Of a DNA stretch of 64,000 bases, positions 1 to 64,000 are shown piece after piece. The first letter of the stretch is position 1. Every line of letters starts with the position of its first letter. The notes below the pieces were generated by a model that saw only the letters and a list, made by a program, of their open reading frames with translations, ran no database searches and was not told where the DNA came from. The position numbers were made by a program, and so were the translations under genes. Source of the DNA: an uncultured Litoreibacter sp. Lineage in GTDB: Bacteria > Pseudomonadota > Alphaproteobacteria > Rhodobacterales > Rhodobacteraceae. The stretch lies in assembly GCA_947501685.1 (NCBI GenBank), contig CANMWQ010000005.1, forward strand, positions 186,001 through 250,000. Reading direction: 5' to 3'.

Positions 1-68
1 CGCTGAAGTTTCTTCTTCAGAGCGCGGAGAGCCTGATCGACATTGTTGTCGCGAACGCTTACCTGCAT
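1..68 (-). CDS. rpsU: 30S ribosomal protein S21, N-terminal part (cut by window edge)
   Basis: The minus strand from the ATG at 66-68 reads MQVSVRDNNVDQALRALKKK, the conserved start of bacterial ribosomal protein S21. Only the first 22 codons lie in the window; the gene continues beyond base 1. S21 is a small basic protein of the 30S subunit involved in initiation. It is divergent from the COQ9-family gene, with about 115 bases between them for both promoters. Too short for the usual ORF cut-off but unmistakable by sequence. Confidence 0.93.
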   Translation of the reverse strand, partial: MQVSVRDNNVDQALRALKKKLQ

Positions 69-183
69 GTGGTGTCACCACCTTCCTAAGTTAGAGTTTG
101 CAAGATTGCAGGAAGTGGCCTCATAGCAAAGGCGCGCTAGCTTGTCTACTGGCTATGGGTGAACGCAAAAAAGGAGACTCGCG

Positions 184-885
184 ATGGAAAGTGCTGACAA
201 AGACCGGCTTCTGGACGCGGCATTGGATCATGTCATTTTCGACGGCTGGTCGGATGCGACCTTTGACGCTGCGGTGGAAGATACTGGCATTGAGCCTGCT
301 GTTGCGCAGATTATTTTCCCACGTTCCGGACTGGATATGGCGGTGGCGTTTCACAAGCGCGGCGATGCGGAGATGAAGGCGCGTCTGAAGGCGGAAACCT
401 TGTCGGCGATGCGGTTTCGGGACCGGGTGTCTACGGCCGTGAAATTCCGGATCGAGGCGATCGCGGCCCATAAGGAGGCGGTGCGGCGCGGCTCTGCGTT
501 GTTCTCTTTGCCGCAGAATGCCGCCCTCGGGGCGCGGTTGATCTGGGGGACCTCGGACGCAATCTGGACCGCACTTGGCGACGCGTCGCAAGACTACAAT
601 TGGTACACCAAGCGCGCGACCTTGTCGGGTGTTTACGGCGCTACGGTGTTGTTTTGGCTGGGCGATTCAAGCGAGGACAATGCCGCGACCTGGGAGTTTC
701 TGGACCGTCGCATCGAGAATGTGATGCAGATCGAGAAGGTCAAAGCGCAGGTGCGGGAGAACCCTGTGGCCTCGAAAATGCTTGCGGGACCGGCTTGGCT
801 TTTGTCGAAGGTGCGGCCTCCAATGGGGGCGGGCATGTCTGATTTGCCGGGGTCCTTTGGACCCGGTGGAGGTTTTGGGAAATGA
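184..885 (+). CDS. COQ9 family protein (ubiquinone biosynthesis)
   Basis: The 233-residue product has the COQ9 layout: an N-terminal TetR-like helical region, then the diagnostic central block with WTALGD and NWYTKR at about residues 129-144, followed by a helix rich in leucine and tryptophan. COQ9 proteins bind lipids and present ubiquinone precursors to the hydroxylase of the CoQ complex at the inner membrane; that role is known for the family and not shown here. A good Shine-Dalgarno (AAGGAG) precedes the ATG. The C-terminus is Gly/Pro-rich. Its stop overlaps the next gene's start (ATGA), implying co-translation with the quinone oxidoreductase. Confidence 0.9.
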   Translation: MESADKDRLLDAALDHVIFDGWSDATFDAAVEDTGIEPAVAQIIFPRSGLDMAVAFHKRGDAEMKARLKAETLSAMRFRDRVSTAVKFRIEAIAAHKEAVRRGSALFSLPQNAALGARLIWGTSDAIWTALGDASQDYNWYTKRATLSGVYGATVLFWLGDSSEDNAATWEFLDRRIENVMQIEKVKAQVRENPVASKMLAGPAWLLSKVRPPMGAGMSDLPGSFGPGGGFGK

Positions 886-1853
886 CCATGCGCGCCGTTG
901 AGATATCGCAGCCCGGTGGGCCAGAAGTGCTTGTTCCGACGCAAGTTTCCGTGCCTGAGCCCGGTGCGGGTGAGGTTCGGATCAAGCTGAAATATGCAGG
1001 TGTGAACCGTCCGGATGCGTTGCAACGGGCAGGCGCCTATGACCCGCCGCCGGGTGCCTCGCCTTTGCCGGGGCTTGAGGGTGCGGGCGTTGTCGATGCG
1101 GTTGGGCCGGGCGCGTCTTTGTCGGTGGGAGACGAGGTTTGTGCGCTGCTGCCCGGTGGCGGATATGCGGAGCAGGTGATCACCCCTGCGGCGCATTGTT
1201 TGCCTATTCCTCAAGAGTTTAGCATGGCGCAGGCGGCGGCGTTGCCGGAGACGTTTTTCACCGTCTACTCGAATGTGTTCATGCGTGGCGGGTTGAAAGC
1301 GGGGGAGAAATTCCTCGTTCATGGCGGCTCCAGTGGGATCGGAACGACGGCTATTCAGCTGGCAAAAGCCTTTGGGGCACGGGTGTTCACCACCGCGGGG
1401 TCGGATGAAAAATGCAAGGCTTGCAAAGGCTTAGGAGCAGAGGTCGCGTTGAATTACCGGGACGCTGATTTTGTCGAGGTGATGAAGTCTGAAGGCGGCG
1501 CGGATTTAATCCTTGATATGGTTGGCGGGGCGTATCTGCCGCGCAATATCAGGGCGCTGGCGATGGAGGGGCGGCTGGTGCAAATTGCCTTCCTGCAAGG
1601 GCCCAAGATCGAGCTGAATTTTGCACAAATTATGGTGCGACGTCTGACAGTTACGGGATCCACGCTGCGGCCTCAAAGTGATCTTGCGAAGGCGCGGATT
1701 GCGGACGCGTTGCGGGCGCATGTGTGGCCGTTGCTGGAGGCTGGGACCGTGGCTCCGGTGATGGATTCGGAGTTTGCGTTAGAGGATGCGGCAAAGGCGC
1801 ATGCGTATATGGAAAGCTCAAAGCATATCGGGAAAATCGTGCTGAAAATCTGA
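882..1853 (+). CDS. NAD(P)H-quinone oxidoreductase (zeta-crystallin/PIG3 type, MDR family)
   Basis: A 323-residue medium-chain dehydrogenase/reductase. The N-terminal GroES-like domain contains the VNRPDALQRAG stretch typical of PIG3/QorA proteins. The Rossmann domain begins with HGGSSGIG at residues 147-154. No catalytic-zinc ligand pattern is seen, as expected for quinone oxidoreductases that reduce quinones with NADPH in the cytoplasm. It overlaps the COQ9-family gene by four bases, so the two are translationally coupled, consistent with a shared quinone-related role. The exact substrate cannot be read from sequence. Confidence 0.88.
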   Translation: MTMRAVEISQPGGPEVLVPTQVSVPEPGAGEVRIKLKYAGVNRPDALQRAGAYDPPPGASPLPGLEGAGVVDAVGPGASLSVGDEVCALLPGGGYAEQVITPAAHCLPIPQEFSMAQAAALPETFFTVYSNVFMRGGLKAGEKFLVHGGSSGIGTTAIQLAKAFGARVFTTAGSDEKCKACKGLGAEVALNYRDADFVEVMKSEGGADLILDMVGGAYLPRNIRALAMEGRLVQIAFLQGPKIELNFAQIMVRRLTVTGSTLRPQSDLAKARIADALRAHVWPLLEAGTVAPVMDSEFALEDAAKAHAYMESSKHIGKIVLKI

Positions 1854-1861
1854 CGTTAACC

Positions 1862-1878
1862 TTTGGGTTTGACCCAAA
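1862..1878. terminator. Hairpin between convergent genes
   Basis: TTTGGG and CCCAAA form a 6-bp inverted repeat around a short loop, just after the quinone oxidoreductase stop and followed by an A-rich run. It sits where the converging transcripts of the oxidoreductase and RNase T2 gene would end. The stem is short, so the call is tentative. Confidence 0.4.
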
Positions 1879-1884
1879 AAGCCG

Positions 1885-1916
1885 CGTACACAGCCCGTAC
1901 ACACCCTGTACACATC
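1885..1916. repeat. Three phased GTACACA units
   Basis: The sequence reads CGTACACAGC, CGTACACACC, TGTACACATC with 10-11 base spacing, about one helical turn, between two CGCG tetranucleotides. It lies in the 92-base gap between convergent genes. Function is unknown; phased repeats can be protein-binding sites. Confidence 0.5.
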
Positions 1917-1945
1917 GCGTCGTGACAGGCCGTGCTGACAGCGCG

Positions 1946-2575
1946 TTAACGAATTGGATCGAACTGGGCGTTTGACTGGCTGCAATCGCGGATCACGTCG
2001 CGGCCACAGGTGCGAAATTCCAAGTCGCGGGTCATGCAAATGCGTGCTTCCTGAATGTAGCGGTCGCGGCAGGTGATGGTGATCATGTCGGCGCTGAGTT
2101 CGGGGTTGGTTTCCAGAAAAGCCTCCTCAATGACGGAGGCGGGCAGTGTCACCGGGTCTTTCAATTTTCGCAACAGCGGAGGGCGGGTGACCTTGCCATA
2201 GGCCTCGCGGGACAGCGCAAAGAAATCGTCGGAGCTAAGACCCGCGCAGCGGCCATGTTTTTTCCATTGATGCCAAGCCAGCCCGCCCGTGCCCATAATG
2301 TCTGCCATCGCATTCGTGTCACCTCGGCTGGGGTTGCGCGCGCTGCTGCGGCAATTGCTAGGGTAGCCACGTTCATATTGGGGCCAGAGCCCATGCAGGA
2401 TCCAGCCGTGATCATGGCGCGGGTCGCATTGGTCCGAGCCGCGTGCGTCGCCTTCATAGGCGCACCAGTTCGGGGACCAGCTGAGGGACAGGACGTAATA
2501 GTCAAACTCACCCGGTTTTTCGCCATCGGCCCAAGCGGCCCCTGCCATGACTAGCCAGATCAGTAACGCCCGCAT
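1946..2575 (-). CDS. Secreted ribonuclease T2 family protein
   Basis: The 209-residue product starts with a signal peptide (hydrophobic residues 3-15, likely cleavage after AWA). It carries both RNase T2 signatures: CAS I HGLWPQ at residues 61-66 and CAS II WKKHGRC at residues 104-110, which contain the catalytic histidines. Several cysteines fit periplasmic disulfides. T2 RNases cleave single-stranded RNA to 2',3'-cyclic and 3'-phosphate products, so this is probably a periplasmic or exported nutrient-scavenging or stress RNase. It is convergent with the quinone oxidoreductase and divergent from trcR. Confidence 0.93.
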   Translation of the reverse strand: MRALLIWLVMAGAAWADGEKPGEFDYYVLSLSWSPNWCAYEGDARGSDQCDPRHDHGWILHGLWPQYERGYPSNCRSSARNPSRGDTNAMADIMGTGGLAWHQWKKHGRCAGLSSDDFFALSREAYGKVTRPPLLRKLKDPVTLPASVIEEAFLETNPELSADMITITCRDRYIQEARICMTRDLEFRTCGRDVIRDCSQSNAQFDPIR

Positions 2576-2701
2576 TTGCTCTTCCCCTTTTTGTTGGGCG
2601 TCAGTATATAGGCCTCAAGTTCCCCAACAATACGAACTTGTTCCAAACGGGACAGCCCCTAAGCCGGGTGACGGGGAAGTTGCGTTTAAAGGAGAGACCC
2701 G

Positions 2702-3460
2702 ATGGCCCTACCGATTATGGCAAAAGCCACCGCTGTTTGGCTGGTGGACAACACAACCCTGACCTTCAAGCAGATCGCGGATTTCTGCGGGCTGCATGAC
2801 CTCGAAGTGCAAGGCATCGCGGATGGCGATGTGGCGGCAGGTGTCAAAGGGTTTGACCCGATTGCCAACAACCAGCTGACGCAGGAAGAGATCGACAAGG
2901 GCATTGCCGACAAACGCTACAAACTGAAGCTTAAGCACAATGCCGCCGCGGTGGGCGAGGAGAAACGCCGGGGGCCGCGCTACACGCCGCTGTCGAAGCG
3001 TCAGGACCGTCCGGCCTCGATTCTGTGGCTGGTGAAGTTCCATCCTGAGCTGTCGGACGGGCAGGTCTCCAAGCTGGTGGGCACGACGAAGCCTACGATC
3101 AACGCGATCCGGGAGCGGACGCATTGGAACATCCAGAACATCCAGCCGATTGACCCCGTGGCTTTGGGGCTGTGCAAACAGTCCGAGCTGGACTCGGCGG
3201 TTCAGAAGGCCAACGCCAAGCGCGCCAAGGAAGGCGCGGTCATGACCGATGATGAGCGCCGCAAGCTGGTCTCGACGGAGCAATCGCTGGGCGCGCCGGA
3301 AGAGCCCGCGCTGCCGACCGCGATTGCGGGGCTGGAATCGTTCACCTTGAGCGACAATTCCGCGGAATCAGACGGCGAAGAAGAGCTGCTGGTGGATGCA
3401 GATTCGCTGTTCAATCTGCCAGATGGCGACGATCAGCCGGATGTCGAAGACGACAAGTGA
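2702..3460 (+). CDS. trcR: TrcR cell-cycle transcriptional regulator (DUF1013)
   Basis: A 252-residue DUF1013 protein with the conserved opening MALPIMAKATAVWLVDN, a helix-turn-helix-like region around residues 18-45 (TFKQIADFCGLHDLEVQGIA), a conserved basic middle (GEEKRRGPRYTPLSKRQDRPA, residues about 81-101, given here in part) and an acidic, poorly ordered C-terminal third. In Caulobacter this alphaproteobacterial family associates with RNA polymerase and promotes transcription of cell-cycle genes. A strong RBS (AAAGGAGAG) sits just before the ATG. It appears monocistronic, ending at a clear hairpin terminator. Confidence 0.9.
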   Translation: MALPIMAKATAVWLVDNTTLTFKQIADFCGLHDLEVQGIADGDVAAGVKGFDPIANNQLTQEEIDKGIADKRYKLKLKHNAAAVGEEKRRGPRYTPLSKRQDRPASILWLVKFHPELSDGQVSKLVGTTKPTINAIRERTHWNIQNIQPIDPVALGLCKQSELDSAVQKANAKRAKEGAVMTDDERRKLVSTEQSLGAPEEPALPTAIAGLESFTLSDNSAESDGEEELLVDADSLFNLPDGDDQPDVEDDK

Positions 3461-3507
3461 TTCGGCGCGCCTTGGCACTGGCCGGGCGTTCGTGACCCCA
3501 CACAGCG

Positions 3508-3546
3508 CCACCTTCCCTTGAAGAAGGGGAGGTGGTTTTTCTTTCT
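3508..3546 (+). terminator. Rho-independent terminator of trcR
   Basis: CCACCTTCCC and GGGGAGGTGG form a 10-bp stem (one G-T pair) around an 8-base loop, followed by a T-rich run GGTTTTTCTTT. It starts 48 bases after the trcR stop. Confidence 0.85.
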
Positions 3547-3942
3547 ATGGATGCGACTTGAAAGCAGCGGGAGCGCCGCCCATTGAGCCTGTTTGGTGGA
3601 GGCGGCGGCGGAATTCTTCCGAGAGTGACGCAAGCTGGTCACGCTAGATTTTGGTAGTTATCCACAGGCTCTTACCAGATATAGCGCGATTTCAGCGCTC
3701 TGGCCGGAAAGCGCCGTTGGAAGGCACGGGCGATCTCTTTTTTGCTCATCCAAGGAGGCATTCCTGATAATGTTCTGGGTGTGGGTTGATAACTGTAAGG
3801 TTTCCGTTGGGTCACCTTGGAGAACTTTGTAGCGTTTTGATTTAAAATGCTTAAATACCCCTGTGCGCGGCAAGGTACTTGTCTGCGTTAAGGGGAGAAT
3901 GGGGCGAAATGTTACCTAGTACAATTCTGCGAGGCACCTTAA
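3547..3942. other. Non-coding stretch before the acetyltransferase
   Basis: No convincing long gene. It contains one exact TTATCCACA (DnaA-box consensus) at 3658-3666. A tiny open frame starts at ATG 3770 (20 codons, two tryptophans) behind AAGGAGG at 3752-3758. The stretch is clearly more AT-rich than its surroundings toward the acetyltransferase start. Probably a promoter/leader region. Confidence 0.45.
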
Positions 3943-4587
3943 ATGAAGGTTGATCGCAATTACGGAAATTCGGGAACTATGCCTGAGGCTGTCGTCCAAA
4001 TTCATGACCAAACCCGTCCCGACGGGGTTAAAGTCAATGATGGAAGCACCAACCAGAATCCGTCTGATATCTCGTTTATTGACCTGATCCGTGAAGACTT
4101 CGAGACCCATGAACGGGACTTCTTTTCGCAAGGTTTTTGGGCCATGTTCTGGCATCGGTTCGGTAACCTGCGCATGGGGGTTAAAGCCCGTGTGCTTCGT
4201 CTTCCGCTGTCTCTGACCTACCGTGTCATGTCGAAACTGGTCGAGTGGATGGGCGGCATCTTTCTGCCCTATACCGTGCTGGTCGGCCGTCGTGTGAAGC
4301 TTGAGCATTTTGGTGGGATGATCCTTGTTGCCGACAAGATCGGCAATGATGTAACCATACGGCAGAACACAACTTTTGGCATCACCAGCGTCGATACTCC
4401 GCATGCGCGTCCAACGATTGGCGACGGCGTCGATATTGGTACAGGCGCCGTTGTCATTGGCGACATCACCGTGGGCGATAACGTGGTGATCGGGGCGAAT
4501 GCCGTGGTCAACAAGTCGGTCCCGGCTGACGTGACCGTTGGTGGCATCCCGGCGCGGATTGTGCAGACCCGGATGGCTGCGGAATAA
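3943..4587 (+). CDS. Serine acetyltransferase-like hexapeptide-repeat transferase
   Basis: The 214-residue protein has a helical N-terminal half (residues 35-105) and a left-handed beta-helix C-terminal half built from hexapeptide repeats such as IGDGVD, IGTGAV and IGANAV. It ends with the GGIPARIV motif seen in serine O-acetyltransferases and polysaccharide acetyltransferases. These enzymes transfer acetyl from acetyl-CoA. The long N-terminal extension and lack of cysteine-synthesis neighbours make an exopolysaccharide or lipid-linked sugar acetyltransferase as likely as CysE. GAGG seven bases upstream supports this ATG; MPEAV at residue 13 is an alternative start. It is tail-to-tail with the SDR gene, eight bases apart. 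Confidence 0.75.
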   Translation: MKVDRNYGNSGTMPEAVVQIHDQTRPDGVKVNDGSTNQNPSDISFIDLIREDFETHERDFFSQGFWAMFWHRFGNLRMGVKARVLRLPLSLTYRVMSKLVEWMGGIFLPYTVLVGRRVKLEHFGGMILVADKIGNDVTIRQNTTFGITSVDTPHARPTIGDGVDIGTGAVVIGDITVGDNVVIGANAVVNKSVPADVTVGGIPARIVQTRMAAE

Positions 4588-4595
4588 GAGCCTGG

Positions 4596-5402
4596 CTAGT
4601 GGGCGGCCGTCTCTACGGGGTCGAGCAGTGTCCGGCCGCCATCGATCGTCATTATCTGACCTGTCATGAACCCGGCCCCGTCTGAGGAGAGGAATTGCGC
4701 AGCGTCCGCGACCTCTCCGGAGTTGCCGATGCGGCCAAGGGGTGTGTGTTTGGTGATGTCCTCGCGCAGCCCGTCCGTGTCTTTCAGCGCCTGTTTCAGT
4801 GACGCAGACATGACCGACCCGAAGGCAATAGCATTGACCCTTATGTGGTGCGGCGCGAGGGCCAGGGCCAGCGTCCGCGTCATCTGATCCATGGCGGCAT
4901 TGGCGATGGAAAAGCCCATCAGCCCGGTGCGCGACCGCTGCCCCGCAATGGAGGACAGGTTGACGATGGAGCCGGCCAACTCGCCGGGCTCGTTGTCTTC
5001 GGCCTGCTCGATCATTTTGCGCGCGACCTGCTGGGACAGTTTCAGGCTGGAGAGCAGGTTTTGTTGCAGCATGATCTCGACGCTGTCGTCATCCACATTC
5101 AGCGCGTCGGTGGGCAGCACCTGCCGGGACGCATTGATCAGGATGTCGACCCGGTCAAAGGCGTCGAGCGTGGCGTTGATCAGGTTCGAATGGCTCAGCT
5201 TTTCGCGCAGGTCGCAGGCGAAGATGCGTGAATTGCCGTTTTCGTCCTCGTCATCGGGAACCTCGGCACGCAGGCTGTCCTCGTCGCGGTCAGCCATCAT
5301 CACATTGGCCCCTTGGGCAATGAAATGCCGGGCAATGGCCAGCCCCACGCCGTTTGCGGCGCCCGTGACGATGGCGGTTTTACCGGAAATGGAGAAGGAC
5401 AT
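4596..5402 (-). CDS. SDR-fold protein with altered catalytic residues
   Basis: A 268-residue classical short-chain dehydrogenase/reductase fold: TGAANGVG cofactor loop at residues 14-21, NLSSIAG (catalytic-serine strand), RVNAIAFGSV, and MTGQIMTIDGG near the C-terminus. Where YxxxK is expected the sequence reads GFSIANAAM, so Tyr is Phe and Lys is Asn; I confirmed both codons (TTT, AAT) in the DNA. The segment EDNEPGELAGS is an insertion before the serine strand. The nucleotide-binding fold is intact but normal SDR proton transfer should not work. It may be a binding or regulatory protein, or an unusual enzyme; substrate unknown. Confidence 0.8.
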   Translation of the reverse strand: MSFSISGKTAIVTGAANGVGLAIARHFIAQGANVMMADRDEDSLRAEVPDDEDENGNSRIFACDLREKLSHSNLINATLDAFDRVDILINASRQVLPTDALNVDDDSVEIMLQQNLLSSLKLSQQVARKMIEQAEDNEPGELAGSIVNLSSIAGQRSRTGLMGFSIANAAMDQMTRTLALALAPHHIRVNAIAFGSVMSASLKQALKDTDGLREDITKHTPLGRIGNSGEVADAAQFLSSDGAGFMTGQIMTIDGGRTLLDPVETAAH

Positions 5403-5444
5403 GAGGGCGTTCCTTTGACCTGATATCTGCCACGTTAGGCCAAG

Positions 5445-6440
5445 CTAGCCACGGGTAGAAGGTTTTTTGGGGGTCTGGGCGTGGATGACCTTAAAGCCGC
5501 CTGTCTGCGCCACGATGGTGGTCTTGCGGAACCGGGCCTCCAGCGTGGCCTCGTAGGGCAGGTTGCGGTTGGCGACCATCCACAGCTGGCCTTTGGGCTT
5601 GAGCATGTCGGCTGCTTTTTCGATGAACCGCGCTCCCAGCGTGGGGTCGGGTTTACGCGAGATGTGGAAGGGCGGGTTTGTCACCACGGCGTCGAAGCCG
5701 GATTGGGTGGCTTGTGTGACGTCGCCCCAGAGGAAGCTGGCGCGAGGGTCTTGGATATTGTGTTTGGCGCATTCGTTGGCGTGGTAGTCGGCTTCTATGC
5801 CGGTCAGGGTGCTGACGGCTTCTGACTTCAGGATCTCGCCAGCAAGATAGCCCCAGCCCGCGCCCAGATCGGCGACGCTGCCTTTGAGAGCGGGCAGGGC
5901 CTCGGCCAACACTTTGGAGCCCGCATCCGGCCCGTCGGCAGAGAACACGCCCGCGCGGGTGATCCAGCCATTGGGGTATTGATAGGTGACCTCCTGCCAC
6001 TCGCTGAGGTCGGGCGCTGTGTCGGGCCGCGTGAACCACAGGAGCTTGCCATGGGCTTTGGAGTAGCTTTGCACATCGTCAAACGTGGCTTTGAGCTGCT
6101 TGGCGAGGCTGTCGATGCCGCCGGTCTTATCGCCATCCACCGCGATCATGCCGCCGGGAGCGGTCAGGGCGACGGCTTGGGCGATCAGGTCAAATGTCGC
6201 GGGTTTGGAGCGGCTGGGCGTGACAAGCGCGTTTTGCGTGGGCTCTGTGGCCGTGGGGCTTACCGTGATGCCGCGGGCTTTTAGCCGGGCGTGATCGGGA
6301 AAGAAGCTTTGCGTGGCGCTAAGCTGGTCCGTGTCGATACCGCAATCGCCGTCACCCGGTGCATTGAACCATGTCAGCGTGCCGTCAGGCAGGGGCAATT
6401 CGCCGCTTTGAGCCGCGAGCAGGAGGCGGGAGGCCGTCAT
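5445..6440 (-). CDS. RsmC/RlmG-type class I SAM-dependent methyltransferase
   Basis: The 331-residue protein has two tandem methyltransferase-like halves. The C-terminal half holds the SAM-binding loop DLGAGWGYLAG (about residues 191-201) and the NPPFH motif (about residue 255), typical of guanine-N2 methyltransferases such as RsmC, which modifies 16S rRNA G1207, and RlmG. The N-terminal half is a degenerate duplicate, as in RsmC. It lies 21 bases downstream of clpS on the same strand and may share its transcript. Assignment to RsmC rather than RlmG is inferred from size and motif only. Confidence 0.75.
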   Translation of the reverse strand: MTASRLLLAAQSGELPLPDGTLTWFNAPGDGDCGIDTDQLSATQSFFPDHARLKARGITVSPTATEPTQNALVTPSRSKPATFDLIAQAVALTAPGGMIAVDGDKTGGIDSLAKQLKATFDDVQSYSKAHGKLLWFTRPDTAPDLSEWQEVTYQYPNGWITRAGVFSADGPDAGSKVLAEALPALKGSVADLGAGWGYLAGEILKSEAVSTLTGIEADYHANECAKHNIQDPRASFLWGDVTQATQSGFDAVVTNPPFHISRKPDPTLGARFIEKAADMLKPKGQLWMVANRNLPYEATLEARFRKTTIVAQTGGFKVIHAQTPKKPSTRG

Positions 6441-6461
6441 ACCGGGGGAACAGGCGCGGGC

Positions 6462-6791
6462 CTATTCTTTCTCCATGGTGCATTGCAGCGGATGCTGGTT
6501 GCGGCGGGCGAAATCCATCACTTGGACCACCTTGGTCTCCGCAATCTCAAAGGCAAAGACGCCGACGACGGCGAGGCCTTTCTTGTGGACCGTCAGCATG
6601 ATCTCCACCGATTGAGCGTGGTTGATGCCGAAAAATTTCTCGAGCACCAGCACCACGAATTCCATGGGCGTGTAGTCGTCGTTGAGCAGCATGACCTTAT
6701 ACATGGGCGGCTTTTTGGTCTTCGGCTTGGTCTTGGTCGCCACACCTGTGTCAGCGCCCGCGTCGCGGTCGTCATTGTCATCCTCTGACAT
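6462..6791 (-). CDS. clpS: ATP-dependent Clp protease adaptor ClpS
   Basis: The 109-residue product has an acidic, disordered N-terminal tail followed by the ClpS core: [20 protein letters not shown] at residues 28-47, LTVHKKG and [11 protein letters not shown]. The D-D-Y-T-P-M-E-F segment contributes the N-degron pocket. ClpS delivers N-end-rule substrates to ClpA. The ATG at 6789-6791 was chosen because the upstream in-frame extension has no ClpS similarity and runs into the divergent HAD gene. clpA is not adjacent in this window. Confidence 0.95.
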
Positions 6792-6900
6792 GGTGATTTC
6801 GAGCGGTGTCACGTGGGCGTACCTTAAACGAGTCGATTGTCGTGCTAAGAGGTCACTATATAGGATAGCGGCCACCGCAGAAAAGGGCCGAAGGGTTAAG

Positions 6901-7599
6901 ATGTCACAAACGATCACCACTATTGGTTTTGATGCCGACGACACGCTTTGGCAGAACGAGGAGTTTTTCCGGCTGACGGAGGAGCGGTTTGCTCTGCTGC
7001 TGGCGGATTTTGCCGAGGCCGACCATCTGGCGGAGCGGCTGTTGCAGGCGGAGCGGCGCAATCTGGGCAAATACGGGTTCGGGATCAAAGGCTTCGTGCT
7101 GTCGATGATCGAGACGGCGATTGAGGTGACGGATCAAACCGTGCCGGCCTCGGTGATCGCAGAGATTATCGGGGCGGGGCAGGAGATGCTGGAGCACCCC
7201 ATTCACCTGCTGCCGCATGTGGAGGAGACGGTTGAGGCGCTGGCCGGGTCGTTCAGGCTGGTGATGATCACCAAGGGGGACCTGCTGGATCAGGAGCGCA
7301 AGCTGGCGCAGTCGGGGTTGGGGGAGATGTTTGACGCGATTGAGATCGTGTCGGACAAGGTGCCGCAGACCTATATCCGGGCCTTCATGCGGCACGGCGA
7401 CGGGCCGGAGCGGGCGGTGATGGTGGGCAACTCGATGAAATCGGACGTGGTGCCCGCGATTGAAGCGGGCGGCTGGGGCGTGCATGTGCCTGCGAAATAT
7501 GAGTGGGACATAGAGCGGGTAGAGGCGCCGGTGGGGCATCCCCGGTTCCGGGTGCTGCCCGATCTGGGTGGGTTGATCGCGCTGTTGGATCAGCTCTGA
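6901..7599 (+). CDS. HAD family hydrolase (phosphatase)
   Basis: The 232-residue haloacid dehalogenase-fold protein has motif I DADDT at residues 11-15 (nucleophile Asp), motif II threonine in MITKGD, a motif III lysine (about SDKVPQ), and motif IV in [10 protein letters not shown] helical cap follows motif I. HAD phosphatases of this length act on small phosphorylated metabolites in the cytoplasm; the substrate is not deducible. The ATG at 6901 replaces a longer in-frame start because the upstream extension would overlap the divergent clpS gene. Confidence 0.85.
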
Positions 7600-7643
7600 G
7601 CGACGCATGCGCCGGATTGGCTCAACGCATTGAAATCATGCTT

Positions 7644-7662
7644 CTTTCAAAAATTTTGAAAG
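7644..7662 (+). terminator. AT-rich palindrome after the HAD gene
   Basis: CTTTCAAAAATTTTGAAAG is a near-perfect palindrome followed by GTTTTGTT. It lies between the convergent HAD hydrolase and recR genes and could terminate either transcript. Confidence 0.5.
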
Positions 7663-7679
7663 GTTTTGTTAACCCGGTC

Positions 7680-8276
7680 TCAGAGGGCTTTTCGGGCCTT
7701 CAGCGCGGCGGAGATGGTGCCGTCATCGAGATAGTCGAGCTCCCCGCCGATGGGGACGCCCTGGGCGAGGGACGTGACCGTGACGTTGCGCTTTTCCAGC
7801 TCGCCCGCGATGTAATGCGCGGTGGTCTGGCCGTCGATGGTGGCGTTGAGCGCGAGGATCACCTCCGTGATGCCCTGGCTGTCGACGCGGTCCAAGAGCT
7901 TAGGGATGCGCAGCTCGTCAGGGCCGATGGCGTCCAGCGCGGATAGCGTGCCACCGAGCACATGGTAGCGGCCTTTGAAAACCTGGGCGCGCTCCATTGC
8001 CCAGAGATCGGCCACGTCTTCGACGACGCAGATCTCAGCCGTGGCGCGTTTGGGGCTGGCGCAGATGTCGCAGGTTTCCGAGGTGCCGATATTGCCGCAG
8101 GTGATGCATTCGCGGGCGGTTTGCGACACGGTTTGCAGGGCTGTGGAAAGCGGGGTCATCAGAACGGCGCGTTTCTTGATCATGTGCAACACGGCGCGAC
8201 GGGCCGAGCGGGGGCCAAGGCCGGGCAGCTTGGCCATCATCTCGATCAGCGCGTCGATGTCTTGGGTGTTGGACAT
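7680..8276 (-). CDS. recR: Recombination mediator protein RecR
   Basis: The 198-residue protein has the RecR order: helix-hairpin-helix with [12 protein letters not shown] (residues 16-27), a four-cysteine zinc finger at residues 57, 60, 69 and 72 (CITC...CDIC), and a Toprim domain beginning ICVVED and including [15 protein letters not shown]. RecR with RecO/RecF loads RecA onto SSB-coated gaps. It is the last gene of the conserved dnaX-ybaB-recR order. Confidence 0.97.
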
Positions 8277-8330
8277 TTTTGGGAGGTTCCCAGATTTTCG
8301 GGGGTGTGGGGCCTGCGCCTAGATTGGCTT

Positions 8331-8384
8331 GGTGTGGGGCCCGCCAAAAATCTGCGATTTTTCGCTACACCCCACCGGAATGAA
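8331..8384. repeat. Intergenic hairpin repeat, family 2, copy 1
   Basis: Between ybaB and recR. An inverted repeat AAAAATC-TGC-GATTTTT is flanked by GTGGGGC on one side and GCTACACCCCAC on the other. A closely related copy lies at 8888-8934 between dnaX and ybaB. The symmetrical A/T stem could work as a bidirectional terminator or RNA processing site. Confidence 0.6.
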
Positions 8385-8402
8385 ACGTCCATTCTGACTT
8401 TG

Positions 8403-8747
8403 TCAGAAGGGGAGTTTCATTCCTGCAGGCAACCCCAGACCTTCCGTCACCTTGCCCATCTCTTCAGCGGCCTTGGCCGACGCCTTGCCTTGGGCGTCTT
8501 TGATCGCGGCGAGGATCAGGTCTTCGACGACTTCTTTCTCGTCGGGGTGGAAGATGGAGGGGTCAATATCGAGCGCGGTGACCACGCCTTTTGCGGTGGC
8601 GGTGGCTTTGACCAGACCCGCACCGCTTTCGCCGGTGACAGTCATGCTTTCCAGCTCTTCCTGCATCTCGCCCATTTTGGCCTGCATTTCCTGAGCTTTT
8701 TTCATCATCCCGGCCATATCGCCAAGACCGCCTAATCCTTTGAGCAT
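8403..8747 (-). CDS. YbaB/EbfC family nucleoid-associated protein
   Basis: The 114-residue protein has the YbaB/EbfC pattern: a glycine-rich start (MLKGLGGLGDMAGMMKKAQE), amphipathic helices with many Met/Glu residues, the KGVVTALDIDPS strand region and a C-terminal helix. Members form dimers that bind DNA as nucleoid-associated proteins. It sits between dnaX and recR, the classic bacterial arrangement, separated from each by a hairpin repeat. Confidence 0.94.
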   Translation of the reverse strand: MLKGLGGLGDMAGMMKKAQEMQAKMGEMQEELESMTVTGESGAGLVKATATAKGVVTALDIDPSIFHPDEKEVVEDLILAAIKDAQGKASAKAAEEMGKVTEGLGLPAGMKLPF

Positions 8748-8819
8748 GTTCTGCCTCCTCTATGCGTTGGATGTGACATGGCCCGGTGGGGCCGGAAATT
8801 CAAGTCGGAGTGGCGTTTT

Positions 8820-8869
8820 GGGAGGGTGGGTGACGCTCCCGCTCTGCGGGTCGCCCCACCCGCCCTCCC
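8820..8869. repeat. GC-rich cruciform-like inverted repeat
   Basis: GGGAGGGTGGGTG pairs with CACCCGCCCTCCC (one wobble) around an inner CCCGC-TCT-GCGGG hairpin, in the dnaX-ybaB gap. With the repeat at 8888-8934 it makes a double stem-loop between two genes usually co-transcribed, so it may attenuate or process the dnaX-ybaB-recR transcript. Confidence 0.65.
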
Positions 8870-8887
8870 GTAGGCTGTTAGAATTGA

Positions 8888-8934
8888 GAGGGGTGCCGGT
8901 CCGCTAAAAATCTTCGATTTTTTGCTACACCGCA
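8888..8934. repeat. Intergenic hairpin repeat, family 2, copy 2
   Basis: GGGGTGCCGGTCCGCTAAAAATC-TTC-GATTTTTTGCTACACCGCAC matches the copy at 8331-8384 over most of its length. It starts directly downstream of the dnaX stop. Confidence 0.6.
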
Positions 8935-8949
8935 CGTTTGAGGATGGCT

Positions 8950-10704
8950 TTAGCCATCCTCAAAGGGATCCCACTCGTCTTCAACCTCTGGCAAAGCCTC
9001 GACTGCGGCTTCTTGGATAAGCTCGGCTGCGGTGCGGATTTCGACGATTTTTGCGCTGGGGAAGGCCTGCAACGTGGCCTGAAACATCGGGTGCTGCGCG
9101 GCTTCCTCTTTCAGTGCGTTGGCCTCCGCGTCGCGGACGGAGGCGATGGTGGGCGCGCCGCCTTCATTGACCACCGTGACCGCCCAGCGGTTGCCCGTCC
9201 ATTGCTGCAAGCGCGCGCCGAGTTTGGAGGCGAGGTCTTGTGGCGCGTTCGGCGTGGGCACGAACTCGATCCGGCCGGGCGCGTAATTGGCCAATTGCAG
9301 CGTGGTTTCGACCTCGATCAGCAGTTTGACGTCGCGGTTGGTGCGGATCAGCTCGACCACCTGATCGAAACGGGCGAAGCGCGCCAGCGCGTCGTCGGGG
9401 GCGGTGGCCAGCGCTGTGGCCGCACCTGAGCCTTGCACCTGCGCCACTGTGTGTGTTGCGCGGGCGGTTGTGGTGCCGCCTTGTTGCGGGGCCTGCCCGC
9501 CGCCGCCGGGGGGCGTCGTGGGTGGGGTGTTTTGCAGCTTGCGCACCAGTTCCTCAGGCGAGGGCAGATCGGCCATATGGGTGAGCCGGATGATCGCCAT
9601 TTCTGCCGCCATCATGGCGTTGGGGGCTGCGGCGACCTCTTCGAGGGCTTTGAGGAGCAGCTGCCACATGCGCGACATGGCCCGCATGGGGAGCTTTTCG
9701 GCCATGAGCTGGCCGCGCGTGCGCTCGTCCGGGCCGACGGTGGGGTCCTCAGCGGCCTCGGGTGTGATCTTGATGACAGAGACCCAATGGGTGATTTCAG
9801 CCAGATCGCGCAGGACCGCCATCGGGTCGGCCCCGTCGGCATATTGCGCTGAGAGCTCTTGCAGCGCGCCCGACGCGTCGCCCTTCATGATCAGGTCGAA
9901 CAGATCGAGGACGCGGCCCCGGTCGGCAAGGCCCAGCATGGCGCGGACTTGGAGGGCGGTGGTCTCCCCCGCGCCGTGGCTGATGGCCTGATCCATCAGG
10001 GACATCGCGTCGCGGACGGAGCCCTCGGCGGCGCGGGTGATCAGGGCCAGCGCGTCTTCTGCGATTTGGGCGTTTTCCTTGGCAGCGATATTTTGCAGAT
10101 GGGAGATCATCACCTCGGGCTCGATGCGGCGCAGATCGAAGCGCTGGCAACGGGACAGGACGGTGACCGGGACCTTGCGGATCTCGGTGGTGGCCATGAT
10201 GAATTTGGTGTGGCCAAGCGGCTCTTCGAGCGTCTTGAGCAACGCGTTGAACGCGTTGGTGGACAGCATGTGAACCTCATCAATGATGAAGATCTTGTAG
10301 CGCCCCTCCGCGGGGCGGGTGTTGGCCATCGCGTTCAGCTCGCGGATATTGTCGACACCTGTGGAAGATGCAGCATCGATTTCCAGCACGTCGAAAAACC
10401 GCCCCTCGGTGATACCGATGCAGGAGTTGCAGACCCCGCAGGGCTCCGTGGTGGGGCCGCCCTTGCCGTCGGGACCGGTGCAGTTCAGCCCCTTGGCGAT
10501 GATGCGTGCGGTGGTGGTTTTGCCGGTGCCGCGAATGCCTGTCAGCATGAACGCATGGGCAATGCGGTCCGCGTCAAAGGCGTTTTTCAGGGTGCGGACC
10601 ATGGCGTCCTGCCCGATCAGGTCGGCGAAGGTGCCGGGGCGGTATTTGCGCGCCAGCACCTGATAGCCTTGTGTGGCCTGCGCTGGCTGTTCGATCTCGC
10701 TCAT
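8950..10704 (-). CDS. dnaX: DNA polymerase III subunits gamma and tau
   Basis: A 584-residue protein. Clamp-loader AAA+ domain: LARKYRPGTFADLIGQ at residues 17-32, Walker A GIRGTGKT at residues 56-63, a zinc module with Cys at about 75, 89, 92 and 95, Walker B FIIDEVHML, and TLEEPLGHTKFIMATTE. After about residue 370 follow a Pro/Gln linker and the tau C-terminal domain. The long upstream in-frame extension is rejected because it runs through the SRP RNA. The start at 10702-10704 (MSEIEQPAQA) matches the family. It forms the core of the replisome clamp loader. Confidence 0.96.
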   Translation of the reverse strand: MSEIEQPAQATQGYQVLARKYRPGTFADLIGQDAMVRTLKNAFDADRIAHAFMLTGIRGTGKTTTARIIAKGLNCTGPDGKGGPTTEPCGVCNSCIGITEGRFFDVLEIDAASSTGVDNIRELNAMANTRPAEGRYKIFIIDEVHMLSTNAFNALLKTLEEPLGHTKFIMATTEIRKVPVTVLSRCQRFDLRRIEPEVMISHLQNIAAKENAQIAEDALALITRAAEGSVRDAMSLMDQAISHGAGETTALQVRAMLGLADRGRVLDLFDLIMKGDASGALQELSAQYADGADPMAVLRDLAEITHWVSVIKITPEAAEDPTVGPDERTRGQLMAEKLPMRAMSRMWQLLLKALEEVAAAPNAMMAAEMAIIRLTHMADLPSPEELVRKLQNTPPTTPPGGGGQAPQQGGTTTARATHTVAQVQGSGAATALATAPDDALARFARFDQVVELIRTNRDVKLLIEVETTLQLANYAPGRIEFVPTPNAPQDLASKLGARLQQWTGNRWAVTVVNEGGAPTIASVRDAEANALKEEAAQHPMFQATLQAFPSAKIVEIRTAAELIQEAAVEALPEVEDEWDPFEDG

Positions 10705-10825
10705 GGTGCCCCCAAAGATTCGTGCCGTCGAAAAGGTACGTCTTGCCCGACAGGAGGTCCACCGGAGACTGACGGCGTGAGACCGGGGGCCGGCGGTTTG
10801 CTGTGCAAATATACCTGTCGCACCC

Positions 10826-10871
10826 CTCTCACCAAAAAGGGCCGCCCAATGGCAGCCCTTTTTGGTGAGAG
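10826..10871 (-). terminator. Terminator of the SRP RNA gene
   Basis: A 17-bp perfect stem (CTCTCACCAAAAAGGGC with its complement) continues after one mismatch into GCC/GGC around a short loop. On the minus strand it ends in a T run. Its first arm includes the last five bases of the SRP RNA. Confidence 0.85.
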
Positions 10872-10960
10872 GTTGGACATCGACCCAAGTGGGGCTCGTT
10901 GTGGCTGCTTCCTTCCGGACCTGACCAGGTTGGCGAGGCACTTGCCCGCGCCAACCTCTC
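10867..10960 (-). ncRNA. ffs: Signal recognition particle RNA, small bacterial type (4.5S)
   Basis: The minus strand contains the signature GGTCAGGTCCGGAAGGAAGC, the conserved apical loop and internal loop bound by Ffh. The ends GAGAGGTTGG and CCAACCTCTC pair to close the 94-nt hairpin. Size and fold match the Alu-less 4.5S RNA of proteobacteria. With Ffh it targets inner-membrane proteins to FtsY. It is immediately upstream of dnaX, the same order as scr-dnaX in Bacillus, and has its own promoter and terminator. Confidence 0.96.
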
Positions 10961-10967
10961 GGGGCCT

Positions 10968-10996
10968 GATATAGGACGGGGTTGCCATTCTTGCAA
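10968..10996 (-). promoter_or_regulatory. Promoter of the SRP RNA gene
   Basis: On the minus strand TTGCAA (10991-10996) and TATATC (10968-10973) are separated by exactly 17 bases, a good sigma-70-type match. The RNA 5' end lies about 7-8 bases downstream. Confidence 0.7.
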
Positions 10997-11036
10997 GGTG
11001 GTGCATTTTGCGGCGAACCACAGCAGGGGCGCGCAG

Positions 11037-12002
11037 ATGAAATTGGCAGAAACGGTAACATTTGGCGGCTCGGGGCTGGACCGCGCGGCGCATTTGCGCG
11101 GCGATGCGGAGGGTTTGGCGCGGATGCTTGAGGCTCCCGAGACGGGCGTGCTTGCCTTCTGGCGGGGTAAACCGCTGATTTCGGGGGAGGGTCGAGACAG
11201 GCTGACCTGGTTGCCTCGGGATCATGAGATTTTCCAGTATTCCGGTGAGGGGCCGATCTTTCTTGGCATCGACGACGGCGTGGCGCGGTTTGCGCGGGAT
11301 GTTTCGGCGTGGGAGCCGGAAGAGCCGCTGGAGACGGTCGGTGCGTTTCTGGACCCGTCGGAGCAGCATTTTCCGGGGATGGCGCAGGATGTGCGGTTTT
11401 CAGAGCTGCGGGCGGTGATGTCGCAGATTTCAGCGCGGGATGCGGAGCTGGCGGCCTCGGCGAAGGCGGTGATGGGGTGGCATGACAGCCACCAGTTTTG
11501 CGCGCGTTGCGGGGCAAAATCGGAGATCACCATGGCCGGCTGGCAGCGCGATTGCGCGGGTTGTGGCGGGCATCATTTCCCGCGCACGGACCCTGTGGTG
11601 ATCATGCTGATCACGCATGGCAATTCGGTGCTGATGGGGCGCTCGCCCGGATGGCCTGAGGGGATGTATTCGCTGTTGGCGGGGTTTATCGAGCCCGGCG
11701 AGACCATTGAGGCGGCGGTGCGGCGCGAGACGTTTGAGGAGGCGGGTGTTGAGGTGGGACAGGTGGACTATTTGGCGTCACAGCCCTGGCCGTTCCCGGC
11801 GTCACTGATGATGGGGTGCCACGGCCACGCGACGAGCACCGTGCTTAATATTGACCCAGTTGAGATCGAAGATGCCTATTGGGTGACCAGAGAAGAGATG
11901 TTGGAGAGCTTTGCGGGGAACAATCCGGGTATGAAACCCGCGCGAAAGGGCTCGATTGCGCATTTCATATTGCTTAACTGGTTACAGGATACGTTAGACT
12001 GA
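11037..12002 (+). CDS. nudC: NADH pyrophosphatase / NAD-capped RNA hydrolase NudC
   Basis: A 321-residue NudC. The zinc ribbon has Cys at residues 155, 158, 173 and 176 (CARC...CAGC). The Nudix box runs at about residues 216-238 (GFIEPGETIEAAVRRETFEE in part). The NudC-specific motif SQPWPFP is at residues 248-254. The enzyme hydrolyses NADH and removes NAD caps from RNA. The ATG at 11037 gives the normal family length; the in-frame upstream extension would run into the SRP RNA promoter. Confidence 0.95.
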   Translation: MKLAETVTFGGSGLDRAAHLRGDAEGLARMLEAPETGVLAFWRGKPLISGEGRDRLTWLPRDHEIFQYSGEGPIFLGIDDGVARFARDVSAWEPEEPLETVGAFLDPSEQHFPGMAQDVRFSELRAVMSQISARDAELAASAKAVMGWHDSHQFCARCGAKSEITMAGWQRDCAGCGGHHFPRTDPVVIMLITHGNSVLMGRSPGWPEGMYSLLAGFIEPGETIEAAVRRETFEEAGVEVGQVDYLASQPWPFPASLMMGCHGHATSTVLNIDPVEIEDAYWVTREEMLESFAGNNPGMKPARKGSIAHFILLNWLQDTLD

Positions 12003-12040
12003 ACGAATTGCGCGGATAACTGGGGAGTGCCGGGCGTTAG

Positions 12041-12523
12041 ATGAAGTTTTCGACGAAAGAAGATCTGGAAGTTCCCATCTGGGATGTGTTCGACAGCCTG
12101 TCGGATTTTGACGGATTCGAGAAAGCCGCGTTGCGCCATGGGGCCGATGTCGCGCGGGTCAGCGAAGGAGGCGACAGCGCAGTGGGCATGTCATGGCAGA
12201 TACGCGCCAAGCTGCGGGGCAAGATGCGCGACTTCGTGGTGACATTGAGCGAGCATGACGGGCCGAACCAGATTCTCTATGACGTGACATCGAGCGGCAT
12301 CAAAGCGCAGTTTCTGATTGAGCTGGTGGCCTTGTCGCGCAAACGCACCCGGATGCGGATGGAGCTGGACGTGCGGCCCAAGACGTTGCCTGCGCGGCTG
12401 TTGATGCAATCGGCCAAGCTGGCGCGCAACACGCTGAACAAGAAATATAAAACCCGGATTTCGCATTTTGCCGAAGATCTGGAAGACCGCCATAAGCGGG
12501 CGATGAAACCTACCCTCGGTTGA
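12041..12523 (+). CDS. SRPBCC/START-like conserved protein
   Basis: A 160-residue protein starting MKFSTKEDLEVPIWDVFDSL, resembling the polyketide cyclase/START-like (SRPBCC) fold: an N-terminal strand, two short helices, then alternating strands (GMSWQIRAK, RDFVVTLSEHD, RTRMRMELDVRP) and a long C-terminal helix. Such proteins bind hydrophobic ligands. No catalytic motif is visible and no function is assigned. Its end overlaps the convergent prephenate dehydratase gene by 14 bases. Confidence 0.7.
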   Translation: MKFSTKEDLEVPIWDVFDSLSDFDGFEKAALRHGADVARVSEGGDSAVGMSWQIRAKLRGKMRDFVVTLSEHDGPNQILYDVTSSGIKAQFLIELVALSRKRTRMRMELDVRPKTLPARLLMQSAKLARNTLNKKYKTRISHFAEDLEDRHKRAMKPTLG

Positions 12524-13343
12524 AGGCCGCGGGGTAGGTGCCAAGGATGCGCAGCTCTGAGGTGAAATAGCGCAGCTCTTCAAGGGCGCGCTGCACCTCA
12601 GGATCGTCGGGGTGGCCGGTGATATCGGCGTAGAATTGCGTGGCGGTGAAGCCGCCATCGACCATGTAGCTTTCCAGCTTGACCATGTTGACGCCATTGG
12701 TGGCAAATCCGCCCATCGCCTTGTAGAGCGCGGCTGGGATGTTGCGGACGCGGAAGACGAAAGAGGTCAGCATATGGGTGTCGCCGCGCCGCTTCGTGTT
12801 TGGCTCGCGCGACATGACCAGAAAGCGCGTGGTGTTGGTGTCGTGATCCTCGATGCCTTCGGCCAGCACCTCCAGCCCGTAGGTTTTCGCCGCAAGCGCA
12901 GAGGCCAGCGCGCCGGTGTCGGTGGTGCCGGAGGCTGCAACCTCGGCGGCGGCACCGGCATTGTCGGCGGCGGCCTCGCCCTTGATGCTGTGTTTGGCGA
13001 GGAAGGCGCGGCATTGCGGGATCAGCACCAGATGCGCACGGACGGTATTGATCTGGCTCAGCTTGGTGCCGGGATTGGCCAGCAGGGCGATGCGGACCCG
13101 CACGAAGGCCTCGTCGATGATATGCAGCCCGCTTTCAGGCAGCAGCCGGTGCATGTCGGCCACGCGCCCATAGGTGGTGTTCTCGACGGGCAGCATTGCC
13201 AGCTCGGCATTGCCGTCGCGCACGGCGTCGATCACGTCCTCGAATGTGGCGCAGGGCAGGGGGGCGTGATCCGGGCGCGCGGCGATGCAGGCCTCATGGC
13301 TGTAGGCGCCAAGCTCTCCCTGGAAGGCTATTTTCGGGGCCAT
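12510..13343 (-). CDS. pheA: Prephenate dehydratase
   Basis: A 277-residue monofunctional enzyme with a PDT domain (residues about 1-185) followed by an ACT domain. Motifs: GELGAYSHEA near the N-terminus, AMLPVENTTYGRV, and the catalytic-site NTTRF block at about residue 169. The ACT domain has the ESY motif in VKLESYMVDG, which binds phenylalanine for feedback inhibition. It converts prephenate to phenylpyruvate. Divergent from the membrane cytochrome c gene; this neighbour pairing is common in Rhodobacterales. Confidence 0.95.
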   Translation of the reverse strand: MAPKIAFQGELGAYSHEACIAARPDHAPLPCATFEDVIDAVRDGNAELAMLPVENTTYGRVADMHRLLPESGLHIIDEAFVRVRIALLANPGTKLSQINTVRAHLVLIPQCRAFLAKHSIKGEAAADNAGAAAEVAASGTTDTGALASALAAKTYGLEVLAEGIEDHDTNTTRFLVMSREPNTKRRGDTHMLTSFVFRVRNIPAALYKAMGGFATNGVNMVKLESYMVDGGFTATQFYADITGHPDDPEVQRALEELRYFTSELRILGTYPAAFNRG

Positions 13344-13472
13344 GCGCTTACTTTCACTAAAATGGGCAATTCGTCGCGCTTTCTACACCTTGATAAAGGG
13401 CAGGGGAACCCGCTAGATAACGCGGGAATCCAAGAGGGTGTTGCACCCCCGTAGCCAGGTAAGACGAGACAC

Positions 13473-13997
13473 ATGTTCGACACGATGACAAACACCAAGA
13501 TTCTGGGCGCCGGTTGCGGGGCCTTGCTGCTGTTTTTGCTGGGCGGCTGGGGCGCTGAGCTGATTTATCACGGTGCTGGTGGGCATGGCGACGGTGAAGA
13601 CCACGCGCAGGGCTATGTCATCGAAGTGGCTGGCAGCGATGAGCCTGAGGAAGAAGAGGTCGAAGTGGACTTCATGGAGATGATGGCCTCCGCAGAGATG
13701 TCGTCGGGCGAGAAGATCTTCAACAAGTGCAAGGCCTGCCACAAGCTGGAAGACGGCGCGAACGGCACCGGCCCGCATCTTTATGCCGTGGTGGACCGGG
13801 CGATTGGCGGTGTTGACGGGTTTGGCTATTCCGACGTGCTGGCCTCCAGCGACGAGGCCTGGACCATCGAGAACCTGCAAGCTTTCCTGGAAGACCCCAA
13901 AGGCTGGGCGCCGGGCACCAAGATGAGCTTTTCCGGCCTGAAAAAGGCTGATGAGCGCGCCGACCTGATTGCTTATCTGCAGACGATTGGCGGGTGA
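13473..13997 (+). CDS. Membrane-anchored cytochrome c (CycM-type c552)
   Basis: The 174-residue protein has one uncleaved N-terminal membrane segment (residues 10-29), an acidic linker (EPEEEEVEVDF), and a class I cytochrome c domain with heme motif CKACH at about residues 86-90 and the axial Met in PGTKMSF. This architecture matches CycM/c552, which carries electrons from the bc1 complex to terminal oxidases on the periplasmic face. A second gene of the same design is at 37539. A terminator hairpin follows. Confidence 0.88.
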   Translation: MFDTMTNTKILGAGCGALLLFLLGGWGAELIYHGAGGHGDGEDHAQGYVIEVAGSDEPEEEEVEVDFMEMMASAEMSSGEKIFNKCKACHKLEDGANGTGPHLYAVVDRAIGGVDGFGYSDVLASSDEAWTIENLQAFLEDPKGWAPGTKMSFSGLKKADERADLIAYLQTIGG

Positions 13998-14031
13998 TCC
14001 GGCCCATTGCCGTCGTACATTCTGACTTGCT

Positions 14032-14062
14032 AAGGCCGCTCCGTTTGGGCGGCCTTTCCTTT
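14032..14062 (+). terminator. Terminator after the cytochrome c gene
   Basis: AAGGCCGC and GCGGCCTT form an 8-bp stem with a 9-base loop, followed by TCCTTTG. It lies 34 bases after the stop. Confidence 0.7.
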
Positions 14063-14180
14063 GTGGGCCACACTTTTGCTCACGAGTTCTTGAATTCGCT
14101 GCTTGATGTTTGCGTGAAACCCGATTTTTCTGTTCTAGATAGCACACGACAAGATCCTGACCCTGCCTAGGAGCCTCTAT

Positions 14181-16094
14181 ATGTCCCGACCCACCGCCCG
14201 CGCCGTTGCCGCCTCCTCCGCCTTATCCATGGGTCAAAGCTTGCGGTGGTCCGGGGTTGCGGTGATGGCCAGCATCGCGGTTTTGGCCGCAGGGGCTGTG
14301 AAGGCGCAGGACGTCACGGTCAGCCACGGGTATTCCAACTTTGGAGAGCTGAAATACCCGGTTGAGTTCGACCATCTGGACTATGTGAACCCGGATGCGC
14401 CGAAGGGCGGCGAGATCTCTACTTGGGCGCTGGGCACGTTTGACAGCTTCAACCAATATGCCCGCGACGGAAACCCGGCGGCGCTGAACACCATTGGCAG
14501 CGAGCCATTGTTGACCAGCTTTGCGGATGATCCGTATGGGGTTTACTGCTTTTTGTGTACGACGCTGGAATACCCCGAAGACCTGGCCTTCGTGACGTTC
14601 AACCTGCGTGACGACGTAAAGTTCTCGAACGGGACGCCGATGACGGCGGAGGATGTGGAATTCAGCTTCAACCTGTTCCTCGAGCAAGGCATCGTCGAAT
14701 ACCGCCGCATCGTGGAGGGGTTCATCGACCGGGTTGAGATTGAAAACCCGTATCGTATTACGTTCTATTTCAAGGAGGAGGCCTCCTTCCGGGACCGCGT
14801 TGGCTTTGCGGGGGGCACGCCTGTGTTCTCCAAGACGTGGTTCGAGGAGACCGGCACCCGTTTGGACAAGGCCACCAAAGAGCCGTTCATGAGCACCGGG
14901 CCCTATGTGCTCGGCAGCTTCGAGCCGAACCGGCAGGTGGTCTACACGCGCAACAAGGATTACTGGGGCGAGGATTTGCCCGTAAACCGCGGGCGCAACA
15001 ATTTCGACAGCATCCGCACCGAATATTTTGCGGATCGCACGGCGGCCTTTGAGGCGTTCAAGACCGGGGCTTACCTGTTCAAAGCGGAAAGCGACCCGAA
15101 GGATTGGGCGACGGGTTATGAGTTTGAGAATGTGAAGAACGGCTCCGTCATCCTGGACACGCCGTCGGACGGCACTGTGGGGCAGGCCTTGTCCTTCGTG
15201 TTCAACCTCGACCGGCCGCAATGGCAGGACCCGAAGGTCCGCGAGGCGATTGGCCTGATGTTCAACTTCGAGTGGTCAAACGCCACGCTGTTTTACGGAT
15301 TGTTCGAGCGGCCCGACAGCTTCTGGCCGAACACCGATCTGGCCGCGACCGGCACCCCGTCTGAGGGGGAGCTGGCCATTCTTGAGCCTTTGGTGGCCGA
15401 AGGCCTGCTGCCTGAGGGCATCCTGACCGATGAAGTTACAACCCAAGTGGTGCAGGACGAGATGCGCGCGCGGCCGACGCGCCGGGTGTTGCGGCAGGCG
15501 GGCAAGCTGCTCGACGAGGCTGGCTGGGAAGCGGGCGATGACGGGATGCGCCGCAAGGATGGCGAGGTGCTGAGCCTGAACGTGATCCAGTTCAACCCGC
15601 TTTATGACCGCGTGGTGAACCCGTTCATCGAGAACCTGAAAGCGCTGGGCGTGGATGGCTCTTTGGAGCGGATCGACCGGGCGCAATATATTGAACGCCG
15701 CCGTGCGGGCAATTTCGACATGACCAACCAAGGCTTTCAGATGCCGTTTGAGCCGTCGATCGGGTTGCAGCAATGGTTTGCCTCGAAGACCGCAGATAAC
15801 AGCTCGCGCAACCTGATGCGGTTGCGCAATGAGGCGGTGGATAAGGTGATCCCTTATGTGATCGACGCCTCCACGCTGGACGAGATGAAAACGGCGGTGC
15901 ATGCGCTGGACCGGGTGCTCTTGTCGCTGCGCTTTGCCATCCCGCAATGGTACAAGAAAGAGAACTGGCTGGCCTATTACGACGTCTATGGCCGCCCGGA
16001 TGAGTTGCCGCCGCTGGCTGTGGGTCTCTATGACTTCTGGTGGTACGAGGAAGACAAGGCGCAGGCTTTGCGCGACAAAGGCGTGTTGCGCTAG
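14181..16094 (+). CDS. yejA: Extracellular solute-binding protein, family 5 (YejA-type)
   Basis: A 637-residue periplasmic binding protein with a signal peptide (hydrophobic residues 25-41, cleavage near VKAQD). The SBP_bac_5 pattern includes YPVEFDHLDYVNPDAPKGGE and the TFNLRDDVKFSNGTPMTAED block. Length and C-terminal features match YejA, the receptor of the YejABEF importer for oligopeptides and the microcin C antibiotic. It is the first gene of a four-gene operon. Confidence 0.92.
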   Translation: MSRPTARAVAASSALSMGQSLRWSGVAVMASIAVLAAGAVKAQDVTVSHGYSNFGELKYPVEFDHLDYVNPDAPKGGEISTWALGTFDSFNQYARDGNPAALNTIGSEPLLTSFADDPYGVYCFLCTTLEYPEDLAFVTFNLRDDVKFSNGTPMTAEDVEFSFNLFLEQGIVEYRRIVEGFIDRVEIENPYRITFYFKEEASFRDRVGFAGGTPVFSKTWFEETGTRLDKATKEPFMSTGPYVLGSFEPNRQVVYTRNKDYWGEDLPVNRGRNNFDSIRTEYFADRTAAFEAFKTGAYLFKAESDPKDWATGYEFENVKNGSVILDTPSDGTVGQALSFVFNLDRPQWQDPKVREAIGLMFNFEWSNATLFYGLFERPDSFWPNTDLAATGTPSEGELAILEPLVAEGLLPEGILTDEVTTQVVQDEMRARPTRRVLRQAGKLLDEAGWEAGDDGMRRKDGEVLSLNVIQFNPLYDRVVNPFIENLKALGVDGSLERIDRAQYIERRRAGNFDMTNQGFQMPFEPSIGLQQWFASKTADNSSRNLMRLRNEAVDKVIPYVIDASTLDEMKTAVHALDRVLLSLRFAIPQWYKKENWLAYYDVYGRPDELPPLAVGLYDFWWYEEDKAQALRDKGVLR

Positions 16095-16109
16095 GGCCGG
16101 AGAACCAAC

Positions 16110-17195
16110 GTGGGCGCCTATATTCTCAGACGGCTGTTGCTGGTTATTCCGACCTTGATCGGCATCATGCTGGTGAATTTCACCCTGACGCAGTTTGTCC
16201 CCGGCGGTCCGGTGGAGCAGATCCTCGCCAATCTTGAAGGCGAGGGCGATGCGTTCACCGCGATCAATGGCGGGGTAGATCAGCCGGATTTGCAGATCGA
16301 GGAAGGTAATAGCAGCTACGAGGGTGCCCAAGGCCTGCCCAAGGAGTTCATCGAGGAGCTGGAGCGCGAGTTTGGCTTCGACAAGCCGCCCGTGGAACGG
16401 TTTCTCTTGATGATGTGGAACTACCTGCGGTTCGACTTTGGCGAAAGCTATTTCCGGTCGGAAACCGTGCTGTCTCTGGTGGCCGAAAAGCTGCCCGTGT
16501 CCATCACGCTGGGGCTGTGGTCGACGATCATCACCTATCTGGTCTCGATCCCGCTGGGCATCCGCAAGGCGATCCGGGACGGCTCCAAATTCGACACATG
16601 GACCTCAGGCGTGATCATTGTGGCCTATGCGATCCCGGGCTTTCTGTTTGCCATCCTGCTGCTGGTGCTGTTTGCGGGCGGGTCTTACTGGCAAATCTTC
16701 CCGCTCAGGGGGCTGACATCCGACAATTGGGACCAGCTGAGCATGATCGGCAAGGTTTTGGATTACCTGTGGCACATCATCCTGCCGGTGACGGCGGTGA
16801 CGATTGCGGGCTTTGCCACGATGACGCTTTTGACCAAGAACAGCTTTCTGGACGAGATCTCTAAGCAATATGTGATCACCGCCAAGGCCAAGGGGCTGAG
16901 CGAGCGGCAGGTGCTTTATGGGCATGTGTTCCGCAACGCGATGCTGATCATTATCTCCGGCCTGCCTGCGGTGTTTCTGGGGGTGTTCATCTCCGGCTCG
17001 CTGATCATTGAAACGGTGTTCTCGCTGGATGGATTAGGGCGTCTGACGTTCGAGGCGGCGGTGGCGCGGGATTATCCGATTGTGTTCGGGACGCTCTATT
17101 TCTTCGGGCTGATCGGGCTGGTCGTCGGCATTCTGTCGGACCTGATGTATGTGTTCATCGACCCGCGGATTGACTTTGAAAGCCGCGAGACATGA
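16110..17195 (+). CDS. yejB: Peptide/microcin C ABC transporter permease YejB
   Basis: A 361-residue inner-membrane protein of the DppB/OppB permease family. It opens with a membrane helix containing [18 protein letters not shown] and has an extra periplasmic insertion after helix 1 (residues 35-90), as in YejB. At least five more hydrophobic segments follow. The cytoplasmic EAA loop [20 protein letters not shown] (about residues 251-270) contacts the ATPase. Its stop overlaps the start of yejE by four bases. Confidence 0.93.
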
Positions 17196-18298
17196 GGCTT
17201 TCCCCGCTCAATCAACGGCGCTGGACGAACTTCAAGCGCAACCGCCGGGCGTGGTGGTCCCTGTGGATTTTCGCGGTGCTCTTTGGCCTGTCGCTGTGCG
17301 CGGAGCTGATCGCCAATGACCGGCCTTTGTTGGTCTCGTATCAGGGCGAGCTCTACACCCCGATTGCCAAGTTTTATCCTGAGACCGCCTTTGGCGGCGA
17401 CTTCCGCACGGAGGCCGAATACCGCGATATTGAGGTGCAATGCCTGATCATCTCGGGCGGCAACGAGGCCTGCTTTGACACGCCCGAGGCGACCATCGAG
17501 GACGCGGCAGACGGGGATATAGGCGGCGAGGCCATTCAGGCCGGTTGGATCCTCAACCCGCTGCTGCCCTTCAGCTATAACACAATCAATGACATCAACG
17601 GGCCTGCGCCGTCGGCCCCTGACAGCACGCATTTGCTGGGTACGGATAACTCGGCCCGCGACGTGCTGGCGCGGGTGATTTACGGCTTCCGGCTGTCCAT
17701 TGTGTTCACGCTGCTGGTCACGGTGGCCGCCACGATCATCGGCGTCGCGGCGGGAGCGGTGCAGGGGTATTTCGGCGGGCGGATTGACCTGATCTTCCAG
17801 CGGGTTTTGGAAATCTGGAGCGCGATCCCCAGCCTCTATGTCATCATCATCATGTTCGCCATTCTGGGCCGAAGTTTCTGGCTGCTGGTGTTTTTGTCGA
17901 TCCTCTTTGGCTGGCCTGCGCTGGTGGGCGTGGTGCGTGCTGAATTTCTGAGGGCGCGGAATTTTGAATATGTCCGTGCGGCGCGGGCCTTGGGCGTGTC
18001 GAACGCCACAATCATGTTCCGCCACATGTTGCCCAACGCGATGGTGGCCACGCTGACCATCCTGCCGTTTATCGTGACAGGCACCATTGGCGCGCTGGCG
18101 ACGCTGGACTTTCTGGGCTTCGGACTGCCCTCGTCTGCGCCGTCGCTGGGGGAGCTGACCCTGCAGGCCAAGCAGAATCTGCAAGCGCCGTGGCTGGCCT
18201 TTACGGCGTTTTTCACCTTCGCGATTATGCTGTCGTTGCTGGTGTTCATCTTTGAAGGCGTGCGCGACGCGTTTGACCCCAGAAAGACCTTTCAATGA
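17192..18298 (+). CDS. yejE: Peptide/microcin C ABC transporter permease YejE
   Basis: A 368-residue permease of the DppC/OppC family with the YejE-type start [20 protein letters not shown], a long periplasmic region after the first helix, the [20 protein letters not shown] domain entry, and an EAA loop [20 protein letters not shown]. It pairs with YejB to form the membrane channel. Overlaps yejB and yejF by four bases each, so the subunits are translationally coupled. Confidence 0.93.
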
Positions 18299-19902
18299 AT
18301 GACGCGGCGACCCGGCTTCTGGACGTGAAAGACCTGACGGTCAGCTTTCGCCAAGACGGCGAGGAGACGCGCGCGGTCAAGGGCGTCAGCTTTCATGTGG
18401 ATAAGGGCGAGACGGTTGCGCTGGTCGGGGAATCTGGCTCGGGCAAGTCGGTTTCCGCGCTGAGCACGGTGCAATTGCTGCCGAGCTCGGCCACGGTCGG
18501 CGGGGCGGTGCGCTACCGCGACAGGGACCTGTCTAACGCGACGGAACGCGAGTTGATGGCGGTGCGCGGCAACGATATCAGCTTCATTTTTCAGGAGCCG
18601 ATGACCTCTCTGAACCCGCTGCATACGCTGGAAAAGCAGATCACGGAAAGCCTGAGCCTGCATCAGGGCCTCTCCGGCGGCGATGCGCGGGCGCGGGTGA
18701 TTGAGCTTTTGGAAAAGGTTGGCATTCGCGACGCGGAAAGCCGGTTGGGGTCGTATCCGCACCAATTGTCAGGCGGGCAACGGCAACGTGTGATGATCGC
18801 GATGGCGCTGGCCAACGGGCCTGAGCTGCTGATCGCGGATGAGCCGACAACGGCGCTGGACGTGACCATTCAGGCGCAGATCCTCAGCCTTTTGGCGGAG
18901 CTGAAAGAGACCGAAGATATGGGGCTGCTGTTCATCACCCATGACCTTGGCGTGGTGCGCAAAATCGCGGACCGGGTTTACGTGATGCAACACGGCCAGA
19001 TCGTGGAGCACGGCTTGACGGCTGAAATTTTCGACAATCCACAGCATCCCTATACGCAGAAACTGCTGGCGGCAGAGGCCACAGGTATCGCAGCACCCGT
19101 GCCTGCCGGGGCCAAGGAGATCGTTTCGACAGAGGCGCTGCGCATCTGGTTCCCGATCCAGCGTGGGCTGATGAAAAAGACGGTCGGCCACGTGAAAGCG
19201 GTCAACGCCGCGACGATTTCGGTGCGCGCGGGGGAGACGTTGGGCGTTGTGGGGGAGTCCGGCTCGGGCAAAACCACGCTGGCGCTGGCGGTGATGCGGC
19301 TGATTTCGAGTGAGGGGCCGATCTTTCTGGAAGGCCAGAACATTCAGGGGCTCTCCTCGCGTGCGCTGCGGCCCTTGCGGGCCGATATGCAGATTGTGTT
19401 TCAGGACCCGTTCGGCTCGCTCAGCCCGCGCATGACGGTGGAGCAGATCATTGCCGAGGGGCTGGCCATTCACGGCACGCAGGCTGGGCAATCCTCGCGT
19501 GAGATGGTGTCGGATATTATGAAAGAGGTCGGGCTGGAGCCCGAGATGATGCACCGGTATCCGCATGAGTTTTCCGGCGGGCAGCGGCAACGGATCGCGA
19601 TTGCGCGGGCGATGATCTTGCGGCCCAAACTGGTGGTGCTGGACGAGCCGACGAGCGCGCTGGATATGACCGTTCAGGTGCAGATCGTTGACCTGCTGCG
19701 CGACCTGCAGAAGAAATACGGGCTGGCCTATCTGTTTATCAGCCACGACCTGAAAGTGGTGCGCGCGCTCAGCCATAAGATGATCGTCATGAAGCAAGGC
19801 GATGTTGTGGAAACAGGCGAGGCGGAGCAGGTGTTCACCAACCCGCAGACCGAATACACGCAGACGCTTTTGGCGGCGGCTTTGGACCTGAAGGAGGCCT
19901 AG
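18295..19902 (+). CDS. yejF: Peptide/microcin C ABC transporter ATPase YejF (two ABC domains)
   Basis: The 535-residue protein contains two complete nucleotide-binding domains. Walker A: GESGSGKS (about residues 45-52) and GESGSGKT (about 320-327). Signature: LSGGQRQR and FSGGQRQR. Walker [10 protein letters not shown] and LVVLDEPTS. The fused-ATPase design distinguishes YejF from separate OppD/OppF subunits. It energises peptide uptake through YejBE. Its end overlaps the convergent carboxypeptidase gene by four bases. Confidence 0.95.
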
Positions 19903-21344
19903 CCTGCGGGGCCGCGCGGCTCGCAGCTGATGCCGCGCGAGGTCAGGCGGGCGCAGGCCAGTTGCGCCCGGTCTTGGGTCAGCCCCACGAAATTGGCTTC
20001 CCAACCGCGTGGTTTGTTGGCGACTTTGCGCAAAGCCTCATCCAGCGTTTCGATCTCTTGCAGGGCGGTTTGCAGCAGCACGCGTTCGGCGTCATGTTTG
20101 GTGACGTGATAGCCAAGGCTGATGCCCCAGTGACGCCCTCCTGAGGTGGAGGCGCGGGTGATGATTTGTCGCGCGCCGGGTTTGGGTTGTTCGGGCTTCG
20201 GCTCCAGCGTGGCTTGGACCAGACCTTCGGGGCGTTTGATCGGCGTGACCAGCGACAGGGCGGGGGCACGAGCAACCTCGACCTCTGGTTTGGGGGCTTC
20301 TTTGACGGGTTCTGCCGTCTCCTCGATCTTGCTGGCGACGTTCTTGGACACATCATCAACGAGGGCAAGCAGCATCTCAGGTGACGGGGCTTTCTCGGGG
20401 CGCATGCTCGGGCGGTAGCTGGAGGTCACGGCGGTGACGACGGGTTTGACCTTGATAACCTTCGGCTCGATCTTCTCGCCGGTATAGGCGGGCATGGCAG
20501 GCTTGCGCAGCGCGGCATGTGAGGGCGCGCGTTTGAAGCCCATATCCAGCAGTTCGGCCACGCGGGCGTTGCGGGCGGCGGTCGAGCTGCCGCCGAACAT
20601 GGTGGCGATGATGCGCTCGTTGCCGCGCTCCGCCGAGGAGACGAGGTTGAAGCCAGCGGCGCGGGTGTAGCCGGTCTTGATGCCGTCCGCGCCGCGATAG
20701 TTTTGCAGGAAGCGGCGGTTGGTGTTGCGCACTTGCGCGACGCCTGCATGGGTCGTCTGGCGCGAGAACAGGTTATAGTATTGCGGGTAGTCGTAGATCA
20801 TGTGGCGGCCCAGAACGGACATGTCGCGTGCAGTGGACATGTGGCCTTTTTCGGTCAGGCCGTGGGCGTTTTTGAAGGTGGTCTTGGTCATGCCAAGCGC
20901 CTTGGCGGTACGGGTCATGCGGCGCGCGAAGGCGGCCTCAGAGCCGGAGATCGCCTCGCCAATCGCCGTGGCGGCGTCATTGGCGGATTTCACGGCTGCG
21001 GCACGGATCAGATAGCGCAGTGCGATGCGCTGACCGGCTTTGAGGCCCAGCTTGGACGGCTCTTCGGCGGCGGCTTTGCGCGAGATTTTCACTTTTGTGT
21101 CGAGGGTGATCTCGCCCCGGCGGATGGCCTCGAACGCGACGTAGAGCGTCATCATTTTGGTCAGGGAGGCGGGGTGCAGTCGCGTGTCGGCGTTTCGCGC
21201 ATGCAGCACCTTGCCGGTGCGAGCGTCCATCACAAGTGCCGCGTAAGGTGCCGTCAGGCCCGGCGTTGCAAGAAGCGCAAACGCCATGACGCATAGGGAA
21301 ACCCACAGGCCCGTGCGGACCGATTCCAAAAGTCGTAGATACAC
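19899..21344 (-). CDS. D-alanyl-D-alanine carboxypeptidase with C-terminal SPOR-like domain
   Basis: A penicillin-binding S11 peptidase with SLTK (SxxK), SAN (SxN) and KTG in GIKTGYTRAAG; 481 residues from the start used here. After the catalytic domain comes a Pro/Glu-rich linker and a SPOR-like region (about the last 75 residues, HWGISLGYHVTKHDAE...). It trims the terminal D-Ala of peptidoglycan stem peptides in the periplasm. The start is uncertain: GTG at 21342-21344 puts the signal peptide (LLESVRTGLWVSLCVMAFAL) at the N-terminus, while the in-frame extension to 21566 looks non-coding. Most roseobacter homologues share this PBP-SPOR layout. Confidence 0.88.
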   Translation of the reverse strand: MYLRLLESVRTGLWVSLCVMAFALLATPGLTAPYAALVMDARTGKVLHARNADTRLHPASLTKMMTLYVAFEAIRRGEITLDTKVKISRKAAAEEPSKLGLKAGQRIALRYLIRAAAVKSANDAATAIGEAISGSEAAFARRMTRTAKALGMTKTTFKNAHGLTEKGHMSTARDMSVLGRHMIYDYPQYYNLFSRQTTHAGVAQVRNTNRRFLQNYRGADGIKTGYTRAAGFNLVSSAERGNERIIATMFGGSSTAARNARVAELLDMGFKRAPSHAALRKPAMPAYTGEKIEPKVIKVKPVVTAVTSSYRPSMRPEKAPSPEMLLALVDDVSKNVASKIEETAEPVKEAPKPEVEVARAPALSLVTPIKRPEGLVQATLEPKPEQPKPGARQIITRASTSGGRHWGISLGYHVTKHDAERVLLQTALQEIETLDEALRKVANKPRGWEANFVGLTQDRAQLACARLTSRGISCEPRGPAG

Positions 21345-21599
21345 TCGACTGCCCGTTTCTGCCTCGAAAGATGTCGTTGCATCTTTCTTTTGTTTTAGCT
21401 GATTTTCAGCGATTGAGCAGAAGGTAACATAGTGAGCCGTTTTCGAAAACACCTTAGTTTCAATGTGTTCGGGGTTTTTTGGAGGCGCTTTTGGGCACAT
21501 ATGGTGTGGTGGCGGGAGCTTCCCGCTACATCTAGGGAAATTAAGGGTTTGCCATATTGCCGCCACATTTGGCCGTCCGGCCTGATGGGTGTGCGGCGC

Positions 21600-21959
21600 T
21601 TACCCCTGACAGCGGCGCAATGCGGATGCGGCTTTGGGAGCAAGCGTCGCCTCTTTGCGCTTGAGGTCGCGCAGCTTGGCGCGTTCGGCATTCAGATCGA
21701 CGGCCACGGGGACCTGCGTGGTGACAGGTTGCAGCCGATCACAGAAGTTGTTGGCGACGGTGCCGTCGCTGTCAGGGCAGACCTCAGTATAAAGGATCGT
21801 GTCTGTGCGCCGCTCAATCGCGTAGCCACGCGCGATGGTGGTTTGGGTCTGCGCGATCAGGGTCTGGACAGTGGACAGCGCGCGGGTGGCTTGGGCCTCG
21901 CAGATCTGCTGCGGTATGGCGCAGGCGGCGAGGGGGAGGAGCAGGAGAATACGGATCAT
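21600..21959 (-). CDS. Small predicted lipoprotein
   Basis: A 119-residue product with a lipoprotein signal: MIRILLLLPLAAC, where LAAC is the lipobox and Cys 13 the lipidation site. The mature part has a second cysteine-containing segment (EVCPDSDGTVANNFCDRLQP) and a charged C-terminal helix. No family is recognised. It lies between the carboxypeptidase and MscS genes on the same strand, with 36 bases to MscS, so probably in the MscS transcript. Confidence 0.6.
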   Translation of the reverse strand: MIRILLLLPLAACAIPQQICEAQATRALSTVQTLIAQTQTTIARGYAIERRTDTILYTEVCPDSDGTVANNFCDRLQPVTTQVPVAVDLNAERAKLRDLKRKEATLAPKAASALRRCQG

Positions 21960-21995
21960 GGCCCCGCTTGTGGGGGGCAGCTATGAAAAAACCGT

Positions 21996-23402
21996 TCACT
22001 CCGCCGGTTTGGTGGTCTCGGCCAGCAGGTCGGTTTGCTCTTCGGGGGGCGTGACCTTGGCGGCGGCGGTTTCAACCTCGGCTTGCTCGTTGGACAGGTT
22101 GCCTTCGGTCTGGGACAGCTCGGGCTCGGCGGCGAGGGCTTCCTCAGAGCTGTCGCGGATGTCGCGATCGGCCAGCGCTTTGGCTTTCTTCTCAGCCGCC
22201 CCGCCCAGCTGCACGATGGGCACGCCTTGCGGGAAGATCACCTCCCGCGCGTCGTCGGGCATGGAGACGCCTTCCTCTGTCAGCACCTTTTTGACCTGCC
22301 GCAGGATGGCGGATTTGACCTTGAGGACGGAGTAATTGCGCGCGTCGATCCAGAAATAGGCTTTGATATTGACCGTGGAGGCGCCGAGGCTATCGACCAG
22401 CACCATCGGGTGCGGCTCCGGCGTGACGGCGTCGTGGGTTTCCAGCATGCGCATGACAATGTCCTGGGCATGGGCGACGGAGGCGTCATAGCCCACGCCC
22501 ACGTCGATCACCTCCCGCCTTATGGGGGAGGCGGTGAAATTGGTGATGGTGTTTTTGAAGATCGTGGCGTTGGGGATCTGGATGTGGTTGCCCTCCGCCG
22601 ACAGCAAGACGGTGGAGCGGGTGTTCATGGATTGCACGGAGCCTTGCATGCCGTTCACCTCGATGAAGTCGCCAGAGCTGAACGGGCGGCGGATGCTGAG
22701 AAGCAGCGAGGCGAGGAAGTTTTCGGCAATGTCGCGGAAGGCGAAACCGGCGACGATACCGATGACGCCTGCACCGCCCAGAAGCGAGAAGGCCAGCTGG
22801 GTCAGGCCCGCGACTTGCAGCACCACGTAGAGGCCGATGAGGAAGATGGGCAGCGCCAAGATGCGCGAGAAGATGTCGCGCAGGAGCGGGGATTCCATGC
22901 CGCCCAAGAGCCAGCGTCTGAGCAGGCCTGCGACCCATGAGGACAGCCACCATGCGAAGGGCAGGATGACGATGGCCAGCACGATCAGGGGCAGCGAAGT
23001 GGTGACCTGGACAATGACGTCCTTGATGGCTTGCAGGGCGGGGGCGAAGGACCAGTTGACCTCGGGCACGACCTCGATGCGGTTGACGACGGCGACCACG
23101 TCTTGGGTGTTGGTCGCCAGATTGCGCGCCCATGTCTTGTGCTCTTCGCTGTCGGTTTGCCCGTCGAGAAACACGATGCCGTCGCGAGTGCTGACCTGAG
23201 GATTGTCGAACCAACCGGTTGCACTGAGGATTTCGCGGATGCGCGTGTCGATCTCCTCGTCGCGGGCCACGGGGGCCACGGAGACGGAGCCTGTCGGGTC
23301 GCTGACATCGGCGGGAGCCGTATCGGAGGGTTGCTCTTGCGCGGAGGCCGCGACACTCAGGGCGAGGACCGCGCAGAGCGCGTGGAGGAGACGGATCAGC
23401 AT
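21996..23402 (-). CDS. Small-conductance mechanosensitive channel (MscS) with BON-like periplasmic domain
   Basis: A 468-residue protein: signal peptide (residues 1-22), a periplasmic domain resembling BON (residues about 45-110, ending NRIEVVPE), three membrane segments at about 125-150, 170-190 and 195-220, and the MscS core with the pore helix LLGGAGVIGIVAGFAFRD (glycine/alanine rich TM3). The cytoplasmic beta domain contains GDFIEVNGMQGSV and RSTVLLSAEGNHIQIPNATI. The C-terminal tail is acidic. It protects against hypo-osmotic shock. ATG 23402 is preferred over 23420 because it puts the signal sequence at the start. Confidence 0.9.
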   Translation of the reverse strand: MLIRLLHALCAVLALSVAASAQEQPSDTAPADVSDPTGSVSVAPVARDEEIDTRIREILSATGWFDNPQVSTRDGIVFLDGQTDSEEHKTWARNLATNTQDVVAVVNRIEVVPEVNWSFAPALQAIKDVIVQVTTSLPLIVLAIVILPFAWWLSSWVAGLLRRWLLGGMESPLLRDIFSRILALPIFLIGLYVVLQVAGLTQLAFSLLGGAGVIGIVAGFAFRDIAENFLASLLLSIRRPFSSGDFIEVNGMQGSVQSMNTRSTVLLSAEGNHIQIPNATIFKNTITNFTASPIRREVIDVGVGYDASVAHAQDIVMRMLETHDAVTPEPHPMVLVDSLGASTVNIKAYFWIDARNYSVLKVKSAILRQVKKVLTEEGVSMPDDAREVIFPQGVPIVQLGGAAEKKAKALADRDIRDSSEEALAAEPELSQTEGNLSNEQAEVETAAAKVTPPEEQTDLLAETTKPAE

Positions 23403-23445
23403 GGCGCGATGATAGGGCACGGAACGTGGCGCGCTAGTGGAAATT

Positions 23446-24858
23446 TTAGGGGTCCGGGACGACTTTGCCGGGGTTCATGATGCCTTTGGGGTCGAGCGCG
23501 GATTTGATGGCGCGCATCACGTCGAGGGAGACCGCGTCTTTGTTGCGCGTCATGCTGGGCAGCTTGGTCAGACCGATGCCATGCTCTGCGGAGAAGCTGC
23601 CGCCAAGCTCGGCCGTGACCTGCTCGACCTGTTGGCGGATCAGGTCGCGGTGCGCTGCGTCGTCGCGGGTTGGGAAGACCGTGTAATGCAGATTGCCGTC
23701 ACCCAGATGGCTGACGGTCAATTCCTCCGCGCCGGGGTCGAGCTGTTGGATGCGTTTGGTGATGCGTTTGAGGAAGGTGTCGACCATATCAACGGGCACG
23801 CAGACGTCGCTGTCGACGAGGGTGGGGGTGGTCAGCGTGATTTCGGCGGCCTCTTCGCGGCGGGCCCACATTTCCTTGCGCTGTGCGTCGGATTTGGCGA
23901 CGACGGCGTCGAGGACCTGACCGTCTTCCATCAGCCCTGCAAGCACCTCCTCAAGGTAGGAGGTGATGGGGATGGAGCCGTCGCTTTGCACCTCGGCGTC
24001 GCGCGGGGCGGTTGCGCCGACCTCCACCAGAATATTGACGTCATGGCGGACGTCGAAGGGCTCCTTTGCGCCTTTGATGCGTTCAATGTGGCGGGTGATG
24101 TAGTTGTTGGGCATGTATTCGAACGCTTCCACCGCGCCGCCGGTGGCTTGCTGCAAAATGTTGAGCAGGGTCAGCGCGTCGGGCAGGGAGGGGGCCGCGA
24201 CCATGGCGGTGGCATAGGCGCGGGGCTTGGGCGACAGCTTCATGACGGCGGCGGTGATCAGGCCGAGCGTGCCTTCGGCCCCGATCATCAGCTGTTTGAG
24301 GTCATAGCCGGTATTGTCTTTGTGCAGCTCGCTCATCAGGTCCATGACGCGGCCGTCGGGCAGGACGACCTCCAGCCCCAGACACAGCGCGCGGGTGGAG
24401 CCGTAGCGCACCACATTGGAGCCGCCAGCATTGGTGGATAAGACGCCCCCGATCATGGCGGAGCCGCGCGCGCCGAAGGTGAGGGGGAAGACCAGATCAT
24501 GGGCGTCGGCGGCCTCGTGCAGGGCGGTGAGGATGACGCCTGCCTCCACCACCGCCAGATGCGCGTCGGGGCGAATGTCGCGGATGGCGTTCATGCGCGC
24601 GAGCGAGATCATGACCGCGCCCTCCGCATAGGCCCCGCCGGACAGTCCGGTGTTGCCGGAGACCGGGACGATCGCCTGACCCGCCTCGGCGCAGGCTGTG
24701 ACCACGGCGGAGACCTCGCCTGTGTTGGCTGGACGGAGCACGGCGAGGGGCTGGCTGACATATTTACCCGTCCAATCGCGGCCATAGGGGGCTGCGTCTT
24801 TTCCGGTCAGAACATTGGCCTCGCCAATCAGGGAAGTCAGGTGGGTCAGCAAGTCCAT
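23446..24858 (-). CDS. FAD-linked D-2-hydroxyacid dehydrogenase (GlcD/DLD type)
   Basis: The 470-residue flavoenzyme has an FAD_binding_4 domain with PVSGNTGLSGGAY, GGVLSTNAGGSNVVRYGSTR and IGAEGTLGLITAA, then an FAD-oxidase C domain with SHLGDGNLHYTVFP and SAEHGIGLTKLPSM near the end. These are hallmarks of D-lactate/D-2-hydroxyglutarate/glycolate dehydrogenases that feed electrons to quinone or an electron-transfer flavoprotein. The substrate cannot be fixed from sequence. The ATG at 24858 (MDLLTHLTSL) was chosen because the upstream in-frame part is Pro-rich and unlike the family. Confidence 0.88.
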   Translation of the reverse strand: MDLLTHLTSLIGEANVLTGKDAAPYGRDWTGKYVSQPLAVLRPANTGEVSAVVTACAEAGQAIVPVSGNTGLSGGAYAEGAVMISLARMNAIRDIRPDAHLAVVEAGVILTALHEAADAHDLVFPLTFGARGSAMIGGVLSTNAGGSNVVRYGSTRALCLGLEVVLPDGRVMDLMSELHKDNTGYDLKQLMIGAEGTLGLITAAVMKLSPKPRAYATAMVAAPSLPDALTLLNILQQATGGAVEAFEYMPNNYITRHIERIKGAKEPFDVRHDVNILVEVGATAPRDAEVQSDGSIPITSYLEEVLAGLMEDGQVLDAVVAKSDAQRKEMWARREEAAEITLTTPTLVDSDVCVPVDMVDTFLKRITKRIQQLDPGAEELTVSHLGDGNLHYTVFPTRDDAAHRDLIRQQVEQVTAELGGSFSAEHGIGLTKLPSMTRNKDAVSLDVMRAIKSALDPKGIMNPGKVVPDP

Positions 24859-24940
24859 GGGTGCCTCGTGTTTATAGGTTGGAGCCAAGGGACGATTCCC
24901 GCTTGACCCGGGCATCTGCTTTTCATATCCCCCGCCCATT

Positions 24941-25017
<77 letters not shown>

Positions 25018-25022
25018 GAAAG

Positions 25023-25050
25023 CCCGTGCATTTGATTGCGCGGGTTTTTT
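25023..25050 (+). terminator. Terminator after the tRNA gene
   Basis: CCCGTGC and GCGCGGG form a 7-bp stem (one wobble) around an 8-base loop, followed by six T residues, starting six bases after the tRNA CCA end. It abuts the 3' end of the convergent beta-galactosidase gene. Confidence 0.8.
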
Positions 25051-25051
25051 G

Positions 25052-26953
25052 TTATTTGGGGGTCCAGTACACGCCCGCGGGCGGGATGGTTTCGCCTTGG
25101 AATGTGGCGGGCTCCAGCCCGTAGTTGAAGGCGAAGACATGTGTGTCGGTGCGGCGGATGCGCAGGCCGTGTTCGAGCGTTTGGGTGGCGATGTTTTGCT
25201 CCGCGCAGAGGTGGGTGAGAATGCGGGTGAGCGACGTCTGGTCGAGCCATGCGGTCAGATAGCGGATAGGTCCGTTGCCGATCAAAACCGGGTCGCCTGC
25301 CTTGGTGATTTCGCTGACGGTTTCCGTGGTCTCCACATGATCCAGCCAATGACGGATTCCGCCGCCGTTTTGCAACGGGCGGTCCATGTCGGCGCGGAAG
25401 GTTTCTGAGCGGGTGATGGTGACGTCCAGCCCCGGCAGGTTTGGCGGCAGCGGGTCGGGGATGGTCAGCTCTGGTGTTTTGGAATTGCTGCGGGGGCCGA
25501 TGATGGCGGTGCCTTTGTAGGATTTGAGTGCGACTTTCAGCCTGTCAGACAGCGCAACGATGCCGGGGGCAAGGACCAGCTTGTAGGATGACAGGTCGTC
25601 CGTATCAGGCGGAAGAATATCCACATCGAGGCCCAGCTTGCGCAGCCCGCAATAGGTCTCAAACACCAGCCGGAAATAATCGAAGCCCGTGCCTTGCGGC
25701 TGCACATCCCAGCCCCAAGCAGAGGCATAATCGAAGACCAGCGCGACCTGAGCCGTGGCGGTGTTTGCCTCGGGCATTTGGGCCAGCTCTTCGGCAACCT
25801 GCGCGGCTTCTGCCAAGGCGGGGGCTGGCGCGCGGTCGGGGCGCAGCAGGCCCGCATGCATTTGCTCTTGCGCGAACGGCGCCTGACGCCAGCGGAAATA
25901 GCACACGGCTTCGGCCCCGTGGGCGAAGGCCTCCCATGCCCAGAGGCGGCACATGCCGGGCAGGGGCGCGGGGTTCACGGGGGCCCAGTTTACCGGGCCG
26001 GGCTGTTGTTCCATCACCCACCAACGGCCTTTTCCCACGGCGCGGTAAAGGTCGTGGTGGAAGGCTTGAAAATCGGGGTCACCCTGCTGGGCATAGGCGC
26101 GTTTATGGGCGTCATCGTCCTCTAGCCGGTCTTCGAGAAAGCCCAGCGGGTAGCTGTCCCAGGACGCGATATCGAGGTCCGCGCCGACGTCGAAATGGTC
26201 GAACTCGGTGATGCGGCCCATGTAATTGTGAATGACCGACGCGTCGGTGTGGGCGCGGATGATCTGCACCTGCTCGCGGTTGAACGCCACGACCTGATCC
26301 GAGCTGAAGCGGCGGAAGGCCAAGGCATGCGAAGGGTTGGGCTCCGTCACCGTGAGGTTGGGCAGGTTGATCTGGTCGAAGCTGTCATACTCCATCGACC
26401 AGAAGATATTGCCCCATGCGCGGTTCAGCGCGTCGGTGCTTTGGTATTTCTGGGCCAGCCAGTCTTGAAATGCTGCGCGGGCCGCGTCGGAATAGCTGAT
26501 CACCGTGTCGTGGCAGCCATATTCATTGTCGGTCTGCCATGCCGCGATATGTGGGTTTGAGCCGTAGCGCTTGGCCAGAATTTCGGTGATCCGGCGGCTC
26601 TCAGACCGATAGCCTTGGTGGCTGAAACAGTAATGGCGTCGCGATCCAAATCCGCGCGGGTGGCCTTGGGCGTCTTTGGCCAGCATGTCGGGGTGTTTGT
26701 CGAGCATCCAGCGCGGCGGCGTGGCGGTGGGCGTGCCGAGGATGACTTTGAGACCCGCTTGCCCGAGGATTTCAACGGCGCGGTCGAGCCAGTCGAGGTG
26801 CAGGTCGCCGGGCTGGGGTTCCAGCCGGGACCACGCAAATTCGCCGATGCGGACCCATGTGAGGCCCGCCTTGACCATGTCAGCGGCGTCTTGTGGCCAG
26901 ATCTCTTCAGGCCAATGCTCGGGGTAGTAGCAGACGCCGAGGGCGCGTTTCAC
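25052..26953 (-). CDS. Beta-galactosidase, glycoside hydrolase family 42
   Basis: A 633-residue GH42 enzyme starting [19 protein letters not shown]. It has the family block FAWSRLEPQPGD, the catalytic acid/base Glu144 in TDNEYG, and a nucleophile Glu in WWVMEQQPGPVNWAP. A trimerisation/beta domain and C-terminal domain follow. No signal peptide, so it cleaves imported beta-galactosides in the cytoplasm. It is the last gene of the galactoside operon, overlapping the lactonase gene by four bases. Confidence 0.94.
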   Translation of the reverse strand: MKRALGVCYYPEHWPEEIWPQDAADMVKAGLTWVRIGEFAWSRLEPQPGDLHLDWLDRAVEILGQAGLKVILGTPTATPPRWMLDKHPDMLAKDAQGHPRGFGSRRHYCFSHQGYRSESRRITEILAKRYGSNPHIAAWQTDNEYGCHDTVISYSDAARAAFQDWLAQKYQSTDALNRAWGNIFWSMEYDSFDQINLPNLTVTEPNPSHALAFRRFSSDQVVAFNREQVQIIRAHTDASVIHNYMGRITEFDHFDVGADLDIASWDSYPLGFLEDRLEDDDAHKRAYAQQGDPDFQAFHHDLYRAVGKGRWWVMEQQPGPVNWAPVNPAPLPGMCRLWAWEAFAHGAEAVCYFRWRQAPFAQEQMHAGLLRPDRAPAPALAEAAQVAEELAQMPEANTATAQVALVFDYASAWGWDVQPQGTGFDYFRLVFETYCGLRKLGLDVDILPPDTDDLSSYKLVLAPGIVALSDRLKVALKSYKGTAIIGPRSNSKTPELTIPDPLPPNLPGLDVTITRSETFRADMDRPLQNGGGIRHWLDHVETTETVSEITKAGDPVLIGNGPIRYLTAWLDQTSLTRILTHLCAEQNIATQTLEHGLRIRRTDTHVFAFNYGLEPATFQGETIPPAGVYWTPK

Positions 26954-27801
26954 AAGATCACCTGATGCTCGGGCAGGCCGCGCAGGGTGGTCTCGATGGC
27001 GAAGGTTTGACCGGCGAGAGGTTCCGCCTCAAGCTGGGCGGCGTCCATGTGCTCTTGGGCGGTCGTCACATAGAGCGTGCTCATATCGGGGCCGCCCAAA
27101 GCGGGGCAGGTGACATGCGATGTGGGCAGTGGGAAGCTTTCCAGAAACGTGCCGGCCGGGCTGTATTTTGCGACGCGTGCGGCGCCCCATTGGGCGTTCA
27201 GAAAGCTGCCATCGGCGGTGACGGTCGCGCCGTCGGGGTTCAGACCTTCGGCTTTGAGATCAAGGAACACAGTTGGCGCGGCGCTGGGCCAGCCGTCCTT
27301 GTCGAGCTTCGTTTTGAAGACCTTGGCGGGCACGGTGTCGCCCCAATAGGCGGCGGTTTTGTCGGGGGTGAAGCAGATCGCGTTGGGGATCGACAGCGGA
27401 GCGAACAGGCGGCGCAGCTCGCCGCGATAGTAGCGATAAATCGCGCCGCCGCCGTCGGGGTTTTCCTTGCGCATCGTGCCGATCCAGAAGCCTCCCCAAG
27501 GGTCTGCGCGGCCGTCATTGCTGCGCGTGGTCGGGTCGTCTGCTTCCAGGGAGCAGAGGGTCGATTTTGCTTCCGTTTCGATGTTGAATTTGATCAGTGC
27601 GGTCTCGGTGGCGACCACGAATGTATCATGATCGACCCAGCCCAAAGCGGAGACATGCTCGTCGAATTGCCACATGCGCCCGTCATCGCAAAGAATGCGC
27701 ATATTGTTGATATCGCACCAAAAAAACTGTCGTCTGAGAGGGTGCCACAGCGCGCCTTCGCCAAGGACGCAAGGGCGGGAGTCATGGAGTTTTGCGGTCA
27801 T
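26950..27801 (-). CDS. SMP-30/gluconolactonase family lactonase
   Basis: A 283-residue beta-propeller of the SMP-30/regucalcin family: [19 protein letters not shown] (the metal-binding Glu after LGEG) near the start, [18 protein letters not shown] with the conserved N-D-G-R-x-D, and [18 protein letters not shown]. Such enzymes open sugar lactones using a divalent metal. Given its neighbours the likely substrate is D-galactono-lactone made by the SDR of this operon; that is inference. Overlaps the dgoA and beta-galactosidase genes by four bases each. Confidence 0.87.
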
Positions 27802-28403
27802 CCGAAGGCCTCGTCATAGGCGGACACGATGTCGGTGGCGGTGGCAGCAATATCGGCGGCGCTGCGGCCCGGTTTGTAAAGCGCGGAGCCGATGCCGAAG
27901 CCGTTTGCGCCTGCGGCTTTCCACTCCGCGAAGCCGTCCGGGTTTGCGCCGCCGACCATGTAGATTTGGGTCTCGGGGGGGAGGACGGCGCGGATGGCTT
28001 TGAGGCCTTCCAGCCCCATCTGGAAGCCCGGGAAAATCTTAAGACCGTCGGCCCCGGCTTTGAGGGCGGCGAAGCATTCGGAAGGGGTTAACGCGCCGGG
28101 CCAGCTTTGCAGGCCTGCGGCTTTGGTGGCGTGGATGACCTCCGGGTCGGTGTTGGGGGAGACGATCAGCTTGCCGCCGACCTGCGCGATGGCGGCGACA
28201 TCCTGCGTGCTGAGGACCGTGCCTGCGCCGATAAGTGCTTTGTTTCCATAGGCTTGCGCCATAGCGCCGATACTGCCCAGCGGGTCGGGGGAGTTCAGCG
28301 GCACCTCGATCTTGGTGATGCCTGCGTCAATCAGCGCATCGCAGATGGGCAGGGCCTCCTCGGGGGTGATCCCGCGCAGGATGGCGATGAGGTTTCGGCT
28401 CAT
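27798..28403 (-). CDS. dgoA: 2-dehydro-3-deoxy-6-phosphogalactonate aldolase
   Basis: A 201-residue KDPG/KDPGal aldolase: [20 protein letters not shown] at the start, the catalytic Glu in [16 protein letters not shown], and the Schiff-base Lys in DGLKIFPG. The dgoA assignment rests on EVPLNSP and on the adjacent 2-dehydro-3-deoxygalactonokinase gene. It splits KDPGal into pyruvate and glyceraldehyde-3-phosphate. Overlaps both neighbours by four bases, implying tight coupling. Confidence 0.92.
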
Positions 28404-29305
28404 GAGATCAGCTCCTTATAGGCGGCGGTCAGGCCCTTCAGGGTCAGGTCGTCGCCTACATATTGTGATGGGCTAAGCCCTTGGGTTTCCAGTGCTTTTG
28501 CATAGAGCGCGTTGAGCTTGGGGGCACCGATCAGGGCCAGATTTTGGCCCAGCCAATAGGGCTTTGTGGCGGCGATTTCGGCCCCGATCAACGCACCGGA
28601 GAGGCGGGCTTTGCAGGTGTCGGCAGCGGTGTTTTCCAGCAGATGCGATGCGCGGATCTGGAAAAGACGCGAGGTGACGGTTTCGGGTTTGGTTAACGTG
28701 TCGGCGACGGCTTGTGTGAAGGCGTCATCATCCCAATCTGCGCTGTCCACGGAGTGGCGTAGGACGGAGTTTTGGGAGAGAAGCGCGAAGAGCTCTCCGG
28801 TCATAACGGTTTGAAAAGAAACAACCTCTTTGGCTGAGATGTGGACCCACTTGGTGTGGGTGCCGGGCAGGCAGAGGACGCCGTCGAAGTCGGGGTTGTC
28901 CGCCAGAAAGCCCGCGATCTGGGTTTCTTCGCCGCGCATAACATCAGGGGATTTGTCTTGTTTCAGCCCCGGCAGGATATGCATGGTGATACGGTTATCG
29001 TCGGTTTTACAAGGGCTTAGCGTGCCGTGGGGCGTGGTGGGGACGGCGCGGTAAGGGGCCTCAGACCAACCTTGGCGCGCGCCGACCATGCCGCAGGCGA
29101 TCACCGGGGTCTCCGTGCAGCCAAGCCATTGTTCTGTAAGAGAAATCAACGTGGGCTCGAAGGCGTCTTTGGTTAACGTGGACATGCCTTTGTCGGAGCT
29201 GGCGCAATCCTTAACGGTGCCGTCCGAGGCCATGGCCCAGGCGCGTAGATTGGAGGTGCCCCAGTCGACTGCGATCCAGTCGGCATATGATTTTTGCCCT
29301 GACAT
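28400..29305 (-). CDS. dgoK: 2-dehydro-3-deoxygalactonokinase
   Basis: A 301-residue DgoK-family kinase with the ATP/phosphate-1 motif [11 protein letters not shown] near the N-terminus, [16 protein letters not shown], and [11 protein letters not shown], all characteristic of KDGal kinases. It phosphorylates 2-dehydro-3-deoxygalactonate at C6 for DgoA. The ATG at 29305 overlaps the SDR stop by one base; a TTG three bases upstream is also possible. Confidence 0.93.
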
Positions 29306-30075
29306 CAACCAGTTACAACGACGCCGCCGTCGATGACCAGCGCTTGGCCGGTCATCATTTTGGAGGTTTTGGAGGCAAGGAATAATACGCCATTGATCAT
29401 GTCGTCAGGGTCCAGAGTGTCCTTAAGGCATTGACGATCCACGTGATTTTGTAATCCTTCGGGGGTGACCCAGAGGTCTTTTTGCTTTTGGGTCAACACC
29501 CATCCCGGTGCCAAAGCGTTAACGCGGATGCGGTCGGGGCCGAATTCTCGGGCAAGGGATCTCGTCAAACCGTTAATCCCGGAATTGGCTGTGGTGTAGA
29601 GCGGATAGCCTGCCATGCCCATCATGTAGCTGATGGAGGAGAAGTTGATGATCGAGCCGAAACCGGATTTTTTCATATACGGAACAACGGCTTGGCAGGC
29701 GAAGAAATAGGCCTTGAGATTGACGGCCATCATCCAGTTCCAGAAGTCTTCGTCGACCTCCTCGGTGCTGTGGCGTTTGTCATTGGCGGCGTTGTTAACC
29801 AAACAGGTGATCGGGCCATGGGCGGCGGCGGCGTCGGTGATTGCGGCGGTGAGCGTGTCGTTGTCGGTGATGTCGCCTTGGATGAACATCGGCGCAACCC
29901 CATGTTTTTCCTGCATTTCTGTGATAAATTCTGAAGCGTCAGAGCGTCCGATGAAGGCGACTTTCGCGCCTTGGGCCATGAATCCATCGGTTAACGAGGC
30001 ACCGATGCCGGAGCCTCCACCTGTGATGAAAACAGATGCGCCACTCAGATCGTGGAATGTTGCGATTTTGGTCAT
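29305..30075 (-). CDS. SDR oxidoreductase, probable galactose/aldose 1-dehydrogenase
   Basis: The 256-residue SDR has TGGGSGIG at the cofactor loop, LVNNAANDKRHS, the Ser strand NFSSISYMMG, and MTGQALVIDGGVVVTG at the end. These resemble SDR-type D-galactose/L-arabinose 1-dehydrogenases, which fits the operon (galactose to galactonolactone). The active-site motif reads YTTAN instead of YxxxK: Tyr is kept, Lys is Asn (codon AAT confirmed). Activity is therefore uncertain. It is preceded by a 94-base gap with two TTTTGTACATTTT boxes and starts the metabolic sub-operon. Confidence 0.82.
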   Translation of the reverse strand: MTKIATFHDLSGASVFITGGGSGIGASLTDGFMAQGAKVAFIGRSDASEFITEMQEKHGVAPMFIQGDITDNDTLTAAITDAAAAHGPITCLVNNAANDKRHSTEEVDEDFWNWMMAVNLKAYFFACQAVVPYMKKSGFGSIINFSSISYMMGMAGYPLYTTANSGINGLTRSLAREFGPDRIRVNALAPGWVLTQKQKDLWVTPEGLQNHVDRQCLKDTLDPDDMINGVLFLASKTSKMMTGQALVIDGGVVVTG

Positions 30076-30085
30076 CTGACCCCCT

Positions 30086-30139
30086 TTTTGTACATTTTGG
30101 GGCAAAACTTTTGGGCCCAAAACCCATTTTGTACATTTT
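30086..30139. promoter_or_regulatory. Two TTTTGTACATTTT boxes upstream of the SDR gene
   Basis: Identical 13-mers at 30086-30098 and 30127-30139, 41 bases apart (about four helical turns), each centred on the palindrome TGTACA. They occupy the gap between the alpha-galactosidase and SDR genes and may be operators for an internal promoter. Binding protein unknown. Confidence 0.45.
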
Positions 30140-30169
30140 TTCCGAGCGAATTTCTTAAGGCCTTGTTCA

Positions 30170-32269
30170 TCAAATCCGCTCCCCTTCGACAACCCACATT
30201 GTTTCGGGGAAGGACCATGGCAGGGTGATGCCCTGGTTCATTAACCATGCGCCGGAGACGTCGATGGATTTTTCCTTCAGGACGGGTGTGCCGCGCGACA
30301 ATGTGGCTGGTGCGCCGCTGTCGCGGTTGATCAGGCGGATGCGGTAGGTGGCGTCATCGAAGAGGCGGGTCAGGCGCAGCGGGCGGGGCGCGATTTGGGT
30401 AGAGGTTGCGGCCTTGCCTGCGAAGATCACGAAGCGGCGGCCATCACGGGCAAGCTGTTGTTCGGCGATGACGGCGGGGTCGGCGGAATCCAGTCGGAGA
30501 ATGTCAGCTTTCAGCAACCAGTCGCGGTTATGTTTCCACCACGAGGTGACCTCGGTCAGCACGGCCTGCTCGTGTTCGTCCAACTCGCGGGGGTCCATTT
30601 CAAACCCCATATGGCGCTGGGCGGCGACCCATGCGCGGAAGGAGATATCGAGGATGCGGCCTGACGTGTGACATTTGCGCGGGCCAACATGGGAGCCGGT
30701 GACGGACATGGGCAGGAAGAGCGCGGCGTTGTGCTGCATCTTCAGCCGTTCCAGCGCGTCGTTTGAATCGGAAAGCCAGACGCGTTGCGTGCGTTTGAGG
30801 ATGCCGAAATCAATGCGCCCCCCGCCTGAGGCGCAGCTTTCGATTTCCACTTGCGGGAAGTCGGTGCGGAGGCGGTCGAGCAGTGCGTAGGAGCCTCGGG
30901 TTTGATCGGCGTCGGGCGCGGGGAGGACGCGGTTGTGGTCCCATTTGACGTAGTCGATCGGGTATTCGGAGAGGATCGCGGCCATGCGGTCATAGATGAA
31001 GTCACGGACCTGTGGCAGGGCCATGTTGAGGGCTTTTTGCTGGCGGCCCAAAGTTTGGTCCTCGGAACCCAAAGCCCAGTCGGGATGGGCGCGGTGGATG
31101 TCTGAGTCCGGGTTGATCATTTCGGGCTCGAACCAGATGCCGAAGCTCATGCCTGTCCCGTGGACATGGTCAATCAGGGGGCCAAGCCCATCGGGGTATT
31201 TGCGCGGGTCGACCTGCCAGTCACTGAGCGACGTGGTGTCGTCGTCGCGCTGGCCGAACCAGCCGTCATCGAGGACGAAACGCTCCGCGCCGAGTTTGGC
31301 TGCGCGGGTGGCGATGTCTTGCAGGATGTCGAGCTTGTGGTCGAAATAGACGGCTTCCCAGCAGTTGTAATGCACGGGGCGTGGTTTGTCCGAGGTGGGC
31401 GTGACAATGCGGTCGCGCAGGTGGCGTTGGAAGGCGACGGCGCAGCCGTTCAGCCCGTCATCCGAGAAGGTCAGGTAGAGGGAGGCGCTTTCGAAATGGG
31501 TGGCGGCGTTGACCTCCATCCGCGCGGCGTGGCCGAACTGGATTTGGCGGCGCCCGTCGGGGAGCTCTTCGGCGATCATTTTGTGGCCACCGGACCAACC
31601 GTAGTGAAACGCGTAAGCGTGGCCTTGGGTGTTGGTGGCCCCGCGGCACGGCACGATGAGGCCGGGGAAATGTTCGTGCCCGGTGCGGCCCGTACGGTTT
31701 TCGCGGTAGCGCATGCCGGGGGACCATGCGGTGCGGTTGAGTTGAAACTCGCCCGTCCAGCGGCCCGCGACGTCGATCATTTCGTCAGAGAGCTGGGGGC
31801 CGGGGATGACGGGGGCGGAGAGCCAGTGCAGATGCACGGGCGTGTCGCTGTCGAGCAGGGCCTTGGCGGTGATGACGCGCGTATCGGGATCGGTTTGGAA
31901 TTTGGCGGTATAGTGCAGGTTTGTGTCGGCGTCTTTGTAATGCAGGGTCAGCGTGCCGTCGGTTTGATCCGCGCCGTCGAAGCAGAATTTGGGCAGGAGC
32001 GGCGTGCCGTCCTGGGCGCGCAGGATCAGGCCGGGCTGGCCGGGGAAGGTGCGCGAGGCCTCGGGCAGGATGGAGAGATCGGGGTTTTCGTCCAGCATGC
32101 CTCCAGTGACGTCCAGCATATGGGCGTGATAGAGCGTGCCCAGATCCTCCCCCTTGGGCAAGGGCGGTCCCCAATAGACCACTTCGGGCAGGCGGGTGCG
32201 GCGGGCGGCGAGGACAAGGGTTTGCCGCGCGTCATCCAGGCGCCAGGCCTGGAACGTATCGTCGATCAT
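30170..32269 (-). CDS. Alpha-galactosidase, glycoside hydrolase family 36
   Basis: A 699-residue GH36 enzyme. It has an N-terminal beta-supersandwich, then a TIM barrel with LDDGWFGQRDDDTTSLSDW, FGIWFEPEMINPDSD, the nucleophile Asp in YVKWDHNR, CASGGGRID, and the acid/base Asp in WLSDSNDALERL. It hydrolyses alpha-galactosides such as melibiose or raffinose-type sugars in the cytoplasm (no signal peptide). Its start coincides with the stop of the upstream permease gene, so uptake and hydrolysis are co-expressed. Confidence 0.94.
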   Translation of the reverse strand: MIDDTFQAWRLDDARQTLVLAARRTRLPEVVYWGPPLPKGEDLGTLYHAHMLDVTGGMLDENPDLSILPEASRTFPGQPGLILRAQDGTPLLPKFCFDGADQTDGTLTLHYKDADTNLHYTAKFQTDPDTRVITAKALLDSDTPVHLHWLSAPVIPGPQLSDEMIDVAGRWTGEFQLNRTAWSPGMRYRENRTGRTGHEHFPGLIVPCRGATNTQGHAYAFHYGWSGGHKMIAEELPDGRRQIQFGHAARMEVNAATHFESASLYLTFSDDGLNGCAVAFQRHLRDRIVTPTSDKPRPVHYNCWEAVYFDHKLDILQDIATRAAKLGAERFVLDDGWFGQRDDDTTSLSDWQVDPRKYPDGLGPLIDHVHGTGMSFGIWFEPEMINPDSDIHRAHPDWALGSEDQTLGRQQKALNMALPQVRDFIYDRMAAILSEYPIDYVKWDHNRVLPAPDADQTRGSYALLDRLRTDFPQVEIESCASGGGRIDFGILKRTQRVWLSDSNDALERLKMQHNAALFLPMSVTGSHVGPRKCHTSGRILDISFRAWVAAQRHMGFEMDPRELDEHEQAVLTEVTSWWKHNRDWLLKADILRLDSADPAVIAEQQLARDGRRFVIFAGKAATSTQIAPRPLRLTRLFDDATYRIRLINRDSGAPATLSRGTPVLKEKSIDVSGAWLMNQGITLPWSFPETMWVVEGERI

Positions 32270-33117
32270 TATTTAACGGCTCCGAGGGTGAGGCCCGCGA
32301 TGAAATGTTTCTGCATCAGGAAGAACATGGCCACCGGCGGCAGGGCCGCCACGATGGAGCCGGCGCTCATCAGGTGGTAGGCGGCGCGGAATTGCGAGTT
32401 GAAGCTGGTGATGCCTGCGGTGACGGGTTGGCTGTCGGGGCCTTGGGTCAGCACGATGGCCCAGAAATAATCGTTCCAGATGAAGGTGAAGATCAGCACG
32501 GCCAGTGCGGCAAGGGCCGGTTTCATCAGGGGCAGGACCACGTAGACGAAGATGCGCCATTCGGCGACGCCTTCGACACGCGCGGCCTCGATCAGGGGGA
32601 AGGGCAGCGCGCGGATGAAGTTGCGCATGAAGAGCGTGCAGAAGCCGGTCTGGAAGGCGATGTGGAAGAGCACGAGGCCCAGCTTGGTGTCGTAGAGGTT
32701 CATGGAGACCGTCAGGTCGCGCACCGGCACCATGAGGATCTGGAAGGGCACGAAATTGCCTGCGATGAACATGAAGAAGATCAGCAGGTTGCCGCGGAAC
32801 TTATAAACGCCCAGAGCGAAGCCGGTCATGGAGGACAGCGCGACTGCCCCGATGACGGTTGGCACGGTGATCAGCACGGAGTTCAGCAAATAGCGCGGCA
32901 TGTCGGACTCGAAAAAGACCTTACCGTAATTGTTGAACAGCTCGAACGAAGACGGCAGGCCCCAGAAATTGCCGGAGGCGAAATCCGCGTCGGGCTTGAT
33001 GGAGAAAATCGCGACCGCGATGAGCGGCAAGAGCCAGATGACCAGCGTGACGGGCAGGAGCGCTTGGTAGGTGAGCTGCCACGTGCGGGAGGTTTTTGCG
33101 ATTGGGGTCGGGAACAT
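32269..33117 (-). CDS. Carbohydrate ABC transporter permease (MalG type)
   Basis: A 282-residue inner-membrane permease with six hydrophobic segments and the EAA loop EAARVEGVAEWRIFVYVVLP (about residues 190-209), which docks the ATPase. The C-terminus FIAGLTLGAVK is typical of MalG-type subunits. It pairs with the upstream MalF-type permease and abuts the alpha-galactosidase gene. Substrate is inferred as galactosides from context. Confidence 0.92.
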   Translation of the reverse strand: MFPTPIAKTSRTWQLTYQALLPVTLVIWLLPLIAVAIFSIKPDADFASGNFWGLPSSFELFNNYGKVFFESDMPRYLLNSVLITVPTVIGAVALSSMTGFALGVYKFRGNLLIFFMFIAGNFVPFQILMVPVRDLTVSMNLYDTKLGLVLFHIAFQTGFCTLFMRNFIRALPFPLIEAARVEGVAEWRIFVYVVLPLMKPALAALAVLIFTFIWNDYFWAIVLTQGPDSQPVTAGITSFNSQFRAAYHLMSAGSIVAALPPVAMFFLMQKHFIAGLTLGAVK

Positions 33118-34043
33118 CAGCGGGCCCCCTTCTCGTCGCGGTACATCGAGTACAGGAAATAGGCGATGAAGAAGAGCATGATGAAGAACAGCACCACCGC
33201 GATGGCGGCGCCGTAGCCCATGCGGAAGCCAAATTCGGAGAGGCTTTCCTCGAACATGTAGAAGCTGAGGACGCGGGTGGAACCGAAGGGGCCTCCGTTC
33301 GTCATGACGGCGATGAAGTCGAAGCTGCGCAGCGCGCCGATAATGGTGACCACGAAGGCGATGAAGGTGGCGGGTTTGAGCTGGGGCAGGATCACGTACC
33401 AGAGCATTTTGTGGCCCTTGGCCCCGTCAAGGCGCGCGGCCTCCACCTGCTCGGGGTCCACGGCGTTCAACCCGGTGAGGTAGAGGATCATGCAATAGGC
33501 CGTTTGCGGCCAGAGGCCTGCGGCGATGATGCCGTAGGTGGCGGTGTTGGGGTTGCCCAGCACCCCGCCCTTGATGTCGATGCCAAACCAGCCGGTCATC
33601 ACGTCAAAGAGCCCGTCATTGGGCAGGTAGAACCACGAGAAAACGAGGCCCACGACCACTTGGCTGATGACGAAGGGGAAGAAGAAGAGCGACTTATAGA
33701 GCCGGATGCCGCGCACGGTTTGATTGAGCAGCAGCGCGATGAAGAGGCCTGCGGGGATGGCCAGCAGGTAGAGGAACAGCCATTTGATGTTGTTCCAGAA
33801 GGAGACCTGAAATTTGCGGTCGCCGCCCAGAAGGCGTTCGTAATGCGCGGTGCCGACCCATGTTTTTTCGCCCAGACCGTCCCATTCGTGAAAGGAGATC
33901 CAGAAGGATTGGAAGATCGGGATGATGACGTAGAGCGCGAAGAACAGGATGCCGGGCAGCAGGAACAGCCACGGGGTTAACGCGATCTCGTTGCGCTTGT
34001 ACCAGCTGCGGCTCGGTGTGGTCGTGCTGGCGATGTCAGCCAT
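33117..34043 (-). CDS. Carbohydrate ABC transporter permease (MalF type)
   Basis: A 308-residue permease with a first membrane helix at LTPWLFLLPGILFFALYVI, five more hydrophobic segments and the EAA loop EAARLDGAKGHKMLWYVILP (about residues 222-241). Member of the MalF/UgpA family. One-base overlap with the MalG-type gene. The binding-protein gene lies 126 bases upstream across a stem-loop. Confidence 0.92.
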   Translation of the reverse strand: MADIASTTTPSRSWYKRNEIALTPWLFLLPGILFFALYVIIPIFQSFWISFHEWDGLGEKTWVGTAHYERLLGGDRKFQVSFWNNIKWLFLYLLAIPAGLFIALLLNQTVRGIRLYKSLFFFPFVISQVVVGLVFSWFYLPNDGLFDVMTGWFGIDIKGGVLGNPNTATYGIIAAGLWPQTAYCMILYLTGLNAVDPEQVEAARLDGAKGHKMLWYVILPQLKPATFIAFVVTIIGALRSFDFIAVMTNGGPFGSTRVLSFYMFEESLSEFGFRMGYGAAIAVVLFFIMLFFIAYFLYSMYRDEKGAR

Positions 34044-34128
34044 TCGGGTGTTCCCTTCGCTCGGGGGTCAACACATGCGAAAACCCCAAGGGCGGGCTTG
34101 CGGATGGGTTGAGAGAGGCGGCGGAGAG

Positions 34129-34151
34129 AGGCGGCCCGTGACAGGCCGCCT
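34129..34151 (-). terminator. Intercistronic stem-loop after the binding-protein gene
   Basis: AGGCGGCC and GGCCGCCT form an 8-bp GC stem with a 7-base loop, 19 bases after the binding-protein stop. There is no clear T run, so it is more likely an mRNA-stabilising or partial-termination element that lets the binding protein be made in excess over the permeases. Confidence 0.5.
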
Positions 34152-34169
34152 CCTAGAAGCCAGTGAGGC

Positions 34170-35432
34170 TTATTTGTAGATACGCTGACGCGCGTCTTCG
34201 AGACGGGCCAGGATGTCGTCCAGATTGTCTGGGAACACCATGAACTCCTGCAGGCCTTCCATGCCGACAGAGGCCATTTCAGCCGGGAAGTCGCGGTCGA
34301 AGAACTGCATGATGCCGCCGGATGCGTTGTTGGACAGCATCTCGAACCCTTCCTGGATGAACTTGTCATCGGAGATGGTGGCATTGGCGTTCACGGGAAG
34401 CTGGCCCAGAGCGTCGCCTGAGTTGATTTCCGACTGCACGTCAGCCGAGGTCACGAAGCGCAAGAACTCTTTCGCCGCGTCCACGTTCTGCGCGCCGGAG
34501 GCGATGTGGAACGTGTCGGTTGGCGCGTCTTCCGCATTGGCCACGTCAGCGTTGATCGTCGGGAACTGGTAGAAGTCCAGCTGATCATCGGTCAGACCGC
34601 CTTCGCGGAAGGCCGCGACGGAGAAGTTGCCCATGAGGTAAGCGGCGGCTTCGCCGTCCACCATGAAGGGCAGGGCTTCCTGCCAGCTATAGGACTGATG
34701 GTCGTCGATGAAGGCGCCCATGTCGATCAGCTGACGCCAGTTGGCGAAGGTCTGACGCACGCGGTCATCGGTCCATTCGACCTCGCCATTGGCGAGCTGG
34801 ATGTGGAAGTCATAGCCGTTGGTGCGCGAGTTGATGTAGTCAAACCAGCCGCCAGCGGTCCACAGGAACTTGGAGCCGATGGTGTAGCATTTGCGGCCCG
34901 AGTCCAGAATGGCTTGGCAATTGGCCAGCTCTTCTTCCCAGGTCTTTGGCTCGGACAGGCCCAGCTCCGCGAAGATGTCTTTGCGGTAGTAGACGCCCCA
35001 CTGGTAGTAGGTATAGGGCACGCCCCATTGCGCGTCATTCAGCGTCATCGCGCCTTTGGTGGAGGACAGCGCCTCGAACTCGGGCTCGGCCCAGAGGTCG
35101 GAGATGTCCATGAACAGGCCCGCATCGACATAAGGTGTCATGCGGGTGGCCGCGTACCAGTTCACCACGTCGGGCGGGTTGGCCGACAGCGCGTTGCGGA
35201 TCTGGGTTTTCCAGGCCTCGCGGTCAACGATTTCCAGCTCGACATTCAGATCAGGGTGCAGCGCGCCAAAGTCAGCCGCCATCTTCTCCATCACCGCGCG
35301 AGGGGCAGGGTTCGACATGTCGGAGATGATCCGCAGGTCACCAGACAGCCCGTGGCCATCTGCAGTCGCGCCGGTTGCCGCTACGGCCAATGCAAGCGCC
35401 GCTGTGGACGCTTTCAAAAATTTATGCATCAT
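34170..35432 (-). CDS. Sugar ABC transporter substrate-binding protein
   Basis: A 420-residue periplasmic family 1 binding protein with a signal peptide (MMHKFLKASTAALALAVAAT, cleavage near ADG). It contains DLNVELEIVDREAWKTQIRNAL and WGVPYTYYQWGVYYRKDIF-like blocks common to sugar receptors. First gene of the operon, with AGGAGG directly upstream and the palindromic operator 14 bases before the start. Ligand inferred to be an alpha- or beta-galactoside. Confidence 0.92.
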   Translation of the reverse strand: MMHKFLKASTAALALAVAATGATADGHGLSGDLRIISDMSNPAPRAVMEKMAADFGALHPDLNVELEIVDREAWKTQIRNALSANPPDVVNWYAATRMTPYVDAGLFMDISDLWAEPEFEALSSTKGAMTLNDAQWGVPYTYYQWGVYYRKDIFAELGLSEPKTWEEELANCQAILDSGRKCYTIGSKFLWTAGGWFDYINSRTNGYDFHIQLANGEVEWTDDRVRQTFANWRQLIDMGAFIDDHQSYSWQEALPFMVDGEAAAYLMGNFSVAAFREGGLTDDQLDFYQFPTINADVANAEDAPTDTFHIASGAQNVDAAKEFLRFVTSADVQSEINSGDALGQLPVNANATISDDKFIQEGFEMLSNNASGGIMQFFDRDFPAEMASVGMEGLQEFMVFPDNLDDILARLEDARQRIYK

Positions 35433-35445
35433 TTCCTCCCTAGGT

Positions 35446-35486
35446 AAGTTTCAAATAGTGAAACTTAGTTTTGCATATTGAAAACT
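35446..35486. promoter_or_regulatory. Palindromic operators for the IclR-type regulator
   Basis: AAGTTTCA-AATAG-TGAAACTT (35446-35466) is a perfect 8-bp inverted repeat with a 5-base spacer. A second dyad AGTTTT-N8-AAAACT follows at 35467-35486. They lie in the divergent gap between the binding-protein and iclR-type genes, in the position expected of an operator controlling both. The GTTTCA/TGAAAC arms resemble recalled KdgR/IclR-family sites. Confidence 0.7.
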
Positions 35487-35537
35487 TAACCGCGAAGGGG
35501 CTAGGCTTGTCAACAGACAAGTCGAGGAGGAGCGGTC

Positions 35538-36347
35538 TTGCCAGACCCTATAACCCAGCGCGCCAATGAGGCGGGAACAGTTGGTAAAGCTTTGAATGTG
35601 CTCGACCAAGTGGCGTCTTTCGGGCGACCTGTGCGCTTCTCGGAGCTGCTCGAATCAAGCGACTACCCAAAGGCCACCTTGTACCGGCTTTTGCAAAGCC
35701 TCGTGCAGCAGGGGATGGTGTCCTACGAATCTGAGCGCAGCGCCTATGTGCTGGGCGTGCGGCTGGTGCGGCTGGCCCATCAGGCGTGGCGGCAGGCCTC
35801 GCTGGCCCCGGTGGCGCGGCGCTATATCGACGCGCTGTCGCTGCAAATTGGCGAAACGGTGCATCTGGCGCAGCTGGACCATGCGCAGGTGCTATACGTG
35901 GACAAGCGCAACGCGGCTGTCCCGGTCGAGATGTATTCCCAAGCGGGCAAGGTCGGGCCGGTCTATTGCACCGGGGTTGGTAAAGCGATGCTGGCCTGGA
36001 GCCCGCTGGAGGCGCAGACGCCCATCATTGAGCAGCAAAGCTATCACCCGTTTACGCAGAACACCCTGACCTCGCGCCGCGCCTTGCGCGCCGAGCTGGA
36101 CATCATTTGCAGTCGTGGCTTTGCCTATGACAATGAAGAGCATGAGCCCGGCATCATCTGTGTTGCCTTGCCGATCCTGTCGCAGACAGGCCGGGTGCTG
36201 GGCGGCTTGTCCGTGACCTCGACCACCGGACGGCACTCTTTGGAGAGCCTTGCCGCGCTGGTGCCGCATATGAAGACCACTGTTGGCCGCATTGCCGAAG
36301 ACGCCGAAAGCTGGCGTTTCCCCGATCAAACCGAAAATCCCGTCTAA
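35538..36347 (+). CDS. IclR family transcriptional regulator
   Basis: A 269-residue IclR protein. The N-terminal winged HTH (residues about 12-72) has VGKALNVLDQVASFGRPVRF and YPKATLYRLLQSLVQQGMV. The effector domain has VGKAMLAWSP and GFAYDNEEHEPGIICVALPI. It probably senses a galactose-pathway intermediate and controls the divergent transporter/catabolic operon and the downstream ATPase gene. The start codon is TTG at 35538, behind GAGGAGGAG. Confidence 0.9.
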   Translation: MPDPITQRANEAGTVGKALNVLDQVASFGRPVRFSELLESSDYPKATLYRLLQSLVQQGMVSYESERSAYVLGVRLVRLAHQAWRQASLAPVARRYIDALSLQIGETVHLAQLDHAQVLYVDKRNAAVPVEMYSQAGKVGPVYCTGVGKAMLAWSPLEAQTPIIEQQSYHPFTQNTLTSRRALRAELDIICSRGFAYDNEEHEPGIICVALPILSQTGRVLGGLSVTSTTGRHSLESLAALVPHMKTTVGRIAEDAESWRFPDQTENPV

Positions 36348-36371
36348 TTTCCCAGAAAGGGAGCCACCCCC

Positions 36372-37433
36372 ATGTCCGGATTGACCATCAGAAATGTCAT
36401 CAAGCGCTATGGCGACACGCAGGTGATGCATGGCGTAGACCTTGATATTGGCGACGGGGAGTTTTGCGTCTTTGTGGGCCCGTCGGGCTGCGGCAAATCC
36501 ACCTTGTTGCGGATGATTGCAGGGCTGGAGGATATCACGGAAGGGTCGGTCTCCATCGGGGCGCGGGACGTCACGCGCATGGACCCGGCGGAACGCGGCG
36601 TGGCGATGGTGTTCCAGACCTACGCGCTTTATCCGCATATGACGGTGAAGGAAAACATGGGGTTCGGGCTGAAGATGAACGGCCACCCCAAGGCGGAGAT
36701 CGAGAAGAAGGTGGCGGAGGCCACGCGCATTCTCAAGCTGGAAGACTACCTGTCACGCAAACCTGCTGCTTTGTCAGGGGGGCAGCGGCAAAGGGTCTCT
36801 ATTGGGCGGGCGATTGTGCGCGGGCCGGAGGTGTTTCTGTTTGACGAGCCGCTGTCCAATCTGGATGCCGAACTGCGCGTCGAGATGCGCGTGGAGATCG
36901 CCCGGCTGCACAAGGAAATTGGTGCCACGATGATCTACGTGACCCATGATCAGGTCGAGGCGATGACGCTGGCCGATAAGATCGTGGTGCTGCGGCTGGG
37001 GCGGATCGAGCAAGTAGGTGCTCCGCTGGAATTGTACCGCGACCCGGACAATAGGTTTGTGGCGGGGTTCATCGGGTCTCCGGCGATGAATTTTCTGAAC
37101 GGGACCGTGGTGGATGGTGGCGAGATTGCTGTGCCGGGTTTGAAGGCCTCGGTGAAAATACCGGTGACTTTGCCGGGTGAGGGGACAGAGGTGGTGGTTG
37201 GGCTGCGGCCCGAGCATCTGGTGATTGATCCCGCAGGCGACAGCCATGTGGTCGAGATGACGGAAGCGCTGGGTGGCGTGTCCTACGCCTATCTGATGAG
37301 CGAAACGGGCGAGAAGATCGTCGTGGAAGAGCGCGGCGACGTGCGGTCGGAGGAGGGCGTGCGGGTCGGGCTGGTGCTGGATCTGGCCCGCGCCATGGTG
37401 TTTGACGCGGCCACAGAGGCCCGTATTCGTTAG
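36372..37433 (+). CDS. Sugar ABC transporter ATP-binding protein (MsmK/UgpC type)
   Basis: A 353-residue ABC ATPase: Walker [10 protein letters not shown] at about residues 36-44, Q-loop [13 protein letters not shown], signature [15 protein letters not shown], Walker [17 protein letters not shown]-loop [11 protein letters not shown], then a C-terminal OB/TOBE regulatory domain (from about residue 240). It supplies energy to the MalF/MalG-type permeases encoded on the opposite strand. It sits 24 bases after the IclR gene, so regulator and ATPase share a transcript. Confidence 0.94.
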
Positions 37434-37538
37434 CGCAGCCTGAAAAAGCGGCGGTTTGTCGCGGGTTTCCCGGTTATGAGTTGTATCGCGGGCAATTCGC
37501 TCCATTTATGCCTCAACGCATAGAAAAGGACCTCGCGA

Positions 37539-38189
37539 ATGAACCGCTTTAGCATGATTGTCTTTGCCTTCGGCCTGCCTCTGCTGGGGTTTCTCGCGCT
37601 GAGGGACGGGGTTGCCACGATCTACCAAAACCTCGCGCCGGAGTCCGATGGGCTGGCCTATGTGGTGGCTGAGATTGAGCCTGAGGAAGAGGTTGCGCCT
37701 GAGCCAGTGGAAGAGGTGGCTGAAGAGGCCCCTGCCGAGGAGGCGGTGACGGAAGAGGTGGTTGAAGAGGCTCCTGTCGAGGAAGCAGCTGCTGAAGAAG
37801 AGGTGGTTGAAGAGGATGCACCTGCGGCGGAGGTGGCGACTGAGGAGACTGCCCCGGCGGCGCAAGAGCCTGCGGCGATTGATCTGGCGGCAGCCGGGCG
37901 CTTGATGCGCCGCTGCACCGCGTGCCATCAGATTGAGCGTGACCGCAATGGCGTTGGCCCGCATCTGCTGGGCGTCGTGGGGCGCGAGATGGGCAGCGTT
38001 GACGGGTATAAATATTCGGACGCACTGCTGGCGCTGAACGAAGAAGGTCAGGTCTGGACCGAGGAAAGCCTGGTCGCCTGGCTTGAAAACCCGGCGGATT
38101 TTGCGGCGGGGACGAAGATGAATTTCAAAGTGAGTGCTGAGGAAGACCGCCGGTTGATCGCAGCTTGGTTGGCGCAGAACGAAGGTTGA
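37539..38189 (+). CDS. Membrane-anchored cytochrome c with long Glu/Ala/Pro linker
   Basis: The 216-residue protein has an N-terminal anchor (residues 6-22), a low-complexity linker at residues about 46-110 built from repeated EEVAPE/EEAPVEE-like units, and a cytochrome c domain with CTACH at about residues 126-130 and the axial Met in AGTKMNF. The heme domain parallels the one encoded at 13473. The linker could span the periplasm so one heme reaches different partners. Probably carries electrons from bc1 to an oxidase or reductase. A repeat-type hairpin follows the stop. Confidence 0.87.
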   Translation: MNRFSMIVFAFGLPLLGFLALRDGVATIYQNLAPESDGLAYVVAEIEPEEEVAPEPVEEVAEEAPAEEAVTEEVVEEAPVEEAAAEEEVVEEDAPAAEVATEETAPAAQEPAAIDLAAAGRLMRRCTACHQIERDRNGVGPHLLGVVGREMGSVDGYKYSDALLALNEEGQVWTEESLVAWLENPADFAAGTKMNFKVSAEEDRRLIAAWLAQNEG

Positions 38190-38191
38190 AG

Positions 38192-38244
38192 GTGCGCCTG
38201 CGGCGCGCATCCTCCTCAGAGTATTTCTGACCAAATGGAAACAG
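38192..38244 (+). repeat. Dispersed operon-end repeat, family 1, copy a
   Basis: Hairpin GCGCCTGCGGCGC directly after the cytochrome c stop, followed by GTATTTCTGACCAAATGGAAA. It is the most divergent of four related elements (see 42227, 50781, 56360). Confidence 0.55.
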
Positions 38245-38258
38245 GTGAGTCGGCGCAA

Positions 38259-38300
38259 ACGAAAGTTGTTGTGCTGATATTTGTTTCGTTTCTTTCGAAT
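38259..38300. promoter_or_regulatory. Candidate DeoR-type operator upstream of its own gene
   Basis: ACGAAAG at 38259-38265, then TTTCG and CTTTCGAAT at 38284-38300, close to the regulator's start. The same CTTTCGA core recurs upstream of the TRAP genes, so autoregulation is plausible. Confidence 0.5.
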
Positions 38301-38327
38301 TTGTGTTTGGCTGCATAGGGGGTGCCT

Positions 38328-39089
38328 ATGTTGAGCCAGCGACAGCGCAAAATTCTTGGAGTGATCGAGGCCCAGCAGCGGGTGCGGGTGGAGGATTTGG
38401 CGGAGCGGTTTGCGACCTCTCCGCAGACCATTCGCAAGGATTTGCAGGCGCTGGCGGAGCTGCATCATGTGGTGCGGTTTCATGGTGGTGCGGCTTTGGT
38501 GGGGGGTGTGGAATATGCCTCCCCTGCGCAGCGTGAGGGGGATGCCTCGGCGGCAAAACAGGCCATTGGGGCGGCGGTGGCGTCGCGTATTCCGCAGACC
38601 TGTGCCGTGTTCATGAATGCGGGCACCACGACGGCGCAGGTGGTGCGGATGCTTTCGGGCCATAGCCAGCTGCGGGTGATCACGGATAATGTGGATTTTG
38701 CTGCGGAAATGCGTTTGTTTCCGGGCGTTGAGGTGATTGTGCCCGGCGGCGCGGTGCGGCGCTCGGATGGTGCGATTCTAGGGGCGGAGGCCGTGGATTA
38801 CGTGCGGCAGTTCCGGGTGGATTATGCGGTGATCGGGGCGGCGGCTTTGGCCGAAGATGGGGCGCTTTTGGACTTTGATCTGGCCGAGGTGCAGGTGTGC
38901 CGGGCGATGATTGCGCATGCGGCGCATGTGATCCTGGCGATTGATGCGGGCAAGTTCGGGCGCGCGGCTCCGGTGACGCTGGGGCATCTGCGCGACGTGC
39001 ATACGGTTGTGACAGACCGGGTGGCTGCCGATTGGGTTGCGCCGCTCTGCGGCACGCATGAGGTGGAGCTGGTGCTGGCGGGCGCGTAA
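38328..39089 (+). CDS. DeoR/GlpR family transcriptional regulator
   Basis: The 253-residue repressor-type protein has a DeoR HTH (SQRQRKILGVIEAQQRVRVE, then DLAERFATSPQTIRKDLQAL) and a DeoRC sensor domain with NAGTTTAQVVRML, ITDNVDFA and GGAVRRSDGAILGAEA. DeoR members usually sense phosphorylated sugars. The ATG at 38328 sits behind AGGGGG; a GTG six bases upstream would be too close to that RBS. Adjacent to the TRAP and sulfosugar-like genes, it is their likely local regulator (E. coli YihW/CsqR for sulfoquinovose is also a DeoR protein). Confidence 0.88.
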   Translation: MLSQRQRKILGVIEAQQRVRVEDLAERFATSPQTIRKDLQALAELHHVVRFHGGAALVGGVEYASPAQREGDASAAKQAIGAAVASRIPQTCAVFMNAGTTTAQVVRMLSGHSQLRVITDNVDFAAEMRLFPGVEVIVPGGAVRRSDGAILGAEAVDYVRQFRVDYAVIGAAALAEDGALLDFDLAEVQVCRAMIAHAAHVILAIDAGKFGRAAPVTLGHLRDVHTVVTDRVAADWVAPLCGTHEVELVLAGA

Positions 39090-39108
39090 AGACAGTTCTT
39101 GACAGCCG

Positions 39109-39158
39109 CTTTCGAATGGAGACTAATCGAAAGTAACGCGCTTTCGATTTCATTCGAA
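39109..39158. promoter_or_regulatory. Cluster of TTTCGA boxes upstream of the TRAP operon
   Basis: CTTTCGAA (39109), ATCGAAAG (39126), GCTTTCGAT (39140) and ATTCGAAG (39152) occur within 50 bases in alternating orientation, just before the RBS of the TRAP small permease. This arrangement is typical for DeoR/GlpR operators. Confidence 0.65.
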
Positions 39159-39181
39159 GTTTGCGACGTTCTGGGAGGAAC

Positions 39182-39772
39182 ATGGGCTCAGTCTTGGCAG
39201 CGACGCGCATTCTGGCGTTGATCAACGGCACGTTGCTGGCCGTGGGGCGGCATATTTCGGTCGTGCTGATGGGGCTGATGGTGCTGGCGATCCTGATCCA
39301 GGTGTTTTTCCGCTACGTGTTGAACAACGCCCTGCCATGGCCGGATGAGGCCGCGCGGTTCATGATGTTGTGGCTGACCGGGCTTGTTGCGCCCACGGCT
39401 TATCGGCGCGGCGGGTTTGTGGCGATTGATATGCTGGTGCTGATGATGCCACGGGTGGTCTCCGCGTTTCTGTCGATCTTCTTGTTGCTTGTCGCGCTGC
39501 TGGTGCTGGTCGTGGCCACCAAGATCGGCTGGGGTGAGGTCACGGGCTTTGGCGGCAAGTTCAAGACCGCCGCCTTGTGGTTGCCGACGAATATCGGGTT
39601 CACCGAATGGTTCCGGGTGCCGCGCTCGTGGATGATGGCCTCGCTTTTGGTGGGGGTCGCGATGATGACCGTCGTCACGGTCGAGATGATTTTGCGGCAA
39701 GTGCTGATCCTGGCCGGGCGTGAGGACGCGCTGCCGATTATTCCTGAAGCCGCCACGTTGGGAGCTGATTGA
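39182..39772 (+). CDS. TRAP transporter small permease (DctQ type)
   Basis: A 196-residue membrane protein with four hydrophobic helices (about residues 21-42, 56-73, 90-113 and 148-170) and the DctQ signature NALPWPDEAARFMMLWLTGL. It bridges to the large permease in a sodium-coupled TRAP importer. The ATG at 39182 follows GGGAGGAAC; upstream in-frame start rejected as lying in the operator region. Stop overlaps the next start (TGATG). Confidence 0.9.
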   Translation: MGSVLAATRILALINGTLLAVGRHISVVLMGLMVLAILIQVFFRYVLNNALPWPDEAARFMMLWLTGLVAPTAYRRGGFVAIDMLVLMMPRVVSAFLSIFLLLVALLVLVVATKIGWGEVTGFGGKFKTAALWLPTNIGFTEWFRVPRSWMMASLLVGVAMMTVVTVEMILRQVLILAGREDALPIIPEAATLGAD

Positions 39773-41058
39773 TGCTGGTTTGGTTCCTGCCGCTGTTTCT
39801 GGTGTTCCTGTGCATTGGCCTGCCGGTGTTTTTCGGGCTGGTGGCAGCCCCCGGCATTTTGCTGTGGCTGAACGGGCAGGAGAAGGACATCACGCTGCTT
39901 TACCGCAACGTTTATAACGGGATGGACAGCTTCCCGTTGATGGCCATTCCGTTCTTCATGCTGGCGGGCGAGATGATGAACCGGGGCGGCATCACGATGC
40001 GGCTGGTTGAGTTTTCGCAGGCTTGTGTGGGGCATATGAAAGGCGGCTTGGCGCAGGTGAATATCCTGTCCTCGATGCTGTTTGCGGGGCTCAGTGGCTC
40101 GGCGGTGGCGGACACATCGGCACTGGGCTCGATGCTGATCCCGGCGATGGAGAAAGAGGGCTACACGCGGCGCTTTGCGGCGGCGATTACGGCGGCCTCC
40201 TCAGTCATTGGGCCGATCATTCCGCCCTCAGGCATCATGATTATCTACGCCTATGTGATGGGCGAGAGCGTGGCGGCGCTGTTCTTGGCGGGCATCGTGC
40301 CGGGAATTTTGGTGGGCATTGGCCTTATGGCGATGACGTCTTACATGGCGAACTCGTCGGACTTCCCCAAATCGCGGGAGCGGGCGAGCTGGTCCGAGAA
40401 GGGTCAGGCCTCGCTCAAGGCGTTCTTCCCACTGCTGACGCCTGTTATTATTCTGGGCGGCATTCTGGGCGGTGTGTTTACCCCGACGGAGGCGGCGGCG
40501 GTGGCGGTGTTCTACGCCTTCATCATCTCGATCTTTGTGCTGAAAGAGATGAAGTTGCGCGACCTGCCGGATGTGCTGACCAAGGCGGCGCTGACAAGTT
40601 CGGTGGTGCTGTTGCTGGTGGGCGCTGCGATGGCGTTCAAGACGGTGGTGTCGTTGAGCCATGCGCCGGAGACGCTGGCGGCTTACATTCTGTCGCTGTC
40701 TGAGAATCCGTTGGTGCTGCTCTTCCTGATCAACCTGCTGCTCTTTGTGGTGGGCATGTTTTTGGATGCGGGGCCTGCGATCATCATCCTTGGGCCGATC
40801 CTTGGGCCAATCTTCACCTCGCTGGGCGTCGACCCGGTGCATTTCGCGATCATCATGAGCGTGAACCTGACCGTGGGGCTGGCAACGCCGCCGATGGGGC
40901 TGGTCTTGTTTGTGGCCTCAAGCGTCAGCGGAGAACGGGTGGAGGCGATTGCGAAAGCGATTTTGCCTTTCCTCGCCGTCGAAATTGCGGTGATATTCTT
41001 GATAACCTACGTGCCTGCGATCTCGCTGTTCGTGCCGGGATTGTTCGGCTTTCTGTAA
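39772..41058 (+). CDS. TRAP transporter large permease (DctM type)
   Basis: A 428-residue integral membrane protein with about 12 hydrophobic segments and DctM motifs: MAIPFFMLAGEMMNRGGIT, SGSAVADTSALGSMLIPAM, IGPIIPPSGIMIIYAYVMGE and GGVFTPTEAAAVAVFYAF. It is the sodium-driven channel subunit. Translation is coupled to the small permease. The ligand is set by the downstream binding protein. Confidence 0.94.
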   Translation: MLVWFLPLFLVFLCIGLPVFFGLVAAPGILLWLNGQEKDITLLYRNVYNGMDSFPLMAIPFFMLAGEMMNRGGITMRLVEFSQACVGHMKGGLAQVNILSSMLFAGLSGSAVADTSALGSMLIPAMEKEGYTRRFAAAITAASSVIGPIIPPSGIMIIYAYVMGESVAALFLAGIVPGILVGIGLMAMTSYMANSSDFPKSRERASWSEKGQASLKAFFPLLTPVIILGGILGGVFTPTEAAAVAVFYAFIISIFVLKEMKLRDLPDVLTKAALTSSVVLLLVGAAMAFKTVVSLSHAPETLAAYILSLSENPLVLLFLINLLLFVVGMFLDAGPAIIILGPILGPIFTSLGVDPVHFAIIMSVNLTVGLATPPMGLVLFVASSVSGERVEAIAKAILPFLAVEIAVIFLITYVPAISLFVPGLFGFL

Positions 41059-41089
41059 ATAACCAAAAATCCAATGGGAGGATTATGAA

Positions 41090-42163
41090 ATGAAACTTGG
41101 AACCACTTTGAAGGCACTGGGCCTTGCGGCCATGATGGCCTCGACCAGCGTTGCGGCTTGGGCGGACGGTCATGCAATGACCATTCGCGCCACGGCGAAC
41201 TCGAATGAGAACGACGAGGATTATGACGGTCTGGTCGTGTTCAAGAACTATGTGGAAAGCGCCTCGAACGGGGCCATTACTGTTGAGCTGTTCATCGGCA
41301 CGCAGCTCTGTGGCAACGGCGCGGAGTGCTTGCAGGGCGTGGGCGACGGCACGATTGACGTCTATGTCTCCACCTCTGGTGGTGTGTCGGGGATCTTCCC
41401 GTTCATTCAGGTTCTGGACCTGCCATACCTGATGGCCGATGACCGGATTGCGGAGGCCGCTTTGGCCAATGGGTCGGAGTTCACCACCACGATGCAGAGC
41501 ATGGTGAAGGAAGCCTCCGGCGACAGCATCCGGTTGATGACGATTGGCAACACGGGCGGCTGGCGCAACTTTGCCAACACCAAGCGCCGCGTGGCGGAGC
41601 CGGATGACATGGACGGGCTGAAGATCCGGACCGTTGTGGCTGACCTGCCGCAAGAGCTGGTGAAAGCGCTTGGCGCCTCGCCGACCCCGATCCCGTGGCC
41701 TGAGCTGTTCACCTCGTTCCAGACGGGCGTTGTGGAAGGCTCCAAGAACGGCATCACCGACATCATGAACATGAAGTTCCCGGATGCGGGTCTGAAATAT
41801 GTGACGCTGGACGGGCATGCCTATATGGGCGCGCTGTGGTTCATGAATAACGAGAAGTTCCAGTCGATGGATGACGCCATGAAACGCGTCGTCGTGGACG
41901 GGTTCTACCAGCTGCAGCAGGCGACATTTGCGTCACCGAAGCGCAAGTCGATCCAGGCTTATGAGGATTTCGTGGCCGCGGGCGGCGATCTTTATGTGCC
42001 GTCGCCAGAGCAAAAGGCTGCGTTCAAGGATGCGGCGGCTCCGGTGTTTGACTGGTTCAAGGAGAATGTCGAGGGCGGCCCGGCTGCGTTTGACGCGCTG
42101 AGTGCTGCGGTTGCCACGGCTGAGGCCCAGGTCAATGCAGCACGGGACGCAGACCTGAAGTAA
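41090..42163 (+). CDS. TRAP transporter substrate-binding protein (DctP family)
   Basis: The 357-residue periplasmic receptor has a signal peptide (MKLGTTLKALGLAAMMASTS, cleavage near AWA-DG). DctP-family features include NTGGWRNFANTKRRV and MDGLKIRTV, with the conserved Arg that anchors an acidic ligand. The ligand is unknown; with the downstream genes, an anionic (sulfonated) sugar is a reasonable candidate. A strong terminator closes this transcript. Confidence 0.9.
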   Translation: MKLGTTLKALGLAAMMASTSVAAWADGHAMTIRATANSNENDEDYDGLVVFKNYVESASNGAITVELFIGTQLCGNGAECLQGVGDGTIDVYVSTSGGVSGIFPFIQVLDLPYLMADDRIAEAALANGSEFTTTMQSMVKEASGDSIRLMTIGNTGGWRNFANTKRRVAEPDDMDGLKIRTVVADLPQELVKALGASPTPIPWPELFTSFQTGVVEGSKNGITDIMNMKFPDAGLKYVTLDGHAYMGALWFMNNEKFQSMDDAMKRVVVDGFYQLQQATFASPKRKSIQAYEDFVAAGGDLYVPSPEQKAAFKDAAAPVFDWFKENVEGGPAAFDALSAAVATAEAQVNAARDADLK

Positions 42164-42170
42164 GTGATTT

Positions 42171-42203
42171 GGCGCGGCGGGTTAGATCGCCGCGCCATTT
42201 TTT
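42171..42203 (+). terminator. Terminator after the TRAP operon
   Basis: GGCGCGGCG and CGCCGCGCC form a perfect 9-bp stem with an 8-base loop, followed by ATTTTTT. It starts seven bases after the binding-protein stop. Confidence 0.92.
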
Positions 42204-42226
42204 CCCGGTTCGCCTCATTGCTGAGA

Positions 42227-42268
42227 TGCGCCTCCGGCGGGAGGTATTTTTGAAGCAATGATGGGGGT
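42227..42268 (+). repeat. Dispersed operon-end repeat, family 1, copy b
   Basis: GCGCCTCCGGCGGGAGGTATTTTTGAAGCAATGATGG: GC hairpin, then TATTTTTGAA and a purine-rich tail. It lies just after the TRAP terminator. Confidence 0.6.
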
Positions 42269-42282
42269 TTGGCACCCTCGGA

Positions 42283-42747
42283 TCAGCGGAACGGATACAT
42301 CCAAACTTTGTAATCGGCGATCAGCTCATGCGCGTGGTCAATCTGCTCTTTGGTCATCTTCTTGACCACTTCCTCTTGGGAAATTGCCGCGTCGGGGTCG
42401 CCTCCGATCGCGCTGAGCGCGTACCACATATAGGCGCGGGTCAGATCGACCGCCGTGCCGATGCCCTCCTCGTAATACCAGCCGATGCCAGATTGCGCGC
42501 CGGGGTGGCCCTTCATGGAGCTGCGGAGATACCACTCGAACGCGCGGACCGGGTCTTTTTCGACGCCGAGGCCGAGCGCGTACATGACGCCGATCAGCTC
42601 CTCCGCGTCGGCATTGCCGGAGCGGGCAGCGGGCCAGAGCGCCTCGCGGGCTTCTTCGAATTTATTGGCCTCCATCAGGTCGCGGGCCTGTTCGATATCG
42701 GCCGTGGCAGGCAGGGTCATCAGGGCAAGGATGGCAAATATGCGCAT
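42283..42747 (-). CDS. Secreted Sel1-like repeat protein
   Basis: The 154-residue product has a signal peptide (MRIFAILALMTLPATA) and Sel1-type helical repeats: ADAEELIGVMYALGLGVEKD, then GAQSGIGWYYEEGIGTAVDL, each followed by RAFEWY/RAYMWY. Sel1 repeats mediate protein contacts, often in periplasmic or envelope stress functions. It is divergent from the di-heme cytochrome gene with only about 12 bases between starts, so the two promoters must overlap coding sequence. Confidence 0.75.
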   Translation of the reverse strand: MRIFAILALMTLPATADIEQARDLMEANKFEEAREALWPAARSGNADAEELIGVMYALGLGVEKDPVRAFEWYLRSSMKGHPGAQSGIGWYYEEGIGTAVDLTRAYMWYALSAIGGDPDAAISQEEVVKKMTKEQIDHAHELIADYKVWMYPFR

Positions 42748-42759
42748 GGTGGTCTCCGT

Positions 42760-44025
42760 GTGTTGGGGGCAGTTTGGCTTGGCTTGGGCGCGGCTGCAAT
42801 GGGGCCCGCAATGGCGCAGGCACCGGAGGGGATGTTCCTGCCGGTTGACGCGGAGATGGCCGCGATTGGCCAGCTGTTGTTTTACGACCCGATCTTGTCT
42901 GGCAACCAGAATATCTCCTGCGGGACCTGCCACAACCACGAGCATTTCAGCGCCGACGGGGTGAGCCTTGGCATTGGCGAGGGCGGGGTTGGATTGGGGC
43001 CGAAGCGGGTGACGCGGGAAGGCCCCGACCAGATCAAGAAACGCATTCCGCGCAACGCGCAGGCTTTGTTCAATGTGGGCGCGTTGGAGGTGTTTTTCCA
43101 TGACGGGCGGCTCGGGGCCTCGCCTGATTACGGCAATGGGGTGAACTCCCCGGCGGAGGAGTTTTTGCCGGAAGGCTTGGACAGCTTATTGGCGGCGCAA
43201 GCGCTGTTTCCGATGACCTCGCAGTTTGAGATGGCGGGCAACCCCAAGGAAAACGAGGTGGCCGGCGCCATTCATGACCGCATCGACATGGCCTGGCCCA
43301 TTCTGGCCAAGCGGGTGCGGATCAATGACACGTATCGTGCGATGTTTGCGCAGGCGGGGGTCGGAGAGGTCTCGATTGCGGATATTGGCAATGCTTTGGC
43401 GGCCTTTATGGACGCGGAGTGGCGGTCTTTTGACAGTGCTTATGACCTTGGCACGATGGATGCGGCGCAGACCCGAGGCGCGGAGTTGTTCTTTGGGGAG
43501 GCGGGTTGCGCCGATTGCCATGGCGGGCCGCTGTTTACCGACGAGAGCTTTCACGCGATTGGCTTGCCGCCCTTTGGGCCGGGCCGGACGCGGCGGTTTG
43601 ACCTGATGCCGCGCGACGTGGGCCGGATGGCGGAGAGCGACGCATTGGAAGATGCCTACAGGTTCCGCACGCCGTCCCTGCGCAACGTGGCTTTGACCGG
43701 GCCTTACGGGCATAACGGGGCCTACCCGACGCTGGAGGGGATCATTCGGCATCATGCCGACCCGTTGGGTGGCCTCGATGCGTGGCGGTCTGAGATGGCG
43801 CAGCTGCCGGAGGTGCCTTGGTTGCAGCGGGCGGATTTCATCATTCACCAGGACAGCCGGGAGATGGCGCGGGTGCGCGCGGCGATTGATCTTGAGCCGC
43901 GTGATTTGAGCGATGCCCAGATCATGGATTTGGTGGCCTTCATGGGGGCGCTGACGGGAAAACGCTCCATTCATGGGCGGTTGGGCAAACCGGATGCCGT
44001 GCCCAGCGGGCTGAGGGTGGATTGA
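42760..44025 (+). CDS. Di-heme cytochrome c peroxidase/MauG-like protein
   Basis: About 421 residues: N-terminal export signal (LGAVWLGLGAAAMGPAMAQA), first heme CGTCHNH at about residues 49-55, second heme CADCHGG at about residues 247-253, and SLRNVALTGPYGHNGAYPTL, conserved in CcpA/MauG proteins. These periplasmic enzymes reduce hydrogen peroxide or make oxidative modifications. The start is uncertain: no ATG fits before the signal peptide, so GTG 42760 or TTG 42763 is proposed, with a weak RBS. Its stop overlaps the sugar kinase start (TGATG), coupling it to the sugar operon, which is unexpected. Confidence 0.8.
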   Translation: MLGAVWLGLGAAAMGPAMAQAPEGMFLPVDAEMAAIGQLLFYDPILSGNQNISCGTCHNHEHFSADGVSLGIGEGGVGLGPKRVTREGPDQIKKRIPRNAQALFNVGALEVFFHDGRLGASPDYGNGVNSPAEEFLPEGLDSLLAAQALFPMTSQFEMAGNPKENEVAGAIHDRIDMAWPILAKRVRINDTYRAMFAQAGVGEVSIADIGNALAAFMDAEWRSFDSAYDLGTMDAAQTRGAELFFGEAGCADCHGGPLFTDESFHAIGLPPFGPGRTRRFDLMPRDVGRMAESDALEDAYRFRTPSLRNVALTGPYGHNGAYPTLEGIIRHHADPLGGLDAWRSEMAQLPEVPWLQRADFIIHQDSREMARVRAAIDLEPRDLSDAQIMDLVAFMGALTGKRSIHGRLGKPDAVPSGLRVD

Positions 44026-44894
44026 TGGCGCGTGTGATGGTTGCGGGCTCGGCCACGCTGGATTTCGTATATCAGGTGGAACGGCTGCCGGAAGGCGGCG
44101 CGAAATACGCGGCGGAGGCTGTGGATATCGTTGGGGGTGGATGTGCGGCGAACGCGGCGGTGGCTGTCGCGCGTCTGGGCGGAAAGTCCCAATTATTAGC
44201 GCGTTTTGGCCGTGATACCGTGTGTGAGACGGTGCTTGGGGATATGCTGTCTGAAGGTGTTGACAGTTCTGCCTGTCAGATCAGCGAGACGGGGCGCTCG
44301 GCGCTGTCGTCAGTCTATGTGGATAAGTCGGGCGAACGGCAGATCATGGCGTTCCGGGGATCGGGGTTGGCGGAGGCGCCGGGTCCTTTTGAGCTGCGTG
44401 CGGATGCGGTGTTGGCCGATACGCGCTGGCCTGAGGCGGCGCGGCAGGTGATCGAGATGGGGCGCGCTTTGGGCGTGCCAAGCGTGCTGGATGGCGAGGC
44501 CCCGGTCCCTGCGGAACTGGCGGCGGCGGCCTCGCATGTTGTCTTCTCGGAGCAGGGGTTGCTGGATTTTACCGGGCTTGTGGATGTGGCGGAGGCCTAC
44601 GCGGCGTTGGACCTGCCGGGCTGGTGCGCGGTGACGTTGGGGGCGGCGGGCGTGCTGCATCCGGGCGGCGTGTTGCCGGGGTTTGAGGTGGATGTGAAAG
44701 ACACGCTTGGCGCGGGCGACGTGTGGCACGGGGCGTTCACGCTTCGGCTGGCGGAAGGTGCGGATGAGACAGAGGCGATGCGGTTTGCCCACGCGGCGGC
44801 GGCCTTGAAATGCACGGGTTTCGGGGGGCGCAAAGCGGCGCCCTCGCGGGCTGAAGTGGAACAGTTTTTGAAAGAGAGAATGGCATGCAACTGA
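44025..44894 (+). CDS. PfkB family sugar kinase, YihV-like (candidate 6-deoxy-6-sulfofructose kinase)
   Basis: A 289-residue ribokinase-family kinase: substrate-side LPEGGAKYAAEAVDIVGGG (residues 21-39), AVLADTRW (128-135), SVLDGEAPVP (153-162), and the anion-hole/catalytic motif DTLGAGDVWHGAF with base Asp232. Compared with E. coli YihV as I recall it, the matches are extensive (GKY.A, VGGG.AA.AAVA.ARLG, VLAD.RW, VLDG, GAGDV.HGA, AALKCT..GGR). YihV phosphorylates 6-deoxy-6-sulfofructose at C1. Other ketose kinases cannot be excluded. Overlaps the aldolase gene by 10 bases. Confidence 0.85.
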   Translation: MARVMVAGSATLDFVYQVERLPEGGAKYAAEAVDIVGGGCAANAAVAVARLGGKSQLLARFGRDTVCETVLGDMLSEGVDSSACQISETGRSALSSVYVDKSGERQIMAFRGSGLAEAPGPFELRADAVLADTRWPEAARQVIEMGRALGVPSVLDGEAPVPAELAAAASHVVFSEQGLLDFTGLVDVAEAYAALDLPGWCAVTLGAAGVLHPGGVLPGFEVDVKDTLGAGDVWHGAFTLRLAEGADETEAMRFAHAAAALKCTGFGGRKAAPSRAEVEQFLKERMACN

Positions 44895-45910
44895 CAGCAG
44901 GAAAACTATGGGGCATGCGGCGCATGGCCGACGCGGGCGGCGTGTTCAAGATGACCGCCGTGGACCAACGGCCTCCGATCAAGGGTCCGATAGCGGCGCA
45001 TTACGGCGTGGAACAGGCGCCTTACGAGGATGTTGCGCGGTTCAAGGCGATGCTGGTTGAGACGTTGCAGGGCGGATCGAGCGCGATGCTGCTGGACCCG
45101 CATTACGCGATCCCGGTGGGGCTGCGGCACCTGTCGCCCACCAAGGGGCTGATCGTGACGCTTGAGGACTCGCTGTTTGAGGAGACCGGAAACGGGCGGC
45201 TGTCCTCCTCGATTGATGATTGGGACGTGGGCAAGATCAAGCGGATGGGCGGCGACGCAGTGAAGGTGCTGGCGTGGTACCGGCCTGACGCCAGCGCGGA
45301 GGTGAACCAGAAGCAGAAGGACTGGACCAAGCGGATTGGCGAGGCCTGCGCGAAATATGACATCCCGTTCCTGTTTGAGCTGCTGGTGCATCCGATTGAC
45401 AGCGATGCGGAGCAGACGTCTGACTATATCGAGATGAACACCAAGCGGGCGGATGATGTGCTGCGCTCGGTGGAGGCGTTTGCGGGCGCGGATTTCGGCG
45501 TGGATGTGTTCAAGCTGGAAAGCCCGGTCCCGGCCAAGGACGTGGCCACGACCGACGGGGTTCAGGCGTTGTTTGACGAGATGGGACGGCTGGCGGGACG
45601 GCCTTGGGTGATGTTGTCCGCGGGCGCTGGCAAGCCGGAGTTCAAGGCGATTTTGGAACATGCTTTTGCCGCCGGGGCGTCGGGCTTTTTGGCGGGTCGG
45701 GCGATCTGGTTGGACGCGTTTCAGGCCTTTCCGGATTGGGATGCGATCCGGGCCGGGCTAGAGGGGGAAAGTGCTGCCTATATGGCTGAGATTTCCGCGC
45801 TGGCGGATGCCAAGGCCACGGCTTGGGACAAGCATGCCTGCTGGGGCGAGGGTGGCGCGCAATTTGCGCCTGCGGATGCGTCCTTCCGGCACGGGTATGA
45901 GGGTCTCTGA
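44885..45910 (+). CDS. Class I tagatose-bisphosphate/sulfofructose-phosphate aldolase (LacD/YihT family)
   Basis: A 341-residue TIM-barrel aldolase with AVDQRPP (residues 25-31), a conserved Lys127 in GGDAVKVLAWYRPDA, the Schiff-base Lys210 in VDVFKLESPV, PWVMLSAGAG, and GASGFLAGRAIW (residues 264-275) with Arg272. In E. coli YihT the same block GASGFLAGRAVW contributes to binding the sulfonate/phosphate of its substrate. It would split a ketose-1-phosphate into DHAP and a three-carbon aldehyde (sulfolactaldehyde if the sugar is sulfofructose). Slightly longer than YihT (about 292 residues). One-base overlap with the isomerase gene. Confidence 0.85.
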   Translation: MQLTAGKLWGMRRMADAGGVFKMTAVDQRPPIKGPIAAHYGVEQAPYEDVARFKAMLVETLQGGSSAMLLDPHYAIPVGLRHLSPTKGLIVTLEDSLFEETGNGRLSSSIDDWDVGKIKRMGGDAVKVLAWYRPDASAEVNQKQKDWTKRIGEACAKYDIPFLFELLVHPIDSDAEQTSDYIEMNTKRADDVLRSVEAFAGADFGVDVFKLESPVPAKDVATTDGVQALFDEMGRLAGRPWVMLSAGAGKPEFKAILEHAFAAGASGFLAGRAIWLDAFQAFPDWDAIRAGLEGESAAYMAEISALADAKATAWDKHACWGEGGAQFAPADASFRHGYEGL

Positions 45911-47253
45911 TGAAGATCGGGATCTTGCCGCTGGGGCGGCCGACATTCGATGTGCCTTATGCTGAGGAAAAACTGGCAGGGATGCTGGCGGATTTGGACG
46001 CGTTAGAGGGGCACGAGGTCATCGGGCCGCGCGCTTTGTTGATGGAGGCATCGCCTGAGGCATTGGACGCCGTGGCGTCGGCTGATCTGGTGTTGGTGTT
46101 GCAGGTGACATTTACCGATGCGTCCTTCGTTGTGGAGGCCTCCAAGCTGGGCGTGCCGATGGCGATTTGGGCGGTGCCGGAACCTCGGCTTGGCGGACGG
46201 CTCAGGCTGAATGCGTTTTGCGGGCTGAACCTGGCGGGGCATGCGTTGGGGCGGAACCATGCGGGGTTTGGCTGGCTTTATGCCGATCCCGGCGAGGCTG
46301 ATCTGGCGGGACTTTTGGCGGGCAAGTATCGCGTCACGCGGCTGGACGGGACCGCGCCGGGCGTTGCGGCGACGGCGATGCCGGTGCCGGATTTGCGCAT
46401 CGCGCGCATTGGCGCGCACCCGGTGGGCTTTGACACCTGCGCCTATGACAAGGCGGAACTGAAGGCGCTGATCGGGGCGGAAGTGGACGAGTTGGAGCTG
46501 TCGGACATGTTCGATGCCGCACGCGGTTTGGGTGAGGACGCGGTCGCGCCATATCACGCGAAAGTGGCGGATGTGCCGAACCTCAAAGACATGGATGCAG
46601 GCGAGCTGGACCGCTCTTTGAGGCTGGCGGGCGCGCTTGAAATGCTGCGCAGCGAAAACAAATATGACGCCTTCGCCATTCGCTGCTGGCCGGAGACATT
46701 CACCGAATATGGCGGCGCGGTCTGCGGCCCCGTTTCGATGATGGGCGAGGCCCGCGTGCCTTGTGCCTGCGAGGCGGATGTCTACGGCGCGGTGACGCAG
46801 GCGATTTTGCAGGAGGTGGCTAATGCCCCTGTTTTCTTGGCTGATTTGGTCGATATGAATGAGGAGCATGACACGGGCGTGGTGTGGCATTGCGGGCAGG
46901 CTCCGGTCTCGATGACCGAAGACGAGCCGATGGCCACGGTGCATACGAACCGCAAACAGGCGCTGCTCTACGAGTTCACGTTGAAGCCCGGACGGGTGAC
47001 GTTTTTCCGGCTGTCGCAGGCTTACGGCCAGCCGAAAGTGGTGATTGCGGGCGGTAAAATGCTGCGCAGCGAAATGGCATTCACGGGGACCTCAGGCGTG
47101 GTGCGGTTTGACCATGCCGCGCAGCGGGTTCTGGGCGATGTGATGAATTCCGGGCTGGAACATCACATGGCCATTGCCTATGGCGACCACCGCGAAGCGC
47201 TGCGCGGGATTGCGGCGGGCATGGGCTTGAACGTGGTGGAGCTGGGCGCGTGA
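45910..47253 (+). CDS. L-fucose isomerase-like protein (candidate aldose/sulfoquinovose isomerase)
   Basis: The 447-residue protein has an N-terminal Rossmann-like domain (MKIGILPLGRPTFDVPYAEE) and a C-terminal L-fucose/L-arabinose isomerase-fold domain with AIRCWPETFTEYG (residues 256-268) and ACEADVYGAVT (286-296), where E288 and D290 are likely metal ligands. Aldose-ketose isomerases of this superfamily use Mn2+ or similar metals. L-fucose-isomerase-type enzymes have been described as SQ isomerases in the sulfo-EMP2 variant, matching its place between aldolase and Gfo/Idh/MocA genes. Substrate is inferred. Confidence 0.8.
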   Translation: MKIGILPLGRPTFDVPYAEEKLAGMLADLDALEGHEVIGPRALLMEASPEALDAVASADLVLVLQVTFTDASFVVEASKLGVPMAIWAVPEPRLGGRLRLNAFCGLNLAGHALGRNHAGFGWLYADPGEADLAGLLAGKYRVTRLDGTAPGVAATAMPVPDLRIARIGAHPVGFDTCAYDKAELKALIGAEVDELELSDMFDAARGLGEDAVAPYHAKVADVPNLKDMDAGELDRSLRLAGALEMLRSENKYDAFAIRCWPETFTEYGGAVCGPVSMMGEARVPCACEADVYGAVTQAILQEVANAPVFLADLVDMNEEHDTGVVWHCGQAPVSMTEDEPMATVHTNRKQALLYEFTLKPGRVTFFRLSQAYGQPKVVIAGGKMLRSEMAFTGTSGVVRFDHAAQRVLGDVMNSGLEHHMAIAYGDHREALRGIAAGMGLNVVELGA

Positions 47254-48341
47254 TCAGATACGGGATTATCGGCTCCGGCATGATGGGGCAGGAGCATATT
47301 CGCAATATTGCGCTGCTCGATGGGGCCTGCGTGGGCGGCATTGCTGACCCGAATGAAGAAATGCGCGCGCTGTCGGTGAAAAACTCCGGCGGGCAGGGCT
47401 TTGGCACGATGGAGGAGATGCTGGCCGCAGATGTCTGCGACGTGGTGCTGGTGGTCTCCCCCAATGACACGCATGCGGGGATCATGCAGAGGCTGCTGGC
47501 CACCGATAAGCCGATCCTGGTGGAGAAGCCGCTGGCGACCACAAGTGCGGATTGCCGGGACTTGCTGAACATGTCCAAAGGTCGCAAAGCGCCGGTTTGG
47601 GTGGCGATGGAGTACCGCTATATGCCGCCCTTGCAGCGGCTGATGCAGGCGGTGGATCAGGGCGCGGTGGGGACTCCGCGCATGATGTCGATCCGCGAAC
47701 ATCGGTTTCCGTTTCTGCCCAAGGTGGATGACTGGAACCGGTTCAATGCGCGGACGGGCGGCACGTTGACAGAGAAATGCTGCCATTTCTGGGACCTGAT
47801 GCGGCTGGTTCTGAAAAGCGACCCGGTGCGGGTTTACGCCTCGGCTGGGGTGGATGTGAACCATCGCGACGAGCGCTATATGGGCAAGATGCCTGACATT
47901 ATCGACAACGCCTATGTGGTGGTGGATTTCGAGAATGGCGCGCGGGGGATGCTGGATTTGTGCATGTTTGCCGAAGGGTCGTTCTGGCAGGAAACCATTG
48001 CTGTGACGGGCGAAAAGGCGCGGGTGGAGGCGTTTGTGCCGGGGCCTGCGCGGTTCTCTCCGGATGGGAAAGAACGCGAGGCGGAGTTTGTGATGTCACT
48101 GCGCGCGCTGAAGGAAGAGGTGCGCGAGGTGGTGCATGTGCCGGAACATATTCTGGCGGCGGGGGATCACCATGGCTCGACGTTTTTTCAGCATGAGAAG
48201 TTTTTGGATTTGGTGCGAACAGGGGTGGGCGCGCCGGAGGTCTCGTTGCAGGATGGCTATTGGTCGGTGTTGGTCGGCGAGGCCGCTGAAGAATCTGCGC
48301 GGTCGGGCCAAGCGATTGATCTTAGAGGCAAAGGCCCATGA
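47250..48341 (+). CDS. Gfo/Idh/MocA family protein (candidate NAD-dependent sulfoquinovosidase, GH188-like)
   Basis: A 363-residue NAD(P)-dependent protein: Rossmann motif GIIGSGMMG (residues 5-13), EKPLAT (residues 92-97), and GGTLTEKCCHFWDLMRLV (residues 170-187) with catalytic-region Lys176 and His179. Most members are sugar dehydrogenases, but a Gfo/Idh/MocA-like clade (GH188) cleaves sulfoquinovosides through transient NAD+ oxidation. Position in a sulfoglycolysis-like operon without any GH31 sulfoquinovosidase makes that role attractive. GTG start at 47250 overlaps the isomerase stop (GTGA). A plain sugar dehydrogenase remains possible. Confidence 0.8.
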   Translation: MIRYGIIGSGMMGQEHIRNIALLDGACVGGIADPNEEMRALSVKNSGGQGFGTMEEMLAADVCDVVLVVSPNDTHAGIMQRLLATDKPILVEKPLATTSADCRDLLNMSKGRKAPVWVAMEYRYMPPLQRLMQAVDQGAVGTPRMMSIREHRFPFLPKVDDWNRFNARTGGTLTEKCCHFWDLMRLVLKSDPVRVYASAGVDVNHRDERYMGKMPDIIDNAYVVVDFENGARGMLDLCMFAEGSFWQETIAVTGEKARVEAFVPGPARFSPDGKEREAEFVMSLRALKEEVREVVHVPEHILAAGDHHGSTFFQHEKFLDLVRTGVGAPEVSLQDGYWSVLVGEAAEESARSGQAIDLRGKGP

Positions 48342-49324
48342 CATTTGGAGAAATGCCGGATGGCAGCACGGTGGAGCGGCACCGGATCGAGGGCGGCGGG
48401 CTGACGGCGCATGTGCTGTCTTATGGCGCTGTGTTGCAGGACTTGCTGCTTGCGGGGCATGACGCGCCGCTGGTGCTGGGGTTTGACGACTTCGCGCCTT
48501 ATCTGACTGACAGCCCGTATTTTGGGGCCACTGCCGGGCGCTGTGCGAACCGGATCGGGGAGGGACGGTTCGAGATTGACGGCGTCTCCTATCAGGTCGA
48601 CCAGAATTTCCAGAACCGGCATCACCTGCATGGCGGCGCCAAGGGTGTGGGCAAACGCAATTGGACTGTGGAAAGCGTGGGCTCTGACCGGATCACGCTG
48701 CGCATTGAGCTGGCCGATGGTGAGATGGGCTATCCCGGCAATATGGTCGCAAGGTGCAGCTTTGCTTGCCTAGAGGGCGGCGTGTTTGACGTGCGGCTGA
48801 GTGCTGAGACGGACGCGCCGACGCTGTGCAATTTTGCCCATCACAGCTATTGGAACCTCGATGGTGGGGCGACCACGGATGACCATCTTTTGCAGCTGGA
48901 TGCGGACCGGGTGACGGTGGTGGATGACGGGTTTATTCCTACGGGCGAGAGCCGGGACGTGACGGGCAGCCGCTATGATTTTCGGCAGATGCGGCCGATC
49001 AAGGACACCGTGTTTATCGACCACAATCTGTGCCTGTCTGACGCACGTATGGATTTGCGCAAAATTGGGGTTTTGATGTCCAAGGCCTCCGGGGTTGCGA
49101 TGGAAATGCGCTCGACGGAGCCGGGGTGTCAGGTTTATGACGGGTTCAAGTTGGACGTGAAACCAAAGGGGCTTGGCGGGCGTTCATATGGTGCCAATGC
49201 GGGTGTCGCGCTGGAGCCTCAGATCTGGCCGGACGCCGTGAACCATGACACATTCCCGAACGCGATTTTGCGGCCGGGGGAGATATATGACCAACACACC
49301 CAGTTTGTGTTTTCAAAAGGATAA
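48338..49324 (+). CDS. Aldose 1-epimerase (galactose mutarotase family)
   Basis: A 328-residue GalM-type mutarotase with GATAGRCANRIGEGRFEIDG (residues about 64-83), a histidine in NRHHLHGG, the catalytic His in CNFAHHSYWNLDG, and a C-terminal catalytic Glu region (GANAGVALEPQIWPDAVNHD). It interconverts alpha and beta anomers of an aldose. In an SQ operon it would be the SQ mutarotase that supplies the anomer used by the isomerase. ATGA overlap with the preceding gene. Confidence 0.9.
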   Translation: MTFGEMPDGSTVERHRIEGGGLTAHVLSYGAVLQDLLLAGHDAPLVLGFDDFAPYLTDSPYFGATAGRCANRIGEGRFEIDGVSYQVDQNFQNRHHLHGGAKGVGKRNWTVESVGSDRITLRIELADGEMGYPGNMVARCSFACLEGGVFDVRLSAETDAPTLCNFAHHSYWNLDGGATTDDHLLQLDADRVTVVDDGFIPTGESRDVTGSRYDFRQMRPIKDTVFIDHNLCLSDARMDLRKIGVLMSKASGVAMEMRSTEPGCQVYDGFKLDVKPKGLGGRSYGANAGVALEPQIWPDAVNHDTFPNAILRPGEIYDQHTQFVFSKG

Positions 49325-49330
49325 AGCGCG

Positions 49331-50773
49331 ATGAGCTACAGCAAATATATGAAAGAGGCGAACCTCATTGGCGGCCAGTGGGTGGGGGCTGATAGTGGCG
49401 AGACCATCGACGTGAACAACCCCGCGACGGGTGAGGTGATCGGGACCGTGCCGAACTCGGGCGACGTGGAAACTGTGCGCGCGATTGACGCAGCGGACGG
49501 GGCCTTTGACGGGCTGGCAGGCATGGCGCTGATGGAGCGTGTGGGTCTGCTGATGAAGATGCATGACGCGCTGATGGACAACCAGAAGACGCTGGCCGAG
49601 CTGCTGACTGTTGAGATGGGCAAGCCGATGGCGGAATCCATGGGCGAGATCGGCATCGGGGCGGCTTATGTGCGCTGGTTCGCCGAGGAAGTGCGCCGCG
49701 CGAAGGGGGAGATAATCCCTGCGCCGACCAATGGCCGTCGCTTTCTGGTCAGCAAGCACCCGATTGGCGTGGTGGGGATGATCACGCCCTGGAATTTCCC
49801 GTCTTCGATGCTGGCCCGCAAGATTGCGCCCGCGCTGGCGATTGGCTGCACCGTGGTGGCCAAGCCTGCGACGGCGACGCCGTATTCGGGGCTGGCCTGG
49901 GGCGCTTTGGCCGAAGAGGCCGGGTTTCCGGCGGGGGCGGTCAATGTGGTGACAGGGTCCGCGCGCAAAATCGGCGGCGCGATCATGGATGACGCGCGGG
50001 TGCGCAAGGTGACGTTCACGGGCTCCACGGAAGTGGGCAAGGAGTTGATCCGGCAATCGGCTGGGACGGTGAAGAAGGTCTCTATGGAGCTGGGGGGCAA
50101 CGCGCCGTTTCTGGTGTTCGACGACGCGGATGTGGACAATGCCGTGCAGGGCGCGATGGTGTCGAAATTCCGCAATTCGGGGCAAACCTGCGTTTGCGCC
50201 AACCGTATCTATGTGCAGGCGGGCGTCTATGATCAGTTTGTCGAAAAGCTGATCGCAGCGACAGCGGCGATGAAAGTGGGCAACGGGCTGGAAGACGGCG
50301 TGGAGCAGGGCCCGATGATTGACATGGATGCGGTGGCGAAGGTCGAGGAGTTCATCGCGGATGCCAAGGCAAAAGGCGGCAGCGTGGCGCATGGCGGCAA
50401 GCGGCATGACAAGGGGCAGAGCTTCTTTGAGCCGACAGTGATCACGGATGCCACGCAGGAGATGATGTTCGCCAAGGAAGAGATCTTCGGACCCATCGCG
50501 CCGGTCTTCAAATTTGAGGACGAAGATGAGGCGATTGGCTGGGCCAATGACACGGAGTTCGGGCTGGCCTCTTACGCCTATACCCGCGATGTGGGCCGAA
50601 TCTTCAAGCTGACCGAGAAGCTGCAATATGGGATGATCGGGATCAATTCGGGGCTGATCACGACCGTGGAGGCTCCGTTTGGCGGGGTGAAGGAAAGCGG
50701 GCTGGGCAAAGAGGGCGGCAGCCAGGGTTTGGAGGACTATATGGAGACCAAATACACCGCGATTGATTTTTGA
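49331..50773 (+). CDS. NAD(P)-dependent aldehyde dehydrogenase, GabD type (candidate sulfolactaldehyde dehydrogenase)
   Basis: A 480-residue ALDH of the succinate-semialdehyde dehydrogenase subfamily: MITPWNFPSSM, FTGSTEVGKELI, catalytic Glu253 in MELGGNAP and nucleophile Cys287 in GQTCVCAN, with the GabD second Cys two residues later. Known sulfolactaldehyde dehydrogenases belong to this subfamily and oxidise SLA to sulfolactate. As the last gene of the operon it would oxidise the aldolase's aldehyde product. A succinate-semialdehyde or other role cannot be excluded without testing. Confidence 0.88.
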   Translation: MSYSKYMKEANLIGGQWVGADSGETIDVNNPATGEVIGTVPNSGDVETVRAIDAADGAFDGLAGMALMERVGLLMKMHDALMDNQKTLAELLTVEMGKPMAESMGEIGIGAAYVRWFAEEVRRAKGEIIPAPTNGRRFLVSKHPIGVVGMITPWNFPSSMLARKIAPALAIGCTVVAKPATATPYSGLAWGALAEEAGFPAGAVNVVTGSARKIGGAIMDDARVRKVTFTGSTEVGKELIRQSAGTVKKVSMELGGNAPFLVFDDADVDNAVQGAMVSKFRNSGQTCVCANRIYVQAGVYDQFVEKLIAATAAMKVGNGLEDGVEQGPMIDMDAVAKVEEFIADAKAKGGSVAHGGKRHDKGQSFFEPTVITDATQEMMFAKEEIFGPIAPVFKFEDEDEAIGWANDTEFGLASYAYTRDVGRIFKLTEKLQYGMIGINSGLITTVEAPFGGVKESGLGKEGGSQGLEDYMETKYTAIDF

Positions 50774-50780
50774 TCAGCGG

Positions 50781-50819
50781 GCCCTGCGGGGCGGATATTT
50801 TTGAACATGGAAAGGGGTG
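50781..50819 (+). repeat. Dispersed operon-end repeat, family 1, copy c
   Basis: GCCCTGCGGGGCGGATATTTTTGAACATGGAAAGGGGTG: GC hairpin plus GGATATTTTTGAACATGGAAAGGGG tail, eight bases after the ALDH stop; nearly identical tail to copy d at 56360. Confidence 0.65.
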
Positions 50820-50871
50820 CAGTCGTGCCCCTTTTTCTTGCGTTTGAGCGGATTTCTGACAGGGTGCGGCT

Positions 50872-51852
50872 ATGCGTGTTCCTGTGATTGATAACCTGCA
50901 ATATGTGAACTGGTCGGAGACCGCCTTTCGGCAATTGCGCGAGGGGGGCGTGGACGCGATCCATGTGACGATTGCCTATCATGAGAGCTTTCGCGAGGCG
51001 GTGCTGAATGTGTCGCAATGGAACCGATGGTTTGAGCAATATCCTGATCTGATCCTGCGCGGGGCCACGGGCGACGACGTGCGGCGCGCGGTTGAGACGG
51101 GGCGGACGGCGGTGTTTTTTGGGTTTCAGAACCCCTCCCCCATGGAAGACGATATCGGGCTGATTGAGGTCTGGCACCAGCTGGGCATCCGCTTCATGCA
51201 GCTGACTTATAACAACCAGTCCTTGCTGGCGACGGGGTGTTATGAGAAGGATGACACCGGGCTGACGCGGTTTGGCCGCCAAGCGGTGGCGGAGATGAAC
51301 CGGGTGGGCATGGTCGTGGATATGAGCCATTCTGGGGACCGCTCGACGCTGGAGGCGATTGTGCACTCGGCGCGGCCCATTGCGATCACCCATGCCAATC
51401 CTGACTGGTGGCATCCGGCGTTGCGCAACAAGTCGGATGCGGTTTTGCGCGCGTTGACGGGGGCGGGCGGGATGCTGGGGTTTTCGATGTACCCGCATCA
51501 TTTGAAAGACGGCACGGATTGCACCTTGGCGAGCTTTTGCGAAATGATTGCGGAGGCCGCGTCGCGGTATGGGGCGGAGCATCTGGGGATTGGCTCGGAT
51601 CTGTGTCAGGACCAGCCGGACAGCGTGGTCACATGGATGCGCAATGGGCGGTGGTCCAAGGAGATGGATTACGGCGAAGGGTCGGCCTCTGCGGCGGGGT
51701 TTCCAGCGCAGCCTGACTGGTTTGTGGACAACCGCGACATGCCGAATTTGAGCGCCGGGTTGTTGGACGTAGGGTTTTCGCAAAGTGAGATGGAGGGGAT
51801 CATGGGCGGCAATTGGCTGCGCTTCTATGACGCCTCCTTTGGCGCGCAATGA
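50872..51852 (+). CDS. M19 (membrane dipeptidase) family protein lacking canonical metal ligands
   Basis: A 326-residue TIM-barrel protein of the renal dipeptidase family. Recognisable parts: WHQLGIRFMQLTYNNQ (residues 101-116, matching the LGxRxxxLT core), VDMSHSG (149-155), and AITHANPD (171-178), which supply the two C-terminal metal His. The N-terminal HxD pair is absent (VIDNLQYVNW at residues 5-14) and the usual bridging-Glu position reads FGFQNPSP. Without HxD and Glu a normal binuclear zinc site is unlikely. It starts a three-gene unit with ATGA overlap to the next gene. Confidence 0.78.
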   Translation: MRVPVIDNLQYVNWSETAFRQLREGGVDAIHVTIAYHESFREAVLNVSQWNRWFEQYPDLILRGATGDDVRRAVETGRTAVFFGFQNPSPMEDDIGLIEVWHQLGIRFMQLTYNNQSLLATGCYEKDDTGLTRFGRQAVAEMNRVGMVVDMSHSGDRSTLEAIVHSARPIAITHANPDWWHPALRNKSDAVLRALTGAGGMLGFSMYPHHLKDGTDCTLASFCEMIAEAASRYGAEHLGIGSDLCQDQPDSVVTWMRNGRWSKEMDYGEGSASAAGFPAQPDWFVDNRDMPNLSAGLLDVGFSQSEMEGIMGGNWLRFYDASFGAQ

Positions 51853-53483
51853 ATGCGCCGCTGCCTGCCCAAGAGCCGCTGCGCAGCCCCGATGAGGTGA
51901 TGCGGCTGGCGCGGATGGGGGCGATGTTCCCGACACGGTTGAGCTTTTTGCGGACCCTGATGCGGAGGCTGTCGGCTGAAAAGGTCGTGGTGACGCGGCC
52001 CCATTGGGTGATGGATGCGGAGGGCTACGGGCATGGGGTGTACCAGCTTGATCTGGGCGGGTTCACCTATTCGCTGGTGGCGGTCTCGAACCGTCTGGAC
52101 CCTGAGCAGCGCACCGACCGGGTGATCGCGGAGGCCTGGGACGCGGCCTTTGTGCTCTATGACGGGGTGCCGGATCAGGGCGAGATTGCCCGGATTTGCG
52201 CAAGCGCGCCGTTGCAGGAGGCCGGGCGGTTTACGCCGCGTGATCTGGTGTTGAGCCGGGCGAACAAGTCGGTGCGGCTGTTTGCGCATGTGACCTCTGC
52301 CTTGCGGGACGGGACGCCGGTGGATGCGGAGATGGTGGCGCAGATCGGGTATTTGATGCGCACCACGGCTGTCTATGGCAATGGCAAGTTCGGGATTGCC
52401 GATCGCAACGTGATTGCGGAGCGGCCGGGGCTGGACGGGCCTTTCATGGCGGAGATGCTGACCGTCTGGCTGATCCGCGGCTTTACCCATGATCTGGCGG
52501 AGCATGTTGGTGGGGCCGCGCTGGAGCGCAACCTGAAGCGGCATATTGGTGTGGGGAACTCGACCGGGTTGGGGATGGCGCCGTTTCTGGTGTCGCATCC
52601 GGAATTGCTGAACAACTGGATGATGGTGCGGGAAACCGCGTTGGCGCGGGTGCGCGCGCTGCCTCGGGTCGATGCGGGGCCTGTGCTGGAGCTGGCCGCG
52701 CGTGCGGCGCGGCATTTGGCGCAGTGGCAGGTGCCGGATGCAGCGCATCAGGCGCGGATTGAGCGGTTGCGAGAGGAGTGGGACAGCCTGCGCGGCGGCA
52801 TGGCGGAGCTGCTGGATCAGCCCAAACCGCTCGATCAACTGGTGCGGGCGAGCCGGGCCTTTGGGCTCGATTGTCAGGAACTGGTGGTGAGCCTTGTGCT
52901 GGAGCCTTATGGCGAGATCATCGACGGGCTGACGGAGTGTATGGGCATGGCCGCCCCGGTGCCGCTGCAACCGGCGATGGGTGTCGCGCAGTTGCGGGAG
53001 CTGATCGACCTGAATTTCCATTGGGCCTTGCCGATGGATTTTGACTGCGACGCGGGCTGCGCGCAGTTTTGGTATGTCTCGGAAGAGAAGCTGGAGCCTC
53101 GGCTGGGGGCGCGTCACGAGGAGCCGGGGGCGGAGCTGGAAAGCCCGCTGGATATTGGCCGTCAGGTACAGGCGCTGTCCTTTGATCTCAATGACTATGA
53201 CGGCACGCTGGCGGCATTTTTGCGGGGCTTCCCGCAGCATCGCTCTGCCGTGCGGCGGGTGCAGAGGACGGCGAGCCATCCCTATGCGGAAATTCGCGAC
53301 AACCTGATCGGCGAGGACTGCCGCCCGATTGATATGCTGCGCTGCAAGCTGTCGTTTTTTGGCGCGTCCAAGTTTGACCCGAAATCTGACCGCTGGACCC
53401 GGATCACGCTGGCGCAAGGCGCGCCGCTGCATGACGAGCTGGCGGCGGCGGATGATTGGTGGCTGCCGGTGTTTGAGCCGTGA
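51849..53483 (+). CDS. Conserved protein of unknown function (544 aa)
   Basis: I do not recognise a family. The 544-residue product has no signal peptide or membrane segments and is mainly alpha-helical in appearance. Visible features: an Arg-rich N-terminal region (MRLARMGAMFPTRLSFLRTL), KFGIADRNVIAERPG, ERNLKRHIGVGNSTGLGMAP (residues about 232-251), paired acidic/Cys segment MDFDCDAGCAQFWYVSEEKL, and C-terminal HPYAEIRDNLIGEDCRP. The GNSTGLGMAPFL stretch resembles a ligand loop. It is between the M19-like gene (ATGA overlap) and the DUF3726 gene (13-base gap), so all three probably work together. Confidence 0.7.
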   Translation: MNAPLPAQEPLRSPDEVMRLARMGAMFPTRLSFLRTLMRRLSAEKVVVTRPHWVMDAEGYGHGVYQLDLGGFTYSLVAVSNRLDPEQRTDRVIAEAWDAAFVLYDGVPDQGEIARICASAPLQEAGRFTPRDLVLSRANKSVRLFAHVTSALRDGTPVDAEMVAQIGYLMRTTAVYGNGKFGIADRNVIAERPGLDGPFMAEMLTVWLIRGFTHDLAEHVGGAALERNLKRHIGVGNSTGLGMAPFLVSHPELLNNWMMVRETALARVRALPRVDAGPVLELAARAARHLAQWQVPDAAHQARIERLREEWDSLRGGMAELLDQPKPLDQLVRASRAFGLDCQELVVSLVLEPYGEIIDGLTECMGMAAPVPLQPAMGVAQLRELIDLNFHWALPMDFDCDAGCAQFWYVSEEKLEPRLGARHEEPGAELESPLDIGRQVQALSFDLNDYDGTLAAFLRGFPQHRSAVRRVQRTASHPYAEIRDNLIGEDCRPIDMLRCKLSFFGASKFDPKSDRWTRITLAQGAPLHDELAAADDWWLPVFEP

Positions 53484-53496
53484 GAGGCTTTGCGAG

Positions 53497-54102
53497 ATGA
53501 CGGGCCACGACTGGTTTGATCGTTTCGTGGCGGCGGGGCCGGGCTATGACGGGGTGCGGATGTCCTTGGCCGAGTTGCAGGCGCTGCTGCTGAAAGCGGG
53601 CATTGGCGCGGGGCTGCCTTTGGGCCATGCGGAGGATTTCAGCGGTTTGGCCGACTTGCTGGCCAGCGACCCGCAGCTATTTGCGATGGCCGTGGCCGCA
53701 CTGGATGGCCCGCATGCGCCTGCGCATATGGAAGGCACCGACGCGCATGTGGTGATCGGGCGGTCCTGCGTGTTGATGACGGGGCCGGTGGTGATTGACG
53801 CGTTGCTGGCGGGGGCCACGCGGGTGATCCTGCACCGCATCGACTGGCCGCTTTTGCTGTGGCCGATGCTGTCGCGGGCGGAGCAGGTTTACGGCGTGCG
53901 GTTTGGGTTGGTGTCGGGGGCCAAGGGCTCAGTTATTGTTGAGATTGCGGAGCGGGGGATGCTGGACGGGTTTGGCGATGTGCAGCCCGTGCCAGTTCAG
54001 ATTTTGGAGAAGCTGAAAGCCTACGCGGCCCGCACCTATGTGCCCGCCAGCGAGGCATCGCGGGCGGCGGGGGCCGGGGCGGGGCTGTCGGATAATGACT
54101 AG
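53497..54102 (+). CDS. DUF3726 domain protein
   Basis: The 201-residue protein matches DUF3726 as I recall it: VRMSLAELQALLLKAGIGAGL with LPLGHAEDFSGLADLLAS following, a central beta-rich region (HVVIGRSCVLMTGPVVIDAL), and a C-terminal SEASRAAGAGAGLSDND. The arrangement Ala-Glu-Asp near residue 42 is conserved in the family. No function is known. The ATG at 53497 is the first in-frame start after the preceding stop, with a GAG purine stretch nearby. Confidence 0.7.
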   Translation: MTGHDWFDRFVAAGPGYDGVRMSLAELQALLLKAGIGAGLPLGHAEDFSGLADLLASDPQLFAMAVAALDGPHAPAHMEGTDAHVVIGRSCVLMTGPVVIDALLAGATRVILHRIDWPLLLWPMLSRAEQVYGVRFGLVSGAKGSVIVEIAERGMLDGFGDVQPVPVQILEKLKAYAARTYVPASEASRAAGAGAGLSDND

Positions 54103-54123
54103 CTGCCCCGGCTTGTTTTTGGG

Positions 54124-54594
54124 TCAGACGCTCAGGCTGGGCCAGTTGCGGTCGCCATCGGCGATATAGCCTGCGATGTTTTTGTCCCAGCGGCGCTGGA
54201 TGCGGCGCGAGTAGTTCAGGTAGAGCTTGCCGTCGACGATCTTCCACGCCTCCGGGATGGTTGAGGCCAGCGAGCCTTGCGCCACCGCATAGGCGCAGAA
54301 GCCGCCATATTGCGGGGCGTATTCCTCGGGGGCGGCAGCGAAGAGATCGCGGTTTGCGGCGGAGGAGAAGCGCCATGTGACGCCGTTCCAGTCATGGGTA
54401 AATTCCTTGCTGCCCCTGACCGGCTTTCCTTCGGTGAAATAGGCCACCGCATCGCTGCCATCAATGGCCACGCCACGGCTGGAATAGGTTTTGGTTACGG
54501 CGGTGGAGGCGGTTGCGGGCAGGGCCGCCAAGAGCGGGAGGGCTGCGCCCATTTTCAGAAGGGCGCGACGGGTCGGGTGCGTGGCAAGGGTCAT
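54124..54594 (-). CDS. YHS domain protein with Tat-like signal
   Basis: A 156-residue exported protein. The N-terminal TRRALLKMGAALPLLAALPATA has a twin-arginine then hydrophobic stretch. The YHS-like domain spans SSRGVAIDGSDAVAYFTEGK, SKEFTHDWNGVTWRFSS, APEEYAPQYGGFCAYAVA. YHS domains often bind metal or associate with P-type ATPases and copper proteins. It lies downstream of soeC on the same strand, 119 bases away, and is convergent with the DUF3726 gene. Confidence 0.8.
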   Translation of the reverse strand: MTLATHPTRRALLKMGAALPLLAALPATASTAVTKTYSSRGVAIDGSDAVAYFTEGKPVRGSKEFTHDWNGVTWRFSSAANRDLFAAAPEEYAPQYGGFCAYAVAQGSLASTIPEAWKIVDGKLYLNYSRRIQRRWDKNIAGYIADGDRNWPSLSV

Positions 54595-54712
54595 GGGCGG
54601 ATCTCCTGTAGTCTTGTGAAGTAAATGTAACTCGGAGATGGAGGTTTGGCACGGCATTCCCACCCGCCTGACGCAAATGTCAGCGGGTGTTATGTCAGCT
54701 TTGCAATTGGTG

Positions 54713-55591
54713 CTAGCCGCGTTGGCCGTAATAGAGCCCGACGGTGTGCTCGGCCTCTGCGAAGAACAGCCAGCGGGTGGTCAGCGCACCTGCGACATGG
54801 GCGAGGATGGCGACCACGGCCAGCATATGGCTGAATGGGAAGAACATCAGCAGCGCCCATGGCAGCAGCGACAAAAGCACCAGCCCGATGATGCGCAGAT
54901 TGCGTGCGTGTTTGCGCCCGATGACGTGGACCATTTCCTTCATCAGGTAGTTCTTGGAGCTGTGCGGCGCCTCGAACATGCGGGTCTTGCCGATGGTGCC
55001 AAGGCCCGTGGCGGTCTCGATGGTGGAGCCGGACGCAGCGAAGCGTTTATCCCCGATGACCCATGCAAGGATTTGCAGGATGCCGATGGTCACAAGCCCT
55101 GCGGCGGTGATCTGGACCTGTCCCGTAAGAAAGGCCCCGCCCGTGAGCGCGTAGCTGAGGAAGACCAGCGGCGTGGTCCAATGATGCCAGCGCGGCACGG
55201 TTTTGATCTGGGTGTAGATCATCGAGGTGCCAAGCACCGTCAGGACACAAAGAGCCGCGCCCAACAGGCCAAGCATCCCGATGCGGGTGTTAAAGAAGAT
55301 GATGCCGATGGCGTAGAGGCCCATGACAATAAGCGTGGCGACGGCGAGGCAGCCTTCCCGTGAGAGCCAACTGGTGCGCCATTGGCTGAAGGCTTTCAGC
55401 GCGCGTTGCGGGTTGCCGAGGTGGAAGGTGGAGGAGATGAGCCCGCCGACGGCCAGCGCGTAGGCGATGGCGAAAAAGACAAAGGCGGTGAAGCCGGAGA
55501 CGTCGGGTTTGCCAAGGCCCAAGAAGGCCAGCATGCCGAAGCCGAGGCCGGAGAAGACGGTGAAGAAGATAATGGAAGGTGCGGGATGCAT
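54713..55591 (-). CDS. soeC: Sulfite dehydrogenase membrane anchor SoeC (DmsC family)
   Basis: A 292-residue integral membrane protein with about eight hydrophobic helices and the DmsC-type segments FHLGNPQRALKAFSQWRTSWLSREG and KRFAASGSTIE. It anchors the SoeAB catalytic module to the inner membrane and passes electrons to quinone. Assignment to SoeC rather than DmsC rests on adjacent soeB/soeA and the xsc/pta/exporter neighbours. Overlaps the soeB stop by one base. Confidence 0.86.
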   Translation of the reverse strand: MHPAPSIIFFTVFSGLGFGMLAFLGLGKPDVSGFTAFVFFAIAYALAVGGLISSTFHLGNPQRALKAFSQWRTSWLSREGCLAVATLIVMGLYAIGIIFFNTRIGMLGLLGAALCVLTVLGTSMIYTQIKTVPRWHHWTTPLVFLSYALTGGAFLTGQVQITAAGLVTIGILQILAWVIGDKRFAASGSTIETATGLGTIGKTRMFEAPHSSKNYLMKEMVHVIGRKHARNLRIIGLVLLSLLPWALLMFFPFSHMLAVVAILAHVAGALTTRWLFFAEAEHTVGLYYGQRG

Positions 55592-56331
55592 CAGAGTTTC
55601 TCCAGCGTTTTGTCGAGCCAGCCGAGAAAGCCCGTGGGCTCAGCGGCGATGGGTTCCAGAAGGGGCGCGAGGATGTCGATCTGCTCGTCCTTGGGGCGGG
55701 GCGGCAGGTATTTGTTGACGGGTTTCGTGCCTTGTTCGGGCATCAGGTCGAAGCCGCCGCGTTCCTTGACGAGGATGGAGACGTCGGAATTCTCGTCGCC
55801 CAGATCGCCAAAGTGACGCGCGCCTGCTGGGCAGGTGCGGACGCAGGCGGGTTGGCGGTCTTCTTCGGGCAGGTTTTCATTGTAGATGCGGTCGACGCAG
55901 AGGGTGCATTTCTTCATCACACCCTCGGCTTGATCTAGCTCGCGCGCGCCGTAGGGGCAGGCCCAAGCGCAGAGGCCGCAGCCGATGCAGTCGGACTCGT
56001 TGACCAAGACGATGCCGTCTTCCACACGCTTGTAGCTGGCGCCTGTCGGGCAGACGGTGACGCAAGGCGCGTCCTCGCAATGCAGGCAGCTTTTGGGGAA
56101 ATGGATGGTTTGTGCCGCTCCTGTTTCGGGCTGCACCTCGTAGCTGTGGACGCGATTGAGGAAGGTGCCGGACGGGTCCTTGCCATAGGCGTTTTGGTCG
56201 CTGAGCGGCGCGCCGTAGTTTTCCGTGTTCCAGCCTTTGCAGGACACCACGCAGGCATGGCAGCCGACGCAGGTGTCGAGGTCGATGACAAGGCCGAGCT
56301 TTTTGTCGGTATGGGTGGGGAGATTGGTCAT
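55591..56331 (-). CDS. soeB: Sulfite dehydrogenase iron-sulfur subunit SoeB
   Basis: A 246-residue ferredoxin-like subunit with four [4Fe-4S] cysteine clusters: DLDTCVGCHACVVSC, CLHCEDAPCVTVCP, CIGCGLCAWACP and CTLCVDRI...CVRTCP. It relays electrons from the SoeA molybdopterin site to SoeC. The ATG at 56331 gives MTNLPTHTDKKLG, the family start; longer in-frame extensions cross the repeat element. No Tat signal, consistent with cytoplasmic SoeABC. Confidence 0.9.
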   Translation of the reverse strand: MTNLPTHTDKKLGLVIDLDTCVGCHACVVSCKGWNTENYGAPLSDQNAYGKDPSGTFLNRVHSYEVQPETGAAQTIHFPKSCLHCEDAPCVTVCPTGASYKRVEDGIVLVNESDCIGCGLCAWACPYGARELDQAEGVMKKCTLCVDRIYNENLPEEDRQPACVRTCPAGARHFGDLGDENSDVSILVKERGGFDLMPEQGTKPVNKYLPPRPKDEQIDILAPLLEPIAAEPTGFLGWLDKTLEKL

Positions 56332-56359
56332 TTGGAGCCCTCCTTGGCAGAGGTCGGAA

Positions 56360-56397
56360 GCCTCCGGCGGGGATATTTTGAAACATGGAAAGGGGTC
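56360..56397. repeat. Dispersed operon-end repeat, family 1, copy d
   Basis: GCCTCCGGCGGGGATATTTTGAAACATGGAAAGGGGTC, shared almost exactly with copy c. It lies between soeA and soeB in the orientation opposite to copies a-c relative to local transcription, so inside an operon instead of at its end. Confidence 0.65.
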
Positions 56398-59206
56398 ATT
56401 TGTCGGTCTTCCATGTGAGATTTTGCGGCCCGGTGCCGACGGGCGACTTTTGGGCCGGGATGTTCGGTTTGGACTGGTCCTGCGGGGGTGCTTTCTCGAC
56501 ACGCACCTTGAGGTCGAACCATGCGGCCTGGCCGGTGATCGGGTCTGAATTGGCCCAGCGGAGGCCGTCGCCTTTGGGGGGCAGCAGCTCGTGGATCAGG
56601 TGGTTGAGGAGGAAGCCTTTCGTGGTTTCAGGCGCGTCCTCTTCCAGCGCCCAGGCGCCTTTGCGTTTGCCGATGGCGTTCCATGTCCAGATGGTGTTTT
56701 CGTTCAGCGCGGCTTGGTGCGCGACGGGGACGGTGATCTCGCCGTGGGGGGAGGTCACGCGTGCCCAGTCGCCTTCCTGGAAATTGTTCTCTTCCCAGAT
56801 TTTGGTCGGCACGTAGAGTGGGTTATGGCCGTGGATTTGGCGAAGCCACGCGTTTTGGCTGCCCCATGAGTGGTACATGGCCATCGGGCGTTGGGTCAGC
56901 GCGGTGACGGGGTATTCGTCGGCTTTGTTCTCGTCTTCGTTGGAATACCAAATCGGCAGCGGGTCCATTGTCGCCTTGATGCGGGCGCGCAGATGATCCG
57001 GGGGCTGGCGGGTGCCGTGGCCTTCGGCGGCAAGCTGGAAGCGGCGCATGGGTTCGACATAGAGGTTGAACAGATACGGCATCGGCTTGTCGAAGAAGCT
57101 CTTTTTGACGGCCCAGTCCTGATAGTTCATGTTCCATGGCTTGAAGAAAGCGGCGTCCTCGGGGACGTGCTCCATCCAGAATCCGCCATTGTCGATGTAG
57201 CGGTCCAGCTGCGCAGGGTTGGCTTCGCCGCGGCCGTGCTCGTCGCCATTGCCGCGGAAACCGGCCAGCGGCCCGACGCCGGGGCGGCGGATGTGGTTGG
57301 TGATGTAGTCGGCGTAGTCTTTGTATTTCTGAGAGCCGTCCTCGTTGACGAAGCCCGGCAGGCCGAGGCGCGCGCCGAGGTCGCAGAGCGCCGACTGGAA
57401 GCCTTTGACGTCGCGGTCAGGCTCGACCACGGGCCAGCGGATGGCGTCTGCGACGGCGTCGGCCTCGCAGATTGGGCGGTCGAGCAGGCTGATGCAGTCG
57501 TGGCGTTCAAGGTAGGTCGTGTCGGGCAGGATCAGGTCGGCGTAGCTGACCATTTCCGATGAATAGGCGTCCGAATAGATGATGTTCGGGATGACGTAGT
57601 CGCCGTTTTCATCTTTGTCAGTCAGCATGTCGATGACGCCGCGCGTGTTCATCGAGGAGTTCCACGACATGTTGGCCATATACATGAACAGCGTGTCGAT
57701 CTTGTAGGGCACGCCGGCATGAGCGTTGGAGATGACCATATGCATCATGCCGTGGCTGGACATGGGGTTTTCCCATGTGAAGGCCTTGTCGATGCGGGCG
57801 GGGGAGCCGTCTTCTTTGAGCGCCAGATCGTCGGGGCCGTGGGTGAAACCCAAATGCGGGCCGTCGAGGGCTTGGCCGGGTGTGACCTTGCAATGCGGCT
57901 TTGGATGCGCCTCTGGCGGCTTGGGGTAGGGCGGTTTGAAGCGCATGCCGCCGGGGGTTTCCACGGTGCCAAGGATGATCTGCAGCATGTGCAGCGCGCG
58001 GCAGGTTTGGAAGCCGTTGGCGTGGGCGGAGATGCCGCGCATGGCGTGGAAGCTGACCGGGCGGCCGATGAATGTGTCGTGGGTCTCGCCACGGAAATCG
58101 GTCCAGGTTTGCTTGACTTCGATGGCTTGGTTGAACGCCACGTCGGCGAGTTCTGCCGCAATGCGTTTGATGCGCTCTGCGGTAATGCCGGTTTTGGCGG
58201 CGACAGCTTCGGGAGCATATTGCGGATCGAGATATTTCTCCGCCATGTGCTGGAAGGCTGAGCGGTGGGAGACGCCTTTGACGCGCAAGCTGCCTGCGAG
58301 GTCGGGCTTCACGCCTTTTTGGTCAAACGCAGCGGGCTTGCCGGTGGTGCGGTCGATGACCATCAGCTTGCCCGCTTTGTCGCGTATCAGGAGGCCGAAT
58401 TCTTCGGACTTTTCGTCTCCGTTGACCAAGACGGGCGCGTTGGTCCATTGCGCGAGGTAGTCGAGGTCGAGCTTGCCGGCTTTGAACAGCTCGTGGACGA
58501 GGCTCAGGATGAACAGCCCGTCGGTGCCCGGTGTGATGCCGACCCATTCATCGGCGACGGCGTTGTAGCCAGACCGGATCGGGTTGACGCCATAGACCTT
58601 TGCGCCGCGTGCTTTGACTTTGCCCAAGCCCATCTTGATCGGGTTTGAATCGTGGTCTTCCGCGACGCCGAAGATCATCACCATCTTGGTGCGGTCCCAG
58701 TCGGGCTGGCCGAACTCCCAGAAGGCGCCGCCCATTGTGTAGATGCCAGCGGCGGCCATGTTGACGGAGCAGAAGCCTCCATGCGCGGCATAATTCGGCG
58801 TGCCGAAGCCTTGTGCCCAGAGGGAGGTGAAGCTTTGCGACTGATCCCGGCCTGTGAAAAACGCGAGTTTCTCAGGGTTGTCGCGGCGGACGGGCTCGAG
58901 GATGCCGACGGCGATGTCGTAGGCCTCTTCCCAAGTGATCTCTTCGAACTCGCCGGAGCCGCGCGGGCCCACGCGTTTCATCGGGGCTTTCAGGCGCGAG
59001 GGTGCGTTGTGCTGCATGATGCCCGCAGAGCCTTTGGCGCAGAGCACGCCTTGGTTTACGGGATGGTCCTTGTTGCCTTCGATATAGGCGACTTTCCCTT
59101 CCTTCATATGCACATTGATCCCGCAGCGGCAGGCGCACATGTAGCAGGTGGTCTTGCGGACCTCGTCGGAGACCTTGGGCGACAGGTCGATCACTGGCTG
59201 GTTCAT
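56396..59206 (-). CDS. soeA: Sulfite dehydrogenase molybdopterin subunit SoeA
   Basis: A 936-residue DMSO-reductase-family molybdoprotein. The N-terminal [4Fe-4S] site has Cys21, 24, 28 and 56 (TTCYMCACRCG and GVLCAKG). Other motifs: FTGRDQSQSFT, GGFCSVNMAAAGIYTMG, SSEMVSYADLILPDTTYLE and a C-terminal dinucleotide-binding domain with GITPGTDG earlier. There is no Tat leader, fitting cytoplasmic SoeA rather than DmsA. It oxidises sulfite (released by Xsc) to sulfate with quinone as acceptor. It starts a soeABC operon with TauE/pta/xsc immediately upstream. Confidence 0.88.
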   Translation of the reverse strand: MNQPVIDLSPKVSDEVRKTTCYMCACRCGINVHMKEGKVAYIEGNKDHPVNQGVLCAKGSAGIMQHNAPSRLKAPMKRVGPRGSGEFEEITWEEAYDIAVGILEPVRRDNPEKLAFFTGRDQSQSFTSLWAQGFGTPNYAAHGGFCSVNMAAAGIYTMGGAFWEFGQPDWDRTKMVMIFGVAEDHDSNPIKMGLGKVKARGAKVYGVNPIRSGYNAVADEWVGITPGTDGLFILSLVHELFKAGKLDLDYLAQWTNAPVLVNGDEKSEEFGLLIRDKAGKLMVIDRTTGKPAAFDQKGVKPDLAGSLRVKGVSHRSAFQHMAEKYLDPQYAPEAVAAKTGITAERIKRIAAELADVAFNQAIEVKQTWTDFRGETHDTFIGRPVSFHAMRGISAHANGFQTCRALHMLQIILGTVETPGGMRFKPPYPKPPEAHPKPHCKVTPGQALDGPHLGFTHGPDDLALKEDGSPARIDKAFTWENPMSSHGMMHMVISNAHAGVPYKIDTLFMYMANMSWNSSMNTRGVIDMLTDKDENGDYVIPNIIYSDAYSSEMVSYADLILPDTTYLERHDCISLLDRPICEADAVADAIRWPVVEPDRDVKGFQSALCDLGARLGLPGFVNEDGSQKYKDYADYITNHIRRPGVGPLAGFRGNGDEHGRGEANPAQLDRYIDNGGFWMEHVPEDAAFFKPWNMNYQDWAVKKSFFDKPMPYLFNLYVEPMRRFQLAAEGHGTRQPPDHLRARIKATMDPLPIWYSNEDENKADEYPVTALTQRPMAMYHSWGSQNAWLRQIHGHNPLYVPTKIWEENNFQEGDWARVTSPHGEITVPVAHQAALNENTIWTWNAIGKRKGAWALEEDAPETTKGFLLNHLIHELLPPKGDGLRWANSDPITGQAAWFDLKVRVEKAPPQDQSKPNIPAQKSPVGTGPQNLTWKTDK

Positions 59207-59218
59207 GGCGGGGGTCTC

Positions 59219-59980
59219 CTAGTTGGATACGGTGCGCAAGAGGCCGAGCGAGGCGAGGCCAAGCAAAAGCGTCAGGCAGAAAGGTTTGTAATAAGGCTCA
59301 AGGCGCGGAATGAAGAGCGCGCGGCCGACATAGAGCCCGATAAGCGTCGGGATGATGAAGAACAGCCCACGGGCGACGGCGACCTGATCCATCGTGCCGA
59401 TAAGCAGATGGGTGGTGAGGCCGATAATGCCCGCGCCGAGCAGGTAGATGGAGAGCGTGCCGCGCATTGTGCGCGGATCAAGCTGGCGCGACAGCATGTA
59501 AAGCGCGATGAACATGCCGCCCGCGCCGGAAAAGCCGGTGATAATGCCCGCGACGAGGCCCGCGCCATAGGTGCCAGCGGTGGTGGCAAGGAACGGCAGG
59601 CGCAGCTTGAACAGCTGGCTGAGCGCCAGCACGATTAGGATCGTCAGCGCCACGGCTTTCGAGGTATCGGTGGGCAATTGCAGGTTCAGCAAAAGGCCAA
59701 TGGGCAAGCCGAGGCCGCTGCCGATGATCAGGCCCTTGGCGGTGGGTCTGTGGGCGTCGGCCAAGCCGCCTTTGAACATCGCAAGGCTGCCCGCCATTTC
59801 GAGAAACCAGAGCATGGGGATCAGGGCCAGCGGCGGCAGGATGAAGATGGCCGAGGCCATGACCACCGCAGACAGACCGAAGCCGGAAAAGCCGCGCACC
59901 ATGGCTGCAAGGAAAGTGATGCCGCTGAGCAGCAGCAGCTCCGTCCCTGTCAGATTGGTGAGATCGGCCAGCAGTGTCAT
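59219..59980 (-). CDS. TauE/SafE family sulfite exporter
   Basis: A 253-residue membrane protein with about eight hydrophobic segments and the family motif AAMVRGFSGFGLSAVVMASA (residues 26-45), repeated later as GIITGFSGAGGMFIALYML. TauE/SafE proteins export sulfite or organosulfur anions. Four-base overlap with pta; soeA starts 13 bases downstream, linking export and oxidation of the sulfite produced by Xsc. Confidence 0.9.
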   Translation of the reverse strand: MTLLADLTNLTGTELLLLSGITFLAAMVRGFSGFGLSAVVMASAIFILPPLALIPMLWFLEMAGSLAMFKGGLADAHRPTAKGLIIGSGLGLPIGLLLNLQLPTDTSKAVALTILIVLALSQLFKLRLPFLATTAGTYGAGLVAGIITGFSGAGGMFIALYMLSRQLDPRTMRGTLSIYLLGAGIIGLTTHLLIGTMDQVAVARGLFFIIPTLIGLYVGRALFIPRLEPYYKPFCLTLLLGLASLGLLRTVSN

Positions 59981-60915
59981 GTGGCGGCGTTCACGATGGA
60001 GGCCAGACAGATGGAGGCCATCCGGGCCGCAGGCGGATCTGCGCGGGAGGTCAGCAGGATCGGCACCTTTGCCCCCATCACGATGCCCGCAGCACAGCCG
60101 CCCGACAGGTAAACGAAGGATTTGAACAGCGCGTTGCCCGACACAATGTCAGGTACCATGATCGCGTCGGCTTTTCCTGCGACCGGGTCGGCGGTCAGCT
60201 TCTTGGTGGCGACGGCATCTGGGCTCAGGATCAGGTCCATCGCCAGCGGGCCGGAGAAATCCGCGTCCTTGATCGTGTCCTTGGCCCATGCGGCCAGCGT
60301 GTCGGCCTCCACCGAGCTGGGAACGGAGGGGATCACGCTTTCGGTGGCCGACAGAAACGCCACTTTCGGGCGGGCATTGCCGATGAGATGCAGCAGCTTG
60401 ACCACCTCGCGGGTGGCGTCCTGACGTGTCTCCATATTGGGGGCCACGTTGACGGCGGCGTCGGAGATCAGCATGGGCTTGCCGCCATCCGGGTGGCTGA
60501 TGTGGAAGATATGGACCAAGCGGTTGCCGGTTCTGAGGCCTGCATCGCGGTTCAGCGCGGATTTCATGAAGGTGTCGGTGTGCAGATTGCCCTTCATCAA
60601 CACGTCCGCGCGGCCCTCGCCGCAGGCGAATGCAGCAGCCTTGCCGCTGCCTTCCTCGCCCTCGGCTTCGATGATGTCGAAAGCGGAGATGTCCCAGCCC
60701 AGTTTCTCGGCCTCCGCTTCGATCACGGCGCGTTCGCCGCAGAAGACCGGCTCCATAATGTCGGCCTCGGCTGCGTCGCGGGCGGCTTCCATGGGCAGGG
60801 GCGCACCGGCGCGGGCGATGGCCACGCGCGGGCTTTTTACCTTTTTGGCCATGTCGAGCAGGGTGTCGGGGCAAACGGCGTCGCGGGTGGACAGAAACGG
60901 GTTCTCAGCAGTCAC
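59977..60915 (-). CDS. pta: Phosphate acetyltransferase
   Basis: A 312-residue Pta/Ptb-domain protein: DVLMKGNLHTDTFMKSAL, LISDAAVNVAPNME, LTADPVAGKADAIMVPD and SGGCAAGIVMGAKVPILLTS. The family catalytic domain is intact without the N-terminal extension of enteric Pta. It turns Xsc-derived acetyl phosphate into acetyl-CoA. GTG at 60915 has GGGAGA eight bases upstream and is preferred over an in-frame TTG at 60930. Confidence 0.92.
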   Translation of the reverse strand: MTAENPFLSTRDAVCPDTLLDMAKKVKSPRVAIARAGAPLPMEAARDAAEADIMEPVFCGERAVIEAEAEKLGWDISAFDIIEAEGEEGSGKAAAFACGEGRADVLMKGNLHTDTFMKSALNRDAGLRTGNRLVHIFHISHPDGGKPMLISDAAVNVAPNMETRQDATREVVKLLHLIGNARPKVAFLSATESVIPSVPSSVEADTLAAWAKDTIKDADFSGPLAMDLILSPDAVATKKLTADPVAGKADAIMVPDIVSGNALFKSFVYLSGGCAAGIVMGAKVPILLTSRADPPAARMASICLASIVNAAT

Positions 60916-60953
60916 AACGTATTCTCCCAAAACGCGGCCTTTTCACCATGAAA

Positions 60954-60977
60954 CCCGCCCCAATTTCTTGGGGCGGG
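60954..60977 (-). terminator. Hairpin between xsc and pta
   Basis: CCCGCCCC and GGGGCGGG form a perfect 8-bp stem with an 8-base loop, 24 bases after the xsc stop. With only a short T run, partial termination or xsc mRNA stabilisation is more likely than a full stop. Confidence 0.65.
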
Positions 60978-61001
60978 CAGGGTCGTAGTATGTAGCAGAA
61001 A

Positions 61002-62771
61002 TTACTCTGCGGCCATATCCGATGCGGAGACGCCAGCCACAGCGACCGGCTTTTTCATCGCGTCGCGGCGGAAGGGCTCGCCCAGCTCTTTGTTCAGGAG
61101 TACTTCGATGAAGGTTGTCTCGTTGCGTTCCATCTGGCCTTTGATCGCGTCGTTCAGCGCGTCGGTCAGGGCGTCCATGCTGTCCACTTGCACGCCTTTC
61201 AGGCCGCAGGCGTCCGCAATTTTGGCGTAGGAGACGTTGGTGTCCAGCTCCGTGCCGACGAAATTGTCGTCGAACCATAGCGTGGTGTTCCGCTTCTCAG
61301 CGCCCCACTGGTAGTTGCGGAAGATGATCATGGTCATCGGTGGCCAGTCGCCACGACCGACGGAGACCATCTCGTTCATCGAGATGCCAAACGCGCCGTC
61401 GCCTGCAAAGCCCACAACAGGCACATCAGGGCAGCCGATTTTGGCGCCGACGATGGCCGGGAAGCCGTAGCCGCAGGGGCCAAACAGGCCCGGTGCCAGA
61501 TATTTGCGGCCTTCCTCAAAGGAGGGGTAGGCGTTGCCGATGGCGCAGTTATTGCCAATGTCAGACGAGATGATCGCGTTTTTCGGCAGGGCGGATTGAA
61601 TGGCGCGCCAAGCTTGACGGGGCGACATTTTGTTGGGCTCTGCGGTGCGGGCGCGTTCGTTCCAGGTGGTGCCCGGATCGTCCTCTTCGTGGTCCAGCGA
61701 GGTCAGCTCCTGCGCCCAGGCCGATTTGGTCTGTGCGATCAGGTTCTTGCGGTCCGCGCGGCCTGCGTCGCCTGCGCCGTCCGACAGGTTGGCAAGGATG
61801 CCTTCGGCGACTTTCTTGGCGTCGCCGACGATGCCGACGGTGACTTTCTTGGTCAGGCCGATGCGGTCAGGGTTCAGGTCCACCTGGATGATCTTGGCGT
61901 TGGTGGGCCAGTAATCAATGCCGTAGCCCGGCAGGGTGGAGAACGGGTTAAGGCGGGTGCCAAGGGCCAGCACGACGTCAGCTTTGGAGATCAGCTCCAT
62001 CCCCGCTTTCGAGCCGTTATAGCCCAAGGGCCCTGCGAAAAGCGGGTGGTTGCCGGGGAAGGCGTCATTGTGCTGGTAGCCGACGCAAACAGGCGCATCC
62101 AGTGTTTCGGCCAGCTTCATGGAGGCGTCGATGCCGCCTGCCAGAACCACGCCAGCGCCGTTCAGAATGACCGGGAATTTGGCGGAGGACAGCAGCTCTG
62201 CCGCGCTTTTGACCGCGTCTGCGCCGCCAGCAGGGCGTTCGAACTCAACCGCGACGGGCAGCTCGATGTCGATGACTTGGGTCCAGAAGTCGCGCGGGAT
62301 GTTGATCTGCGCGGGCGCGGAGGCGCGGTAGGCCTGCATGATCACGCGGTTCAGAGTCTCGGCGATGCGGGACGGGTCGCGGACCTCTTCTTGATAGGCG
62401 ACGCAATCGGCGAACAGGTTCATCTGCTCCATCTCCTGGAAGCCGCCCTGACCGATGGTCTTGTTGGCGGCCTGCGGTGTGACCAGCAGCAGTGGGGTGT
62501 GATTCCAGTAGGCGGTCTTCACGGAGGTCACGAAGTTGGTGATGCCGGGGCCGTTTTGCGCGATCATCATCGACATCTCGCCGGTGGCGCGGGTGTAGCC
62601 GTCGGACATCATGCCGGCGGTCATCTCATGGGCACAGTCCCAGAATGTGATGCCGGAGGTCGGGAACAGGTCGGAAATCGGCATCATGGCCGAGCCGATG
62701 ATCCCAAACGCGTGGCGGATGCCGTGCATTTGCAGCGTTTTGACGAAGGCTTCTTCGGTCGTCATTTTCAT
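61002..62771 (-). CDS. xsc: Sulfoacetaldehyde acetyltransferase Xsc
   Basis: A 589-residue ThDP enzyme. N-terminal MTTEEAFVKTLQMHGIRHAF, GIIGSAMMPISDLFPTSGI, then MMIAQNGPGITNFVTSVKTA and the ThDP-binding domain with VVGFAGDGAFGISMNEMVSV. These are diagnostic of Xsc, which converts sulfoacetaldehyde and phosphate to acetyl phosphate and sulfite, the common exit of taurine, isethionate and several other C2 sulfonates. RBS GGGAGAG precedes the ATG at 62771. First gene of a run ending at soeC/YHS. Confidence 0.96.
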   Translation of the reverse strand: MKMTTEEAFVKTLQMHGIRHAFGIIGSAMMPISDLFPTSGITFWDCAHEMTAGMMSDGYTRATGEMSMMIAQNGPGITNFVTSVKTAYWNHTPLLLVTPQAANKTIGQGGFQEMEQMNLFADCVAYQEEVRDPSRIAETLNRVIMQAYRASAPAQINIPRDFWTQVIDIELPVAVEFERPAGGADAVKSAAELLSSAKFPVILNGAGVVLAGGIDASMKLAETLDAPVCVGYQHNDAFPGNHPLFAGPLGYNGSKAGMELISKADVVLALGTRLNPFSTLPGYGIDYWPTNAKIIQVDLNPDRIGLTKKVTVGIVGDAKKVAEGILANLSDGAGDAGRADRKNLIAQTKSAWAQELTSLDHEEDDPGTTWNERARTAEPNKMSPRQAWRAIQSALPKNAIISSDIGNNCAIGNAYPSFEEGRKYLAPGLFGPCGYGFPAIVGAKIGCPDVPVVGFAGDGAFGISMNEMVSVGRGDWPPMTMIIFRNYQWGAEKRNTTLWFDDNFVGTELDTNVSYAKIADACGLKGVQVDSMDALTDALNDAIKGQMERNETTFIEVLLNKELGEPFRRDAMKKPVAVAGVSASDMAAE

Positions 62772-62851
62772 GGAAGTCTCTCCCTAGGACGTGAGGTAAA
62801 ACGGGTTGTTCTTGACGTTGCAGCTAACCTAGCAGTCAGGCCCTGTCTAGT

Positions 62852-62883
62852 TTAGAGCCAGTACTACGGGTTCATATATCCAG
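62852..62883 (-). promoter_or_regulatory. Candidate TauR-type direct repeats upstream of xsc
   Basis: On the minus strand CTGGATATAT (62883-62874) and CTGGCTCTAA (62861-62852) are 22 bases apart, two helical turns. The second matches 8 of 10 positions of the CTGGACYTAA direct repeat that I recall for TauR of Rhodobacter capsulatus. The spacing suits MocR-type dimers. Confidence 0.45.
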
Positions 62884-63009
62884 AACGAGTTTTTAGATGC
62901 CGTATATGTTGAAAAATGGGACTTTGTGATGGCGCGGGTTTCAGCGGTTTCATCTGTTTTTCCTGAAAATCGGGCTACATGTGAGAATCAAAAACTGAGC
63001 CAAATAGTC

Positions 63010-64000
63010 TCAAATTTTGGATTTTAGCTGCGAAATCGTTTCTGCGATAATCGCAATGCCAGGAGCAATCTGAGCGGCGGAAATGGAGGAATAGGCTAGC
63101 CGGTAATGGCGATACACGCGCCCGGTTCCTTCGCAAAACGGCGCGCCGGGCTCGATCAACACGGATTTGGCCTTCAAAGCCTCGGCCAGCTGCATCGTGT
63201 CGACCCCTTCAGGCGAGCGCATCCAATAGCTGGAGCCGCCGAATGTGCCGACGCCCGCGACCTCCAGATTGTGCTCGGCGATGGCCTTATCCATCAGGCG
63301 GCGGCGGTCGTGAAACGCGTTGCGCAGGCGGCGGACCAGCGCGTCGTAATGGCCAAGAGAAAGGAAATAAGCGGCGGTGCGCTGCATGTGGCCCGGCGGG
63401 TGGCGCAGCACGGCGGAGCGCAGGGCACGGGCCTCGCGAATAAACGGGGCGGGGCCGACCATGTAGCCGAGCCGCAGGCCGGGAAAGAGCGATTTGGAAA
63501 AAGACCCGATATAGATCACGCGTCCGTCCTCATCGAGCGATTTCAATGCGGGCGAGGGCGGTTTGAGAAAGGACATCTCGAACTCGTAGTCATCTTCGAC
63601 GATCAGGAAGTCATCCTCGCGGGCCCGGCGCAAAAGCTCTTTGCGGCGCTCGAGCGGCATGGTGGCGGTGGTCGGGCATTGGTGGCTGGGGGTGGTGAAG
63701 AGCACGTCGGTCTCGGGCGGGACCCGGTCGGGCAGGATGCCGCCCGCATCGACGGTGATCGGCGTGCGGTGGCAGCGCGATTGTTGCAGAATGTGGCGCA
63801 GGCCGGGGTAGCAAGGGTCTTCATGCGTCGCCATGCGCCGCTGGGTCAGCAAAACCTGCGCCGTGAGCCAGAGCGCGTTTTGCGCGCCGACGGTGATCAG
63901 GATCTCCTCCGGGCTGGCCAGAATGCCGCGCCGGGGCAGGGTGTTACGGGCGATAAATTCCAAGAGTTGCGGGTCGTCACGGTCCACCTGATCGGCGGTC
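63010..64000 (-). CDS. tauR: MocR-type (GntR-aminotransferase) regulator, probable TauR, C-terminal part
   Basis: The window holds about 330 residues; the frame stays open to base 64000, so the N-terminal GntR HTH lies outside. Visible is an aminotransferase-fold domain: SPEEILITVGAQNALWLTAQ, EDPCYPGLRHIL, the Asp/Tyr in LIVEDDYEFEMSF, and the PLP-Lys segment GSFSKSLFPGLRLGYM. TauR proteins are MocR regulators that activate taurine genes. It ends 238 bases upstream of xsc on the same strand. Confidence 0.85.
   Translation of the reverse strand, partial: TADQVDRDDPQLLEFIARNTLPRRGILASPEEILITVGAQNALWLTAQVLLTQRRMATHEDPCYPGLRHILQQSRCHRTPITVDAGGILPDRVPPETDVLFTTPSHQCPTTATMPLERRKELLRRAREDDFLIVEDDYEFEMSFLKPPSPALKSLDEDGRVIYIGSFSKSLFPGLRLGYMVGPAPFIREARALRSAVLRHPPGHMQRTAAYFLSLGHYDALVRRLRNAFHDRRRLMDKAIAEHNLEVAGVGTFGGSSYWMRSPEGVDTMQLAEALKAKSVLIEPGAPFCEGTGRVYRHYRLAYSSISAAQIAPGIAIIAETISQLKSKI

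Follow-up and report, generated by a model that had tools for sequence, protein, structure and literature searches.

Sulfoquinovose (SQ) is a sulfur sugar from plant and algal lipids. The sulfo-EMP systems of Escherichia coli (yih) and Arthrobacter AK01 and AK04 have a YihV-type kinase, a class I aldolase and a DeoR-family regulator, and Arthrobacter AK01 also has a GabD-type dehydrogenase and the sulfoquinovosidase SqgA. In sulfo-EMP2, represented by SqvD, SqiK and SqiA of Bacillus urumqiensis, the kinase is of PfkA type (PF00365) and the aldolase of class II (PF01116). Hybrid clusters of Yersiniaceae and Pseudovibrio place an isomerase of the SqvD family beside YihV and YihQ, and Zymomonas pZZM402 combines the same isomerase family with SqgA; all of these have a class II aldolase. 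We analysed a stretch of 64,000 nucleotides from an uncultured Litoreibacter sp. (contig CANMWQ010000005.1), called the window below, which very probably carries a hybrid sulfo-EMP operon for SQ and its glycosides in this Litoreibacter-like bacterium. The locus shares all the listed features of the E. coli and Arthrobacter systems, including the proposed intermediates. It differs from them in that its isomerase is not of the YihS family, its aldolase lineage is not that of YihT, it has a TRAP importer and no YihQ, and no YihU match was found in loci of the window type. With sulfo-EMP2 it shares the proposed intermediates and oxidation to sulfolactate and, probably, the SqvD-family isomerase. 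The earlier note had called the operon sulfo-EMP2-like, a label that can hold for the isomerase only. Pfam, trees and fold assign the kinase to the PfkB/YihV type (shared with the Yersiniaceae clusters) and the aldolase to class I (DeoC/LacD), not to the families of SqiK and SqiA, which rules out sulfo-EMP2 and makes this a hybrid sulfo-EMP system.

The operon is genuine. It consists of seven open reading frames, all on the + strand (42760..50773), and the frames, strand and junctions given beforehand were all confirmed. From the MauG-like gene to the epimerase gene each frame overlaps the next, the aldolase and isomerase genes sharing the single position 45910, and the ALDH gene follows closely (Table 1). 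The Pfam families, in order, are CCP_MauG, PfkB, DeoC/LacD, Fucose_iso_C, GFO_IDH_MocA, Aldose_epim and Aldedh, backing all seven family calls made earlier. The DeoR regulator and TRAP importer described upstream are likewise present.

Table 1 Features of the SQ locus and the downstream sulfonate module in the window.
Feature	Position	Strand	Evidence
DeoR-family regulator, CsqR-like candidate repressor	38322..39089	+	DeoRC, HTH_DeoR
TRAP small permease DctQ	39161..39772	+	PF04290, 86 bits
TRAP large permease DctM	39769..41058	+	PF06808, 401 bits
TRAP solute-binding protein DctP, candidate SQ/SQ-glycerol binder	41090..42163	+	PF03480, 172 bits
Di-haem MauG/CCP-like protein	42760..44025	+	PF03150
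YihV-like PfkB kinase, proposed sulfofructose 1-kinase	44022..44894	+	PfkB; 7ag6
Class I LacD-type aldolase, proposed sulfofructose-1-phosphate aldolase	44885..45910	+	8tnf, tree, fold match
SqvD/SftI-type metal-dependent isomerase, proposed SQ-sulfofructose isomerase	45910..47253	+	NF048012
GH188 SqgA-type NAD+-dependent sulfoquinovosidase homologue	47250..48341	+	8qc3 367 bits, 8qc2 362 bits
Aldose 1-epimerase, proposed SQ mutarotase	48338..49324	+	PF01263, 236 bits
GabD-type ALDH, proposed sulfolactaldehyde dehydrogenase	49331..50773	+	PF00171
DmsC-like anchor, 4Fe-4S protein and molybdopterin oxidoreductase; candidate SoeABC sulfite dehydrogenase	54713..59206	-	PF04976, Fer4, PF00384
TauE/SafE-type exporter, phosphate acetyltransferase and Xsc sulfoacetaldehyde acetyltransferase	59219..62771	-	PF01925, PF01515, TIGR03457

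The strongest pointer to SQ is the Gfo/Idh/MocA gene. Its family had been named correctly and no role given; by its sequence the product is an SqgA homologue, predicted to act as the gateway glycosidase and not as an accessory protein. All nine tested active-site and sulfonate-binding positions are conserved in 40/40 sequences including the window: the catalytic and SQ-contact residues of ArSqgA (Lys107, Tyr136, Glu189, His193 and His321), the sulfonate triad (Arg166, Leu170 and Lys172) and the Glu at 164 (163 in the numbering of the paper). The numbering uses an offset of 2 fitted on these same letters, and the check covered 38 locus proteins out of 40 locus matches. A GH31 sulfoquinovosidase is ruled out in the Litoreibacter genome, which has no PF01055 match.

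The isomerase matches the sulfoquinovose isomerase model NF048012 over its full length (253 bits, E 4e-75), its sole NCBIfam match, at a score below the cut-off of 700 bits. Relatives encoded beside YihQ in Chimaeribacter and Pseudovibrio also stay below it (267 and 296 bits), and for 36/36 aligned isomerases it is the sole NCBIfam model matched at E 1e-10. Relatives from Yersinia and Chimaeribacter are 41-42% identical and those from Pseudovibrio 42-48%, and these relatives adjoin E. coli-like YihQ, YihV, YihU and CsqR at five loci. A Foldseek search found the L-arabinose/L-fucose isomerase fold with an rmsd of about 23 A, so the domains are placed differently; a sequence search against PDB chains gave no real match. 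No PF07221 match, indicative of a YihS-family isomerase, was found in the genome. We propose from its sequence that the enzyme is of the SqvD/SftI type. The epimerase has relatives in 34/55 related loci.

The likeness of the kinase to E. coli YihV, noted earlier, was borne out at 40% identity over 294 aligned columns. Among PDB chains, 2rbc ('sugar kinase', 175 bits) came first and the sulfofructose kinase 7ag6 (167 bits) second. Of the residues that we take to be the sulfonate contacts of YihV (Lys27, Asn109 and Arg138), Asn109 corresponds to Ala in the window kinase. Phylogeny, which the earlier note had proposed as a check, placed the kinase on the YihV side, apart from PfkB, LacC and FruK, with a weak fork from ribokinase (RbsK; 95/44). 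The trees of both kinase and aldolase carry long-branch warnings.

On the same check the aldolase falls with LacD, against the earlier expectation; yet its nearest solved structure is 8TNF, deposited as 'sulfohexulose-1-phosphate aldolase', a function that rests on the title of the deposit. The fold match to 8TNF extends over nearly the whole fold at 43-45% identity, and among PDB chains 8tnf scored 294 bits, LacD-type chains at most 125 and YihT 67-68. The motifs VFKLESP and GASGFLAGRA are present in the translation. Of the earlier description as YihT/LacD-like, the LacD side stood; orthology to YihT (28% identity to the E. coli protein) is ruled out by a tree, flagged for long branches, that splits YihT and the Arthrobacter aldolase from LacD and the window type with support 100/100. 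The aldolase scores above the cut-off of the subfamily model PRK12858 ('tagatose 1,6-diphosphate aldolase'; 319 against 184 bits), which would suit a pathway for tagatose, fructose or another unsulfonated hexose through a 1,6-bisphosphate. We consider such a pathway highly improbable: the kinase branches apart from LacC, FruK and PfkB, the operon has no LacAB-type isomerase among its Pfam matches, the sulfonate-binding Arg and Lys of SqgA are invariant (40/40), and Xsc and ComDE are encoded in the genome. The kinase tree and the SqgA residues rule out a plain tagatose pathway. The aldolase also fails the LacD equivalog TIGR01232 (120.5 bits, cut-off 432), and no lac genes were found among the Pfam matches of the operon.

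The source of 8TNF, Paracoccus strain Merri, degrades sulfofucose (6-deoxy-6-sulfo-D-galactose), unlike the SQ role proposed here. Together with the LacD-like position in the tree, this raises the question of a sulfofucose pathway, in which the kinase would convert sulfotagatose from the isomerase to sulfotagatose-1-phosphate, to be cleaved by the LacD-type aldolase; the sulfonated product and the later steps would be those of the SQ route. The Merri cluster has a PF00294/PF01791 kinase-aldolase pair that was considered for exactly such a route. However, strain Merri uses an ED-type route; sulfofucose did not induce the pair, including the P. wurundjeri aldolase that we equate with 8TNF, and isomerase activity was not detected. 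In addition, the window-type isomerase accompanies two unrelated families of sulfoquinovosidase, and the Glu in contact with the C4 hydroxyl of SQ in the SQ complex is retained in SqgA. The families of the sulfofucolytic ED genes SfcH, SfcD, SfcF and SfcE were absent among the Pfam matches of the operon. We judge the route through sulfotagatose improbable, with sulfofucose still to be reckoned with as an alternative substrate. Enzymes of the LacD type can accept both configurations at C4, so the operon might serve both SQ and sulfofucose. A wider proposal includes this dual use, makes the LacD-type enzyme a third sulfohexulose-1-phosphate aldolase lineage recruited apart from YihT and SqiA, and takes the conserved, secreted di-haem MauG-like protein as a periplasmic component of sulfosugar use that has not been reported before; as a whole it is unlikely. 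Literature searches found no assay of the window-type aldolase lineage, no paper for 8ZN9, none on 8TNF and none under 'sulfohexulose'.

For SQ as the substrate, we infer a route from sequence relationships, residues, fold matches and synteny, all of its reactions and substrates, its regulation and its link to ComDE and Xsc being predictions. The TRAP importer would take up SQ or SQ-glycerol, SqgA (GH188) would release SQ through transient C3 oxidation with NAD+, and the epimerase would equilibrate the SQ anomers. The SqvD/SftI-type isomerase would convert SQ to 6-deoxy-6-sulfofructose and the YihV-like kinase would phosphorylate this at C1. The class I aldolase (presumed Schiff-base Lys210) would cleave sulfofructose-1-phosphate to DHAP and sulfolactaldehyde, and the GabD-type ALDH would oxidise the latter to sulfolactate. 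SQ catabolism through the steps proposed earlier, from isomerisation through phosphorylation at C1 and aldol cleavage to oxidation of the aldehyde, is well supported. Most likely the pathway belongs to a known kind and combines enzymes from its different versions, with an unusual aldolase for the cleavage. The ALDH has the catalytic Cys and the two Arg that have been proposed to bind sulfonate in RlGabD; SSADH has both Arg too, so these residues cannot tell a sulfolactaldehyde dehydrogenase from a succinate semialdehyde dehydrogenase. The highest scores come from GabD-type SSADH models, all below their cut-offs.

Sulfolactate would probably be oxidised to sulfopyruvate, followed by decarboxylation by ComDE and desulfonation by Xsc, and the sulfite would be oxidised or exported. 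ComDE is encoded in the genome (both above model cut-offs), and Xsc (61002-62771) matches TIGR03457 with 934 bits (cut-off 676). SuyAB was rejected for sulfolactate, the lone PF04295 match resembling galactarate dehydratase (385 bits, cut-off 731). The downstream sulfonate module described earlier exists, on the opposite strand and beginning about 4 kb away rather than 5 kb, with its diagnostic gene xsc at about 10 kb. Its molybdenum oxidoreductase set may be Soe, judging from context; no NCBIfam model above cut-off names its function. Since the Xsc module adjoins a MocR-like regulator on the strand opposite to the SQ operon, and the comDE operon lies elsewhere in the genome with dehydrogenases resembling DHPS enzymes, sulfolactate may simply be excreted, as by Arthrobacter strains with sulfo-EMP, and ComDE-Xsc-Soe may serve taurine, DHPS or isethionate. 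This uncoupled arrangement, compatible with the SQ pathway up to sulfolactate, is a serious possibility that falls short of probable; the genome does hold candidates for the steps after sulfolactate.

The DeoR-family regulator shows 34% identity (153 bits) to E. coli CsqR and also matches the GlpR-type model PRK10906 (198 bits, below cut-off); it may be CsqR-like. The MauG-like protein has two CxxCH motifs and, by its look, would be secreted, with a signal peptide judged by eye and an uncertain start codon; its gene is present in 24/55 related loci.

The order kinase-aldolase-isomerase-SqgA on one strand within 6 kb recurs in 31 of the 55 related loci, making chance assembly very unlikely. SqgA occurs in 40 and YihQ in seven, either one in 47 and both in none. 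Eight loci have neither. The SAR324 locus L053 gave a weak YihQ match (27%), and a scan for SQase-like motifs matched only inside its aldolase. No locus (0/55) has a class II aldolase together with the LacD-type class I aldolase. Proteins with internal stops, no stop within the locus or coverage below 70% were excluded; alignments A1 and A2 comprise 29 and 36 rows, being 28/36 and 35/51 locus proteins plus the window. The sister cluster L014 of Jannaschia faecimaris shares the TRAP importer, MauG, kinase, aldolase, isomerase, SqgA, epimerase and ALDH, with about 1 kb extra between SqgA and epimerase. It holds the single SqgA match of that genome, and J. faecimaris SqgA is listed in the legend to Fig. 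5c of Kaur et al. 2023 (PMC10755693). This paper was among the matches for SQ with Jannaschia; no paper linking SQ with Litoreibacter was found, and, judging from titles and the opening lines of abstracts, none on the operon among the matches listed for MauG combined with tagatose and TRAP transporters.

Within the genus, the isomerase of the operon occurs in 13 of 21 genomes, a sulfo-SMO-like monooxygenase in five and both in none (Fisher's exact test: p = 0.0028). The sulfo-SMO-like clusters carry a similar TRAP importer: the window DctP is 72-77% identical to DctP in 5/5 of them, and DctM has a relative in five such loci (69-73% over about half of the query). If the proposed pathway is correct, Litoreibacter, Jannaschia, Shimia and related genomes would use a sulfo-EMP hybrid whose aldolase would be missed by searches seeded with YihT at 30% identity. 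Species of one genus would hold either a C-S-cleaving or a C-C-cleaving route, so that the choice between both could be tested. With ComDE, Xsc and a putative sulfite dehydrogenase in the genome, one cell might mineralise SQ completely; if ComDE and Xsc are coupled to the operon, both tiers of SQ degradation would lie within a single cell.

The seven genes at 42760-50773, which lie nose to tail with a largest gap of 6 bases, very probably form a hybrid sulfo-EMP operon for sulfoquinovose (SQ), in which isomerisation, C1 phosphorylation and aldol cleavage would be performed by enzymes from different pathway versions. Co-directional, tightly packed genes had been described here in the earlier note, and both this layout and its gene families, the latter by Pfam, were confirmed. 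Its reading as SQ catabolism also stands; its pathway label, sulfo-EMP2-like, and its aldolase lineage do not, and the Gfo/Idh/MocA gene is assigned as a homologue of the sulfoquinovosidase SqgA. The start codon of the MauG gene is uncertain, GTG 42760 being compatible with a signal peptide by eye. The closest loci by isomerase identity (72-94%; L001-L007) are from Litoreibacter, and the genome is Litoreibacter-like (assembly of 3.3 Mb in 16 contigs, with the window on contig 5).

Features of the proposed SQ operon and its surroundings
Feature	Position	Strand	Remark
Sugar region	27798-37433		read from translations, ABC ATPase excepted
Sel1-repeat protein, signal-like start	42283-42747	-	head to head with MauG, convergent with DctP
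Seven-gene operon	42760-50773	+	
Di-haem MauG-like protein	42760-44025	+	conserved at operon head
Membrane dipeptidase (M19), then 544-aa protein	50872-53483	+	downstream of operon

The isomerase matched a single NCBIfam model, NF048012 for sulfoquinovose isomerase, over its full length at E 4e-75, but scored 253 bits where the cut-off is 700. The aligned members (36/36) likewise matched it alone among NCBIfam models at E 1e-10. The predicted structure (pLDDT 93.4) resembles L-arabinose and L-fucose/D-arabinose isomerases, with a TM of 0.46-0.59 by query and an rmsd of about 23 A. Glu288, Asp312, His418 and His419 are invariant in 36/36 sequences, and the Glu-to-Asp spacing of 24 residues equals that between Glu337 and Asp361, the metal ligands of FucI. 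Relatives occur in Yersinia and Chimaeribacter (41-42%) and in Pseudovibrio (42-48%). In five loci of these relatives, the isomerase adjoins a class II aldolase and proteins closely homologous to E. coli YihQ, YihV, YihU and CsqR, consistent with the Yersiniaceae hybrid outlined in an extract of PMC9594981. Zymomonas mobilis, an ethanol producer, carries a likely SQ cluster on plasmid pZZM402 (L068), where a class II aldolase, an epimerase, an SqvD-type isomerase, SqgA, a TonB receptor and SSADH occur together.

The kinase was rightly called YihV-like: it shows 40% identity to E. coli YihV and, in a tree of 45 rows, groups with YihV-type kinases apart from PfkB, LacC and FruK (97/76 and 98/92), the fork excluding ribokinase being weak (95/44). 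YihV Lys27 and Arg138 are kept in 34/34 kinase rows, and the position of Asn109, Ala in the window, is N in 25, A in 5 and S in 4; in YihV, all three residues contact the sulfonate. The proposed YihT-type aldolase was not supported. It shows 28% identity to YihT, and a tree of 43 rows, with long branches flagged, splits YihT and an Arthrobacter aldolase from LacD and the window type at 100/100. Among PDB sequences, 8tnf scored 294 bits, LacD-type entries up to 125 and YihT 67-68. 8TNF was also the best fold match (43-45% identity) of the predicted structure (pLDDT 89.6), and Lys210, Glu165 and Arg272 are invariant in 29/29. The deposit title of 8TNF names a sulfohexulose-1-phosphate aldolase of Paracoccus onubensis strain Merri. 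According to an excerpt of PMC12421959, this strain (as P. wurundjeri) grew on sulfofucose, not SQ, via an ED route; its kinase-aldolase pair had been considered but showed no induction. From strain and family, we infer that the aldolase of this pair is the 8TNF protein. Therefore, the function of the lineage rests on the deposit title and context.

Related kinase-aldolase pairs (aldolase 48-49%) lie beside an ABC sugar importer on plasmids of Shinella (L072), with a GabD-type ALDH and a TSUP exporter, and Neorhizobium (L069), with an arylsulfatase; they possibly serve another sulfosugar route. In L087 (contig 77 of genome G034), the isomerase, a YihV-like kinase and SqgA are present with no match to the window-type aldolase, and a D-2-hydroxyacid dehydrogenase and a malonyl-CoA-synthase-like ligase adjoin them.

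Against PDB sequences, the Gfo/Idh/MocA protein scored 388 bits with 8zn9, whose entry names no function, 367 with 8qc3 and 362 with 8qc2; the next best match scored 89. SqgA structures are 8QC2, 8QC3, 8QC5, 8QC6 and 8QC8, and Kaur et al. 2023 name the SQ-holding residues (PMC10755693, in extract). We mapped these onto an Arthrobacter SqgA with a numbering offset of 2, fitted on eight of the nine letters; the Glu163 of the paper is position 164 in this mapping. All nine are identical in 40/40 sequences (38 from the loci plus those of the window and Zymomonas), whereas a non-SqgA family member from Devosia differs at six.

The ALDH is GabD-like and has both Arg that are the proposed sulfonate binders of RlGabD (PMC10599462, excerpt), but these do not decide its substrate because SSADH carries both too. 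No GH31 or YihS family match was found in the genome, and its single PF04295 (SuyB-family) match was rejected as galactarate-dehydratase-like. ComD and ComE in the genome and Xsc in the window all exceed their model cut-offs. The comDE genes form an uninterrupted co-directional series with genes for HisD-like, SDR, Zn-type and LldD-like dehydrogenases. This set resembles the DHPS enzymes HpsN, HpsO and HpsP (PMC11131964, in part). HpsN is kin to HisD, and the set also resembles a sulfolactate dehydrogenase. ComDE and Xsc would be coupled to the SQ operon.

Among 55 loci gathered via the isomerase, 54 of which show it at at least 40% coverage, the kinase occurs in 43, the window-type aldolase in 38, SqgA in 40 and YihQ in 7. 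SqgA and YihQ never occur together (0/55), and eight loci, several on short contigs, have neither. The kinase, aldolase, isomerase and SqgA genes keep the same order in 31 loci, and MauG immediately precedes the kinase in 22 of these. The Sel1-repeat protein and MauG occur in an identical set of 24 of the 55 loci; we know of no role for MauG in known SQ pathways. Of the eight loci L001-L008, seven keep the M19 gene downstream; the 544-aa protein had no Pfam or NCBIfam match. The sugar region holds a KDPG/KDPGal-type aldolase, a kinase-like protein, an SDR, an alpha-galactosidase-like protein, an ABC sugar importer and an IclR-like regulator. Across 61 genomes, the aldolase occurs in 16 (E 1e-30), all with the isomerase (17 in total, E 0.001), and SqgA in 26 (E 1e-60).

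Jannaschia faecimaris SqgA is listed among representative SQ clusters in the Fig. 5c legend of PMC10755693 (excerpt). Its genome has one SqgA match (E 1e-30), and L014 contains one as part of a cluster composed of the same genes; clusters of this kind have therefore been published already, as a prediction. In their consulted parts, a review (PMC12890257) assigns sulfo-EMP to Proteobacteria and Actinobacteria and notes that hybrids exist, and PMC8873060 describes the Arthrobacter variant. A 2026 survey (PMC13372026, extract) accepted matches to its reference enzymes from 30% identity upwards, at E 1e-50 and with a minimum coverage of 70%; the window aldolase falls below that identity to YihT, so the survey may have overlooked its type. 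An earlier description of this aldolase lineage may be in print.

Another SQ route is suggested within the genus. Of its 21 genomes, 13 have the isomerase, five a luciferase-like monooxygenase, none both and three neither (one of these only 57% complete); this exclusion has a Fisher p of 0.0028, which ignores kinship. In the five monooxygenase loci, the monooxygenase adjoins an aldo/keto reductase, a flavin reductase and SqgA at 48-52% (by Pfam for L082, by tblastn for the other four), and by gene content these clusters are a sulfo-SMO-like set. In their 16 kb stretches, MauG had no match, and a Sel1-repeat relative (72-79%) lies beside DctP in 5/5. DctP itself, at 72-77% identity to that of the window, is common to all five clusters, a connection between the TRAP importer and SQ.
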